Positions 1 through 64,000 of a DNA stretch of 64,000 bases are shown one piece after another (within the stretch, counting starts at the first letter, position 1; each line of letters begins with the position of its first letter). Under the pieces are notes generated by a model. That model saw nothing but the letters and a program-made list of their open reading frames with translations. It was not told where the DNA came from and ran no database searches. The translations under genes were made by a program, and so were the position numbers. This DNA is from Leishmania infantum JPCM5 (lineage: Eukaryota; Euglenozoa; Kinetoplastea; Trypanosomatida; Trypanosomatidae), in the NCBI RefSeq assembly GCF_000002875.2, contig NC_009388.2:267501-331500 (forward strand), written 5' to 3'.

Positions 1-1622
1 TGGCCGTCGTACACGTCGAACTCCGTGCCGCGCCCCGTGGCGCAGTCGCAGTGTTGGAAGGCCTGCAGGAGGTATGGCGCCATTTCGTTAAGGAAGGCGG
101 CCACCACCGGCGACGTAACGCCGCGCTGCGCACGCAACTCGGCGCTTACGAGGGCGGTGCAGTAGGCAGTGATGACCATCACCTGGCATAGCTGCCGCTG
201 CTGCACCGTGCGCGGCGGCGCGCTGTCGCCTGCGTGCAGGTAGGCGTGCACCGCAGCCGACACCACCTGCTCACGACGGGAGAGCTGCCCGTCCTTAGTT
301 AGCGCGAGGGAGGCGTCAGAGAGCGTCGGCAGCGGCACGGCGCGCTCGAGAGCCGCCGCTAACTTTGTGGAGTTCGGCTCGAGCACCAGCGAGCGCGCGA
401 AGTTGCCGCTGCCGACGGTGACGGCGAACACCACGACGGCGTTCTCGCGGGTGATGATGCGGGAGGAGTAGGCAACCTTGATGCGCCGCGCCGTGGCCCA
501 CGTGAGGAAGCAGTGATAGTAGAAGGCCACCGTGTCGCCGTGGCTCTCGTCGTCGACGAGGCTTCGGTAGGGGCGCTTCAGCTCCATCGTCTGGTCCTCT
601 ATGACACGCTGCTTCAGCTCGAGCTTCTCTTCGTCCGTCAACGGCGTCACGCTTGCCGCAGAGGCAGGCGCGCCTTCCTCGCCGATGCCCCCCTCGTTCT
701 CGAAGCGCAGCAGCTCCTCCTCAGTGTGGTTGTGGAAGAGGTGCTGCAGCTCCGTCTCGTGGCCAAGCTGCTCGCCATCGGACATGAGGAGAAACTCCGG
801 CTCGTACTTGCTCACGTAGGCCGCGAACTCCTCGCAGTGGAAGCTGTCGAAGGTATCCACCACAAGGCGGCTGTCGGGGTTCGTCGCGGCGACGGCCGTC
901 AGCGTCTCGCGCAGCGCTTCGCGGATGAAGAGTTTCTGCGGCGTCGGCTCCCAGAACCACGCTGTGTGGCGGAAGAAGACAATGTGGAAGTGGCCGCCAC
1001 GCGACTGCAGCCCGCGCAGAAGCGCCTGGGCGTTGTGGAGCACGTGCAGCGGCTGCATGAGGTCCCAGTCAACGTGCGGCGACGACAGCGCCGCCATGAG
1101 CAGCGAGTCGCCGTCGATGAAGAACTTCTCCATGGCGCTCAGGTGAACAAACATGTCGAACTGGCGAGGGCGGGCCATGGCGTAGTGGAAGTCGACGGCC
1201 ACCTCCGTCAGCGTCTTGTCGATGCACACGAGGGCGGCTGGCTGACCAGCGAACGTTGCCAGGAATTTCCACGCCATGCGGCACTCATCGGGGCTCTGCA
1301 GGGAGTCGATCTGGCCCACCGCTGCAGCTCTCGCGGCGACGGCGGCGCCTCCCTGATCCTGCCCCGCCTTATCAGCCGCAGCCCACCGCAGCACCGCATT
1401 GCACGTCCGCAGCAACGCCGTCGTCTCGTGCACGGGCTTCACCGTCGATGGGCTCGCGTTGCTCGCGGCGGTGGCCTCGCTGCTGCTTGGGCAGAGCAGA
1501 GAACGCTCCTGGAACAACTGCTTGATGGGCAGCGACGCGCTGATCTCAACGGTGGAGTCGAAGTCCGGCTGGCCATTGGCGTCCACGAAAAGCTGGTTCA
1601 ACTCGCGGTAGTGCGACGACAT
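1..1622 (-). CDS. Probable DDX60-like SKI2-family helicase, N-terminal part (partial)
   Basis: The minus-strand frame is open from an ATG at 1622 to the window edge, about 540 codons, with an in-frame TGA just upstream (1647-1649). The protein begins MSSHYRELNQLFVDANG. Residues about 165-175 read FFIDGDSLLMAAL, followed by LHVLHNAQALLRGL and then GGHFHIVFFRHTAW near residues 200-215. This order (an acidic DGD strand, a helix, then a strand ending in VFF) resembles the PIN-like N-terminal domain of DDX60-type helicases of the SKI2 family. Those are large cytoplasmic RNA helicases. The helicase motifs themselves would lie left of the window and are not visible, so the family call is inference from the N-terminal domain only. 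It is the most downstream gene seen in the minus-strand unit. An unrelated PIN/NYN-like protein is the main alternative. Confidence 0.5.
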   Translation of the reverse strand, partial: MSSHYRELNQLFVDANGQPDFDSTVEISASLPIKQLFQERSLLCPSSSEATAASNASPSTVKPVHETTALLRTCNAVLRWAAADKAGQDQGGAAVAARAAAVGQIDSLQSPDECRMAWKFLATFAGQPAALVCIDKTLTEVAVDFHYAMARPRQFDMFVHLSAMEKFFIDGDSLLMAALSSPHVDWDLMQPLHVLHNAQALLRGLQSRGGHFHIVFFRHTAWFWEPTPQKLFIREALRETLTAVAATNPDSRLVVDTFDSFHCEEFAAYVSKYEPEFLLMSDGEQLGHETELQHLFHNHTEEELLRFENEGGIGEEGAPASAASVTPLTDEEKLELKQRVIEDQTMELKRPYRSLVDDESHGDTVAFYYHCFLTWATARRIKVAYSSRIITRENAVVVFAVTVGSGNFARSLVLEPNSTKLAAALERAVPLPTLSDASLALTKDGQLSRREQVVSAAVHAYLHAGDSAPPRTVQQRQLCQVMVITAYCTALVSAELRAQRGVTSPVVAAFLNEMAPYLLQAFQHCDCATGRGTEFDVYDG

Positions 1623-2435
1623 CTTCTTTTCGCTGTGCCGTGTGTTTCACCGAACTCGTCACGCAGGCTCGCCGTCGCACAGGCCGCAGAGGAGCGGGGC
1701 GTCGCCACGGACGAGGGAGCTGTATGGGATGGGATGGGATGGGGTGTGGATGGGGCGTGGATGCGGTGGGGGCAATGACACAATGAAAAGGCTGCGCAAG
1801 AGGGAGAAGAAGAGGGATGGGGTCAGACGTCACGTGTGTGACAGATGGGCCTCACGGCAGGCGTGAGGAGCGGCACGACCGCTCAAAGGCCGCCGCACAC
1901 GCTCCTCCCCTCCTGTCGCCCCACTTCGTGCGCCACCGCAAGAGGACGCAAGAACAGGAACAGCCGCATGCCCCACAACACGGCACCGCGGTTGGCCGGC
2001 CGTTGTGGTGCACGTGCAATCCGTCGTCGCCTCACGCGCGATGCGTGCACGGCGTCATCACAGACGCGAGTGGTGAAAGATGAAACACGAAGACGAGTGC
2101 GTAGCAGCTCTCTTTGATAGGAACGACGATGACGATGACGATGACGATGACGGCGGTGATGTACCCCCCCCCCCCCACCACCACCACCCCACTATTCACA
2201 GAGATATTTGCGCACACGCATGCCAGCTCAGTGTAGACCGGGGGAAGGAGAGAGGAAGGGGGAACAAGCGGCGGTGGCACATCCGCACAGCCGCGCTGAA
2301 GCTCAGCACACGTAGAGCAGGAGAAAAGAAGAATTACATCAGACACGAGTGCGCGTAGGCGACGGTACCGCGCGGGGCTAGAGTGGCGCAGACGACGGCG
2401 ACACGTACACAGGGTCACGTTCACTGCCGTGATTC
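1623..2435. other. Intergenic spacer with simple repeats
   Basis: No credible gene is seen. The spacer carries a GGGAT-type repeat near 1725-1745, a GATGAC hexamer-like tandem near 2126-2155, and a 13-base C run at 2164-2176 followed by ACC repeats. It must hold the 3' UTR of the beta-helix gene and the 5' UTR of the helicase-like gene. Confidence 0.7.
1792..1822 (-). promoter_or_regulatory. Candidate trans-splicing polypyrimidine tract and AG acceptor
   Basis: On the minus strand a CT-rich tract (plus-strand purine run 1799-1822) is followed by GCGCAG, with the AG at 1793-1792. This is the usual layout of a spliced-leader acceptor. It would give the helicase-like mRNA a 5' UTR of about 170 bases. 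Confidence 0.4.
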
Positions 2436-4601
2436 TCATGGTTGTCCGACGGCACCGTCGACTGCCCCTTCACCGTCGCCGTGCCCATCCGCTGATCCCG
2501 CCGCCCTGCCCAGCGTCAGTTCCTCGCTCTCGACCGCATGCACGCACCCAGAGCCCACACACTCCACCGCCAGCCCCTGAGACAGCGTCCACACCGATGA
2601 GCGGATGAGGGTCAAGTCGCCCTCGTGCTCGACTCGAATCGCGGCTGCAGCGGGGCCGGCCCGCGCGCCGCCGACAACACGGCAGCACGTCAGGGAAGAA
2701 GAGCTGCCACTGCCGAGTATGATGGGCACCATCCCCGTCACGGTGCAGTGCGCCAGCCGCACCTGCGATCGCTGCGACGCGACGATGCTGGCAATGCTTG
2801 CGTACGTGACCTCGGCGAGCGTGTCGCCAGTGGTGCGCAGCATCACACCAGCGTTGCGTGCCAAGATGAGACGAGCAGGTGATAGCTGCGCCGCTGCCGC
2901 CTCACCGCGGCCGGCGAAGCCCAGTGGGTTGCCAGCATCTTCCTTTTCCGCTCCCATCATGGGGTCGCTGCAGACGTTGCCGTCGTGGTTGATCGATTCG
3001 GCACTGTAGGCGCAGTAAGGCCAATCATCCAGTGATGCGCCCACCATGTGCAGCGTGCACTGTGCCCCGTCCACGAGCGAGACAAGCAGCAGCGGAACAG
3101 TGGCAACATCAGCAGCGGCCGCTGCCACGGAGGCACCACGACGCCGCGGCGACGGCGCGGCGGCTAAGAGAGGAGGTGCTGCGTCGGGGGAGAGCGCAGG
3201 GAGGGCCGAGGAGCGGGTCGGGGCTGGGGATGTTGCTGGGCGAGCGGCGCCGGAGGCACCGCCATCGCCTCCTTCGAAGGCGGTGCGGTCATCCTCGTCG
3301 CCGCCCTCGCCGCGCACGACACGCACGTAATCGCAGTGAAGCTTCGCGTACGGCCCCTCACACGCCACGACCGCTGAGACGAGCTGCCCGGTGCGTCGAG
3401 CGCCGAGGCACGGTTGTGGGGAGAGCGAGGCGTCCACGATGCAGTCCGTGAGGTTCAGCACACCTTGCTGGCAAACGTGTACACCAGGCGGCTGACGCAC
3501 CAGGTGGTGCAGGACGCACACCGAGGGGAGAGCTGCCCAGCCGTCTGCGGCTCTGGCAGAAGCAGCGGCGACGGCGCGACCGGCCGCCAAGGATGCCTTG
3601 ATGGCGGCGGCGGTGGCGAGGAGCGGGGAGGCATACGCACTGTCGCCGCCGTGTTCCCCAGTCGAGGTCGTGCCGTCAGATGAGTTGCTGCTGTCTGTGT
3701 GACGGTGCTGCGCTGGCGAGTTGCATACCTCCTGCCCCGTCCGTGGGCTGCATCGCGCTCTCGTCGCGGTCACGTTGCCAGCGCTGTTCCTCTCCGTGTC
3801 CATCGCCCCGTCCTCGTCGTCCGTCGCTGTCGCCGTCGTCGCGTCGTCATCGTGCTCCTTCCCGCTATTTCGCGCACGGTCGGCGCGGCTGCACTCGGCG
3901 AAGAGCCGCGGGAGATGATTCGTGGGCCGCAGCACGACGCGCTCCATCGTGCACGTTCCGCGCACCACGCAGCTGCCGCAGATGGTCGGGCGGACGGGCG
4001 GAAAGACAGAGGTGATGGCTAGTGCGCCTGACGTAGGCGCGGCAGCGCCACTGGCGGAAGGCGACAGTGAAAAGGACCGACGTTCCGCTACGCCGGCTGC
4101 CGTGCTGCCAGGCTCCGGCCCGGCCCCGTTCGCGCCCACCGTGGCAACGGGCATCGTCAACGTGTTCAGTCGGAAGGGCAACGGAGCACCGAGGCATGTC
4201 TCCCAGTAAAGCCACTTCAAGCGGCGCCGAAGGGCACTTGTCAGCGGCACGATGCGGCGGCCGCCGACCTCGTCATCGTCGTCTCCCACCAGAGGCGCAG
4301 CGCCACCGCCGCCGATGGCGACCGGCGACGCTGTGGCTGCCGTGGCGGAGCTGGGCGAGACCGCTGACCTCGTCTCGCCGCGCCAGCGCGACGAGGCATC
4401 AGACGAGAGGCGCTGCGCTTTATCAGCGACGCGCGATGGGGGGTGCCGCGGTGTTGGTGAGGCGCCAGCAGCTGTGGCCGGGGACATCGCTGTTCCTCCG
4501 GCGACAGTGGTGGCGCCGGGCATCGATCCTGTCCCGAGCGATCGCGCTCTCGCACCGCTAAGCACTGCATCACAGCCGCTGCTGTCTTCCGCAACGGACT
4601 C

Positions 4602-4640
<39 letters not shown>

Positions 4641-7553
4641 GTCGTTCGGGTCACGTCGCCCTGCCCACTGGTGGGTCACGCGCCACGGCACTGCTACGAT
4701 GTACGAAGCCAGACGCCGCAAGCGCCGTACCGCCGCGGACACCGCGGCGCCGGGGCCATGTCTCCGCAGAATGTTCCCCAGCCCGCCACTGCCTCTTGCT
4801 CCGCGATCCACCCCTTCGTCGGAGCTGTCCACAGCAAGGCTGTCGTCATCGTCGCCCGTCTCGTCACCTTCGGCGTTTTGGATGATACGGCACACGCCTC
4901 CGACGTGCACGACCACTGCGTACTGCTGCGCGCAGCGGAGAAGCGCGTTGGCGAGCGTCAGATGTGCGCCGTAGAAGACGTTCACGCCGACCAGGCTGCA
5001 GTCATACACGATACACTTGCCAATGAAGCCCGTCGCACCGTCGCCGCAGGTGACGCCGCAGCGAGCGCCACCACCGAGCACCGCCTGCGGCAGGTGCGCC
5101 GTTGCCTCGTCGAGGGCGATGCAGGCAGGTAGCAGGTCCGATACGTTCGCCGCATCTTCGGGGCTGCACAGTGACGTAGTCGACGCCGTGGACATCGGCG
5201 GCTGCTGCTGTTGCGTCTTCGACAGCTGAAGGAAGGTTGCTGAGCGGATGCTACTGCCTGGCGCTGGCATGGCAGCAGCAGTGACATCCGCCGACGACCC
5301 CGGCGCGGCGTGCTTCAGCGCGTGAATATCTAGCACGCAGTCCGGGTCGGCCTCGCAGTGCGCCCCGTCGTACAGGTACATGCCGATGCGCGAGAAGCCG
5401 TAGATCTTCACGTGGCCCTGCAGCGACAGCACACCGCTGCGGCACTCTATTCCGTACTTCTTCGCCATGTAGCTGCCGCGCCGCACGACGCAGTGCGCGT
5501 GGGATAGAACATACACACCGACGTGGTTGCTGCCGGCGCTGCACTTGGTCAGCTGCAGCGCGCCGCCGTCGGAGGTGAAGCCGTTGACGACGTGCTTGGC
5601 CGTGCAGTGGTGTGCATCCAGCAGTGTCTCCGGGCCGAGGGAGGCAAAGCCGAACGTGACGCAGCGCACTTCGGTGTCCTGCGCGTGGCACTGGCTGCCA
5701 GACCACACCTTTACTCCTGAGGTGCGCACGGCTGGTGCAACGCGACCCGCGGACGACGGCGCCGATGGCGGGGTGGCGGTTGTCGGGGTTGTCGTAGCCG
5801 CCGGAGCAGCGGCGCGTGTGGCCTCGCCCCTTCCGTCCTCGCCGCCTTCGTCCCGGTGGGGCACTGTGTCGCCTTGCTGTTCCGCGAGGAGCAACGCGGA
5901 TGCGGGAAGTCGATTGCGGCTGTGCGCATGGCCAGCGTCGCTGTCGCTGGTGCACAGCACCAGCTCCTCTGCGAGGCCGACGTCGAGGTGGAGGTGGCGA
6001 GTCCATAGGCCAGCCATACCCGCCGCATCGCCCTTGTTCGTCGAGCTGCCGCGCCTTCCCTCATTCGTTTCTCTTACCGCGGCTGCTGCCCCGGCCGCAC
6101 CGCCGTTGCCGGGCCGATGGAACACATAGCTTGCCGCATCCGTGGGGGACATGTCCACGAGGCACTTGCTCAGCCGCAGGGTGCTGCCGTTGTACGCGTT
6201 GAAGCCGCTGTCGCGGCCGCGCAGCACGGTGATGCCGGTGCACTCTACCTCGCTTGACTGGATTTCCACGCCGTAGACGTCGCCACAGAAGACTGCCGGG
6301 ACGCCGCCGCAGATGAGCGGCGGCGGTGTGCGTCCGCAGGAGCTGACGCCGACCACGTGCGGCGTGCTGTCGGCCTCCACGCGAGAGCCGTTCAGGGCGA
6401 AGAGGCCCACGTGGGACGTGTCCGCGCCGCAGTGTCGTAGTCGGCACTGCGAGTGGTCGATCGTGTAGCCGTTGATGGCGTTCACCACCAGGCACTCCTG
6501 CAGCTCTGCCTGCGCCGACTGGATGGCCGCAAAGCCGAAGCCGTAGCCCGCCATGAGGCACCGCCGAGCCTTGAGGCTGGCGTGCACGACCTTGACACCA
6601 CAGGAGCGCTGCCGCGGCGACCCCGACCGCAGCTGACCGTCAGAGGTGCCGTCCGCGCCGGTCAACGCGCGGCGACCCGTCAGCTTCAGCGCAGCAGTCG
6701 AGGCAGCCGCGGCTGGCGACTCCGCGGACCCGAGGGCGGCTGCCACTGTCGCGGCCGCCGCACTGGCGGCCTCTTCGGCCTCTGCCGTTGACCACAAGAC
6801 GCATTCCTCCAGCTCCACGGCACTGTTCTCGTAGGCGTAGACGGAGGTGTCGTGCGCGTTCATCAGCATCACTCCGGTTGCCTTGAGCGCGGCGTCGCGC
6901 ACTTCGAGGCTGAATCGACCACCGAAGAAGCCGAGCGTCTGCTGCGGCGATGACATCCCGATCGCAGTCTGCGAGCGACGGTGCGGTGCGTGGCTCGCCG
7001 TGGTGGTCACTGGCGCAGCGTCGCTCAGCGTGTCGGAGCGAGGGAGCTGCTCTGCGTAGTGACGCCGTGCGAGAAGCGCGACACGAGCGGTGCGCTCCGC
7101 AATGGCTGCCGCAGAGGTCCACAAGGACTCCGTCTCTGTGATGGCCGGTGGCACCACACCGCCTCCTCTCGTCTCTTGGTGCTTCTGCCGCAACGCCTCC
7201 GTCACAGCGCGGCGTGCCGTCTCGTGCGCCTCGCCGAGCAGGCTGCACCGCCGTGGGAAGCTGCCACAGCTGTCGTCGGTGAGTATGCACTTGGCCTTGC
7301 GCAGCACGAAGGCGCCAACGTGGTTCGTGTCCGCCGAGCAGCCGTCCAGCGTGGCCGCGGAGGCGTCGACGGTGAAGCCGTTCACGACATCCTCGGCGTG
7401 GCAGCGGTAGAAGTGGGCCACCGAGTGCGCGATCACACAGAAGGCAAAGTAGAGATGCCGCGCCGCGCAGTAGCGGGCGGTGAGGGTGCCGCCGAGCTCG
7501 ACGTTAAGGCCGGTGCAGCGCGTCGTGTCGTTGACGTGTATCGGAGGTGGTGG

Positions 7554-7584
<31 letters not shown>

Positions 7585-10500
7585 CCACTGCGGCCGCTGG
7601 CGGTGTCATGGCTACTTTCGGTGTCCACGTCGTCAGCCGCAGCCTCTTGTGCTGCTGCTGCTGCTTCCGCGGACAGCACGGCACTCGTTGCCGCAGCGGT
7701 GGTCGTTGGACTGCCTTCGAAGAAGCAGTGCTCCAAGTAAGCACGGCACCCTTGCACGCTGACGGCGCTGGAGATGGCGGCTGTGACGGTGCAGTACGCC
7801 ATGTCGACAATGGCGTTCTGCTCGGCAAAGATGGTGCGCTCCGTATTGCGGCCGGGGTGGATGGCGCAGCGGACAAGCCGCAGGCGGGCTTGATTTGAGA
7901 CGAGTATCAGCGAGCGCAGGACTGCCATCATGGCTGCAAGAGACGGTGCGACGGCTGCTGCTGCCGCCGCCGCTTTTCCTTCATCGCCACTGTCCTCTCC
8001 GTTGCCGCTGACGCTAGCGACTTCATCGCTGCCCTCATCCTCGTCGCGGTCACAGCTCGCAGTGCTGGGCTCGCCACTGCGCTTCTCAGTCTTCGCCTCT
8101 TGAGTGCTGCGTCGCCACCCACGCGTCGCCGCCGCAGCTGCTGCCGCGTGCAAGTTGGGCATCAGCCGGTAGACGTGCGTGTCTTCCGACATCTCAACCC
8201 GAGAGGAGTCCAGTACGAGCACGCACTCCTTGCGTTGCGCGTAGAAGAGGGCCGGAGGCGGTGGCGGCGGCGGCGGCCTCGCCGCATCGTCGGCGCCTGG
8301 AGAGGCTGTGGAGGAGGAGCGCTGACGTGGCGCGCCACGTCCAGCACCACGACAACGGTCGGACGACCCCCTGCGGTACGGCGGTTGCCGCAGCAGCAGT
8401 CGATCATCCGGCATCAGCGCCAGGTGAGAGCGCGACACCTGCACACTCGCCAGCTCCTCCGTGGTCAGGGAGCCGACGAAGACGCAGTTGTCGAGCACGA
8501 GGTTGCCAAAGACATGGAGGTGGCCGTAAAGGTACATGTTGCTGCAGTGCAGCGTGAGGCCACGGGGCAGGCGGCACGTGTGGATTTCGCCCGTCGGGGA
8601 CGGTGCCGTCGATGACTGCAGCGAAAAGCGAAGCGATGGCCGTTGCGTCGTCGAGGTACTGCCGAGCTTTCGAGCCGCGGTGGCGGAGACCCGCACGTTG
8701 CGCAGCACGCAGGCCACCCGCGCTTGTTGAACGTTGTCGCCGGCGTCGCCAATGAGGTGGACCTCGAAAGGAAGGGGCACCGCTGCGCTGTCGGCGGCAC
8801 CGCGCTCGCATGACACGCCCGCCTCTGCGAGCCGCAACACCTGCGTGGCCTGAGACTCTTCCGCACTCGACGTGGCCGGAATGCCGCCCACTGCCGTTGA
8901 AGATCCGCTGATGGAGGGTGGTGGCGGCGGCGGCGGCGGTAGCGTCAATGGAATCCACAGCTCGGCGACGCGTTGCTGCAGCGGCTGCGCTTTCTCACAG
9001 CTCGCCGCTGCCGCTGTGTGCGGGTGTGTGGGCGCGTAGGCAACATGCCAAATCGCCGGCGGACGCGCACGCAACACGCGCTCGGCGTTCATGACAGGCG
9101 CGAAGATCGACGTTGAAGCCGCCGACGACGACGGCGGTGGGGTCGCTGTCATTGTCGACGGGGTGCGCTGCTGTAGCGGAGCAGGCAACGACGAGAACGC
9201 GCTGCCACCGTACTCCGGGCTCGCACCAACGCGGTCTCTGCCAGCAGGCGTATCGGGTGTCGTGCTGTCCTCCGCGCTGTACTTGTCATCCCCCGCGGCG
9301 GTGGCCGAGACGACGGTCTGCTGCACCCCCCGCACACCGGACTGGAACAGTCGCACGCCTTCCGCGTCCGCGAGGAGGGCGGGCGAGTCGAGCAGCATTA
9401 CGACCGGCTTGGCTGTCGCTGCTGTTGGGTGTGGTTGCTGCTGTGCCAGCGTGGGGCAGAGCGGAGGCGGCGGGGACACCGGCGACGGCTCCAATGGGGG
9501 AGCGTAAGTGGCCACGAGCGCGTCGTACACGGCGGTGTTAAGATGCGACACGTCACGCAACACGTGCGGCGCCAGTGTGCCGCTGCCGCCACGACCGTGT
9601 CCGGTCGCGAACTCCATGAGCGACGGCGTCGTGGTGGCGGTCTGCGCACCGTGCGGCGAGGCTGAGGGCCTGACTGAGTCGGACCCGGTGGCGGCGACGG
9701 CGCTGCCGCTGCCAAAGTACATGTCGAGGTGATCTCGTTGCACCGTGCCGCCGCCGGTAGCCGCTGCGGCTGCCATGTTGGGGTTCGCGGAGGCGCTGAG
9801 GCCGCCCCTCAACTCCGAGGGGGCGGGCAGCGACGGCATGCCATCGCGCGCGGCACTCGCAGACTCTGAGAAAGGACCAACGTAGCGACGGAACAGGTGC
9901 GGATGCGCGCGACGGATGTACTCCATGCCGAGCTGATGCTCTTCCTCCGAGTAGGCGCCTGCAAACGTTGATGAGCCACCGCCACCGACACCCCACGCCG
10001 CGACAGTCTCGCGGAGGTTTTCCATCCGCTCCGCGTCATCGACGGACACGCGGCCGTCACCGGCAAAGGGGTTGAGTGTCTCGAAAAGTGCGATCAGCAG
10101 AAGCACCATGTTCTCAGGTGTCAGCTCCCAGTCCTGGGACATGAGCTCGAGGGAGCAGAGGGCGCCGTGGTGGATGAAGGACGCGATGAGACGCGGCGAC
10201 ACGACGAAGACGAGCGGCATGCGTGCACGACGACGACTGCCGCCCGTAGCGGCAGCGGGCGGAGGAGGGGACGCGAAGGCACTCGTCTGCAGCTTCGCCA
10301 GAGGTTGCGACAGGTCGCTGACGCGAGAAACTGCCACGCCGGCGCCATCGGCATCCTCGGGTAGCGCCATGTGCCCCTCGGACGTCAACGGCGGCCGCCT
10401 CGCCTCGCCGAAGCCCACGAGGCGACATTGGAAGTCGTTGTACGGCTGTGGGGTGGTTGCGGTGGGCACGCTGTTGGCATCGTCGTCGTTCTCCTGCTGC

Positions 10501-11117
10501 TGCGTGCTTCGGTCACTGGTACGCGTGCCGTTGCTGCCGTCTCGAGAGCTGGCCACTGCACTTGGGGCCACCTCGCAGCCCCCACTGCGCTCTGCGGCCG
10601 CTCGCACCTTGTCTCCTGCACCGGAAGAGGTGAGCGAGGAAGATGGCTGCGCTGGTGGTGCTGGCGAGCTCGTCGTCGTCGTGTCGTGCCGATGCACATG
10701 TGGTGACGATGTTGCGGCAGCAGATTGTGGCGCTGCATCAGCGGCGTGGATAGCAGCTGCGCTCAGCTTTGTGGTCATCGCCGCGGCGGCGAGCATCGTT
10801 GCCGACGCGCTCGGCTCCGTGTGTCGTGAAGGACGCCGATGCCGCGATCCCGCGCCACCGACGCCCGCGCTTACACCCCATGCACCTCCTGCGGCGCTGT
10901 CCTCGCTGTCGACATCTTCGTTGAAGACGAGCTCGAGCGACACGTAGAAGTCGGCGTTGTTCTCATCCTTGTAGAGCAGCTGCACGAACCACCTCGTCAG
11001 GTCATCATCGTCGATGAGTGTGATTTGCGAGATGCCATGAGGCACGTTTCGGCCGCTGTTGCGCTTCAAGTACACATACAACCTCTGTAGAAGCTGTATG
11101 TACTCCTTCGTGGGCAT
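2436..11117 (-). CDS. UBE2Q-like ubiquitin-conjugating fold fused to parallel beta-helix repeats
   Basis: The protein has 2893 residues from the ATG at 11117 (MPTKEYIQLLQ); the frame is open further upstream but has no ATG there. Residues 1 to about 75 (LTRWFVQLLYKDENNADFY) and about 300-400 together read like a UBC fold of the UBE2Q type. The key block is FVVSPRLIASFIHHGALC, with a Cys at residue 321 where E2 enzymes carry the catalytic Cys, followed by LELMSQDW and a helix LLLIALFETLNP. A low-complexity insert of roughly 200 residues splits the fold. From about residue 840 to the C terminus there are many short beta-strand coils typical of right-handed parallel beta-helix proteins, including three copies of a VNGF/YT-D-NHVG module. 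Poly-Ala (4602-4638) and poly-Gln (7553-7580) runs interrupt it. Inference: a membrane-free ubiquitin-system protein whose beta-helix could recognise a target. Whether it is active is unknown. Confidence 0.75.
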
Positions 11118-12007
11118 CGGTGCTGCCGCTGCTGCTGCTGCGGAGTCGGTGTGGGGGTAGGAAGGGCACGATGCTGCAGCCAGCGGAGGGAGAGACGGAG
11201 AGAGATGAAAGATGGGCGACACACGCCTGATGATGATGATGCGTGCGCAGCAGCGATGACAACAGGAGCGAGGAAGAGGGTGGCGGTGGTGGTACTGGTA
11301 GACGATGGATGATCTGCATCGCGATCAAGGCAGGCCCACATACAGAGAGGCACGGACACACCACGGACGGTGGCAGACCAAAGAACACGAGAGGAGCGGC
11401 AAGCGCTGGAAGCGGGGATGCGAAGGCGCACCTCGAGAGCGAAGAGTCATGCTGGGGGTGGCTGTACATGACCGACGCACACAGGCAGAGAAGAGTGGCA
11501 GCAACAAGCTACGGGCACAGCCGAAAGAGGCGGCACTGACAGGGGAGGGCGGAGGAGTCCGTTGGCCAAGGGCTCTCGTTCTCAGCGCTTTCTGGAAGTG
11601 AAAGGACTTGGCCCTACCGCACATGGGCGTTGGAGGAAGAAAAGAGGGAGAAGGGGGAGGGGCAAGCGCATCGCATGCGACTTGGAAGACTCGCAGCTGC
11701 GTGACTGTCCGACGCGCACGCACGCACAGAGAGAGAGGGGGGGAGGGAGGGATGGAAACACGCACCTCTGCGCCTGCGTGTTCGTGCCGCGTGTGCGTGT
11801 GACTGGGGCAGAGCCGGAGATCTGAGGCGGCATCACCTCCCAAGGCGAAGGGAGCACGTCGAAGGGATGTGCCACGCACGCATAGGCATACAACAGGCAA
11901 GACACGATGCACCGTCTGTCTGCGTCCTTCTCTCTTTTCCCATGCGCCCTCGACAGGCGGCACTTTCTTCGTGAGCTCACTGGCACAGAGATGCGCACAC
12001 GTGTGCA
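11118..12007. other. Intergenic spacer, no gene seen
   Basis: This spacer holds the 3' UTR of the YbaK-type gene and the 5' UTR of the E2/beta-helix gene. It is rich in purine runs on the plus strand (CT-rich on the transcribed sense strand). I see no coding frame with trypanosomatid-like composition and no RNA gene. Confidence 0.7.
11174..11212 (-). promoter_or_regulatory. Candidate polypyrimidine tract and splice acceptor
   Basis: On the minus strand a CT-rich tract of about 30 bases ends before GCTGGCTGCAG, with the AG at 11175-11174. The resulting 5' UTR would be about 56 bases, which supports the start at 11117 over any upstream start. Confidence 0.45.
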
Positions 12008-12694
12008 TTACGCCGTCGCCTCCGCCGACTTGGACGCCTCGCTCTCCACCTTCTTGGCGGCGGTGCCTTCCTCCGGTTGCCACCCCTCGCAGAGGTCCAC
12101 CCACTCAACGGCGTTCGACGCGTACTGCTCGAGCTCATCGACCGTGACCTTGATGCCAGTGTTCGTCGTCCCCGCCGCCGGGTACACATATGGGAAGCGC
12201 TTCAGCGAGACGTCCAGGTATACCCTGACGTCATCGTTGAGGCCGAAGGGGCACACGCCTCCGGGCGGGAAGCCTGTGTACGGCTCCACCTCCTCGCGCT
12301 TCAGCATCTTGGGCTGACACGCAAACTTTTCCTTGTACTTCTTCGCGCTCACCTTCGCGTCGCCCGCCGCCACAATCACAATGATGTTGGCGTCGCCAGG
12401 GGCGGTGGCGGTGGGCGGGCCAGCGGGCGAGGCGCTCGCGCGGTCGCTCCCCGCCGCCCCGCTGCCGTCCTGCTGCTGCGCGCGCACTTCCCTCATCATC
12501 TTCTGGTGCGCCTTCGCCTCCGCCTTGCTCGTCGGTTTCTTCAGAAGGAACGACAGCGACTTGGCGATGTGCGCCGGATCGCACCCCAGCCGGATCGCCG
12601 CGAGCTCGACGGTGGCGCTGCTCTCGGCGAACGCCTGGACGCGCTCAGCCAGGTGCGGCGCCTTGGCGATGAGGTGCTGCCTGCAGCGCTCCAT
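12008..12694 (-). CDS. YbaK/ProX-type aminoacyl-tRNA deacylase domain protein
   Basis: The 228-residue protein starts at MERCRQHLIAK; upstream sequence in frame is Pro/His-rich and looks like UTR. The YbaK fold is visible as the N-terminal helix with AESSATVELAAIRLGCDP, then IAKSLSFLL (Lys45 in the position of the conserved editing-domain lysine), DANIIVIVAAGDAKVS, and the signature GFPPGGVCPFGL at residues 141-152. An Ala/Ser/Pro-rich insert lies at residues about 75-100, and the tail is Glu/Lys-rich. Family members hydrolyse mischarged tRNA, for example Cys-tRNA(Pro) or Ala-tRNA(Pro), acting in trans when they stand alone as here. The actual tRNA substrate cannot be read from the sequence. 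No targeting peptide is obvious, so a cytosolic place is likely. Confidence 0.85.
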   Translation of the reverse strand: MERCRQHLIAKAPHLAERVQAFAESSATVELAAIRLGCDPAHIAKSLSFLLKKPTSKAEAKAHQKMMREVRAQQQDGSGAAGSDRASASPAGPPTATAPGDANIIVIVAAGDAKVSAKKYKEKFACQPKMLKREEVEPYTGFPPGGVCPFGLNDDVRVYLDVSLKRFPYVYPAAGTTNTGIKVTVDELEQYASNAVEWVDLCEGWQPEEGTAAKKVESEASKSAEATA

Positions 12695-13254
12695 TTCCAC
12701 GCCGGCTGTTGCTGTGGGACGGTGCTGGGAATGCTCGGTGGCGGTGGGCGATGCGGAGAAGTGAGAGGGAGGGGGTGGGTGGTGGTGGTGGTCTTCGTGT
12801 CGGCGTGCGTGAAAGTAGTAGAGAGGGATGGGCAAGAGGGCTGAAGAGAACATGAGGCGCTGTGGAGCGACGCTGGAGGCTGTGGCGGTGATGCAACTCG
12901 ACCCGCCAGTGAGCATGCAGAGCACAACGAAGCGAGGGAGGGTGAGGGAGCCGCCGCCCCTCCCTCCCTCTCCCCCTCCCAAAGGGTTACTCGTGCGCAC
13001 CCGTACACAGAGGAGGGCATGCCTGTGCGTGCGCGCTTGGCGGGGACTCCTCTGTTTCGCTTCCTCTCGTCGCTGTCGCGATAGAGAGGCAGGGCGGGTG
13101 GGGACAGTCGGGTGAGGGACGGGCACTGGCGCGCAGAGAGCCGCACGCGCGCTCAACATCAACACCTCCGACGTGATTGTGCATGTGGTGTGGGCGCGTA
13201 CGTGCGTTTCAGGCAGAGGAGGTGCTCCCGAGAACAACGGCGCGTGTGCACCAG
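12695..13254. other. Intergenic spacer
   Basis: No gene is seen. A plus-strand purine block at about 12755-12780 gives a CT-rich tract on the sense strand upstream of the YbaK-type start and is a likely splice signal. A plus-strand pyrimidine block lies at about 12950-12980. Confidence 0.65.
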
Positions 13255-16200
13255 TTACAGCAAGCGAGAGACGGCTTTTGTGTAGCCGGCAAAGACATCA
13301 GTCGTCCGCGCTGGCTGCTCAGCCGTTGTACGAAGACACTGATGCTGGGGAGAACGCGAGGAGGACGAAGCCGCGGAGGCGCGCCGCCGCTGCGCAGAGT
13401 CCCGAATCGCTACAGATGCGTATCGCGATGCTGCCGCTTTCTGTTGCTCTTGTTCCTCCACTTCCGGCCTCTCAGCCGCCTCCAGCTGACGCCTCGCTTC
13501 GATCCGCGTCTTGGCGAGCTGTACGGCTGCGTTGACCCGCGGCGCGGCACGTAGAACGTCGTCTGGCATGTAGTACCTGCCTCTCAGAGCGGCGGCGGGG
13601 TCGCTTGCGTACGCCGCGTGTGGGCGAGTGCAGCACAGAAGACCAGCCTTCACCAACGCTTCATGCACGACGACGGCGCGTCGCCAGTAGGCTGAGGCTG
13701 CTATTCGGTGGTATGCCACCGCCGCCGCTGCCGTGTACTCGTCCGTCTGGGAGGCGGGCGGCGGCCGTGGCGGGCGGCGACTCCGCATCACCTGCAGAAT
13801 CCAGGCATACGCCAGCTCGATCACGAATGGGTGATGGGGGCTATCGGCCGTGGCAGTGCTTGTGTATTTGCCGCGGCGCATCAACGACGCGTCGGGCCCA
13901 CCGATGGTGCCCCACGCTTGCGGCAGCTGCGCCGTGGCCTCCAGCAGCGTCAGCAGCGCCCGCGACAGAAACGCCGGCGCAAAGGTACGCGCGACGGCGT
14001 CGAGGGACGTGATGCCGCGCGAGGTGTCATCAAGCATCAAGCCGAGCAGCTCCCGCATCTTGCGCACCAGCCGCGCACGCACGTCCTCTCCTGACGTCCC
14101 CGCCGCCCCTGCTCCCGCCTCGCGTGGGGGCGGCACCGCCGCAATTGTGCGCATGTGAAAGCGGCAGAGCGCCTCTACGGTGCCAGGGAGGGCGTGCAGG
14201 TCAATGAAAGTGAGCGACGCCGCAGAGTTGGAGGCGGGCGGCTCCGGTGGCGGGGCTGGGGTGACACCGCACGGCGTCGAGGCCTCCACCGAAGGTGTGC
14301 TTGACGCTGTGGAGACAGAGGCGGCGAAAAACCCGCGCGATCGGCGGTGAGTCGCAGGCGTGGTGTAGGAGGCAGAGGAGGAGAGCAGGCGCAAGTCCGC
14401 TTCCCCACCTTCTTCCCACTCCGCCAACACCGCCTCGTGATCTTCGCCGTCGTCGGTGCCCGCCCTCGTGGTGAGATGCGTCGATTCGCCTGTGGCACCG
14501 TCTCCGCCGTCCTGGGCCCACTGCGAAACAAGGCCGTTTGTGCCGCCTTCCACGTCGGCGTCGCCGTCCATCCCTGCCGCTCGGCCCTGCCGCGGTGCCT
14601 GCCCCATTTCCGTACGCGCCTTCAACGCGCCGCGACGACGCAGCAGCAGCGTGATGAGGCTGTCTTGCAGCACCTCCAACAAGGCAACATCGCCGCTGCG
14701 GTTCTCGCGCCGGCCAACAAGCCCCACCACCACAAGGGCAGACTCAGGGTGGGCGCGGACGTACCCCGTCAGCGGCGCCGCGAGCGCGGCGGCGAGGCCG
14801 TCGTGCCACCACTGAAGCTTGCTCAGCGCCCGAGTCAGGAAGAGGAAGCTGGTGGCGTTCATTCTCAGCATGCGGGCCGACGTGTCTGCCGCGTCGATGG
14901 AGTTCGTTGCCGCGCCTGCCATTGATGCAGGGAGATGCCCTTGCTGGCCGTTCATCAGTGCCAGCGACAGGGCCTCCGCCAGGTGGTGGAACAGACGGCC
15001 GTTCGCCACGGGGTGGTTGCTCTGCTCGAGCGCGCGGCGCCGCACCGCTGCCGCGGCGGACACCAAACACGGATCGGTGGCGCCTGCGGCGATGACAGTG
15101 GCCTCTGTACCTTCGGCGTCGACCACACTCGTGCCATCGCGCAGTTCGGCAGCGGAGGGGTGGACGCCGTGGGGCTCTTGGGTGGCGAACTGCCGCAGAT
15201 ACGAAAGGCGCAGGAGTTGTGCCTGGAAGCGCGCCAGCGTGTCGAAGAGAAGGCTGTACTCCTCCAGCGTAAACGCCCGGGCGGTGGACTCTGGCCCCGG
15301 CGTCGCGGCTTCCGCGGAGCCGCACCGTTCCAAGTGGACGACAATGGAGTCTACGAGCGTCTTCAGAACCGCTTCCATGTGCAACAGCCTCTGCTGCGCG
15401 AGGAGGTGGAGAACCTGCAGCGACGCCGTAGCGTCCATGCGCGACACCTCGCGCGAGAGCCACTGGAGCAGAAGGCGAGAGAGACGCGCATAAAACGGCG
15501 TTTCGGGTAACGAAAGACGGTCACAAGGGTGCTGCTGCTGCTGCTGAGGCGGCTTGCCATCAGTGCAGAGCGTCGCCGTTGCTGCCGCACCCGCTGATGC
15601 CGCTGCGGCAGATGTGTTCTGCGGTGAACTTTTTACCTCTGCTTCCATGACGCACAGGTCCATCCGCTTGAGCACGCTCAGCACCGCGGTGAGAAGTCGC
15701 TGATTCGCCATGAATGTGCGTGCCGCTGACGGCATCACGTCCTCGGCCTCCGATGCCTGTTTACATGCCGCGCGTCTGCGCCTCTTCGCACGACACGCGT
15801 CGCTGTCGTCGCCATCGGCGGCACCATCAGCCACAGCGGAGGTGGTGGGCGTAGGAGACCATCGACGGACCACTTCATGCAGGCACTGCATCATGCTGCT
15901 GTAGTCGAGCCTGCCCAGACGGCTCTCGAGTTCGGTGCAGAGCTGCGCCTCCGTAAGGGTGGTCAGTCGGGCCGCGTAGAGAGGAGAGAGGCTGATCAGC
16001 GACCGATGCACTGCCGCCTCCCCGCACTGCTGCTTCCTCGGCTGAGGAGGCGTGTAATAGCTCGCAGGTGTGCCTCCACTGGTGGCGCCTACGCTGCTGA
16101 TCGAGCGCCACTGCGATGCTGGTTCAGACCTGCCTTGCGGCGCGTCGGCGCTACCGCCACGATTGACCTCCTGTGGTGTGCCTAAGGGCGACGCCGCGGC

Positions 16201-16557
16201 GGCGGCCGCCGCTATTGTTGTCGCTGTCATCGGCGCAGCTGCGTCACCGCGGCTACTGTGACCGCCTTGATCCTGTTGAGCGCCCCCTGCGTTGTCCGAG
16301 CTCAGCTGCTGGAACACCTTGGCGAGATCGCCCAAGGACACACCACCGCCGCTGCTGCTGGCGGTTCCACCAACACCCGTGTCGCGGTGGCAGTGCGGCG
16401 TGTTAGGCGGTGCGGGGGTGGTGGTGAGCGGCGTCTGTGATGTTGACACGGACAGTGAGCCGGCTGGCACGCTGACGCTCTCACGACAGCCGTAGCAGAG
16501 GCTTCGTCGCCACAGCGCAGTGCTGCACCGCGCCGAAACACCCAGGCGCGACTTCAT
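13255..16557 (-). CDS. Conserved-looking hypothetical protein, probably mitochondrial, helical repeats
   Basis: The protein has 1100 residues from the ATG at 16557 (MKSRLGVSARCSTALWRRSLC); an ATG six codons upstream at 16575 is an alternative start. The N terminus is rich in Arg and Ser with no acidic residue, as in a mitochondrial presequence. After a disordered stretch the sequence is dominated by leucine-rich amphipathic helices, for example LDYSSMMQCLHEVVRRW, MDATASLQVLHLLAQQRL, EEYSLLFDTLARFQAQ and RMNATSFLFLTRALSKLQWW. This spacing resembles the helical-repeat proteins (PPR, octotricopeptide or FASTK-like) that serve mitochondrial RNA metabolism in trypanosomatids. No RAP domain or catalytic motif is visible. 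The tail is basic and Ser/Arg-rich. Function is not assigned. Confidence 0.75.
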   Translation of the reverse strand: MKSRLGVSARCSTALWRRSLCYGCRESVSVPAGSLSVSTSQTPLTTTPAPPNTPHCHRDTGVGGTASSSGGGVSLGDLAKVFQQLSSDNAGGAQQDQGGHSSRGDAAAPMTATTIAAAAAAASPLGTPQEVNRGGSADAPQGRSEPASQWRSISSVGATSGGTPASYYTPPQPRKQQCGEAAVHRSLISLSPLYAARLTTLTEAQLCTELESRLGRLDYSSMMQCLHEVVRRWSPTPTTSAVADGAADGDDSDACRAKRRRRAACKQASEAEDVMPSAARTFMANQRLLTAVLSVLKRMDLCVMEAEVKSSPQNTSAAAASAGAAATATLCTDGKPPQQQQQHPCDRLSLPETPFYARLSRLLLQWLSREVSRMDATASLQVLHLLAQQRLLHMEAVLKTLVDSIVVHLERCGSAEAATPGPESTARAFTLEEYSLLFDTLARFQAQLLRLSYLRQFATQEPHGVHPSAAELRDGTSVVDAEGTEATVIAAGATDPCLVSAAAAVRRRALEQSNHPVANGRLFHHLAEALSLALMNGQQGHLPASMAGAATNSIDAADTSARMLRMNATSFLFLTRALSKLQWWHDGLAAALAAPLTGYVRAHPESALVVVGLVGRRENRSGDVALLEVLQDSLITLLLRRRGALKARTEMGQAPRQGRAAGMDGDADVEGGTNGLVSQWAQDGGDGATGESTHLTTRAGTDDGEDHEAVLAEWEEGGEADLRLLSSSASYTTPATHRRSRGFFAASVSTASSTPSVEASTPCGVTPAPPPEPPASNSAASLTFIDLHALPGTVEALCRFHMRTIAAVPPPREAGAGAAGTSGEDVRARLVRKMRELLGLMLDDTSRGITSLDAVARTFAPAFLSRALLTLLEATAQLPQAWGTIGGPDASLMRRGKYTSTATADSPHHPFVIELAYAWILQVMRSRRPPRPPPASQTDEYTAAAAVAYHRIAASAYWRRAVVVHEALVKAGLLCCTRPHAAYASDPAAALRGRYYMPDDVLRAAPRVNAAVQLAKTRIEARRQLEAAERPEVEEQEQQKAAASRYASVAIRDSAQRRRASAASSSSRSPQHQCLRTTAEQPARTTDVFAGYTKAVSRLL

Positions 16558-18006
16558 ACAATTATGTATATGCATATACCCCCACTGAGGGTGCCGCAAC
16601 GAGCTGGGCTCGCGCGCTTCGTAGTGTCTGAGCTCAGTCTCCTTCGTGGGCCGCGGATGTGCCTTCGCGGTGCTCCTGCTGTTTTGGGAGGACGTTGGTG
16701 GTCATGGGGAAAGGTGCTCGTGTGCGTGGAGATGAGGAGCCGCGGCGGAGATGGTGGGATGTGTGGAGGCGCAGCCGTAGGGATGATCATGTCAGGCGGT
16801 GCGGTGAGTCGGGGGGGGGGCGGAGGGGGGCGGAGGCGTCGCTGACCACGCGCAGACCATCACAGACAGCGCGAGCGGAGGCAATACAATGCCGGCTGCG
16901 GCCCTTCGACAGGCGCGCGCACACGCCTCACGCGCGTACGCGAGGTGAGGTGAAGAGGCATCAAGAGAAAGGCTTTGGCTCCCATGGGCAAGGGTGGCAC
17001 ACCATACATGCACCGAGGGCACCCACACGGAGATACGCACGCAGACGGACAGGGTATGGAGGGGGGAGTTGGGCAACAGACATACATACATAATGTGGGA
17101 CGGCACAGGCAGCAACAAGATCGTGTACATCGAGCAGCGCTGCCAGTCATGATGACCGGCGTTTTGTGCCGTGCGGGAGGGAGCGTGTGGGCGACAGAGG
17201 ATGCAGAGCCGCCGCCGCCGCCCACCCACACAGACGCGACGAGGCCACACACACGCACATCACGCGCGACAGTGATGACGAGGGGGGGGTGAGACGCGTA
17301 TGTGCGCCCGTACGCGCAGGAAGGGGCGTGGGCCTCGCAGGGAGGGTGCTGAAGACGCGGACGTGGACAGCTCAGCTACGCAGGCACACCGACACAGGTC
17401 CACCGCACGCGCAGCCATGAGTGCACGATGGGCTGAGGGTCAGTAAGGGAGATGCCGAAAGGGAGTGGGGTCGGCAGGGCGCACTCCCCAACATACAGGC
17501 GCCGGCCTCCGCCTCACGGGGGCGGGCTTCCAGATTTACCGTGGAGGAGCACACCACACTGGCTCTCTCAGCACGCCCCGCGCGCGAGAACGCGACTCAC
17601 GGAGTCGACACCGTTTACGTGGCTCCCCCATCTCGTCCCATCCTTCCGTCTTGCGCTACTCCCAAAGAGAGGGAAGAGAGGAAGAACCCTCCTCCCCTCC
17701 GCTGCCTCCTCCTCCCGTCGTGGTGTCTAATCAAGAATGTGAGGGGCACGCGGTCGCGTACAAAGGACGCGGTTCCTCGAGATCTGCGGTGGTGAGAAGA
17801 GACTACAGGAGGCGAACAGAGGAAAGATCGGTGCTGGGTGAAGCACGTCACTGGACGGATGCAGAAGGGTACGTTGACTCGCGCCTCGTCATCCCTCCTT
17901 TCTCTCTCTCTCTCTCCTCTTTCCCTCTTGTGTTCTTGTCGCCGCCTCTACGATAAAGAATAGTGAAGCGATGCTACCGGGCGCTTCTCTTCCGGCTCGT
18001 CTGCCA
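16558..18006. other. Long intergenic spacer (1.45 kb), no gene seen
   Basis: It contains G runs near 16810-16830 and 17281-17289 and a CT-rich run at about 17898-17930 on the plus strand. Small open frames are present on both strands, but they are Arg/His/Pro-rich shadows of UTR sequence. No tRNA- or snRNA-like element was recognised by eye. Confidence 0.6.
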
Positions 18007-19221
18007 TCAGCCGTCCAGCAACTTGCCGGGTGTGCAGAGAATGAGCCGACTCTGATCGATCTGCTCCAGCGACTGCGGCGGCACTCGGACGTACGGTGCC
18101 GGAAACAACGCATCGACGCAGCGGTAGCGTGCCAGTTGGCTGGCCACTAAGCTGCGTAGCGGGGAGGGGGCGGCGTCGCTGGCTGCAGCCTCCGCTGCCG
18201 CTGCTGCTGATGACGCCTGCCATTGTGTATCGAGACCACTCACGGTGGTGTTGGCAGCTTCGGCAGCGGCGAGAGCGCGGGCTCGTTCCTGATCCGCTGC
18301 CCCCTCGATCGCGCGACGCAGTCGCATCATCATTGGCGTAGGGGACGTCAAGTGGCGATACGGACACACAACGTGGCAGCCGACAAGAGTTGTGTCCGCG
18401 TCACTGATGCCGATAATGAGCGAGCGCACATGCAGCGCCATGTCGCCCTGCGCTGGTGCTGCTGTTGCCCGCTGCGTGGCCGAGGGCCGCATGACGAGCT
18501 GGTACAGGTACTCGGCGAGGCGGTACGGCCGGCTGCGCAGCGGCACGGTGCGGAGGGTCTTGCGGGATGCAACAATGTCAAGGACGAGGTTCACACGGAG
18601 TCCGGCCGAGTAGCGGTTCGCTGACGATTCGCCCTCACCGGCGCCCCCCACCTCGCGCGCGGCGAGACCGTTGGCGGCGTCGCTCATGTCGGGTCCGCGC
18701 CACGTCGGCCACGCGTCTCGCAACGCGCGGTGCACACCTGTCAGACGTTTCCGGTCGCTCTTGGCGGATGTCCCCGTCGCCGCCGTCATGGCCGGAGGTA
18801 ACGACAGCACCCCGCCACCGCTGCCTACGCGCAGGACCTCTGCCATCTGTTCTTCGCTCGTCAGCGAGTGGAAGAAGGCGCAGCTGATGTCGTACTGCCG
18901 CTGCGCCTCTCGCATCATGCATCGCACCTTCCTCTCCAGTTTCGCCTGCGCGGCTGCCTCGGAGGTGAGGAAGGAAAGCGTGTACTGCCCGTACACCCAC
19001 ACGGAGTTGTCTGGAGAGCAGAGGAGATGGTCGGGAAGGTCGGCGAAGACATGAAAGGACGGAGAAGGTGATGGTGGTGACGGGGCCGCTGATGCCGCCT
19101 TGGAGGCCTGCTTGAGCGCCGACATCGTGACGCCACGCGTTGGACGCTTGCCACCCGCACTGGCGTTCGCCGTCAGCTGCAGCACCGAAGGCAGCGTCGC
19201 AGAGGACGCCGGAGCGGCCAT
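18007..19221 (-). CDS. Hypothetical protein, no recognised domain
   Basis: The protein has 404 residues from the ATG at 19221 (MAAPASSATLPSVLQL). A short Ala/Ser/Pro region is followed by an apparently folded core: FHVFADLPDHLLCSPDNSV, VYGQYTLSFLTSEAAAQAKL, and a long basic helix KLERKVRCMMREAQRQYDI. The second half contains VNLVLDIVASRKTLRTVPL, PYRLAEYLYQLVM and a C-terminal SRLILCTPGKLLDG. An Ala-rich helix lies around residues 290-345. It has no signal peptide or membrane segment. The 3' end of a helicase can contain a TPGKLLD string, but no other helicase motif occurs here, so that resemblance is treated as chance. Function is unknown. Confidence 0.75.
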   Translation of the reverse strand: MAAPASSATLPSVLQLTANASAGGKRPTRGVTMSALKQASKAASAAPSPPSPSPSFHVFADLPDHLLCSPDNSVWVYGQYTLSFLTSEAAAQAKLERKVRCMMREAQRQYDISCAFFHSLTSEEQMAEVLRVGSGGGVLSLPPAMTAATGTSAKSDRKRLTGVHRALRDAWPTWRGPDMSDAANGLAAREVGGAGEGESSANRYSAGLRVNLVLDIVASRKTLRTVPLRSRPYRLAEYLYQLVMRPSATQRATAAPAQGDMALHVRSLIIGISDADTTLVGCHVVCPYRHLTSPTPMMMRLRRAIEGAADQERARALAAAEAANTTVSGLDTQWQASSAAAAAEAAASDAAPSPLRSLVASQLARYRCVDALFPAPYVRVPPQSLEQIDQSRLILCTPGKLLDG

Positions 19222-19661
19222 GCTTCCCACTGTGTGCTTCGCTCAGAGAGAGAGAGAGAGGGGTGGGTGATTGAGGAGGGCGCAACGGGCGAGGTGGTGG
19301 GTGTGCACATAACCGTATCCAAGCCCCCCATCACGCTCATAATGGTGCCGCCGGCGGCGGCGTCTTCGTGCGTCATGTCGATGAAGGGAGGGCGAGGCAA
19401 ACAGAGAAGGGAAGAGCAGCGGCTGCATCGCATCGTGTGTGTGTGTGCCACCAAACCATATCACGTACTTCTCCTCTTGGACTCGCCTACACGCGTGCTG
19501 TTTGGTTTTCTGTGATGTACGAGACTCTTACTGCTTGACGCACAGGTTAGGGGTGGAGGAGGGGGTGGGGGTCGTAGTGGTGGTGTGTGTTTGGGGGGGG
19601 AGCGTGTCTTCTCCGGCGTGTGCTCGAACGTGGACTGGGCATGCCGTCGAGAACCACAAAT

Positions 19662-19695
<34 letters not shown>

Positions 19696-20133
19696 CTTTA
19701 CGCGTAACTGCGCATGCCCGTGAGTCGGCGCGCGCGCAAGGGGGTCTTTCATCCTGATGCATGCATCTGCCGCCCTCCGTGCGCACCGGCTTCGCTCCTG
19801 CTGTTCGGCTCATCCTCCTTCCTCATCCACGCCGTGCCTGCGTCCGCAGAGCGTGCGCGCATCGCTGGAGCCTCCATCGTCGCCCTCCCCTTCCTTCCCC
19901 TCCCACACAGCGAGGGAGGAGGGGGCAGCGATGGAGGTGGAGAGGATGGGTGGGCCGTGCGGAAAGGAATAGAGAGTGTGAAAAAAAAAGCGTCAGGCAC
20001 ACGGACGTTGTCACAGGCGCACGCATCACGACGCTTGCGTTGCTGCGCGCCCGGCGTGTGCATAGGGGAGGGGGAGGGAGGGCAGCGCAATGACGGCGAT
20101 GAAGAATGCGCCGGACTGTTGATGCCGTCTTCC
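19222..20133. repeat. Intergenic spacer with AG, GT and CA/TA microsatellites
   Basis: No gene is seen. Visible repeats are an AG run at 19246-19260, a GT run near 19435-19450, a compound CA then TA microsatellite at 19661-19695, and an A9-10 run near 19980. Confidence 0.75.
19242..19266 (-). promoter_or_regulatory. Candidate polypyrimidine tract and splice acceptor
   Basis: On the minus strand, CCC is followed by eight CT units and TGAGC, with the AG at 19243-19242. This lies only about 20 bases from the ATG at 19221, an unusually tight and clear spliced-leader acceptor. Confidence 0.55.
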
Positions 20134-20388
20134 TCACATCGTCTTGGTGTTCCTCTTGAGCGCGTTCACCTCCTCAGCGCTGAAGCCTTCCCTCCGCAGA
20201 CACGCGTAGAACGCTTCTATTTCGGTCTCGCACTCGTCCACGTTCCTGAGGAGCGTGCACTCATCACGGGCGCGGCGCTCCTGCGGGCAGGCGCAGCAAA
20301 TTCTGCAGCTGGGTGTCTTGGACGACTGCCGCTGGTCCTGCTGCTGAGGCGGCGCCGCACCACCCACAGATGATGTGCTGTTCCCCAT
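20134..20388 (-). CDS. COX17: Cytochrome c oxidase copper chaperone COX17
   Basis: The small protein (84 residues) carries the COX17 signature CCACPQERRARDEC at residues 31-44 and a second half ending EAFYACLRREGF. The twin CX9C pairs are Cys34/Cys44 and Cys53/Cys63, and the Cys31-Cys32 pair is the copper site. COX17 hands copper to SCO1 and COX11 in the mitochondrial intermembrane space for cytochrome oxidase assembly. The start at 20388 gives MGNSTSSVGG, which fits a consensus for N-myristoylation (Gly2 and Ser6), an unexpected feature for this family. Residues 1-27 are otherwise a Gln/Ser-rich extension relative to the roughly 63-residue human protein. It would be missed by annotation cut-offs because it is short. 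Confidence 0.93.
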   Translation of the reverse strand: MGNSTSSVGGAAPPQQQDQRQSSKTPSCRICCACPQERRARDECTLLRNVDECETEIEAFYACLRREGFSAEEVNALKRNTKTM

Positions 20389-20552
20389 GATGGTGCCCGC
20401 CGTATGACGTCGGATGTGTGTAGCGAGCAAGAGGAAGACCCTCACACGAGCTCCGCAAAGGCCGTGGCGGTGGCAAATCGAAGTACGCGCGTGTGGTGGT
20501 GGAGTGAAGGGTTGGTGGAGGCTGGTAGAGGCACTATAAGCCTGCGCACCGC

Positions 20553-20593
<41 letters not shown>

Positions 20594-21125
20594 AGAGGCA
20601 GATGGGGAGGTGGGTTGAGGAGGTGGCGATGGTGAGACGGCTGTGGTGCGAGAGAAGGCACGCAGCTGCTAGGTGCGGATGCGCGGCAGAGGAGGGGTGT
20701 GCCCGGGAGATGGAGACATCTCTCCACTGCTCCCTCTCCGCGCGGCGAGGGGACCACCGCCGCAGCGATGGTCGCACGCCCCCGCCCCCCTTCTCTCTCT
20801 ACGATCATCCAGGCGCACACTCAAGCGCGCCGAGCAGCTTGACACCGCCCTATCATTGCAGTCGACTCACGTGCTGCGGAGGGAGGGGCGGTTACACTTA
20901 CACACATGTACGTGCACTCATCACTGATGTGACGCCACGCGGCTCACCGGCAACGGATCTGCTGTGCGGGCAGGCAGCAGTTCGCGCGATCGGGTCTCGT
21001 GCACCTCTCCTGCCTGCTCGCCCTGCACCGGCTGCCAAAGCCCCGCCGCTGCGCTGGGCACATGCACAAAACATTACACGTCTTCCGTTGCTTCCGTGCC
21101 AGAAGCGATACGCGCACGCATTCGC
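20389..21125. repeat. Intergenic spacer with CA microsatellite
   Basis: No gene is seen. A perfect CA repeat occupies 20556-20588 (TG on the sense strand). The remainder is mixed UTR-like sequence. Confidence 0.75.
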
Positions 21126-23276
21126 CTACAACGCACGTGTGCGCGTGTATCGTTCGTCGTCGTCATCGCTGCCATCGCTGGGGTTTCCGTTCTTGACCTT
21201 GCCGCCGGCACGGGCGCCGTGCTGCTGCTGTGGCTGCCCGCCGCTCTTCATGTCTGCGCTGCTGCACATCTTCCTCGACCCTGCCAACGCATTTTGACCC
21301 TTCCCCTTGCCCCGGCCTGCTGGCTGCCGCTGCGCCCTGCACTCCAGATCGCGGTGGGCAGCGTTCGCCTCTAGCAGCCGCTCCACCTGGGCTGCCAGGC
21401 TGTTCGGCCCCCAGGCGCTGTCGCTGTCGCTGTCGGAGGCCGCCGATGACGACGAAGGCGGCCTCTCGCGGCCGTCAACATCCGTGCCGACCACCTCTCG
21501 CAGATGCGCCAGCTTCTCCTGCTTGCTCTGCCGAGGTGCAAAGTCCTTGTTGCGGAAGTGCGTGAAGTTCGACCGGTTATTCAACTTCACGTTCTTCTTT
21601 CTCTCTCTCCTGCTGCGCTTCTCTTGCAGCTCCTCGCTGCGGGCCTGCGCTTGCGCCGCCTCCTCGCGCAGCCGCTCCTGCTCCATCCGCTCCCGTTCCT
21701 TCGCCGCCTCGGCCAGCAGCGCCTCCAGATCGCGCTTGGCGTCGCTGTCGGCCAGTCCAGCCACGGCTACCGGCTGCTGCTCCAAGACGCACTCGTGGAA
21801 GAAGGCGAGCAGATGATTCACGGCAGCGATGGCCGACAGATCGGCGAGCGTCAGCTCAGCCGTCGCCGCCGGTGGTGGTGGTGTCCGCATCGCGTCGTAG
21901 AGCGTCTGCACAACGTACGCGTAGTTTCCTGGCTCGTTGGGCAGGGTGCAGAGGTAGGGGTCTGGCAGATTTTGTGGCGTGCCCCAGGGCGCACCAGTGC
22001 CGATAAGAAGCTGTGAGAGGTGCACGACAGCGTCTCCTCCGCTGCTGATGGCGGTGGCGCTGTCAGAGTCGGAGCCAAGCCCGGCAAGCGGAGGCAGCAA
22101 GGCTGCGAGCGTCTCCACCGACGGCCCACTCTCGGCCGTCGCTGTCGCCTCAGTTTCGCTGCCCTCTGTCTTCGCCACCGCCAGACCGTCCGCCGTGGCC
22201 AGTACGTAAAACGGAACAGACACCGCCGTTGGCCTCGCTGCTGGGCGGTGCGCACGGACAAGCTGCTGCATCGCTGTGGAGGCGTGGAGGGCACGCAAGC
22301 CATTGTGCAGCACCACTGCAGACGGAGCGGCTCTGGCGCCGTCTGCCGTCGCTGATGTAGCGGTGAGGAGTTCGTCGAGCAGCTTGACGGCGCGGTTCAC
22401 CGTTTCCGTGAGCGATGCCGCATCTGCTGCACCCAGGTGCAGCACCAGCGGCAGACGCACCTCAGCCGCGACACGCCAGCACTCCTTGAACAGGCGCTCC
22501 TGCGCGTAGTGCGTGCCGTGCTCGCGACTGAGGTTCAGCCCCGTGAGGACGCCGACAACGTCGCCGTGCTTCACGTTAGCCTCGAGCTCCTTGACCCACT
22601 GATCATGCAGTCGCATGTTCACGCGGTCGATGCTGTTGACGTGGATGCCGAGCACCGCGTACAGAAGAATGCCGGCCTTTGCTGGCGACGACGATGCCGT
22701 CGCCGCGGCTGTGACGGAGGCAACCACGGCGCCGTCGACGTTGAAGTGCACGTGCCGGGCATCACCACCGGTGGCGCTGCGCTGCTGCTGCTGCTCCAAA
22801 GTTCCCCGGTAAAGCTTGTTGTGCTGCACACACGTGCTCAGCAGCAGCGACTGCCGCTCCACCTCGCCACACCAGCAGACCACGGCGGCCAGCTTGCCTT
22901 CCTCGGCGGCCCGGCGAAAGACGCCCTCTCGATCCTCCTCCAGCTTGCGTGACAACAGCGCCACGGCGGCGTCGATGTAGGGCGATCCACCGGTCTGCGC
23001 AGCATCGCGGACGGCTGCAAGCGCCTTCTCGAAGCCAGTCACGGTCGATGCAGCCGTAGCCTCCATCGCGGCCGCCTCTGCCGAGGCGGCGGCGATCAAG
23101 GCCTTCAGCACCGGCAGGCACGCGGGTGGCGGCGTTGGCGTGGCGCGTGTGGCCGGGGTCGTGTAGTCCTTCTTGGCGCTCTTGTTCTTCGAGATGGGGG
23201 CACCCGGGTTGTTCTTGGATCGGCGCAGGCTCGCGCCCTTCGCCTCCCGGCCGCCTCCGCGATCGACGAAGCCCAT
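21126..23276 (-). CDS. TatD-like amidohydrolase-fold protein with degenerate metal site
   Basis: The protein has 716 residues from the ATG at 23276 (MGFVDRGGGREAK). Residues about 200-280 read LYAVLGIHVNSID, then VVGVLTGLNLSREHGTHYAQERLF, then EVRLPLVLHLG. This matches the order of TatD-family strands (G-hP, the GEIGLD strand, QE--F, and LP--IH). Near residues 425-452, IGTGAPWGTPQNLPD followed by NEPGNYAYVVQ matches the LLETDAP...NEP region. Canonical metal or catalytic residues are changed: the Glu/Asp of GEIGLD and the Asp of ETDAP are absent. It is therefore probably not an active nuclease. A charged coiled-coil and a very basic tail (residues about 540-600, KRSRRERKKNVKLNN) suggest nucleic-acid or ribosome contact. 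The N-terminal region is also basic. Confidence 0.65.
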   Translation of the reverse strand: MGFVDRGGGREAKGASLRRSKNNPGAPISKNKSAKKDYTTPATRATPTPPPACLPVLKALIAAASAEAAAMEATAASTVTGFEKALAAVRDAAQTGGSPYIDAAVALLSRKLEEDREGVFRRAAEEGKLAAVVCWCGEVERQSLLLSTCVQHNKLYRGTLEQQQQRSATGGDARHVHFNVDGAVVASVTAAATASSSPAKAGILLYAVLGIHVNSIDRVNMRLHDQWVKELEANVKHGDVVGVLTGLNLSREHGTHYAQERLFKECWRVAAEVRLPLVLHLGAADAASLTETVNRAVKLLDELLTATSATADGARAAPSAVVLHNGLRALHASTAMQQLVRAHRPAARPTAVSVPFYVLATADGLAVAKTEGSETEATATAESGPSVETLAALLPPLAGLGSDSDSATAISSGGDAVVHLSQLLIGTGAPWGTPQNLPDPYLCTLPNEPGNYAYVVQTLYDAMRTPPPPAATAELTLADLSAIAAVNHLLAFFHECVLEQQPVAVAGLADSDAKRDLEALLAEAAKERERMEQERLREEAAQAQARSEELQEKRSRRERKKNVKLNNRSNFTHFRNKDFAPRQSKQEKLAHLREVVGTDVDGRERPPSSSSAASDSDSDSAWGPNSLAAQVERLLEANAAHRDLECRAQRQPAGRGKGKGQNALAGSRKMCSSADMKSGGQPQQQHGARAGGKVKNGNPSDGSDDDDERYTRTRAL

Positions 23277-24094
23277 GGATGCGTCCCCGGCGTGCTCGTC
23301 CTCTCAAGGGCACGAGTCAAGCAGGGCTCGTGATGGCCGTAAGGGTTCAGTGTATGTTGGTCGTGCACACGGATGCGCATCGGCTCTTCCAAGACTGCAC
23401 ATGCGCGCATGCACGCGAATCGTGGCATGAAGGGAGGGGTAGTGGAGGGGTGGAGGCGGCGCATCCGGCGAAGGTGCGCATGAAGAGGCGACACACACAC
23501 GCACATGAAGGTGACGGCGGTGCTGGTTGGTGATGTTGATGAGGGGATGTGGCAGCCCAAGCCCCACACCCACCCATCCACATGCAGCTCAACTTCGATG
23601 CACCATTGGTGCTGAGCCAGCATTGCATCTCTCCCACCGTTGTTGCCGCCCCTCTGCGCCTGCGCCCCCACTCATGAGAGGCAGCCGTACGTCGGCGCGT
23701 GCGTGTGTGTGTGTGTGTGTGCCGGGGAAGGGTGGGGGGGGAGGAGGTGAGGGAGATGAGAACCGCCGCATCGCCCATCTCCAGCCCGCCCTCCACGCGC
23801 GTCAGGCGAGACCGCCGCGACCACTGCAGCAGCCACCAGGCGCTCCAGCAGAATGGGCGTCGTATGCGTCATAGAAGAGGGGGGATATATATGCTACTGA
23901 GTTTTCACTTGTCAGGTGGAGAGAGACCAGCGCACACACTGGCACAGGCACAATTTTGCACCCCTCACTGTACACGTCACGCACATCTCGGCAGACAGAC
24001 ACACTGCAACACACCATAACGTGATCACCACACACACACACACACGTAGCCGTATACGACCGCTTTCGAATACTCCATCATCCCGTAGAGGTCA
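23277..24094. repeat. Intergenic spacer with GT and CA microsatellites
   Basis: No gene is seen. It contains a GT run at 23705-23720, a G-rich patch near 23733-23745, and a CA repeat at 24029-24045. Confidence 0.7.
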
Positions 24095-25048
24095 TCACGC
24101 GCCGTTCTTCGATCGTGAGTCGGCCAGCAGTTCCCCAGCCATGCCCAGCTCATCCAGCACGTACTGGTTGAAGAAGGCCGCCGCAGCCGCCTTCTCCTCT
24201 TTGGCTTCCGTCCTCCGGCCCTTTCCGCGAACCTCGCGCAGCAGCTCCTCCAGCTCGACCGACACCGTCCGCTGCTCTTCCATGAGTGAGATGTACATGG
24301 CACGGTCGACTTCGTGGCAGACGTAGCAGACCCCCTCCACCTTGTTCGTGTGGCGGAACTCGTAGAGGTGGCGCGCGTCCGCCTCCATCTGCATCGCTAC
24401 CGGGATGAAGCGCTCCACCCGGAAGTACTCGAACTGCACCTGCGGCACAATGACGGCGTCCGCGGTGGACGACGATGCTGACGACGACGGTTGGAAAGGG
24501 AGCGGGAGGAGTGAGATCGGCTGTCCGGCACCGTCGGTCGGCGTGTGATGGCTGGCAGAGGCGCTGCCGCCTTGCGCGGCGCTGCTGCTGCTGCCAGCCA
24601 GGAGTGGCTCCCAAACAGCGGGCAGTTGGTGCGCAAAGACGCGGAGCAGCACTGGAACGCCGACCTGCAGCACAGCCGGCAGCACGGTGGTGAAGAGGGC
24701 ACTCGTGCGGTACACCTGATCCACTGTGGTGCAGCCACCGGGGATGAGGTTGGGGTTCGAGCCGTCCACGAGAACGGCGAGGCGGCGTCGCGGGTCGGCG
24801 AGGTCGGTGGGCACGGGCGGAAAGCGGTCCTTGACGGGGCCGCGGCCGCCGACGGGGCGTGCGTGGCGCGGCGGCGCTGAGGAACGCCTGCACGGCACGG
24901 AGGGGGAGGAGGATGAGGCCGCGGCGGCAGCGGCGTCGCCGCGCCCCACACGGCTGCTGTCATAGCAGTTACGCACCGGGATCAGCGTCGCGTTGGCGGC
25001 CAGCGAGGCTGTTGCTGTCCGCGCCGTCCGATAAGAGAACTGCCGCAT
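24095..25048 (-). CDS. Probable mitochondrial NYN/PIN-like protein
   Basis: The protein has 317 residues from the ATG at 25048. MRQFSYRTARTATASLAAN is a good mitochondrial presequence: basic, hydroxylated and free of acids. After a disordered Ala/Ser/Arg linker, RRLAVLVDGSNPNLIPGG at about residues 88-105 resembles the first strand of NYN/PIN-like ribonuclease folds, where the Asp of VDG-N binds metal. Strands VPVLLRVFAHQLP and VQFEYFRVERFIPV follow, then EGVCYVCHEVDRAMYISL, which could hold a second acidic residue. The C terminus is a long charged helix (VELEELLREVRGKG and EAKEEKAAAAAFF). An RNA-processing role in the mitochondrion is an inference from fold resemblance; a structural role is possible if the acids are not all present. 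Confidence 0.6.
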   Translation of the reverse strand: MRQFSYRTARTATASLAANATLIPVRNCYDSSRVGRGDAAAAAASSSSPSVPCRRSSAPPRHARPVGGRGPVKDRFPPVPTDLADPRRRLAVLVDGSNPNLIPGGCTTVDQVYRTSALFTTVLPAVLQVGVPVLLRVFAHQLPAVWEPLLAGSSSSAAQGGSASASHHTPTDGAGQPISLLPLPFQPSSSASSSTADAVIVPQVQFEYFRVERFIPVAMQMEADARHLYEFRHTNKVEGVCYVCHEVDRAMYISLMEEQRTVSVELEELLREVRGKGRRTEAKEEKAAAAAFFNQYVLDELGMAGELLADSRSKNGA

Positions 25049-25802
25049 CGCCTCGGGCCGTGGTATTCGCTTGTTGCTGATGCTGCTGCTGCTACCGCTG
25101 CCGGCTGTCGTAATCGTGTGGTCAGCTCAGGCGTGTATGAGCGACGACAACGGCGTGGAGGAAGAGGAGGGGTGAGTGGGTGGGCGGGCGGACGGCACGC
25201 AGCAACGCTCTGTGGGCAGCCGCTTCCGTCGATGACGTGGCTGTTGCTGTTACGATGGTGGCGTGGAAGGGGAGAGGAGTCGACAAAGGATTGGACAGAG
25301 TCAGCAACGGGAAAACGAGGAATAGCGCCGCCGATGATGCCCGCTGGCACAGCTTGCACCGAGGGAGCAGTGCCAGCAATGCAGCTCTTTCTCTGTGGGG
25401 TGCGGTGGGGTGGGGGATGCGCATCGTGAAGGGAGGAGGGTGTGTGTATGTCGCTCTCTCCCTTCACAGTTTATTTCGAGCGATCTTCCACCCACTCGCT
25501 GGCACACAAGCAGGCACGCCCCACGCCCGAGAGGTGATGGACGCAAGCAGAGGGGGCCGGGGGAGAGGGTGGGGGGGGGGCAGTGCGTCTCGCTGGCCCT
25601 TAGTGGGTTTGGTTCGCGCTTCATTGCGTCCTTATACGTGCCACATCAGGGGAATCGCCCTTACGCGCCAGTCGTCCACCGCCGTCGACCCCCACCCATG
25701 AGAGCTGCGGCGGCCCCGGCTGCTGCACGGCGCAGCAGTCGGGCGACGACGGGTGGAGGAGGGACAGAGCTGGTGGGGAGGCGAGGCTGGCACAGCGGCG
25801 TC
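25049..25802. other. Intergenic spacer, no gene seen
   Basis: A plus-strand purine/G-rich run at about 25155-25190 supplies a CT-rich sense tract upstream of the NYN-like start. A G10 run lies near 25571-25580. No other feature was recognised. Confidence 0.65.
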
Positions 25803-27449
25803 TTACCGCAGCGAGGCATCCTCGACGTAGATGATGGACCCATCGGACACTCCGTAGTACCCGAGCGTCTCTAGCTCGTTGTCTAGCGGCGTCTGCAGCT
25901 CCAGCACACCGTCGTCGCCGCTGCGGTAGCTGAGCCGCTGATTGACTGGCTTTACCTGAAACATCCTTTGAACCAGCGCCTTCAGCCTCGCCACGGTCAA
26001 CGTGCTCGGCAGCTTCGACGTCTGCGTCGTCATCGGGCTCGACGAAGACGACGTGGCGGCGGCGGCCGCCGCCGCGTAGCCGTTCACGAAGTAAAGTGTG
26101 ACGGTGATCATGACGTAGCTGGCACCCGTCGTCGTCGCGGTGTCGCCGTCGCGCTGGATGGCGAGCACGACGTCCTTGTGCTTCTCCTTGAGTACATCGA
26201 CGAGCGGGTACGCGACGCGCGGAAGGGGTGCGCCCGTGGCCGAGCCGGCCACTTTGTTGGCTCCGTCACGCGACTCCTCATCCATCTGACGCTGCAGCAG
26301 CCCACGCTGGATGTACAGCAGCTCCGAGTCCAGCCGCTCCTTCGGCCGCACGGTGCCGCGGTTGAGCAGCGTGATCGTCGGCAGCGCGGCCACGACGTAC
26401 ATGCGGCCGTTGGTTTCGTTCCAGGTGGGAAGCAGCGTGCTGTACGTGATGCGGAAGGTGGCGAGCTTCGGGCAGAGGATCCGCACGGCGTCTACCGTGC
26501 TGGTGTTGCACAACGTAGCGTTGTCCTTCAGGCACAGTAGCGTTAGCGGGCGAAGATAGCGGTACGGCTGCAGAACACCACCGTCTTCCAGCTCTGCTGT
26601 GAGGGCCTCACCGGCAGCCGCGCGTGCGACGAGAGTCTCCGGCAGTACAAGGTCTTCCAGCTTGTTGTCGGTCAGGTAGAGCTGCGTGAGTGCCGGGAAG
26701 ACCTGCGCGAGGGCGACACCGATGGCTCGCCAGTCTGACAACTCGTTGTGCGCCAGGCTCAGAGTCGTGACATGAGGGAAGACAACCTCGCCGGCCGCGG
26801 CACCAGCGCCAGAGTCGTTTGCCGCCATCCTCTCCGCTGTCCCTGGCGACGCCGGCGGTGACGCGACGACAACGTCGAGCGAGGTGAGATTGTTCGAGTC
26901 CAAGTGCAGCTCCTTCAGTTGTGGCACCTCGACGAGAGCGCGCAGCTGCGCCAGCGAGCGGAAGCCGGTGTTGTTCAAAACTAGCTTGGACAGGTGCGAC
27001 GACGAGAGTGCCGCCGTCGCGGGTGGTGCCATCGGCAGCAGGTCCGGTATGCTGCACAGCTGCAGTGTTGCCAGGCGTGGGAGGTAGGGCATGAGCTTGC
27101 CAACCTCGGCCAGCGAGAGCGCCGTGTTCTCTGACAGGTCCAGCTCTTCCAGCCGGATCATGTTCGCTTCCTGCACCTCTTTTGGGCCGCCGCCTGCGGC
27201 CGTCGTGGCGCTCGGCTCGTGCATGGCCACGTTGATGCCGCAGTTGCGCAGCACGACGAGGGTGAGCCGATCGTGGCGGCTCTGCTTCACGCGCGTCTGC
27301 TGCACGCCCACAAACTGCCATTTCTTGTCCTGCGCAAAGGCCACACCGAGCGGCTCCTCCGTGTTGTCGTCGGCAGAGCCGTAGCGCTGCTTCACCGCAT
27401 CTACGAAGCTGACCGTCGGCGGTGGCGTCGATGACGACGGGGACGGCAT
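25803..27449 (-). CDS. Tubulin-specific chaperone E-like protein (TBCE/TBCEL)
   Basis: The protein has 548 residues from the ATG at 27449 (MPSPSSSTPPPTVSFVDAV). FVDAVKQRYGS at the N terminus matches the linker after the CAP-Gly domain of TBCE, and LVVLRNCGIN matches the strand that opens its leucine-rich repeats. Repeats are visible as LEELDLSENTALSLAEVGKL, LSKLVLNNTGFRSLAQLRAL, LKELHLDSNNLTSL, TLSLAHNELSDWRAIG and LTQLYLTDNKLEDL. The C-terminal 110 residues form a ubiquitin-like domain (TVARLKALVQRMF, QRLSYRSGDDGVL, LGYYGVSDGSIIYVED) with an Ala insert. TBCE folds and dissociates alpha/beta-tubulin with cofactors C and D. There is no CAP-Gly domain and no room for one in frame upstream, so it resembles TBCEL in layout. 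Confidence 0.85.
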   Translation of the reverse strand: MPSPSSSTPPPTVSFVDAVKQRYGSADDNTEEPLGVAFAQDKKWQFVGVQQTRVKQSRHDRLTLVVLRNCGINVAMHEPSATTAAGGGPKEVQEANMIRLEELDLSENTALSLAEVGKLMPYLPRLATLQLCSIPDLLPMAPPATAALSSSHLSKLVLNNTGFRSLAQLRALVEVPQLKELHLDSNNLTSLDVVVASPPASPGTAERMAANDSGAGAAAGEVVFPHVTTLSLAHNELSDWRAIGVALAQVFPALTQLYLTDNKLEDLVLPETLVARAAAGEALTAELEDGGVLQPYRYLRPLTLLCLKDNATLCNTSTVDAVRILCPKLATFRITYSTLLPTWNETNGRMYVVAALPTITLLNRGTVRPKERLDSELLYIQRGLLQRQMDEESRDGANKVAGSATGAPLPRVAYPLVDVLKEKHKDVVLAIQRDGDTATTTGASYVMITVTLYFVNGYAAAAAAATSSSSSPMTTQTSKLPSTLTVARLKALVQRMFQVKPVNQRLSYRSGDDGVLELQTPLDNELETLGYYGVSDGSIIYVEDASLR

Positions 27450-28230
27450 CGGCGATGCGAGGTGGCGTATGCCGTCTCTGTATGTGTGCGTGAGAGCGGG
27501 GGCAGGAGAGTGGAGGGAGGGAGGGCGGGGCGGCGGCGTCGTGTGATGAGTGCGCTTACGGATGCAGTCACTGCCGTGTTGGAATGCGGGAGATAGCTTG
27601 ATGACATCCTCCGCCCCCCGACCACACACACACACACACACACACACGAGTAACGAAAGAATGGGCGAAAAGGCAAAGCAGCCGCCGCAGCGGTGGTCGG
27701 TGAGGGGGTCACATCACGGAGAGGGAGAGTGGGATGAATGGATGACAGAGGTGCATACGGTTGCGTGCTGCGTGCAGGCAACTCCCTTCATGTCTCGGCG
27801 CGCTCACGCGCGCGCGTCTCTCTCCGTCGGGCCCGCCCACCGCCCGTGCGCTCATCGCATGCCTCTCTCTCTTGTTGTGTTGTTTGTCCCACCGTGGCTT
27901 TAGAGAATTTGTGCATCGACCGCAGCGCGCGCGTCACCACGCACGCACTCGAAACGAGAATACAGAAAGGAGATCCGCAAGGCACAGGTAAGTCGGGTGC
28001 GCGGTGGAGAGATGATACGCGTGCTGATGCGCACACGCCCCACCCCCGGCCGGGCTCGGCCGCCGTGTGTCCTCACGCGTCGCACGAAAACAGTTCTGCT
28101 TACCAAGTAAACATCGCGCTTGGCGCGCGAGGAGCAGCCGCGGAGCGCTGACGGCGGTGTTGGTGGTGGTCGTGGTGGGTAACAAGCGGCACACACCCCA
28201 GAGTCCTCCCACTTGCGCATCCGACGTGCA
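27450..28230. repeat. Intergenic spacer with CA microsatellite
   Basis: No gene is seen. A CA repeat fills 27622-27647. A plus-strand purine tract at 27490-27540 is CT-rich on the sense strand and is followed by an AG near 27478, a candidate splice acceptor giving the TBCE-like mRNA a short leader of about 28 bases. Confidence 0.7.
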
Positions 28231-31200
28231 TCAGGGCTCTCTATCAGAGTCGCCGCCGTCCAGGCGACCACGACGAAGTCGTTGGTAGTGCGGACGTCGC
28301 CTTCCCTCGTCAACGTCACCGTCGCCGCCGCCGGAGGAGGAGGAGGCAAGGTACTGCTGAAGAATCTGTGGAGACGTGAAGGAAAAGTTGTGAAAGTGGT
28401 CAAAACCACCGCTGCCGCCACCCCCGGCGCCGAAGCTGCTGAGGCCACCGCTGTTGCTGCCGTCGCCGGTGGCACCGGTCCGGCCGTCCGCACCACCTTC
28501 GTTGCCGCAGCGTGTCAATGCCAAGTTCCGGTGGTCTCTCTTGCCACCTCGACCATCACTGCGGCCCTGTTCACCGCCGCTCTTCGCAGAACAGGACTGC
28601 CGCTGCGGTGGGCTACCGCCCCGCCCCGCAGCAGCCGCGTCGTCTTTGTCATCGTCGCCGATGGTGTGGTCGTATGGCACGCCCAAGTGCATCTGCCGGT
28701 GCTGCGGCTCAGCACAGCCGTCGTTGGAGGTGAGGCCGACGAGCTTGTCTGTAGAGGAGATGGTGGCGTCGTTGCTGCCGTGCTTGGACCAATACGACCA
28801 CCATCCTCCACTGTCACTGATGCCACGACTACCGCTTTCAGCGCCAGCCTCGCACAGCAGCGACGCTGCCGCTGAGGGATCCGATTCCTGCTGCTGCTGC
28901 TGCTGTAGTTCGCGTGCGATTCGCTTGCGTTGCTGCTGCGCCCAGATCGCCTGCACGCCTCGTCGGCGGCCCGCGGCTGAAGGGCTGTCGGCACCGCTGC
29001 TGGCGGTGGCCCCGATGGCATCCTTGCCGCCCTGACCGCGCCCGCCGTAGCCCAAAGTCGGCGTCGATGCGGCGCCGCTGTCGCGGTCGCTGCCTTCGGC
29101 CGGCATCATCGGCGTCGCTGCAAAGGTGCTCATGCTAGCCTCGTCATCGACGTTGTACGCGACACCAGAGAGCGTGGTTGTGAGTGGCCCCAGGAACCCT
29201 GCGGTGTCGCCAGCGCCGCCACCGATCGTGTCGAGGCTGAGAGAGGAGGCAAACGCGGTGCTGAAGAGCCGGCTGCCGCTGCTGTCCAAGGACAGCGGCG
29301 CGTTAGCGGAGAGGGTCGCGCACATGGTCGGGTTCACCGTCACCGTCACGTCTGTGGCGGCGAAGGGCATGCTCGTGCCGACACCACCATGCGCAGCGTC
29401 GCGACCGAAGTGGGCGTACCGATGCGGCATGCACTGGTCGCTGCCGCGGCGACGGTGATCCCCACCACCGCTGCAGCTGCCGATACGAGCGTTGAACGAC
29501 CACGGTGTATCGTACGGAGACAGGGAGATGGTGTCACCGCGTTGTCGGCGCCCACTGATGGTGCCGGAGGGGCCGCCATCGCCGCCACGGTCGGCCCCGG
29601 CCAGCAGTACCATTGGTGGGCGAATGGTTGTGGAATACATCGCGGCTGCCCTGTTGTTGTCACCCTGCGAGCTTGTCGAGGAGGCATCCGAGGACATGGA
29701 GAAGGCGTGCACCGAAGTGGACGTCGTCGTGGAGATGGAGGACGCAGTCGAGTCCAGCAACGACGACACGGCGTCCGCGTTGCGCTCACTGCCGGCGACG
29801 TTCTCACCACGTGCACTGGCTGGCGCGGACGGCGTCGGTCGCCGTGCAGAATCGACCGATTCACTGGCGTCACTCTTCTGATCGTCCTCGTCTTGCCCTT
29901 CGCTCGCGCTGCCGGAGGTGGTCATCGTGTCACTGCCGTCGTCGTCGCCGCTGCTGTGCTCCTCACCACCGCTTCTCTCGTAGCCCGCCTCGTCCGCTAT
30001 CCCCACATCGTGGTTGTCGTCATCATCAGCGACGTCGTGGTTGACGTTCATGCTTGCCACTCTTGTGACCGCAGCCGCAGTCGCACTTGATGGGTGTGCA
30101 CCACGATGCTCCACGGCGGAGAATGCGGCCGGCATCTGCGGGCCGCGCGAGCGCACAGCACCAGCGCTATGCAGCTCCCCACCGCACGGGCTCTCGGGCG
30201 AGGCCTCGACACCGCCGACGGTTGTGGTACCGTCACGGACGGCCGCCAGCGCCTGCAGCGCCGCTGGCGACGCGGTGCACGACAGCGCGGCGTCACTTGC
30301 GGTACCTGCTGCGGTGGTGGCGGCACTAAGCGATCCGCCAACGCCCGTCAGCTCAGCGGACTGGATCATCATGATCGTTCCCAAGGGTGTGGTGTTGGTG
30401 GTGCTTGAGGACGAGGTGGTTGCTGGAAGCAAGGCGTTCTCGAAGGACGCCGCGGCGGACAAAAGCTTTTCCGGGGGCTGCTGCTGGCTCTCTTCACGGT
30501 ACGCGAGGGATGGCGGCAACGGTAGCATGTGCGGTGATGCATCCGGCACGTCTTGGTTTCCACTGCCGTCGGCGTACGACAGCGGATGGCGATGATGGTG
30601 GACTCGGCGTTGATACTCCCGCTCAGGAACCTGTGTGTCGGCAGACGATGGCGTCGCCCACGCGCTGCTGGTGCCGCACGGACCGCCAGCGCCGCTGGGG
30701 CCGAGGCTGGTCGACAGCGACCGCTGCGAGTCTTCGAGCAGCATGGTGGTCGTGGAGGAGACCGGCGACATTGTAAAGGCGCTGAGGTCGCAGTGCATCT
30801 CGCCGCTGTGGCCGAGCAGCGGCGACGCGTACACAGGTGCCCCCTTCAGAGAGCCGTGCATGGGACGTGTGGAGCCGCCGCCCAACGACGTGCGCGAGTG
30901 GCTGCGCAGGTTAAGGGAAGCGTTCGCAGTCGGCGGCACCTCCACGGGCATGATGGGAGTCGGACCGGTGACCGATACGTTGCCGCGGCGGCAGACGCTG
31001 TTGTTGCTGTCGGCCTCCACGTCGACGCCGCCGACGCCGGGAGAGAGTGGGTTCGCAGCGCTGCTTCCCCACCCGCTCGTGCCGGCGCTGCTGACGACTA
31101 CCGACGATTTGACCAACGTGCCGCGTCGCGTTGGCGTCGGCAACCGTACGCTCGCATGGGAGTCTTCGAAGCTACTAACTTCCATCGTCGAGTTGACCGC

Positions 31201-34200
31201 GGCAACCGTGATGGTATCTGTTTCGCTCGTCATGTCGGCTGCGGCTGCTGCCTCTTCCACGATCGTGGAATCATCGCCGCCGTCCACCGCGTGCGCGTCG
31301 TCCTCGGCGAGGGCATCCTGCTCATAGTAACCACCACCGCCATCATGGTCCTCGTCCTCGTCTACCAGCACCTCTGCATGTTCCTTCTCCGCTTCCTCCA
31401 CGACCGCCTCCGCGTCTGCCGTACTGTGCGTACCAACGCCACCACATGTTGGGAGCGCTCCGCTCAGTCGCCCGTCGGCAGCGTACGCCATCTCGCGGCT
31501 TGCGGGCAGTACAGAGCTGTTGGGCGCGGCGTCATCTACCCTGGCCGGCTGCTGCTGCGGCAGAGCCTCAAGTGAAGTCGGTGGCGTTGCCGCGAAGGTG
31601 CTTCTCTCTGCGCCGGTGCTGCGCGTTACGTCGGTGGAGGCGGAGACGCAAGCTGTCTCGGCCGCTGTCACGGCTCCAGTGCTGCTGCCCTGAGTCTCCA
31701 CAGGGGCAGTGATCAAGGCTTTCGGGGCAGTGCCGGAGTCTGCGGAGCGCTGCTGCTTCTTCTGGGCTGCCGCCGCCACCGCCAGCGCGGCATCCACGAA
31801 GCTCTGCGGCAGCGTCGCAGCGCGGTCAAAAAGGTCTGGCCGAAATTCAGCAACCGCCGCTGACGTCGTCAAACTGCCGCTGCCGCTACCCACGCTGAGT
31901 GGCGTGTCCATCGGAGATGCCTTCGCGGAGCTCATCCTGGCTGAGCAATGCCCTGCTAGCTGCGGTTCCCACATGCGTGATGGGAGCGCCACTGACGCAG
32001 TCGTCGCCGCCGTTCCGGTCGCTGTCGTCCCCCTCGTGTCGAGCTGCACCTCTTCCGCGAAGTCTGCCCTTCGGGCATCACCGGCCGCGGAACTCTGGGC
32101 CGGCACTTCGGCCAGTCGCTTGTGCGACGGTGAAGCATCGCCAAGGTCAGCAGTGACGGCTGCTATCACTTCCACTGCGGGCAGCTGCAGCGGCTGGGTT
32201 TTCTCCGCCGGCCCCTGAGAGCTGGCGGCCGGCGTGGAAACCGCTACGCCAGCGCCGGAAGACGTGAGCGCGACCGGTGCGGCGGCCGCGTGGGACACTT
32301 CCAGAGCGGTTCTCACGCCATCGGTGTGCACGGCTGCTGGCCCGTCGGGGTCGAGCTCAGGCAGAAGAGAGGCATCATCGCGATTTTGCAAACTGAGACT
32401 GCTGGCGCTCGCCACTAGAAGCTGCTGCACCTGTTGCGCCGCCTCTGCATCGAGGGGCACAAGAACGACGGAGCCACCACCACCACTGCCACTGCCGTTC
32501 GCCGTCAGCTGCGTGTTTGGGCAAGACAGGGTTGCTGGGAAGCTCGCGCTGCCGAAGCTTTTGTTTGTGGCGGTCGCCGCCGTTTTATTGGCGCGCATCA
32601 TCATGAGCTCCTTCTGCTGTTCCTTAACCTCCTTGATGCGGCGGTGCTGCTCCGCCGCGGCAGAGAGTCCCGTCGCCGTCACCGCAGCCGGGAAGTAGCG
32701 CAGGTCGTCGCGGGTGCGCAGCCGCGGCGCGTAGGGGGCGCGAATGCGCCGTTCCATGAAGAGCTCGCGCCAGTCCTCCGGCCGCGTCTGCGACGGCAGC
32801 GGAATCGCCAGAAAGGAGTCGTGCGTGTGCGAGACAGATGCGGCGGCAGCAGCAGCGGTGGTCGTCGTGGCGAAGGGCGTCGGGGAAGCTGGCACCAGCG
32901 GGGGCAGCGGAGAGGCGACCGTCGTGGGCTGCTGCAGCGTCCCATCCCACATTGGCGCGACGAAGTCGGCCGGCAAGTTGTTGGAGCCGAAGGCAGCGCG
33001 CACGGAGCGGCGCATCTCCGTCGACAGGACGCGCCTCTGATAAACGTCGTAGTACAGCTGCGAGACAACGTATGGGCAGGTGAAGAAGGGGTGCTCCAGG
33101 ACGGCCTCGCCGCTGAGGCGGTGCTCCATGCGGCGGTCCAGCAGCTTCATCGTCAGGTCGCGCAGCAGCGCCTGAGCCTCAGCCATCTGCGCGACGGCGT
33201 TGCCGATGTAGCGGTCACGGGTCGCCTCGTCCAGGTTGAGGCAGGACAGACGCAGTCGGCGCCGCTGATGGCGGCGATGCCGCTCCTGCTGCTGTTGCTG
33301 GTGCTGGAGGTGCACCGCCGTCGGGGAGGCGGACGAGAGCAGCGCAGCGATGACGCCGTCCTCGGTGGTGGTCAGACGCATGGACAGGTTCGTCGGCGCG
33401 CCACAGAGCGACACGACGGAGTTGGATTCCACGCCGGCGAAGGAGTCGTTCAGCGTCGACTGCGGCGACGGTCCTTGAGTGTCTTCTTCCGCACTGGCAG
33501 TCCTGGACACGCCCAGCGCACCGAGCTGGTTCGCGAAGGAGTCGTTCAGCAGCACCGCCACGGATGCTTTCGGCACCGTTGCTGTGGAGTGCGGCGACGC
33601 GTAGCTGTAGCTGTGCAGGCGACGGTGGGCATGCCGGTGCGGGGTGACGTGTGTGGCTGCAGCGTCGAACGACGGCAACAGGGATGGTGGGCGCTGACGG
33701 GAATCCTTCGGATGCGGGGTGCAGCTCTTCACTACGTCGTTCGTCAGCGCTTCCTCCGCCCCTTCTGCCGCTGCGCCGGTGCCGTCGCTGCCGGACTGCG
33801 CAAAGGACATGGCCGACATCGCTGGAGAGCGCAGCTGCACATCGAAGCTGCGGTTGTCGGGGTTGTAGATGACCTCTGCTGTGAGGGCCGACGGCGTCAC
33901 TGGCGGTCTTGTGGACTGCGACAAGGGCGTGAAGCTCCGCCGCATCCGCCGCGCCACCCGCTGCTCGTAGGCCAGCCGCACCTCCTCCGCGCGGTAGTGC
34001 AGCTGTGCGACGCGCGTGTGCACCTCCAGCGGCGTGAGCCGGTAGTCCTCCGCGGTGATCTTCACGTCCTCCTCTACGATGGAGCGGAAGAGGGCGAACT
34101 GGTTCTGCGCGTTGAAGGCCTTGCGCCCATTCGCCCACTCGAACAGCAGACACCCGTAACTCCACCAGTCGGTGCGGGAGTCGTGCGGTTGCCCACGCAG

Positions 34201-37200
34201 CATCTCCGGGCTCATGTACTGCGTCGTGCCGGTGAAGCTGTTCGCCCTGCCATCGGTGCCAGCACCCGCACCCGAGTAGGGGCTGCTTGCAACCTCGCCG
34301 TGGACGCCGTCGCCGCTGCCTGACGGCATAGGAGATTCGGGAGCTTCATATCTCGTTGGAGCAGCAGCTGCAGGACCCGGCTGATCGCGGTCGCCGTCGC
34401 AGCGCGGCACCGCGCAGAGGCACGTCCGCGGAATCTAAGAGCCGCTCAAGGAGGGCGTCCGCAGCACCGCGAGGCTCTGCTCCCTCCTCGGCAAGTTTCG
34501 GCCCCACCAACTCCCTTGATGCGGTGTCGCCGGAAGGCAGTCCTGAGGCGGCCGAAAAGGCTTTGGTGCAGCGCGCACTTCGCGAAGCGCAGCNNNNNNN
34601 NNNNNNNNNNNNNNNNNNNNNNNNNNNNNNNNNNNNNNNNNNNNNNNNNNNNNNNNNNNNNNNNNNNNNNNNNNNNNNNNNNNNNNNNNNNNNGCGCGGC
34701 GGCTACCGTGGCTGCTGCCCGCGTGCAGTGGCGGCGGTGGCGATGATGGCGACGTAGACGCACCGCTGTCCTCGTCTTTGTCGCTGACGACCTTCGCCTT
34801 TCCTTTTTGCCTTCTTGGCAGTGACGTTGCCGCTGCACTCGTGGTGCTGGTCGCGGTGTGGCTGTTATCGCTGGCGAGCTGCGGCTGCTCCGCCCCCGTG
34901 GCCGGCGGCCACGCGCTCTTGGTGGTCTTTCCCCTCTTCACGTCAGCCGCGCTGGTGCCACCTGCGGCGCTCGTCGCGGGCACCGTCACCGCCGCGGACG
35001 AGGCGGCCACTGCGAAGATGTCTGCCAGCTCAGACGCCGAGGCTCTGCGCGGCATCGGCCGCCACTTGGTCGCCGTGAGCGACGGCGTGGACTTCACCGA
35101 CACCGCCGAAGACGATTCGCCGCCTCGCAGTGCCTCGTCCACACCACCACCGCCGTTGTTGCTGTGGCCGCTGCTGCTTCTTCTCTCGTCGTACTGGAAG
35201 TGCACAGGTGACCGTGGCAGTGACATCTGCGTCCTCGGCGTTGCCAAGTCGATCGCCGTGAGGTCTGAAGGCCTGGTGGCTAAGGGCAGGGCGGTGCTGC
35301 TCGTCGCGGTAGACACGACGCTGGCGCCACCGGCGGCAGTTTGACGGCTTGGCGTGGATGCCGCAGGAGATGGCGGGTGCTGAGACGCAGCCCCAGCCTG
35401 CGTGGCGGGACCTGTGCACGTCACGCCTCGCGGCTTCCACGATAGCCGCCGCGCCGAGTCGGCAGAGCTGCCGCGGCCGTCCTTGTCAGCGGTATCTCGC
35501 CGCCGTCTGCCCTTGCCGTTATCATCATCAGTGGATGAGGAAGAGGATGAAGACATAGAACGGCCGCCGCGCGCACCACCGTCGCGCTCGACTGCGGGAA
35601 GCGTGCGCCGCCGCAGCAGCCGGTACCGCTCGCGGCCACTAGACCCCACCGAAGCCGTCGAGGACGCGACTTCGCCATCTCGGGTCGCAGCCGGAGCACT
35701 GTCTCCGGCTGCTGCCGCGGCATGGGCCGCTGCGGACTCTGTGGCCTCCGGCGTGCGTGAGGTGGTGGGTGTCGTTGGCGAGCTTCTGCTTCCGCCGCTG
35801 CCGACGTTGCGACTGGTGGCAAACTCGTCGATGGCGTCGGTCGTGTAGTAGAACAAGTCCGTTGCAAGCCGCGGGTGGCGGCTGGGGCAGTCAGCGGCAC
35901 CTCGCTGGGCGTGTCTACTACTCTGCCGCTGCTGCTGCCGCACTGCGGACGGCGGGGCCTCGGCCATGCTGCGGTTGTTGTCCGTGGCGCCGTCAAACTC
36001 TGTTGTGTCCGTGTCTTCCTCTTTCATCTCCTCCTCGTCGGCCACGGCGGCCGCGGCTTCGTGGGCGCCATCAGCCACGCCGCTCGCGTGACCATCCCGC
36101 GCTGAGGCCAGAGGCAATGCCGCTCCCGTGGCGGTGTCCGCGACGGTGTAGCCCGGCCGAGAGGCACTGCTGACCGTGCTGGACCCGACACTTCCAACCA
36201 TGGCGGGCGATGCAAGGATTGCGTCTCTGTCCGAGGTCGTGGTGCCGCTGCTGACTCTTGGTTGCTGCCGCTGCGCATCCGGAACAACCTCTGTGGGCTG
36301 TGTCACAGCGGCGGAGGAGGGAAGACGCGAGAGGGCCGGTCCGGCCGTCAGCTGTGCGTTCGACGTTGCCGCGGCAGGAGGGGGCGCCGGGGTGAAGGTG
36401 CTAGAGGTGCTCTGGTAGTACGGGTACTGCATCTTGACCAGGCTTCGCTTCATGCTGCGGAGCCACAGCTGCTGCACGCTGAGCGAGTAGAGGTCGCCGC
36501 CCTGCGCGAAATCCAGCACGAGGTAGAGGTGTGTCTGGCTCTGGAAGGCCTGGTAGAGGCGCACAAGGAAGGGGTGGTGCAGTTTGGCGAGGAGCTGCCG
36601 CTCCGTGAAGGTGCGCTCAACGCAGCCCTCCTCCTTTACTCGCTGCTTGGAGATCTTCTTCACGGCGAAGTACTCCCCAGTGACCTTGTTGCGCGCCAAT
36701 GTGACTTCGGCGAACGTGCCACTGCCGAGAAAGGCAATCAGCTCGTAATCCTGCAGCGAGCGGGCGGCAGAGCTGACATATCGACTCCGGCGTGCGTGGT
36801 AGTGCTGCGGCGAGGTGCCTCCAGCGGCCAATGCTGCACCCGTCGTCGTTGTCGCCGCCATCGAGCTCCCTCCCCGACTTGCCGTCGCCTTCCCTCCTGC
36901 GAGTGAGCTGCCCGTCGTGGTGGTGGTGGCACTTATCGACTTCTGCAAGTGCATGGAGCTCCCCATGGAGGCGGCGCCGTCGCCAGTCACGGTGCCAAAC
37001 GTCGACGTGCTGCTGCGCCTGGTGCTCTTGTCGAGACCAGCCCCGCCGCCGCGAGTGCAGCTGGGGCTGTTGTTGTTGTGGTGGCCAGGATTAGCTGCTG
37101 CTGCTGCAGCGGCGGCGGCGGCGGCCTCGAGCTTTTCCCGAGCGAGCTGCTTGCGCAGCATGTCTGTCTTGCCGGCAATGACATTTCGCAGGAAGTCGTC

Positions 37201-37292
37201 GACAGCGTCGTCGTCGTCGTCGTGAGCGTGCGCGGTGGACGTCGTCGTCACGTCCGCACATCTCGCGCTGACCATTTCCGTTGCTGGCGCTT

Positions 37293-37326
<34 letters not shown>

Positions 37327-37656
37327 AGCAGCAGCAGGAGCAGCAGGAGCCGATGCGCCGAAGTTTAGTGACGCCGCGAGGTCAAGGATGCCGGGAGAGC
37401 CGTAGTCGCCATCCATGCCGGCGTCTGAAAGGGTGAGGGAGGCGGGGGGCGAGGGACGCGCCGCACCGGCAGGGGCGTCTTCCGCATCCGCGGGACTCCA
37501 CCACTGCTTCAGCGGCGGCACATCAACCCCGCGACGCGGGCGACGAGGCTGCGCCTGGCGCACCGCGGCCTCTCCAGTGCCGCCATCGCTTGCGTCTGTC
37601 GCGGCCGCCGCACTGGCGCTCGTCTTGCCAAAGACGTGCTGCGCCCAGCGCAGCAT
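28231..37656 (-). CDS. Very large AGC-type protein kinase, interrupted by an assembly gap
   Basis: The N-terminal part starts at the ATG at 37656 (MLRWAQHVFGK). The kinase N-lobe lies at residues about 303-400: DYELIAFLGSGTFAEVTLAR (Gly loop), AVKKISK (ATP lysine at residue 333), the alpha-C Glu352 in FTERQLLAKL, and LYLVLDFAQGGDLYS. A disordered insert of several hundred residues follows and runs into the 100-N gap at 34594-34693. Left of the gap the C-lobe appears: SFTGTTQYMSPEML and DWWSYGCLLFEWANGR near 34110-34230, a second insert, then HRLSGEAVLEHPFF near 33090. An AGC-type tail (WRELFMERRIRAPYAP and DDLRYF) is at about 32690-32790. The remaining roughly 1500 residues are disordered. 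The HRD and DFG motifs are not present in any visible frame, so they must lie in the gap. A TAG at 34437-34435 also breaks the frame, most likely through an indel beside the gap. Confidence 0.8.
34594..34693. other. Assembly gap (100 N)
   Basis: Exactly 100 N, which suggests a fixed-size placeholder. It lies inside the kinase gene between the N-lobe insert and the activation-segment region. Confidence 0.98.
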
Positions 37657-37970
37657 TGGTCAGCTCGAGGGAGGGAGGGGGCCGACACACACGCACACAC
37701 GCGCAGCAGGTGCGCCACGTACGCAAGCGCACGGCAGCTGGAAATGGGTGAGGGCGAGAAAAAGGAAAGACAGACGGTCAGACGCAGCGTGTGCGTGCGC
37801 TATACAAGTGATGTCCCAGCGAAACGGAGAAGAACCGGCACAGCAGCGTGGGGGAGGGAGGCGGAGGAGAAGGTTGACAGGAGCCGGCCCGTCGTCGCCG
37901 TACACCTCAGCCGCCCAAGAGAGAGGCGGCGTGAAAGAGTAGCAACAAGAACAAGGAGGCAGGCAACGAC

Positions 37971-38005
<35 letters not shown>

Positions 38006-39166
38006 CTCACGAAGCACTAAAGGAATGCAGAAGGGCAAACACACGCGCCGACGGAGCGACCGACACCGACAGACACTGAGGATGCGGCCGAGAAGAGGGA
38101 GAGATCAGGGGAGGGGAGGTAGCGGATGGAAGGACGAGCGAAGAGCGAGAGAATGATAAGCGAGGCGAGCACCACGGCGGAGAGGAAGAGATCCGGACAG
38201 ACGAGCAGCAGCGACAGCGGAGAGGCGTAAAGCACACAAGCGCGTGCACACCGATGCGCTCACCACACAGCGCACCGCACCGCAGCAACGCCACAGCCAA
38301 AACGACACAAGCGAACTAGAAGACAATGAAAGCGAAAACGAAAAAAAGGGCGGGCGCTGATGACAAGGGTTCGTGCCACCACCACCGCTACCAGCTGCTG
38401 CAGGCTGCTACCGCGTAATACGACAGTGCGAGTTAGCGAGAAGACACGGAAACCAGAAGGAGACGTACATGCACACACGCATACATATATATATATATAT
38501 ATAATACAGAGGCATACAGGAGATGGAGGTGGAGGGGGACCGACGGAGGGGCAGAGGGAGAGGGACGGAGGGAGGGTGGGAGAGGGGGTGGAGAGGGGTG
38601 CGCGGCAGACGCTCTTGTAGTTCTTTTCCTGCCCCCCGTCGGAGGCTTCGGGTTTGGCGTGGCTCAATACGTGTTGGACGCACGCGCGCGCGTGTGTAGA
38701 AGGGATAAGCACTGTGCGTGTGCAGCGATACAGCAACGACGACAGAGAGAGGAGAGAGAGAGGAGGCGAGGGAGAGGAGGTGCGAGTACACGAACACTCG
38801 CGGAGAGCGAGGTGAAGCAAACTCTGCATTGCGCTCTCTCGAGAGGCACAGGAGTCGCAGGCATGCTGAGGGTGGAGGGCACTGGTCGGAGCGCAAGAGC
38901 GGCGGGGTGGGTGGGGAAAGGGTGCGTCTGTAAAGTTCAGGAGAGCCCCCTCCTCCCCCTCCCCGCCATCTCCCATCCATCGTTGCGTGACATGTGCTTT
39001 ACGTGTGCTGTTCGTCTTATCGTGCATCGGCTTAGCCTTTACTCTGAGTTGCTCAAACAGGCGCAGGCAGACGGCATCATGCACGCTCACGCATACGCGC
39101 GCGGCCCGTTGCATTTCTGGGGTGCTGGGCGCCTGCCCATCACCTCCGCCTTCCGCCCCGCACTCC
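37657..39166. repeat. Long intergenic spacer with CA and TA microsatellites
   Basis: No gene is seen in 1.5 kb. It carries a CA repeat at 37973-38004, a TA repeat at 38483-38503, and long plus-strand purine blocks at about 38100-38150, 38520-38600 and 38740-38780. The CT-rich sense tract next to the kinase start (37668-37680, AG at 37665-37664) is a candidate splice acceptor only about 8 bases from the ATG. Confidence 0.7.
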
Positions 39167-40474
39167 TCATTCGGCGAAGACGCCAGTCACAGCCTCCACG
39201 AAGGCGTTCACCGCCTCTTCCCTGTACTGCAGACGGCCATCGACGTCGTCCAGCAGTCGGTACACGTCCAGTGCACGCTGCGGCCGTCCTACGACGAGTT
39301 GAAGCACTTCGGCCTCCGACAGCAGAGACCGACTCGCCTGCTGCAGCTGTAGCTGAGCGTGATAGCTGAGCGGACTGTGCGCCGTGCTCGTGGTAGCCGC
39401 ACCGCCATCTGCCCTACCCTTGCCACCACCGTTCCTCGCCGCTGGGCCCCATAGCGGAGTAGGCTCGAGCAGCAGCGGCGTCACCAGATGCGACGCGTTG
39501 GTGGGCTGCGCACCTTCAGCGTCGCTGTTCGTTTCTCCAGCACCGCTCTGCATGGCTACCTTGTCCTGCGACGACCTCTGCACCGCCTCCGCTGTGCCGT
39601 CGACGTCCTCCTCGGCGACCGGCTCGGCTTTCACCAGCGCGCTTCCGTTGCTCAGCGACGGTGCTGTCGTTGCGAGCGGTGGAGATGGCGGCGGGCACGG
39701 GCCCTCCGCCGGCACCCACAGCCGCCGGCGCCACAGTTGCTGCACCGCGCGGCGCACCCCTGCCGCGTAGAAGCGCTCCCGCGCACGTCCCGCCTCTTCG
39801 AAGTGCTCCAGCAGCTCCTCGACGGCGTGGACGTGGCCGCGTGTCCCTGGACGGTGGGAGGCCAACTTGGCGTAGCAAGATGACACGAACTCTGCATCCA
39901 ACAGCGAGTCCGCGGCCGTTGCCGACGCCCCTACAGCGGCACCACTTCGACCTTCGGAGCCGACGACCCGGCTGTACACCGACGTAGGCCCATACACGTC
40001 GCGCGGCGTACACGTGCGCGCTCGCACGCCAGCCGGCGTGGGCCTTGCCGATTCAAGCAGCAGAGAGGAGTGGTTTGCAATGTAGTTGAGCATGGTCACC
40101 TCTGTGAGGAGCACGACCAGGTGCACGGAGGAAGGTGAGGCGAGAATACTGGCGGTCGACGCCGCTGCTGCGGAGGCAGCACTTTCAATGGCCCCTGCCG
40201 GCGCTGCCTTGCTGCCGCTATGCTGTCCGACGCTGCTGTGGCTCATCACCGACGCTGCTCTTGATATAGCTGACGCCGACGCCGCCGCTGATGGCGCTAC
40301 CGCGGTTGCTGCCGCAGCGCCGGTGGCGACCACCACACGCTGGTGGCTGTCGGCGAGCACGGGCTGCAGTCCAAAGGGCGGGTGCCGCGCCGCGTTTCGC
40401 TCATCGCGGCGACGGCGCAGCAAGGCGTACACCTCGCCGTTGGTCATAGGGGTCGCCTCCGACAGAACCTGCAT
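39167..40474 (-). CDS. Probable RNA polymerase III subunit RPC9 (Rpb4-like), with large inserts
   Basis: The protein has 435 residues from the ATG at 40474. The N terminus MQVLSEATPMTNGEVYALLR with RRRDER resembles the opening of RPC9/CRCP (a short strand, then NYEV--LL and a basic helix). The C-terminal 60 residues (LLSEAEVLQLVVGRPQRALD, then VYRLLDDVDGRL, then EAVNAFVEAVTGVF) match the HRDC-like helical part of RPC9, L-KAE-LQL-N-RP-TAVE and a final helix. Middle segments VHLVVLLTEVTMLNYIANHS and VHAVEELLEHFEEAG could supply the remaining helices. RPC9 pairs with RPC8 as the Pol III stalk and contacts TFIIIB. Human RPC9 is about 148 residues, so this protein carries roughly 280 residues of Ala/Ser/Thr-rich insertion. 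The call rests on motif order only. Confidence 0.6.
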   Translation of the reverse strand: MQVLSEATPMTNGEVYALLRRRRDERNAARHPPFGLQPVLADSHQRVVVATGAAAATAVAPSAAASASAISRAASVMSHSSVGQHSGSKAAPAGAIESAASAAAASTASILASPSSVHLVVLLTEVTMLNYIANHSSLLLESARPTPAGVRARTCTPRDVYGPTSVYSRVVGSEGRSGAAVGASATAADSLLDAEFVSSCYAKLASHRPGTRGHVHAVEELLEHFEEAGRARERFYAAGVRRAVQQLWRRRLWVPAEGPCPPPSPPLATTAPSLSNGSALVKAEPVAEEDVDGTAEAVQRSSQDKVAMQSGAGETNSDAEGAQPTNASHLVTPLLLEPTPLWGPAARNGGGKGRADGGAATTSTAHSPLSYHAQLQLQQASRSLLSEAEVLQLVVGRPQRALDVYRLLDDVDGRLQYREEAVNAFVEAVTGVFAE

Positions 40475-41335
40475 GATGGTGGCTGTGTGCGGGAGCGCTT
40501 TTATGAGGGGAGGCGGTGGTCAGAGGTGGCGATGCGCGTGTGTGGGCTCGCTGAAGAGGGCAGTGCTCGTGTGTACCCTCCCCCGCTGTAGACAAAGGAA
40601 GAGAGACCTATGCGACAGACCGACAGACGGAGGGGACGGGGGGGGGAGAGGGGCGGATTGGCTGCGCCTGCGTGCTCCTGCGCGTGTGTAGGTGGAGAGG
40701 GCGTGCGCGATCACGCGGGGCATGTGGGGAACCGTGTTTCAGGCTCCGCCTCGACTTCGACTCGCACCGGCGGCGGCGTGCAGCGTCTGCTGCACTTGAC
40801 ATGGAGACACGCATGCCCACATGCCTGCGCGTCAACTCTCCGATAAAAGGGTAGTGCCCTGGCAGGGACGCCCGTGTGAGCGTGCAATATGCATGTGGGG
40901 TGTGCGATGTCTGCACGCACGCCTTCGGAGACGCGTTGCCATCCTTCGATTCACTTACTGAGAGGCGGTGTAGGGGGAGTGGGGGTCCAGACGATGGAAG
41001 GCGGGAGGACAGGAGAAGAGAAGAGCAGAAGGTTGGCACGCGATTCTGCGATCACAGGTTAAGCAAGCAACACCCCCCCCCCCCTCACACACACACACGT
41101 ACACACGCACAACAAGCCGAAGCAAAAGAAGGGATCGAGGACGACTCAGCGCAGCACCGCTACCGCTGGAGCGAACATCAACACGCCGTGCAAAAGACAG
41201 GGGAGGGCCCCTGCAGTGCGCCGAGGATGGTAGAGAAGAACGCACAGGACGCCACCAATGCATCGCGCAGACGTGGATGCCTCGACTCCTTCACAGCCCC
41301 ATGGACTAAGAAGAGAGAGGCGGCACCATGGCCGC
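40475..41335. repeat. Intergenic spacer with C run and CA repeat
   Basis: No gene is seen. A C run at about 41071-41083 is followed by a short CA repeat to about 41098. A G run is present near 40639-40646. Confidence 0.7.
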
Positions 41336-44300
41336 TCAAGAGGCGCTCGCGTTCACCGGGCACGCATCACCCTTCACGCTCCCCCCTGCTTCGCTGCCGG
41401 CAGCGACCGCACTGAGGAGTGCAGCAGCACCACCACCCACAGCAGTGCAACCGCCAGCCTGTGTCGGGGCGCTCACCTTCGCACACGTTCTCGCTGCGCA
41501 CGTCTCCATGGAGCTGGCAGCGGCCACCTCACGAATGGCGTCCTGGATCTCCGGCAGCACCGTTAGCGGGGAGCGTGTCATCCTCTCCGGCAGCGCGTTC
41601 GGCAGCAGCGGGTGCACGGTGATGCCGTCCTTGACGCCGATCTCGATCACGCACCCTTTCGGGATACGGATGGTCGGCGACAGCTCAGGGATGACGTCCA
41701 TGAAGAAGGACAGGATACCCTGTGCTGGCACGGCCGGCGCGACGACGAACACGGGGGACTGCGTGCGCATGACGGCCATCAGCGCCGGCTCCAGGCGGAC
41801 GTTGACCTGCCGGCAGCTCTCACCATTCGGTAGCTGGGTGCAGTAGGACAGGCGCGGGTCAGCACCGCTCAGGGCGCGCTGCAGGTGCGAGACGGCCTCC
41901 TCATGCGTGGCATAGTGTACCCGCGGCGGGAGGGGGGCCGCGAGCCATTCCGCGGCCGTGACACTCCCGACTGGCGCCGACGATGCAGTCGCGTCCGCTT
42001 CACCGCTGCCCTTGCGTGACTGGTGCTGCTGCCCTGCTGCTGCTGCGCCGGCCCTTGCGTCGCCGACCACGTCTTCGTCGTCCACGTCGTACAGGAGCGC
42101 AGACAGCCGAGGGTATTTTTCCTTTACCCATGCGGCTGTGTGGCCGCTGAAGCGCCCGAAGTTGATGTTGTCGAGTCCCGGCACCGCGCAGAGCACCTCA
42201 TCGCCTACGTCCTCCTCGTCTGCATCTACCTGGTCGCTGTTGTCCTCGTGCACGGACTGCTCCTCCGCCACGCCCCCGTCGTGCTGCGGCGGATCCTGCG
42301 GCGCCTCGCTCGATGCGTTCGGCGTCGACGGTCCACTGCCGGTAGTCGCGACCGCATCGGCTGGCGCGAGGGTCGCCTTCGCCGCACATTGCTGCCCCGC
42401 CGGCGCGCTGTGCTGGTTCGCGCTGCTGGATACCTGCAGCGCAGAGGCGTCTTCTTCCTGCGTAGCGCCCTCCATCAGCGGTGCCAGCGTGCTCAGCACG
42501 CAGTAGTTGGTGGCGTGCAGCACCACCATGTGCGGAACGTATCGATCTTGAATGAAGTGCTTCAGCGCCAGTGCGTAGGCCTCGCCTTGGGCCGTCAGCC
42601 GCTCGTCACCACCGTAGACGTGCTTGCTGTCACCGACGGTCTCGCCGGGCAGTGCCACGTAAATCGGGAAGGCGATGGGGTGAAGATTTAGGAGGAAGAA
42701 AGCGATGCGACTGCCCAATCCGTTCGGCACGCGGTGCAGTATGACGTGGTGCTTGACGTTGACGATCTTAATGTACGGCATCCGTTCCTCGGGTTCTAGC
42801 GTTTCGTAAACCTTCTCGTACTGCAAGATGCGGTTGCGGAACTCGGAGATGACGGCGCTGACATCCTTGAGGTTCCTGAAGTCATCGTTGCCGCACTTGC
42901 TGCGCAAGATGTTCTCCGTGACGATGGTGTCGTCGGTGCACACGGATTCGATGAAGAGAAGCCGGTACGGCACCGCATGCCGCTGTGCCTCTTTCTGGAA
43001 GTAGTCCGACAGCCACGCCCGTCGCTTGCGCGTCGTGTTCGTTGCGTCGAGGATACCGACGGCGAGCGAGTGGGAGGCAATGAAGTTGACGAGATCCTCG
43101 CAGGCCAGCTCCGCCATGCGCTCCCGCAGCTGCGCTCCTTGCGGGTTGTCCGGATTGAAGAAGTCCGCGCCAGCGGTGGCCTCGACCCCGAGCAGCTGCC
43201 GCCGGTAGTTGCCGGCGTTGAACACCTTGCACGGCACACCTTTCCAGTTCATGTAGCGCACGAGCCGCTTGCTGATGAAACTCTTGCCTCGCCCTGGCAG
43301 CCCCACCATGCACACAATGACCGAGACCGTGTCGCTGATCGTGGTGTAGCTCGAGTGGTGCAGCGCGGCCAGCTCCACCAGCTCGTGGTGCATCTCCTGC
43401 AGGAAGGGTTGCTCCTCGGCTGTGTGGCTACCGGCCGTCGGCGCCGCCGCCGGTGCCGCCGCTGATGCTGCTACCAGGACTTTGGCAGTCTCGGCAGGGA
43501 CGGCAGTGGCGTTGCTCGACGAAGACGGGGCCGCTACGACGGGGACAGAGAAGAATGACGTTACATCGCTGTTACCATTCTTCGTGATGGCGCTGCTGCT
43601 GTTGCCGCCATCGCCGCCGCCGCCGCCGCTTGGTGAGGCAGGCTCAGCCACAGCGGCCTCTATCTTGGCTGGGTCGCATACGGCACGCGGCGCTTGAAGC
43701 AGCGGCGGCGGCGTCGAGTGCCCGTCACAGGAGTACTTGCCTCTCAGCTGCTGCTGGTTGCCCAGCACGCCGAACGCGGTCAGGCGGTAGTGGTGGTGGT
43801 GCTCTTCAAACGACTGCTGGCCCATGTCGCAAAGGCTGCTGCTCGCCGCGCCGGCGCCACGCGGCGAGCCGCCACCGGAGGCGGCCGTCGCCGCGGTCGT
43901 CGATGAGGTCATCGACGTGGCGGCGCCGCCGTGATAGCCACTCAACTCCTCGTGCGAGTCAACGCCAAGAAGTTGCAAGGGGTGCAGGATGCGCATGGGG
44001 CAGGCGACCGCATCCGCAGTCGTTGTGGCGCCTCCCCGCTCGGCCGCTGGGGAGCGGCTGTCTGGACGCCGCGGCGGACGCAGGAGCATGTGCCGCTGCT
44101 GCGCACCACCGCCGGACGCTGCTGCCGAAGTTGCTGGGGTGGCAACTGCAGTTGTCGCCGCGCCGGTCGCCGCCGTCGGCGCTGGCGGAGGACAGAGTTT
44201 GCTGGGCACCTCGCCAGGAAAGCTTCCTGTCGCGTTGAAGTTGTAGTCGTTACGGCTGCGTTGCTGCTTGTCTTCCCCCGCGGAGAGTATGGGTGGACTG

Positions 44301-47300
44301 CCACTCCGCAACCAGTCCGACGACGCGGAAGCAAAGGCGCCATGGGGGCTTCTGCCGCTCTCGCTCTGCATGCGACGGCGATGCGTGCTGCAGTAACCGC
44401 GCCGGCCAAGGAAGGCATCTAAGATGCCCTCGGCATTGGTGTCCGCGAGCGGCTCATCACTGTCGTGCCAGCCAGCCATCGCACCCGCGGCAGTGGCGGC
44501 GGTAGTCGTGATGAGGGACGTGCTAGAGTGCGTGCGTGATGGCGGTTGCTGCATCGCCGCCTGGCCCGTGCCTTCGCCGCTGCACTCGTCCATCGCATCC
44601 GCCAGGTACGTCGGCGCCGACATGACGTGCCGCTCGAGGAGATGTCCGCCCACACTGGCGCTACCGCTACCAAAACTGGTGGCGGGGCCGTTTATGCCGA
44701 GCGTGATGGGCAGCGGCGCCGTGCTCTCGTGACTGCGGCTGCTGCTGAAGGGCGGCGAGGAGGGCGCCGTTGTGGCGGCGCCTGCGTTTGACTCCGCCGC
44801 GATGAGACCGCGAGAGTGCGCGGCTGCTGTCGAGTCTAGCGAAGACAGGAACACAGGCCTCTGCGGGGAGCTGCCGTGGGGAATGTTGTTGTGCCGCCAT
44901 CGCGGGGTCGACATGGACGCCAAGCGCTCGTGTGTCGTCAGAGTGCTGTAGGCACCCGCTGAATTCGCCATCACCCTTGCTTCTTGCTGTGACGCGAGGC
45001 GCTGCGGCAACGATCGCGACGCAGGGACTCTGGTGTCGTACATGGTCAGCCAAGCCGGCGGCTTCGGTGTCGCAGCGGGGGGCGCGTCGCTGGCGGCCGT
45101 CGTGTCGGCAGCCACAGATGCTTGGCTCGGCGCCGAGCGGGCGGCGGCCGCTTCTGCAGGGGCAGAGTGGATGCCCCACCCCACCGCGTGCGGCGGCACA
45201 TCGCTGTCGCTCCAGCTCTCCGCGTCCATAGTGGTGACGGAGGCGGTGGCCTTGGCAGGATACCGGTTCAAGTTTGAGGGCCTGGAGGGCGACGGTGTGG
45301 AGGCAGCCGAGGACAACGAGACTGGGTGCCGCTGCTGCTGCGGTTGCCGGGAGGGAGGTGGGGGCAGCCCCGGCGACTGTATGAGCGACGACCCCGACGA
45401 TGCAGATTGGTACTGCACGGAGGTGTCTATCTGTGTAGCGGTGCCGGCGCACAGCGTGAGGGAGCCTGCCGGCGAGTTGCCGAGAGGCAGGACGCCTCCG
45501 GCACTGTCCAAGTTGCGCCGTTGCGCCGAGGAGTGGCCGATGGGCGAGGTAGACGAGCTCGGGTACGCGCTCATGTCAGCAGAGCCCTCATCTGCGGCCC
45601 GTTTTGCGCTTCGCACGGTCGCAGGTGAGCTATCGTCACCTCCGCTGCCGGTGACAGCACCGTCACCGCCGTCCTGGATGAGGTGCTTGCTGCGGATTAC
45701 AGTGAGCAGATAGCGGGCGACGCCGCTGTGCCGGTTCGCCGCGGCGCAGTCGAGTGGCGTGCGGCCGTTGTTGTCGACAGCCACGACATTGGCACCGAAG
45801 GAGAGGAGCACGCGCACAATGGCTTGATTGCCCTCTCCGGCCGCCACGTGCAGCGGGGTGCAGCCGTTGTAGTCGCGGTCGTTTACATTGCACAGTCCCT
45901 CCTGCAGGAGGTACTGCAGTTGCGAGGCGTTGCTGGCGCGGACGAGGGCGAAGATGTTGCGCGCCGTCGCCTCCTTCTGCAACAGTTCCAGCTGCTTGTG
46001 CAGCCGATGTCGCCGCCGCTTGAGCTCAGCGATCAGCGCGGACCTGTTCTGCTGCATGACGACGGACGCGGCGAAGGGATCGCGCAGCGTGGAGGCGCCG
46101 GCTACCGTGGAGCTGCCAGAGAAGAGGGTAGAGGAGTTGACGAAGGTGCCCAAGCTTCCTGCACCAACGTTGATAGCTGACACCCCGCCCGCGATGCCGG
46201 CGATGCTGTTGTTGCTGATGGCGTTCATGTTGGCGCTGCTTGAGCTCCAGAAAGAGTTGCTGGCGACGCTGGTGGTGCGCTGGCCCAGAGCGGCGGTAGC
46301 GCTCAGCACACCGGAATTGTTCGCCTGCTGCTGTTGCTGTTTCGGCCACAGCGGAGACGTGGCCGTGCTGTTGCCAAGCAGCCCGCCCAACGCCGTCGCC
46401 GAGCTCATGCCGATCAGGTACGACGGGGCAGTGAGCGAGCGCTTCAGCATCGCTGCGCGATTCACCGACCTGATGCCAGCGCTACCGCCAGTTTCCAAGC
46501 CTTGTCGCAGGAGAGCCTCTTCCTCCAGTGAGTCGGAAGCCACCGCACCACCGGTGGCGCCGCCTGCCGCACGGGACTGCGAAGAGGCGCCACCGAGGGC
46601 CGCCGCGCGATCAATGTCGAGGGACTGCGGTGCCTTCTGCATGTGTGCATCGTCGACACCCTGCAGATAGAGGGTCGTACGCGCCTCCGTCCTGAAGGCC
46701 CTCGCCGTGCCTGTTGTTGCTGCTGCTGCTGCTGCTGCGGCGGCGGCGGCGGCCTCCACCATGTCCTCGTCGGTGACGGAGGCCGGGAGCGCGCATGTGT
46801 GTTCGGAAGTCTGATGTGAGTCGACGAGGCTGTATATGCTGCCTTCCTCCCTCGATGCAAAACTCGTGACGCGTGGAAGATCGCCGCGACTGTCGTCACT
46901 GTGCTGTGGCTGGCCCGTCGCCACCAAGTGCTGCTGACCTGCTGCATCGGCCGCCACGATATCATCTTCCGCCTCTGCGCCATCAGCGGCACTGTCGCCG
47001 GTCGCTGGCCCGAAGCTGACCGTGCCCGTAGGATCCAGCGTGGCGAAAGTGTGCCGCACACCAAGGCGGCGTGCCGCATCGTAAGAGGTGGCAGGGGCCG
47101 CGGCACCTGCCGACACTGATGCTGATGGTGCAGGTGCGCAAGTGGAGAATGGTGTCGCGGCCGTGGTCGCCTCGGACGGAGCCTGCGCGTCCTCGCCAGA
47201 CACCTTGCTCGCGAGCGACATGGGCGCTGCCTTGGTATGCGAGAGAGCTCGCTTCAGCTCCGTCGTTGGAGTATTAGTGGTGAGCATGCCTCTGCCACTC

Positions 47301-48517
47301 AGGAGCTGCGCCGGTGAGGACTCCAGCGCTGCAGGAGACTCAGCGTCTGGCAAGCTGCCCCCACCGCTGGACATCGGCGTCGCGTGTGGGGATGGAAAGA
47401 CGGCCGTGCGGCCAGAGGTGGAAGACGTCGGCGCAGTGCGCCGCAGCTGCACCTTGGTCGTTGGACTACTCACGGACGTGCTCGGGTTCGACGCTGATTT
47501 ATGCGCCCGGGCCGCCACCGCCGCGCCCATTGCCGCGGTCGTCGGAACATTGGAGAAGAGCGGCGCTGGCACGTTGCCGCCACGCCGGCGGCCGAGCGCC
47601 CCCTCGCTCGAAGCGGCGACGGCGCGGCGCTGACGGCCGCGACCCTTCTGCTGCTGTTGCTGGAAGGCCACTGCAGCCACTGGCGCCGCACCCCAGTGCC
47701 AGGCCTGTGCACTTGCCGTCAACCCCACCGGGTTGCTCCGCTGCTTTCTACAGACGCGCTGACTGCTTCTATCAATCCCGGCCCCCGCGGTGATCGGCGA
47801 TGTGGTGGTGGTGGTGGGGCTAGCGTTGACGTGTACGGGTGTGCGCTGCGCCGCTTCGGCTGGGAGGTGCTCGTTAAAACCCGCGGTGCCAGACATACTT
47901 GCGTTGCCATACCGCGCCGTCTCGGCTGGCGACCTCTGCGTGCTGCTCTTCGCCGTGGATGGCGAGGTCGGCGAGGCGAGACAGACGCTGCCGTACCGCG
48001 AGTGCGTGCCTAGGCGATGGCGCAGTGGTTGGTTCTGGGGGAGCGCCGCTGCCTCCAACGCGCCACTGCTGCCGCACCGCGCATGCGTGGCGAGTTCCGA
48101 TGCCGCGGAAACGAGCGAGCCTGTTCCGCGACTTCTGCTGCCGCCGTCCGCTGCGCCAAACGCTCCGCGCGTGCGACCACTACCTCTGCCGCTAACGCCG
48201 CAGCGCCACACCTGCAGGTCTGCCAGGGTGCGCGTCGTCGCGGAATATGTCGGGGTGCTGAAGGGGGACAGGCGGGGCCGCACAGGCAACTCAAGACCGA
48301 CGTCTCCGGGGCTTGGTGGGCTCACGGTCAACGCCCCTCCTGTTCGGCTCTGCATGTGCTGCTGCAGTGCTTGGCTGCCGTACATGAGGAATGAAACATC
48401 ACGTCGGTGAGGCTGCTGCTGCTGCGGTTGCGGTAGGCGACCGTGGTTGTCGTCGCCGTCGCCCTGAGTAACACCCTCTTGGTCGTCCGCGGCGGGCGAC
48501 GCACTCGCCTCGCTCAT
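41336..48517 (-). CDS. Ankyrin-repeat 6-phosphofructo-2-kinase with degenerate fructose-2,6-bisphosphatase domain
   Basis: The protein has 2393 residues from the ATG at 48517 (MSEASASPAADD). The first 800 residues are low complexity. Two to three ankyrin repeats follow near residues 850-940 (NGCTPLHVAAGEGNQAIVRVLL and NGRTPLDCAAANRHSGVARYLL). The kinase domain is intact: GLPGRGKSFISKRL with Walker Lys1745, FNAGNYRR, FFNPDN, ILDATNTTRKRRAW and FIESVCTDD. It makes fructose 2,6-bisphosphate, in trypanosomatids an activator of pyruvate kinase. The phosphatase half has lost both catalytic histidines. The RHGE motif reads LPGE (Pro1957), and the second His site reads VVAPAV (Pro2261), although NGESCRQVNVRLEP is kept. 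An insert of about 75 residues also interrupts the phosphatase half. It should therefore be a monofunctional kinase. Trypanosomatid family members with ankyrin extensions are known. Confidence 0.93.
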   Translation of the reverse strand: MSEASASPAADDQEGVTQGDGDDNHGRLPQPQQQQPHRRDVSFLMYGSQALQQHMQSRTGGALTVSPPSPGDVGLELPVRPRLSPFSTPTYSATTRTLADLQVWRCGVSGRGSGRTRGAFGAADGGSRSRGTGSLVSAASELATHARCGSSGALEAAALPQNQPLRHRLGTHSRYGSVCLASPTSPSTAKSSTQRSPAETARYGNASMSGTAGFNEHLPAEAAQRTPVHVNASPTTTTTSPITAGAGIDRSSQRVCRKQRSNPVGLTASAQAWHWGAAPVAAVAFQQQQQKGRGRQRRAVAASSEGALGRRRGGNVPAPLFSNVPTTAAMGAAVAARAHKSASNPSTSVSSPTTKVQLRRTAPTSSTSGRTAVFPSPHATPMSSGGGSLPDAESPAALESSPAQLLSGRGMLTTNTPTTELKRALSHTKAAPMSLASKVSGEDAQAPSEATTAATPFSTCAPAPSASVSAGAAAPATSYDAARRLGVRHTFATLDPTGTVSFGPATGDSAADGAEAEDDIVAADAAGQQHLVATGQPQHSDDSRGDLPRVTSFASREEGSIYSLVDSHQTSEHTCALPASVTDEDMVEAAAAAAAAAAAATTGTARAFRTEARTTLYLQGVDDAHMQKAPQSLDIDRAAALGGASSQSRAAGGATGGAVASDSLEEEALLRQGLETGGSAGIRSVNRAAMLKRSLTAPSYLIGMSSATALGGLLGNSTATSPLWPKQQQQQANNSGVLSATAALGQRTTSVASNSFWSSSSANMNAISNNSIAGIAGGVSAINVGAGSLGTFVNSSTLFSGSSTVAGASTLRDPFAASVVMQQNRSALIAELKRRRHRLHKQLELLQKEATARNIFALVRASNASQLQYLLQEGLCNVNDRDYNGCTPLHVAAGEGNQAIVRVLLSFGANVVAVDNNGRTPLDCAAANRHSGVARYLLTVIRSKHLIQDGGDGAVTGSGGDDSSPATVRSAKRAADEGSADMSAYPSSSTSPIGHSSAQRRNLDSAGGVLPLGNSPAGSLTLCAGTATQIDTSVQYQSASSGSSLIQSPGLPPPPSRQPQQQRHPVSLSSAASTPSPSRPSNLNRYPAKATASVTTMDAESWSDSDVPPHAVGWGIHSAPAEAAAARSAPSQASVAADTTAASDAPPAATPKPPAWLTMYDTRVPASRSLPQRLASQQEARVMANSAGAYSTLTTHERLASMSTPRWRHNNIPHGSSPQRPVFLSSLDSTAAAHSRGLIAAESNAGAATTAPSSPPFSSSRSHESTAPLPITLGINGPATSFGSGSASVGGHLLERHVMSAPTYLADAMDECSGEGTGQAAMQQPPSRTHSSTSLITTTAATAAGAMAGWHDSDEPLADTNAEGILDAFLGRRGYCSTHRRRMQSESGRSPHGAFASASSDWLRSGSPPILSAGEDKQQRSRNDYNFNATGSFPGEVPSKLCPPPAPTAATGAATTAVATPATSAAASGGGAQQRHMLLRPPRRPDSRSPAAERGGATTTADAVACPMRILHPLQLLGVDSHEELSGYHGGAATSMTSSTTAATAASGGGSPRGAGAASSSLCDMGQQSFEEHHHHYRLTAFGVLGNQQQLRGKYSCDGHSTPPPLLQAPRAVCDPAKIEAAVAEPASPSGGGGGDGGNSSSAITKNGNSDVTSFFSVPVVAAPSSSSNATAVPAETAKVLVAASAAAPAAAPTAGSHTAEEQPFLQEMHHELVELAALHHSSYTTISDTVSVIVCMVGLPGRGKSFISKRLVRYMNWKGVPCKVFNAGNYRRQLLGVEATAGADFFNPDNPQGAQLRERMAELACEDLVNFIASHSLAVGILDATNTTRKRRAWLSDYFQKEAQRHAVPYRLLFIESVCTDDTIVTENILRSKCGNDDFRNLKDVSAVISEFRNRILQYEKVYETLEPEERMPYIKIVNVKHHVILHRVPNGLGSRIAFFLLNLHPIAFPIYVALPGETVGDSKHVYGGDERLTAQGEAYALALKHFIQDRYVPHMVVLHATNYCVLSTLAPLMEGATQEEDASALQVSSSANQHSAPAGQQCAAKATLAPADAVATTGSGPSTPNASSEAPQDPPQHDGGVAEEQSVHEDNSDQVDADEEDVGDEVLCAVPGLDNINFGRFSGHTAAWVKEKYPRLSALLYDVDDEDVVGDARAGAAAAGQQHQSRKGSGEADATASSAPVGSVTAAEWLAAPLPPRVHYATHEEAVSHLQRALSGADPRLSYCTQLPNGESCRQVNVRLEPALMAVMRTQSPVFVVAPAVPAQGILSFFMDVIPELSPTIRIPKGCVIEIGVKDGITVHPLLPNALPERMTRSPLTVLPEIQDAIREVAAASSMETCAARTCAKVSAPTQAGGCTAVGGGAAALLSAVAAGSEAGGSVKGDACPVNASAS

Positions 48518-48634
48518 GTGAACGTGTCGCAGCGGCCGTTGGGTGGGTATGCAGGTGGGGCCTTGATGGCGCACTATGCCGATTACAGGGCGGGACACAC
48601 ACACACACACACACACAGACACACACACACACAG

Positions 48635-48667
<33 letters not shown>

Positions 48668-49840
48668 GAGGTATGGGGCGCTAGCGGCGAGGAGAGATGG
48701 GACAGGGCGTACCTATATATGTATATGTATGGAGGGGGGAGCCAAGAGAACAAGGATGAGCACACACACGAGAGATCACGAGCGCGAGCACCAGCACCGC
48801 CACCTTCTGCTCAAGCAGAGTGCTGTCTCCGTGCGGATCAGCAAGTGAGGAGAAGAGAAGTGGACGAGCAGATGGCTGTGACAGCCGGTGAAAGCACACC
48901 CTGACGGTGTTGTTGATGCAGAGGCTGGCTGCTGTCGCAGTGGAGTGTGCGTGTGTGGTGGTGGTGGTGGGTGTCGAAAGGCGGAGGAGACACCAGCCGG
49001 TAATGGCACAGAATCAGCCACGCCGACAGAGCAGGAAAACGAGCGGCAGAGACTCTGGTCGAGGTAAGGAAGGTGAAAGCGAAGTGGCGAGAGAAAGTGG
49101 AGGGAGGGGCGGAGGGTTCCGGAGCATCAACCGGCGCTGCTGGAGGCACGCACACGTGGCCGCATGTGCGCGCTAGCTTATATACATACATCACCACGGT
49201 GTGTCCACACCGTCTCGCTGCCATACATCCCACCAGGAGCTCAAACACCGCGCGAGCCACCCGGCCCTGCCCCACAGCACCCCATCGCGTGGTGCCAAGC
49301 AGCCGTAGACGCGCGCGTTACCGCTCGTGGGCCGCCTCAGTCCTCTCGGCACCGCCTCTGCCTCGAACTCCACCCACCCAGCTCATAGCCGCTCCCCCTA
49401 TCATGTCGGCTGCCACCCCTTGGGTGCATCTCCACCTTTCCTCAGGGCCGCACTCCGGCGCCCGACACCCCAGTGGGCAGTGTGAGAGGTGGGTGGGGGT
49501 GGGCGATGCCAGCGTGCAACGCGTGTATATGTGTGTGTGTGTGCGAGAGAGAAGGTGAGAGGCGCAGTGGCCGTCATGAATGGTGGCGCTGCCGGTCGTG
49601 GCGACCCTTGCACATCTGGCGGGATGCTGTTGATGAGGAACAGTGAGCAGTTCCTTCTGTGTGTGTGTGCGCCCTCACGCGTGTGCACGTGCGCATCTAT
49701 GCATGTCTATGACGTCTACTGGACACGCAACTGCGCACCAGGGGAGGCACTGCGTGGAGGTTATGTCCCTCCCTCTCGACGGCCGATGATGTCGGCAGCG
49801 GCTCAGGGAGGGGTGGTGGTGAAGAGCGGACTGTTGCGTA
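48518..49840. repeat. Long intergenic spacer with imperfect CA microsatellite
   Basis: No gene is seen. A 69-base imperfect CA array (with CAGA interruptions) spans 48595-48663, about 80 bases upstream of the PFK-2 start. Reading it as TG on the sense strand gives a Cys/Val-repeat peptide that is not coding. Short GT runs occur near 49533 and 49660. Confidence 0.75.
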
Positions 49841-52800
49841 CTAGAAAAATGTGTTCAGCAGGAAGGCGACCCAGAGCACCGCCGTGCGTGTCGCGTAGAC
49901 CGCCATCAGCACGCACCACAGATATCCGGAGGTGTCCTCGGCGCCATCCGGCAACGCGCCGCCCGGAAGGAAAGCTCTATCCGACGCCGCTGCAGCGAAT
50001 CGGACGCCGCCGCCGCCGCTCGTCCTCGCGGACGTCGGCGTGAAGTTGGCCGCTGTCCACGCGTGAGGAAGGACCACGTCACCGCTACTGGTCCTCCGCT
50101 GCGATGGCACGGCGGCCGCCGACCACCACGACGCCGGCTGCGCCAGCCAGAGTAGCTCGACAGTGCGCTCGTCGACGAGTGCTATCTCAACGACGGTCAG
50201 CACCAACGCCACAACCACGCACCAGAGCCGCGGCTGAAGCACGACGTGCAGGTAGAGGAAGGCAGGCAGGACTGGGTTAGTGTGGTGGAGCTGTGGGTTC
50301 AAGGATGAGGCCAGCTCCCGCCCAGCCGCTGTCGCGCCGCCCTCCACGTAGCGCGGCCGCGCATCAGCTCCCCGCGCTGCTCCACCTCGGGCTCTGCGGG
50401 CGCCACTGCTTTTGATGGCGTCGTCGCCGCGCCGCGCACAGAGCACGCAGAAGACGCGCGGCAACACACGCAGTGCGTCGCACAGCCCCTGCATGGCACG
50501 CCGCTCGATGCCGTCGAAAGTGCGCGTGAACACGTTGTTTGCCGAGAGGCTGCCCTCCAGCGTGCTGTCTGGAAAGTGCAACTGAAGAGGCGGTGCCCCC
50601 AGGGCGCGGCTGACGGCGGCGCCGCCCCCCCGCTGTGCCGCTGCCGGATGATCTCCGCGCAGCGTGAATCCCCCCTGCAGCCAATACTGCTGCTGCCGAT
50701 GACGCCCCGGCACGTCTGTCGTTGCGCTGCCGGCGAGATTTCCGCCTTCGCTGTTTCGATGCAGCGGGTGGTAGCGGCTCGCACCGCCACCGGGTCCGCG
50801 CGGCGACATCAGCATGGTGGCGGGTGGGAACGTATGTTGTGCCTCGCCCAGCGTCCCCCAGCCTCCCGTGCCGGGGAGACTGCTGAGCGTGGCACCGTAC
50901 GCGGCGTAGGTGGCACCAAGGCCACTGGGCCCAGTGCTTGCGCCAAGGTTCACGCTGTATCTCAGCGAGTCCAGTCGCTGACGGCCGTGTGTGGCGCCGC
51001 GGCTACCGCAGAGCACGTTCGTAGCGCTGTAGTCCAGCTCGTCGCTGCCGTACGCCCCTCTGTTCGCCCAGCCACCACCACCAACACCGCCGCCGCCGCC
51101 CATTGACATGCTGAGCCAATCGTCGGGGGAGTGGTGCAGGGTCCCCGTGGCGAAGAGCGCTGAGCGGGAGCCGTCGTCCAGTTGGTCACTGTGGCGCGTG
51201 CCGCCGCCGAGGACGCTACTGGAGGACGCGGCATCTCGGCGCGCCATGTTCGACGGCCCTCGCGGCCCCCCCAACCCTGCCCCAGTACTGGCGCTGGCGA
51301 AGACGGTGCCATCGCTATTGGCGATGCTGTCGTTGCGAAACTCGCCACCGCCGCCCGGTCGTCGACGCTTTCCAGCCTCCCCGCCCCACTTGCTTGCGTG
51401 CTCGGCATCTTCGTCTTCCTGCTGCAGCCACCGCCGCCGCTGCGCCATCCAGCATCCCTCTGCCACGGACCACGGCGCCGGCGCGTACCCCGTGATGACG
51501 AGCAGGAGGCACAGACACAGGAGCAGGGAGGCGTGGTACACCTGGAAGAGGGTGATGAAGAGGGCAAAGGCCGGGTAGCCCTGCTCCAGCACCGGGAGCA
51601 CGTGCGCGGCGGCCGCTGCAGCGGCGGTATCATCCGGCGTGGCAGACGCATTGGCGAAGAGTGCGAGCAGCAGCACGGCAGATGCGCCGCTGCCGGCATC
51701 GGCGCCGACCACACCGTCGCTGCCGATGTAGGGGGTAGGGAAGGGCACCGTGATTGCGAGAAGCGCTAGCAGTGATACGCCAGCGGCAAGGGCGCCGAGA
51801 AAGACGTGCACCCGCTGTAGGTAGCGCAGCGTGGAGAGGAAGCGGCGGCGGTATGTCGCCGCGTCGTACAACCAGTAGCAACCGATGCGCGCCATCGCCG
51901 TGCCGCTGGCGTTCGCCGAGGCGGTCACTGCCGTCGTCTCGTCTTGCCGCCGCCCCCCGTCACGACGAGCTCCACTGCTTCGGCCGTAGAGCACGCGCGC
52001 CCACCGCCGCGCACGACGGGCGTCCTCCCTTTCCTGAGCATAACGCAGCTCCGCTTCGGCGGCGTACTCGGCCAGCAGGTCGGCATGCCGCGCGTGGTCG
52101 ATGAAAAGGCCATTGGGCTGCTCGACGTAGCGGTGAGCCCGCAAAGGCGGCCGCCCCCCCCAAGCGTGCGGTTCCACGTTTGCGTCGTCCGTGACCGCTG
52201 CCGCGGTCGCGCTGCCCTTCCTGATGGACTCGGGCGTCACACCCGACCCGGAGGAGAGCGATGCGGCTGCCTGTGCCCCTGTCGCGGAGGCCGGCGTCTG
52301 CCCTTTTCCGGCACCTGCCGCGGCGCCAACCCATCCGCCTTCTGGTGGATGCGCCCCACCGCCCACGCGTGGGGCAGCGTGGCTCTGCAGGACGTTCACA
52401 GATGTCGTGCCGGCACCGCCGCTGCGGATGGATGGGCGGACAACGACGTCGCCGAACACGCGGCCCTCGCCGTGGTTGCGGTCATCTGCCAAACCTGGCG
52501 TTTCGGGTCGATCAGTGAGCGCGTCCGTCGGCGCGGATGCCTCGTCTCCGGCGCGCGAGTCCCCCGGCTCCGCCGATGCCGCGCGCGTGGAGGAGTGGCG
52601 CACCTTCGCCTGCTTCGCCACGCGCACCGCACTGTTGCTCGCCACGTACCACGCCCGAAGCTCCTCCGGCACGCAGTGCTCGTCCGGCTCGTCGGCGGCA
52701 AAGCCGCTTTTCGAGGCGGTGCCCTGTCGCTGCCGTCGCGGATGAGGGGAGGGCACGGCCTCCACGGCCGCGCTTGACAGGGCGCCGCCACTGCCCCGTC

Positions 52801-53122
52801 CTCCGGTCGACTCACAGCCGGCGGGCGAGAAAACGACGCTGTGTCGGTAGTCCAGAGCGCCGCGCTTGCGGAAGAAGCGATGCTCTTGCAGCTCACGCTG
52901 CCGCTGCACCCGCTCCCCGTCGGAGCTCGTGCGCCTGCTGCCGGTCAGCGCACGGCTGGTGGCCGCCTGCTTTCCCGGCGCAGCCTTCCTAAGGCCCTGC
53001 GACGTGCGGTAGTCATCATCGCTCTCGTCGGACCCGGTAACGGTTAAGGAGACGCTCTCGGCAAGCAGCGTGGTCGGGTCGCGGTAGCCCGCCGCAGCCG
53101 CCCTGGCGCTGGGGTGCCACAT
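49841..53122 (-). CDS. Hypothetical multi-pass membrane protein
   Basis: The protein has 1093 residues from the ATG at 53122 (MWHPSARAAAAGYRDPTTLL). The first 430 residues are charged and disordered. Hydrophobic segments follow: VFLGALAAGVSLLALLAITV (about residues 445-466), a weaker SAVLLLALFANAS near 485, and FALFITLFQVY with SLLLCLCLLLVITG (about 513-547). After a 400-residue Gly/Ser-rich loop come PAFLYLHVVLQ with LWCVVVALVLTVVEIALV (about 951-985) and a C-terminal YLWCVLMAVYATRTAVLWVAF that runs to the last residue. Four to six transmembrane passes with long cytoplasmic or lumenal loops are likely. I recognise no transporter, channel or enzyme motif and no N-terminal signal peptide. Function is unknown. 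Confidence 0.75.
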   Translation of the reverse strand: MWHPSARAAAAGYRDPTTLLAESVSLTVTGSDESDDDYRTSQGLRKAAPGKQAATSRALTGSRRTSSDGERVQRQRELQEHRFFRKRGALDYRHSVVFSPAGCESTGGRGSGGALSSAAVEAVPSPHPRRQRQGTASKSGFAADEPDEHCVPEELRAWYVASNSAVRVAKQAKVRHSSTRAASAEPGDSRAGDEASAPTDALTDRPETPGLADDRNHGEGRVFGDVVVRPSIRSGGAGTTSVNVLQSHAAPRVGGGAHPPEGGWVGAAAGAGKGQTPASATGAQAAASLSSGSGVTPESIRKGSATAAAVTDDANVEPHAWGGRPPLRAHRYVEQPNGLFIDHARHADLLAEYAAEAELRYAQEREDARRARRWARVLYGRSSGARRDGGRRQDETTAVTASANASGTAMARIGCYWLYDAATYRRRFLSTLRYLQRVHVFLGALAAGVSLLALLAITVPFPTPYIGSDGVVGADAGSGASAVLLLALFANASATPDDTAAAAAAAHVLPVLEQGYPAFALFITLFQVYHASLLLCLCLLLVITGYAPAPWSVAEGCWMAQRRRWLQQEDEDAEHASKWGGEAGKRRRPGGGGEFRNDSIANSDGTVFASASTGAGLGGPRGPSNMARRDAASSSSVLGGGTRHSDQLDDGSRSALFATGTLHHSPDDWLSMSMGGGGGVGGGGWANRGAYGSDELDYSATNVLCGSRGATHGRQRLDSLRYSVNLGASTGPSGLGATYAAYGATLSSLPGTGGWGTLGEAQHTFPPATMLMSPRGPGGGASRYHPLHRNSEGGNLAGSATTDVPGRHRQQQYWLQGGFTLRGDHPAAAQRGGGAAVSRALGAPPLQLHFPDSTLEGSLSANNVFTRTFDGIERRAMQGLCDALRVLPRVFCVLCARRGDDAIKSSGARRARGGAARGADARPRYVEGGATAAGRELASSLNPQLHHTNPVLPAFLYLHVVLQPRLWCVVVALVLTVVEIALVDERTVELLWLAQPASWWSAAAVPSQRRTSSGDVVLPHAWTAANFTPTSARTSGGGGVRFAAAASDRAFLPGGALPDGAEDTSGYLWCVLMAVYATRTAVLWVAFLLNTFF

Positions 53123-53903
53123 GCGGTCCTCTCTCGATGCCTGCGTTGGCGCGGCAGTACAGCTCTACAATGAGGGTGTGGAGGGGGTGAGGGCCACTCA
53201 GCACCGATGCGGCGAGTCCGTCTCTCTACGTATGTGCGCCTCTATGGGCTGTGCGCGACAGTGACCGCGATGGCGACGACGGCGCAACGGTGCCCCCTGG
53301 TGAGGGCTGACGGACTGGAGGAAGAGAAGAAGCGGGACGAGGAGGTTCAGCGAACAGAGGCGAGGGATGATTTGACCCGGGTGGCTGGCGCATGTGCAAG
53401 GGAGGAGGAGGTTGGGACGGACGGGGATGCGTAGGGTGAGGGCCCGCGGAGTGACGGGAGGAGGGGCAGACACTACAGTGCCGGCGCCTGCTCGCACAGG
53501 CACATGGATGCTGCTGCTGCTGCTGCTGCTGCGGTCGCCATCGCTTCGCTTCGCTTCGGCTTCGGCGGACGGTTCCCGCGCAGTGTCGACGCCGAGGCGA
53601 CGTCGCGCGCATACAACGTGGAAGAACGCACGGGCACTCCTGAACTAAGAGCGAGGAGGACGGAGAGGGAGAAGAGGGGGGTGGGGACCGGCAGGGCCGA
53701 CTGAGGAGGGCCGTTGGTGGCGCCTGCTGCTGCTACAGCTGCTACGAGTGCTGGCACGCGGCCCTGGCACGCTGTTCCTGCTGGATGCGTAACACCTGTG
53801 CTTGCAGAAGGTTACCGCGGTTGTGCCGCGATGACGGTGAGGACGGCAGGGGCACTGCGGCGGCGGTTGTTGGCAGAGGCTGCGCCGTGGGCGGGGGAGC
53901 TTG
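53123..53903. repeat. Intergenic spacer with CTG repeat
   Basis: No gene is seen. A CTG repeat lies at about 53510-53531, and plus-strand purine blocks at about 53645-53690 give CT-rich sense tracts. Confidence 0.7.
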
Positions 53904-56900
53904 TTATACACCTTTCGTCCTCGCCGGCGCGGTTGCACTGCGCGCTCGCGCGGACATGAACGGCAGCGCAGATGATGCCGGCGCGGCTTCGCTGATCGCA
54001 GGCGGGGCGAAGCCGTTGCCCTGAGCAGCGTGAGCATGATTCGGCTCGCGGCCGCTGCCGCCGCGATCGTTGCTGTGGCTGCTGGTAGACGTGCTTGTCA
54101 AGCTTACGCACACCCACTCAGCGGTACGAAGGGGCGACCTCGACCGCGGTTGGGTGGCGCGCTGTTTCCAGGCGTCGCGAGGTCCTACGACGGCAACTGT
54201 GCCCGCAACCTTGTCTCTCGTACGACCGGACGGTATCAGCTTCCACGTATCATCCACCGCGTCCTTCGCTCCACCGTTGCCGTCGTCGCGCGCATCGGCG
54301 GGCTCTCGTGTCGTCGCGGACCATGTGGGAGGAGGGGCACGCAGCTTAGCAGGACTGCTGGACGGCACACCGGCTGCAGCGGCCATCGGCGGTGGTGTTC
54401 CGATGGCGGCCGTCGTCTGTGCGGAGCGCGCCGGCAGCGAGACGGCGTAGGAGCTGTTGCCCACGGCAGAGCCCTGCGAGATGTCAGTCGCCCCCAAGCG
54501 GCTACCATCTACCGGCGCCGCTGCCCATGCCTCGGCACGGTTGGCCTGCTGATGCGCACGCAGCGCTGCAGCCATCGCCGCCTGCACTTCGGCGGATGCA
54601 CGAGGAGGGAGGAGGCCCGACGAACCTGACGGCACCGCTCTGCCCTCTCGCAGTTCGTCAGCGAAAGCGAACGCCACGGAGCTGCGCCCCGTCGTGTAGC
54701 GTGTCGTCGCAGTGCACGCAGAGGTGTCGTCGCGCTGCGTGTCGAGTACCGGCCGCGCCTTGCGTATTGGCGCGCACTGGTAGACTCGGGCTGCTTCTAA
54801 AGGTGCTCCCGATGAGATGCGGTGCGGCACGCGTGCACGTTGCTCGCCGCTGTGCCAATCTCCGGTTATTCTCGCGTGCCCCCACGCCTCGTCTTCGAGC
54901 AATGACGACGATGACGATGACCGCGTGTGCAGAGACGACGGCAGCGACGGCGACAGCAGCGACGAGGACGCCGTTGTCGTCGAGGAGCCGAGGTTGCGCG
55001 TGGAGGGGCGTGACGCGGCGTATCGCATGAAGGGGCCCGACAGTGATCGGTGCCCAGCAGCCTGCGCAAGCGGTGCGGCATCATGCCGCGCCGCCGTCCG
55101 TGCTGCCGCGGTGAGACCCTCTACCAAGGAAGCCGAGGAGGTGGCGGTCGCCGCGCCGCGCATCGATGACTGCTGCTGCTGCTGCAAGGCGCCAAACTGC
55201 CGCACCCACTCCAGCACAAATCCCATCACCGGGTCCCGCACGAGCGGCCGTGGCGGCGTAGTGCAGCGCGAGGCAGAGGTCGCGGGAGTCGCAATGGGCG
55301 GGGGCTGCGACGGCGACGGTGCTCTGAATCTCGACGTGGCGGTCTCTGTCGTCCCCACGTCCTCGCGCCGTGGTCCATCGGCGACCGCGTTGACCACCGG
55401 TCGTGGCGACAGAGCAAGCTGGGATTCAGCCGTGGGGATCGCGGCCGCGGACGGTGAGGGCAGTGCGACGGCTGCTGCCGGTGTTGTCGACGTCCTTTGC
55501 TCTGCGGCGACATTCAATACCTCTCGGAGAAGTTCGTGGGCGCGACGCTGCTCCTCCTCACGGTCAGCTAGACTGGCGCGCTGCAGCCGCTCCTGGTCGA
55601 GCAGCGCTGACTGGAACAGACGTATTAGCGTGAACTGCGGTGCGTCGTGCGAGGTTGTGCGACCTGCTGGGGTCGCCGTGTCTTCCACATGCGCACAAGG
55701 CGAATCAACGGAAGCCGCTGCTGGCAGCGGCACGACGGCTGGGAGAGGGGGTGCTGGTACAGCCAGCGACGGCAGGCCGCCGCCATCGGTGGCTGGCACA
55801 GCAACAGACGTGTGCTCGCCGGCCATCTCTGCATCCGCTACAGTTGGCGCTGGCAGCTCTGCCCTCGTCTCCGTCACAACCAAAGGGCTCTCGGCCTCCA
55901 CAATGATGTCCCTGCGGTCCTCGAGCGCCATCCATCGGCTGGGGAGTTGCTCCTGTTGGATTGGCGGGTATGGTGGCGGGCAGTGCAGCTGCTGCTGCCA
56001 GTCGTACGCGGGCACGGCAGCGGCGGGGATGCGCGACGTTATCATGTGGCGCACGACAGGACTGAGGTCGACCACGACGCGCACTTCCTGCGGTGTTGGC
56101 TCTGCTGCCCGCGGCGCCGCAGGGCTGGTGGCGTCGCGGTTGTCGCCACGTGGTGGCGGCAGGACCACCGTCGCCGTCGCCGTGATCGCGTTTGCCTCCC
56201 TCTCCGCATTTCCCACGGCTTTCGGCTGCGGTGTCGCTTGCTGTTGCGGCGCTGTCTCTGGCGGCGCAGGGTCGTCTTGCAGCCACGCGGTGGACGAGGT
56301 GCGAGGGACAGATACGTGCTCGCGAGGATCGACCTCCGCCGCCGAAGATGCATCCATGGGTGGAGCCGGAGCAGCCGTCGTCGTCATCGTACTGGTGGCG
56401 GTGACAGTGACGTCGGAGGAGGAGGTGGTGGCGGCTTGGCGCAATTTCTTGTCGTGACAAGAGCGCTCTAGAGCGGCGTGCACGACGTCTTCCAGTGCTG
56501 CCTCCGCGAGCGCGCAAGCGAGCTCGGCGTCCAACCGCCGCTGTTGCGACTTCGTCCGCTGCGGATGCGCATTCTCCTCCTTGGCAGGTCCAGAGGCGAT
56601 CTCTACCCGCGCCTCAAGACAGCCGACCAGCATGAGGCGTAGTATCTCGTGCTCCATGGCAGCCATCACCTGCTGCACCGGGTCTTCGTGCGCCCCTCGT
56701 GCCTGCACCTCAAGCACACTCAGCACCGTTGCATCCACGAGCTCGCGAACGAGTGCGGCGCCCCGCACAGTGGCATCCGGCTCCGTCACCCTGCCGATAG
56801 ATGCGTTGCCAAGTGCGCTGGCGGTGCCGAGAGATGGCGGCGCGATGAAGCATGCTCGGATCGCCGACAGCCGCCGGCGCGCCTCCGTCAGTGCACGCGC

Positions 56901-59900
56901 TTCTGCAGCCATGCGCGGCGAAACATGCACGCTGCCTCCCCGCAGCGCCGGGTCGCCATAGCCGAGCTCCTGCTCGCGGTAGCGCACCGCCGCAGCAGTG
57001 CTGGCTGGGTGGGGCGTTGCCACGACAACCGCAGACACCGCGTCGTCCTCCTCTCCTCGACCGCGCCGGCGACGCTCTTGGGCGATGGAGACCGCCTCCA
57101 GCACGCCGGTGTCTTCGGCCGCGAGCGCCTGCGCGTGGCTCTCCACCTCGCGCTCCGCGGCAGCATAGCGGGCCCACGCACGTGCGTAGTCACTCATCAT
57201 AACCAGCGGCACCGGCGCCACGTCGAGGTTGCTTGGCAGCGCACCGTCACCGTCATCTCCGACGGCGCAGCTGTCGGTGGCGTTGATCAGAACCTCGGCT
57301 GGGGCGCCAAAGAAGGCGCTGTCGCAGGGAGGGAGGGAGCCCGCGACATTTAAGACGGCGCGCCCGTCCGTGTCGCCTGTTGATCCGTCGTTCTGCACCG
57401 GCGACAAGCCTGGCGAAGCCGTTTGGCGGAGTTCTCTGACGACGCCGGCGCGGTGATACAGCGCCGCTCGTAGCTGCGCATCCACCGCCTGCGGGATGCG
57501 TGGCACCGGTGAGGCCGCTGCGCCAGCGATGCGCGTCGCGCACGTGACTGCTGCCACTTCACCACCAGCAGGTTGGCTCAGCACCACATGCAGCCGCCCA
57601 ACCGATGGCTTGCCCGCCGTCACCCCGGCAGCATCGTCCGCTTCCTGATGCGGGCCCGTCCCGCCATGAGCGCCTTGGTCATCCATGCGCATCGCCTCTG
57701 ACCACATACCTCTGTATTGTGCTGGTTCTGGCACGACGCCGCGGCCGTCCATCACATCACCATGCGGGGCGACGGACGACGGGTATGCAGTGGAGGACGC
57801 GGCCGCGTTCGGCGCTGGTGTTCCCCACGCACCGTGCAGAGGACGCGCGTGCGAGGGCGCTGTGCCGGCCTCGCTGGAGAGCTCGCTCACGACCTCCGTG
57901 TCGAAGCGGCGAAGGAGGGGGCGCCTGCTGCGGTCGGCGACGTCGCCGCTTCCTCCGCCAACGGTGGCGTGCGGTGATGTGCGTCGCCCACGTCGGCCCG
58001 CGGAGGACCTGGGGCCCTTCCCAACGCGGCCTCTCCCTTTTTGACCGCCACGGCCACGCCCGCTGCCGCTCCGCCGCGACTCTGCGCTTCTCCTCCCAAC
58101 GGCCTTTTCGCCGTCGGGGGTGCGCGCGTGCCGTGTGGCGGCCGCGGACGACGGCGACGCCGACAACGCTCTGCGCGGGGCAGCCTGGTTGAGTCGCTCC
58201 ACTGCCACCTCACCGGTGTCGGAGGAGGACGGTGCGTGGGGAAGGCGAGGCCGGCGGGGCACGACACCATAGAGGCGTGTCCCCTCCGCCAGTCCGGCAT
58301 CACGCGCGGCGGCGGCAGCGCGTACGTCAGACAACTCGGCCTCCAGCGCAGCCACGCCGAGATGCTGGCGCGTAGACATATCATCCTCAGGAGGGAGGCG
58401 CACGTGCAGAGGGAGCGTCATGCGCCCCTGTGTCCGCGGCTGTCGCGGCGGTGGTCCAGCATCGCCGCCGTACACGGCACGCAGCATCGCTGGTGTGTTC
58501 ATGGGAGGTCCCGCACTGGCAACCGCTGCTCCTGCTGGTGTGTTAGCCGCCGGTGTTGGCACAAGAGTTGATGCAGACGGGGCCACCGATAGCGTGCCGG
58601 TAGCGGTGCGGTGCTGTTCTCCTCTCCTGCCAACTGCTGTCGGCGCCGCAGCTGGAGGTGAGGGCCGCATGGTGCTGCGCGCGCTCGGCGCTCGCCCACC
58701 GTCGCTGTCGGTGTTTGGATGTGACGGCGACGGGAGCGTGCTCCGTGACGGTGACGCGGATAGCGACGACACTGAGGAAAACCCCAGATGCGCTGCACTG
58801 CTTGCAGGCTGCGGTGGGATCAGATGCTCCGCGGTGGGAATGCCCGCATCGAGTGGACTCATCCTCGATGCGACGCCGACGACAGGCAGACACACGGATG
58901 GGCGAGGGGGTGTGTTGACCGCGGCAGAAGCGACCGTTGCTGCTGCGGTTACGCCCTCAGCGCGTGTTGCTTTATGCGTCCTTCCAGCGTCACTGGTGCC
59001 ACTATCATCAGGGCTGTGTGCCGCCGCCAGTGAGGGTGTTGGGCTGCCAACGACCCGCTTGCTCTTGCTCCCTCCGCTTGCCGCACTCTCGAAGTGCACG
59101 CGCGGCTGCTGCCGTCGATGTTTCTGCGTGGCTCTGGAGGTTACCGCCACCCCAGCTGGCTCTTCCATTTCCGCTTGTCCGCCTCTTCGAAGACCCTCTG
59201 CCGTCGCGTAGCTCTTCATGACGTCCACGGCGCCTGCGAGCATGTGCTTCGTCGTCTGCTCATGCTGAGCTTGCTGGCGCTGCGCTGCTGCCGCTTGCGA
59301 GGCGGCCAGCTTCTGGACGAGAGATTCCTGCTGCTGCTGTTGCAAGCGACACTCGCGCTGCAGCAGGTGGACTGTCTCGCGATGGTGACGTAGCATCTTG
59401 TGCTGCTGGCTCTGGAGGAGCTCGGCATAATGCCGCCGCTCCTGCTGGCGCTGACGGCGCTCCTCTTGAAGCTGGCGGTCGTACATGGTACGGAGACGGT
59501 CCAGCTCGCTGACGTAGTGGCGCGTCTCCCGCTCTGCTAGTTCGCGCAGCGCGACCTCGTATGGCTCTCGCGGCGCCGCGGCGTCGTTGCCCGTCGTGGG
59601 CGCTGGAGTTTGAGGCACAGCGTACAGCGTGGGCCGTGCCACGACGGCGTGGAAAGGTGGTAGTGGCCGTGAAGGGTCCGCTGCGGCACCGCGAAGGCCG
59701 CTGACGGCCTTCAACGCATGCGCCGCCGGCCGCGGTAGGGATGCAAACAGCAACTGTTGATCCTCCTCGTGCTGCACCTGCACGTTGTGTGTCTCTGCGG
59801 CTGCCGATGGATTTGTCTGCGCCCCTCCTCCGCTCGCACCGGTGCTGAACTCCAACGGCGACGGTTGCCGAGCAGCCGCAGAGGACACGGTCGGCGACGC

Positions 59901-60832
59901 CAGGCGTGCTCGCACGGCAGCGCGTGCCGGCGCGCTCATGCAACTCACATCGCGACAGACTCGCTCCAGAAGACGGCGCTGACGGCTCAACTCGTCCTGC
60001 AGCTCGGCAGGGACGGCGGGCATCGCCGCGACGATGCGCTGCACCAGAGCGGTCTGCGCTGCCACATCCAGCGATGCGGAGGACAACCGGTGTGGGCGGC
60101 GTGGGTGCACATCTGACGGAGACCCGCCTGCAACGCTGCTGCTGCTGCGTTTTTTTTGCCGCCCTGCGTGCCGTCGACCAACGCCGTCGTCGGGCACCGT
60201 ATCCACCGCAGCTTCGACGACTCGCTTGGCATCACGTGCGTGGCGGCTGCTGACCGCAAGCCACGTGGCAGCAGCATCGGGGGAGCTGAGGCTGTACCGC
60301 AGGAGGTCTTGCACCTCCGTCGGGGTGAGCCCGAGCTCAGCTGCCGCCGTCGCCCACGTCGGGCCGGAGCGGAGGAGCGCCTCGCGCTTCAGCGCAGCTG
60401 GCGAGGGGCCGCACGACGCAGGTGGCGCGCTACGCGAACGACGATCATGGCTGCCCTCTGTAGTCTCACATCGCTCTTTACCTCTTATGCCTACCTCTGC
60501 GCCTCGACGGCGGGGGCCGGTGGGGTCGTACCCGGCATCGTCGCCATCGGTGTACGCGCCATCGTCGTCGTCCGAGACGGTCGACGAGGTGCACGAGCGG
60601 GGGGCCGTCTCTAGCAGACGCCGGGCATAGCTCGCGGGGTCAAAGTCTGCTTGCCCACGTTGCCGCTTGTGTTTTCGGTGCCCCCGCGCTGGGGCGGCGG
60701 TGCACCGTCCATCGAGAGCGTCGACGATCTCCGTTAGGGAGGCGGTGGCCCAGTACTCGGAGCTGGCGCGACGAAGCCCTACCATGCGGTTCCTGCGAGC
60801 GCTACCGTGCCGCTTGCTGTGCTTCATTGCTG

Positions 60833-60866
<34 letters not shown>

Positions 60867-62618
60867 TGCAGTCGATGAGGCTGACGAGGCAGCGACGGAG
60901 ATGTCACAGGGGGAGCAGCTCTCCGGCCCTTGAGTGCTGTTGGACGATGCTGCGGCAGGGCTGTGTGCCTTCGCCTCCGGTGGTGTCGCTCCGGCCGCCG
61001 CCGCGGCGGCCCCTCGGCGATGTCCGTGCGCGTGCAGACGTCGCTGCACATCTTTCAGGTCTCGTAAGACTGCTGCGCTCTCGGCTGCTGGCGACAGCAT
61101 CGGTGGAAAACTCGCAAGAGGGGGCGAGGTCGAGAGGGCTGTCGTGGGAGGTGACGCCGACGAGGCACCGGCGCGTGCGCCCGCGATGTCGCGGCTGCGT
61201 TTTGGCGATGCGGCACGTCTTTGGCGCTCCGCGGCGCCAGTGGCAGTCGCGGCTGTGCCCTTCACAGCCGCCTCGGCGTCGGCCTCGGCTTTCAGAAACT
61301 CGACCACTGCTGCGGGCAGCGCCGCAGCCGTCCTTATCCGATTTGGTGCCCTCGAGGAGACAGCGCTCGCGTGTCCGTGATTTGTGGCAGCGCCAGCACC
61401 AGCGTGATCGAAGGCGCGTGCCACAACACGCGGCTCTGTCGTCGGCCGCCACAGACCCTCCCGGGCCTCTGCATCTAGACTTCTCATTCTGCCCGCGGCG
61501 TCCCGCTCGTCCACCGTGCAGGGACTGTCGTGTAGCAGGCGCGCGCGCTCTACCGCCAATGCCGACTGCGCGGCCGACTGCGTAGCTGCTCTTGCCTGCG
61601 TTGGCGCGACGGCGACGACGTCCGCCAACGTCTCCGCTAGCTCGCCATCGTCTCCGCCCGCCAGCGACACCTCTTGCATCAACGCCGATGCAGGAGCCAC
61701 GGGTGGAAGTGGCTGGAGTCGCAAGGCTTGTTGGTGAAGCGGCGCCAGCGCAGAGGCCGCGGCTTCACCGCCATCTTCGCTATCGTCGGGGCCATCCTCC
61801 GTTCGACCAGTGACAGCGAGACGCTGCGCTCGGCGTTCACTCGGCACCACCGCTACCACGATTGAGTCGCCCCCACCCACGGCCACTCCTGTGGCTGCTG
61901 CCGCCGCTGCCGTCTGCTGCTGCTGCGAGCTAGATCCAGTCGCAAACTGTTCATCCAGGACGGCGTCGACGAGTGATTGGTACGGCGATGCGACTGACGA
62001 CGACACCTGCTTCGCCGCCGTTGCGAGGCGGCGTGCAGCCCCGGAGGGTGGTGGCCGCTTCTGCTGCTGTGATGACGGCGTGCGAGCCGCTGACGTGCAG
62101 CGCCCGCCAGCAGAAGGCGCTGCATTGCCCCTCGGCGGCGGCACTGGATCTCTTTCAAGTGACGGTGGCGATGACGAGGGTGGTGGTGGTGGTGGTGCAG
62201 GCTTCGGCGGCGACGGAGTGGCTCGACTTGCCGCGGCTGTCGCTGTCCGGGAGCGCTGTGGCGGGTGCCTTTTAGTCGGTGCCAGAAGTGCCGAGGGGGT
62301 GGCTGCTGCAGGATGCGCCGCGGCCGAACCGCGAGGACTGCGACCCCGCGCAATGGCGGCGGTCGTTGCGGTGAGGGGCCGCTTACGCCGGCGTGTCATG
62401 GGTGAGGCGGGCAGGGGCAGCGGGAGTGAAGCGTCTTGTTGCTCGGCGACCGGTGCTTCTTGTGAGCAGTGCTGCAGCTGCGGCTTCTCATCAACTGACG
62501 AGACCAGTGGCGGGGGCAACAGTGACAAGGGCCGCGGCGCGGGTGCTGGCGCATCAACAACAGCCGAGGTTGTTTCTTCAGCACCATCAGCGATGGAGGT
62601 CATGGCGCCTGCTTCCAT
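53904..62618 (-). CDS. Giant low-complexity hypothetical protein with central coiled coil
   Basis: The protein has 2904 residues from the ATG at 62618 (MEAGAMTSIADGAEE). A second ATG at 62603 is possible, and a start hidden in the adjacent 100-N gap cannot be excluded. Most of it is Ala/Ser/Pro/Arg-rich and disordered. A helical region near 60270-60370 reads WATAAAELGLTPTEVQDLLR, and EYWATASLTEIVDALDGR lies near 60715-60770. A strong coiled coil at about 59210-59560 is built from YVSELDRLRTMYDRQLQEER, QERRHYAELLQSQQHKML and RETVHLLQRECRLQQQQQES. A poly-Ser run is at about 60832-60865. There is no catalytic motif, signal peptide or membrane segment. This composition is common in trypanosomatid cytoskeletal and basal-body proteins, but the sequence does not prove such a role. 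It is the first gene of the minus-strand unit. Confidence 0.7.
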
Positions 62619-62629
62619 GCGTATGTGTG

Positions 62630-62729
62630 NNNNNNNNNNNNNNNNNNNNNNNNNNNNNNNNNNNNNNNNNNNNNNNNNNNNNNNNNNNNNNNNNNNNNNN
62701 NNNNNNNNNNNNNNNNNNNNNNNNNNNNN
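62630..62729. other. Assembly gap (100 N)
   Basis: Exactly 100 N, 11 bases upstream of the ATG of the giant coiled-coil protein. The left flank ends in GTATGTGTG, hinting that a TG repeat caused the assembly break. Confidence 0.98.
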
Positions 62730-63334
62730 TGATGAGACACTAATGGATCGCTGACGCTGAGGGCACACGCCCAAATGCAAGATAAGACCGTTATTCTTTG
62801 CTCAACCTCTGATGCGCTCTCCGCGACTGGTGCTGCTGCCGTGCGACTCTGTAGGTGTGCGTGCGTGCGTATGTGTATGTGTGTGTGGGTGCTGACGGGC
62901 ATTTGAGATGTGGCAGCCGACGGTGCATCCCGTGGAGGCTGCTGAGTAGTGCTGAGCCCACTGCTATGGGTGTTTCACTCATGACATATTACGTTAAGTA
63001 TACAGATTTTGCTCTTCTATATGCCGATTTGCCGACCCTGCGACACCGTTGTAACGCTCTGCGGTGCGCGAGAGCCAACGGAGAGCAATCAAGAGCCGCC
63101 ATCTTGCGATTTGCTAGCCGGCTATGCTGCGGAAGCGACCCGCCGCCACGCACAGGTCGTTACACGCTTGTCGTGCGCACCTTCGATGTGTAATAGCTTT
63201 GGGATCACCTGAGTCTCATACGTCTTTGGTGCTTTCTGTTTCTCTCACTCACGATCATCACCCTACCTTTCCATCGCCGACGCACCAACGCTGTAGTGTA
63301 CACTTGCATCCATCCCGCCGCCGAAGCCGTTCAG

Positions 63335-63380
63335 TTAGCTCATCGCACCTCCCTCTCTAGCCCGCTTCAGCTTTTTCCAG
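63335..63380 (+). promoter_or_regulatory. Candidate splice acceptor of the ZIP transporter gene
   Basis: CTCCCTCTCTAG ends at 63360 and CTTTTTCCAG ends at 63380, both preceded by CT-rich sequence from about 63225. Either AG would give a short leader (33-54 bases) before the ATG at 63414. Confidence 0.5.
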
Positions 63381-63413
63381 TGCCACACCTCCGCAGCTAC
63401 CGTTTCAGCAACC

Positions 63414-64000
63414 ATGGAGACGGCGAAACTGAGCGTGGAGGCGAGCACAAGGTACCTGATGGCGCTCGGGTATCGTGTGTCTGCGCCGCTCAACGCCGAC
63501 GGCTCGAGCACTGCCAACGTTGGAGAGACAGAGCACTCGCTGTGCAGGGGCTTCACCGGGGCCTACTCACTTGGCCTGCATGTCGGCGCGCTGTTCCTGA
63601 TTCTCTTCGTGTCGCTCCTCGGCACTGCGATTCCGATTCTCGGCAAGTGCATCCCTTCTCTCGTGAGATACCCGTATGTGTTCTCCGTGGCGAAGTCCGC
63701 TGCAACGGGCGTGCTGCTGTCTGTGTCGACGATTCACCTGATCTTCGAGGGCGCCGAGGCTTTCTCGGAGGATTGCATCCCCGCCGTGCTGAAGAGTTAC
63801 GGGCCGCTGTACTTCTTGCTTGCCCTGATTGCTGTGCTGCTGATGCAGGCGCTGGACATGCAGCTGGCGGACATCGCTGAGCGCTGGATGAAGGCCAAGC
63901 TGAAGAGAGAGGCAGAGGCGGCCAAGGCGGAAAGCAAGGGCGACGGCGAGTGCTGCGGGCTCTCCCCTGATGTGGACGCCGGCGTCACCTCGGGCCTAGC
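63414..64000 (+). CDS. LIT1: ZIP-family iron/zinc transporter, LIT1-like (partial)
   Basis: The frame runs from the ATG at 63414 (METAKLSVEASTRYLMALGY) to the window edge, 195 codons. The layout is that of a ZIP protein: an extracellular N terminus with Cys, then a first membrane helix LGLHVGALFLILFVSLLGTA with IPILGK. A second helix, SAATGVLLSVSTIHLIFEGA, contains the His and Glu that usually follow TM2. A third, LYFLLALIAVLLMQALDM, is followed by a charged loop rich in Lys/Glu with a CC pair, the TM3-TM4 loop where metal-binding residues often lie. The C-terminal half with the HN--EG metal site is outside the window. In Leishmania this family member (LIT1) imports ferrous iron across the parasite plasma membrane and is induced when iron is scarce. 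Assignment to LIT1 rather than a tandem copy LIT2 or a zinc ZIP is from overall recognition. Confidence 0.85.
   Translation, partial: METAKLSVEASTRYLMALGYRVSAPLNADGSSTANVGETEHSLCRGFTGAYSLGLHVGALFLILFVSLLGTAIPILGKCIPSLVRYPYVFSVAKSAATGVLLSVSTIHLIFEGAEAFSEDCIPAVLKSYGPLYFLLALIAVLLMQALDMQLADIAERWMKAKLKREAEAAKAESKGDGECCGLSPDVDAGVTSGL

Follow-up and report, generated by a model that had tools for sequence, protein, structure and literature searches.

A giant trypanosomatid protein with a UBE2Q-type UBC domain and a parallel beta-helix

The window analysed here, a stretch of 64,000 nucleotides of Leishmania infantum JPCM5 DNA, holds the gene of a giant protein that is annotated to date as hypothetical in Leishmania and its relatives. 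The question raised by this locus is whether one chain joins a ubiquitin-conjugating (UBC) fold to a beta-helix and, if so, what such a chain could do.

The gene and its relatives

The gene is a single ORF of 2893 residues on the minus strand, with the start ATG at 11117 and the stop TGA at 2436-2438. The minus frame is open throughout the 2893 residues; the plus-strand frame of the same interval contains many stops.

2436..11117, minus strand: whole protein, UBE2Q-type UBC domain and beta-helix, 2893 residues (ORF; orthologues)

An earlier note made from the letters alone had given this ORF and its length, with the strand unstated, and had singled out Cys321 and two peptides around it; the cysteine and both peptides were located as claimed, SPRLIASFIHHGALC starting at residue 307 and LELMSQDW at residue 323. 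We found 25 related records (26 with the window protein), and the Cys motif was present in all 24 that cover its place, so the ORF and the motif are more than a product of chance. The L. donovani record P0005 is without residues 262-324, which include the Cys, and without other stretches. The UBC block and three beta-helix modules are carried in one chain by all 14 aligned proteins. As the earlier note had proposed should be checked, the same domain pair occurs in other kinetoplastids, spanning Leishmania, Novymonas, Leptomonas and Trypanosoma records as well as the compact forms P0023 and P0026 of 1180-1224 residues. A protein search with P0026, the most diverged relative, returned only P0026 itself. 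The earlier note was aware of no description of the pairing, and the open-licence literature that was searched yielded no paper joining UBE2Q (or trypanosome ubiquitin) with a beta-helix.

The N-terminal domain

The protein begins with a UBC fold of the UBE2Q type, which is split by an insert. Residues ~75-297, some 220 amino acids in Leishmania, face gaps in the alignments and are 0% occupied in the six aligned Trypanosoma orthologues (6/6), in agreement with the low-complexity interruption that had been suggested from the sequence.

10896..11117, minus strand: first half of the UBC domain, residues 1-74, helix 1 and strands 1-3 (pLDDT of the window model; alignment A1)
10227..10895, minus strand: low-complexity insert within the UBC domain, residues 75-297, missing from Trypanosoma orthologues (alignments; conservation)
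9876..10226, minus strand: second half of the UBC domain, residues 298-414, comprising strand 4, the active-site loop and helices 2 and 3 (alignments; family profiles; T. rangeli model)

Profile searches, the first check that had been named for a UBC domain, gave a divided answer. Plain Pfam searches matched no UBC domain in the whole protein, in the joined domain or in the domains of the 14 family members, and the protein stays short of the cut-off of the canonical E2 profile UQ_con (PF00179). That profile matches 15 other places in the genome, none of them on contig C3, and the giant gene lies outside all 15. A canonical E2 was rejected, there being neither an HPN motif nor a UQ_con match. 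Family profiles searched against 177,635 PDB sequences did recover E2s: the first profile gave three matches at E<=10, namely UBE2Q2 (0.0016), UBE2Q1 (0.0026) and UBE2K (0.94), and for the profile from A4 five of the six matches were E2s, with UBE2Q2 on top at E 0.0017. UBE2Q2 and UBE2Q1 lead these lists at E 0.0016-0.0029, which for sequence E-values is marginal (~0.002). A reversed-profile control built on 6 of the 14 sequences matched two PDB entries, neither an E2. Used as a lone query against the PDB, P0023 found UBE2Q1 (E 0.03) and UBE2Q2 (0.74) only; the window sequence alone found unrelated matches only, and the full-length profile A3 nothing at E<=1.

AlphaFold2 (AF2) models were examined for residues 1-450 of the window protein and, separately, for the T. 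rangeli orthologue. In the window model, 10-residue blocks of residues 1-70 have pLDDT values of 71-93, and the second half, with the Cys, has a mean pLDDT of 50.7 and a helix across 316-327. Because the window's own model is poor there, the second half of the domain and the order of its elements were read from the T. rangeli model. The latter shows a helix (3-23), four strands (28-35, 38-49, 55-63 and 73-78) and then C92, a short helix (94-97) and helices 105-118 and 167-180, so that helix 1, the four strands, the active-site loop and the C-terminal helices of a UBC fold are all present. The Cys of this model comes after strand 4, its usual place in a UBC fold. This answers by half the earlier note's question about the Cys position, since block 91-100 with C92 has a pLDDT of 54 and the window model is unreliable at this place. 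The helix after the Cys is below 50, and block 181-190, which holds the His and the Phe-Arg pair discussed below, is at 49.

Foldseek searches with the T. rangeli model ranked two UBE2Q2 chains and UBE2Q1 15th, 17th and 27th, with E 0.006-0.010, a probability of 1.00 and TM scores by target of 0.57-0.64; judged by their titles, the remaining rows among the best 50 were beta-helix proteins. With VIA, the best 50 rows for the same model were filled by beta-helix and contained no UBE2Q. For the window model, 49 of the 50 best VIA rows were E2s by title and 46 of the 50 reached model residue 398 or further, the RWD domain 2ebm (UBC-like, without the Cys) sharing the top row. Foldseek gave no match better than E 0.001 for the window model, and UBE2Q was absent from its best 50 rows in Foldseek and in VIA alike. 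By sequence and by predicted fold, then, UBE2Q1 and UBE2Q2 (PDB 2QGX, 1ZUO) are the closest E2s, at weak E-values, and the resemblance to UBE2Q that had first been noticed around the Cys extends to the family profiles and to the fold predicted for the T. rangeli orthologue.

Comparison with UBE2Q1 was made residue by residue at the putative active site, where, in an alignment with P0023, the Cys, Phe and His of that relative stand opposite Cys351, Tyr343 and His409, respectively.

10155..10157, minus strand: Cys321, candidate thioester cysteine, positional counterpart of UBE2Q1 Cys351 (profiles; alignment; 24/24 covering records)
10176..10178, minus strand: Phe314, positional counterpart of UBE2Q1 Tyr343 (aligned via P0023; invariant in A2 and A4)
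9903..9905, minus strand: His405, positional counterpart of UBE2Q1 His409 (aligned via P0023; 24/24 covering records)
9888..9893, minus strand: Phe409-Arg410, near the place of UBE2Q1 Trp414, the Trp not being conserved (24/24 covering records)

All 24 covering records keep the Cys together with its context F-I-H-x-G-x-x-C, which by sequence puts a cysteine at the catalytic place, although its position in the models is of low confidence. Residues -10 to -8 before the Cys read IAS in the window protein and are never HPN in the 24 records; absence of HPN is given as a trait of the UBE2Q family in the cited passages of PMC10971424. The equivalents of the UBE2Q1 triad Tyr343-His409-Trp414 are Phe, His and Phe-Arg, that is, the His is kept, the Tyr is replaced by Phe and the Trp is not conserved. 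According to the same paper (PMC10971424), mutants of this triad lost discharge in every case except Y343F; the Phe of the giant protein family corresponds to this tolerated change, and its missing Trp counts against activity. The spacing from Tyr to His is 16 in both proteins (Y389-H405 in the giant protein, Y393-H409 in UBE2Q1), whereas the giant protein has one residue fewer between the aromatic residue and the Cys. We assign the N-terminal domain tentatively to the UBE2Q class because, like UBE2Q1 and UBE2Q2, it lacks HPN and has a Cys at the catalytic place, and because an aromatic residue and a His (the latter at the His409 place) occupy two of the three sites important for UBE2Q1 activity.

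The beta-helix and the rest of the chain

The C-terminal part contains a right-handed parallel beta-helix. Scored over the whole protein, it matched Pfam PF13229 at E 9.1e-7, while none of the individual stretches was sufficient alone, and this beta-helix was all that Pfam detected in the protein; the T. rangeli orthologue gave a confident model of the fold, which spans the beta-helix as far as window residue 1882. All of the chain beyond the UBC domain had been described in the earlier note as beta-helix repeats. This held for the conserved helix blocks at ~850-2080, which are interrupted by long low-complexity inserts, but at residues ~415-849 and over most of 2081-2893 conservation is poor and rung-like pieces are only scattered.

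8571..9875, minus strand: poorly conserved linker, residues 415-849 (conservation)
4878..8570, minus strand: main right-handed beta-helix, residues 850-2080, with low-complexity inserts (PF13229; conservation; T. rangeli model)
7278..7517, minus strand: beta-helix module A, residues 1201-1280 (module profile; family alignment)
6369..6602, minus strand: beta-helix module B, residues 1506-1583 (module profile; family alignment)
5478..5717, minus strand: beta-helix module C, residues 1801-1880 (module profile; family alignment)
2436..4877, minus strand: C-terminal part, residues 2081-2893 and the stop, largely of low complexity, in which conserved rung-like pieces are scattered (conservation)

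Within the beta-helix a conserved module of ~80 residues is present in three copies; the module profile reported these internal repeats, whereas self-BLAST did not. When the protein was compared by BLAST with long ORF pieces from eight beta-helix loci of the same genome (L002-L009, 3.3-3.5 kb each), there was no match at E 0.01. The giant gene was missed by the genome-wide PF13229 search and caught by a direct scan; genome-wide counts are lower bounds.

Candidate functions and their alternatives

The best explanation, to which we give a probability of about 0.6, is that the gene encodes a giant noncanonical, hydroxyl-directed E2-like protein of the UBE2Q class with its own target-binding scaffold. 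Ubiquitin, or a ubiquitin-like protein, would pass from E1 to Cys321 and be discharged without the HPN asparagine, by analogy with UBE2Q1 preferentially onto hydroxyl groups. The target may be held by the long beta-helix with its three modules, and one polypeptide would therefore join E2 chemistry to target selection, which is usually the task of an E3. The ~220-residue insert in Leishmania and the C-terminal beta-helix set the giant protein apart from UBE2Q1 and UBE2Q2, which are not known to have a C-terminal beta-helix.

Known systems resemble parts of this design. FBXO11 also links a beta-helix to ubiquitylation and also has three repeats, a likeness drawn from descriptions; the cited passages of PMC8825234 attribute an important role in substrate recognition to its CASH beta-helix domains, of which it has three. 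FBXO11 is, however, an SCF E3 adaptor with an F-box and a Zf-UBR, whereas the partner of the beta-helix in the giant protein is an E2 fold; a Pfam scan of the giant protein found neither F-box nor Zf-UBR, and an SCF adaptor was rejected, no F-box family matching it in Pfam at E<=1. The L. mexicana E2 set (UBC1, UBC2, UBC14 and UEV1 among others) consists of ubiquitin-conjugating folds of the same genus. As far as the cited passages of PMC7647121 go, the L. mexicana inventory came from InterPro/Pfam domain searches, all its members are of 16-49 kDa, and UBC3, UBC6, UBC11, UBC14 and UEV1 lack part or all of HPN. Unlike that set, the giant protein is far larger and is without a Pfam UBC match. 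AlgG, AlgE4, PL6 and phage tailspikes share the fold of the C-terminal part, at ~6-14% identity among the matches listed; we claim a likeness of fold and no carbohydrate activity.

This last likeness bears on a further reading, in which ubiquitin would be ester-linked to non-protein targets with hydroxyl groups, such as sugars, that a beta-helix of carbohydrate-binding type would present to the UBE2Q-type site. The protein would then be a self-contained E2 that chooses its own targets for non-protein ubiquitylation. Discharge of ubiquitin by UBE2Q1 and UBE2Q2 onto Ser/Thr, glycerol and glucose, and by UBE2Q1 also onto a complex sugar, is reported in the cited passages of PMC10971424. The reading draws on the action of these enzymes on glucose and on the resemblance of the beta-helix to sugar-handling folds; we consider it unlikely.

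Other readings dispense with catalysis, with ubiquitin or with the protein itself. The UBC fold could be real and yet be a UEV- or RWD-like binding module that does not ligate, the protein being a beta-helix scaffold and ubiquitin-handling adaptor whose Cys is kept for other reasons. This is possible, if somewhat doubtful: the place of 2ebm at the head of the VIA list, the missing HPN, the loss of the UBE2Q1 Trp414 and the weak modelling of the active-site loop in both models would fit it, but a Cys held within an invariant motif, its alignment with the catalytic Cys351 and the triad His kept in 24 of 24 argue against it. That the protein is a carbohydrate-binding or carbohydrate-active beta-helix protein, with an N-terminal domain only UBC-like and unrelated to ubiquitin, is quite improbable. 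Its beta-helix does match mostly alginate lyases and epimerases, tailspikes and glycoside hydrolases, and the UBE2Q sequence E-values are only ~0.002; against this, profile, single relative and fold each pick UBE2Q1/Q2 while the reversed profile does not, and sugar activity does not follow from a common beta-helix fold. The UBC and beta-helix parts are separated by long low-complexity stretches, and one L. donovani record has pieces missing, which might suggest a gene-model or assembly artefact fusing two neighbouring genes, but we reject this as scarcely credible, since conservation of the one-chain layout from Leishmania to the compact P0023 and P0026 is strongly against it.

With the UBE2Q-class reading, a hidden E2-like gene is added to the trypanosomatids, beyond the Pfam UBC places of the genome and the size range of the L. 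mexicana E2s. A UBE2Q-type domain is also placed in a deep protist lineage; a 2024 review suggested a relatively recent origin of UBE2Q, around fungi, and its passages on Euglenozoa are silent on UBE2Q. A single chain consisting of an E2 and a candidate target-binding scaffold would allow noncanonical hydroxyl ubiquitylation and target choice to be tested together. If active, the protein would be a self-contained ubiquitin-tagging machine, in which the beta-helix may hold the target.

The reading frame and its relatives

The protein under study is encoded by a single long frame of the window.

2436-11117, minus strand: ORF of 2893 residues, an open frame from an ATG at 11117 to a TGA

An extension of 35 codons upstream, to a GTG, is possible, but the Met equivalent to the window ATG is the start of most orthologues; the records from L. 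braziliensis and from T. brucei have a longer N-terminus than the window ORF. Two protein searches returned 25 related records (P0002-P0026) besides the window's own, including eight Leishmania species, Porcisia, Novymonas, Leptomonas, and Phytomonas as well as Trypanosoma rangeli, T. conorhini, T. cruzi, T. grayi, and T. brucei. The top relative was a Leishmania donovani conserved hypothetical protein (P0002; 99% identity over residues 1-450). The motif F-I-H-x-G-x-x-C is present in 24 of the 26 records, window included; one record without it, P0022, starts within the beta-helix. The gene is also represented by a second L. donovani record, P0005, from which residues 262-324 are missing along with other stretches, and we take these gaps as a gene-model or assembly problem. 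Database versions of the window gene disagree at the Cys (P0005 against the others).

The N-terminal domain is compact (~190 residues) in the Trypanosoma records, and in the Leishmania records ~220 low-complexity residues separate strand 3 from strand 4. Every protein of a 14-protein alignment (A3) contains the second half of the UBC domain together with the three beta-helix modules. Occupancy of the insert in A3 was nil in the six Trypanosoma rows and in the compact relative P0023, 1% in P0026, and 63-100% in the other six. Because such relatives without the insert exist, the proposal of the earlier note that a UBC fold is split by an insert is borne out directly.

The genome examined (~32 Mb, 75 contigs, the window lying on contig C3) holds other beta-helix frames. 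A partial ORF on contig C30 (L004:1219-3345, minus strand) combines a strong beta-helix with two matches below the Pfam cut-off, an ANCHR-like B-box and the last part of a protein kinase domain; this is a further case in which a signalling-type domain accompanies a beta-helix in one ORF. An open frame of 3300 aa on contig C27 (about 332000-339000) has many PF13229 beta-helix matches, and those pieces of it that were compared with the window protein by BLAST did not match. Within the window, all on the minus strand, 41336-48658 is an ORF of 2440 aa with a 6-phosphofructo-2-kinase domain and ankyrin repeats; the adjacent ORFs 28231-34410 and 34435-37656 appear to carry two parts of a single protein kinase domain (profile positions 1-92 in the upstream ORF, 153-215 in the downstream one); and 25803-27647 encodes 614 aa that combine leucine-rich repeats with a ubiquitin-like domain at the C-terminus, a layout reminiscent of tubulin cofactor E.

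Searches for the UBC fold

Pfam gave no UBC match for the window protein or for the relatives' domains, and the single window sequence found no E2 in the PDB. Yet the N-terminal UBC fold suggested earlier from the sequence gained support from family profiles, which picked UBE2Q2 and UBE2Q1 at E-values of about 0.002. The A1 profile (11 sequences) retrieved only three PDB matches at E<=10, UBE2Q2 (0.0016), UBE2Q1 (0.0026), and UBE2K (0.94), and the A4 profile (14 insert-free sequences) was led by UBE2Q2 (0.0017) and UBE2Q1 (0.0029), the remaining matches being three UBE2R2 sequences (0.23-0.42) and one immunoglobulin. A reversed control profile made from 6 of the 14 A4 sequences gave two matches, none an E2, and the full-length family profile had no PDB match at E<=1. 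The T. rangeli domain alone retrieved UBE2Q1 first (0.16) and UBE2Q2 last of four (1.0), after two unrelated proteins; P0023 alone (1180 residues) retrieved UBE2Q1 (0.03) and UBE2Q2 (0.74) and nothing else. Although each E-value is weak, the consistent choice of UBE2Q across searches convinces us that the domain is probably of this type.

Residues of the putative active site

In the alignment of P0023 with UBE2Q1, numbered by counting from Cys351 along the printed chain after the numbers of PMC10971424, a Phe pairs with Tyr343, the Cys with Cys351, and His108, the last aligned residue, with His409; the window counterparts are Phe314, Cys321, and His405. The Cys-to-His spacing is 59 in P0023, 84 in the window protein, and 59-94 across all 24 records, against 58 in UBE2Q1 (PMC10971424 numbers); the loop between the helices varies. 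UBE2Q1 mutants at Tyr343, His409, and Trp414 all keep ubiquitin loading, and every one except Y343F loses discharge (PMC10971424). The Phe natural to the family equals the change tolerated in UBE2Q1, and all 24 records retain the His; Trp414 is not retained, Phe-Arg standing at +4/+5 from the His in all 24. The HPN motif is absent from all 24 as well.

A probable E2 with a possible scaffold of its own

Pfam UQ_con matched 15 places in the genome, with no place on C3. For L. mexicana, a published inventory started from 15 E2 genes, of which it retained 13, all of 16-49 kDa (PMC7647121); the window protein, of roughly 290 kDa as estimated from its length, is outside that set, set apart by size. 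Passages of a 2024 review present UBE2Q catalytic domains as highly conserved, Metazoa-specific, and likely a recent addition, scoring lower in fungi and protists; there Euglenozoa are not listed among the protist groups without such domains, and the three passages on Euglenozoa deal with other enzymes. In the open-licence literature we found no paper joining UBE2Q with a beta-helix, nor one bringing a right-handed beta-helix together with ubiquitin in trypanosomes; where a beta-helix, trypanosomes, and ubiquitin are mentioned in one text, the papers were, among the matches listed, on other topics by title.

The main rival, a UBC-like domain that binds without ligating, seems to us less likely than the E2 reading, as the strict conservation of the Cys and the His speaks against it. 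We shifted our confidence slightly from the E2 reading towards binding only on account of the low pLDDT that the T. rangeli model shows at its active-site loop. The nearest parallel for the scaffold side is FBXO11, whose three beta-helix CASH domains are described as important in substrate recognition (PMC8825234). We favour, with a probability of roughly 0.6, a UBE2Q-type E2 with its own target-holding scaffold: ubiquitin would be loaded on the UBE2Q-type domain, the target would be held by the beta-helix of the same protein, and ubiquitin would be discharged, most likely onto hydroxyl groups.
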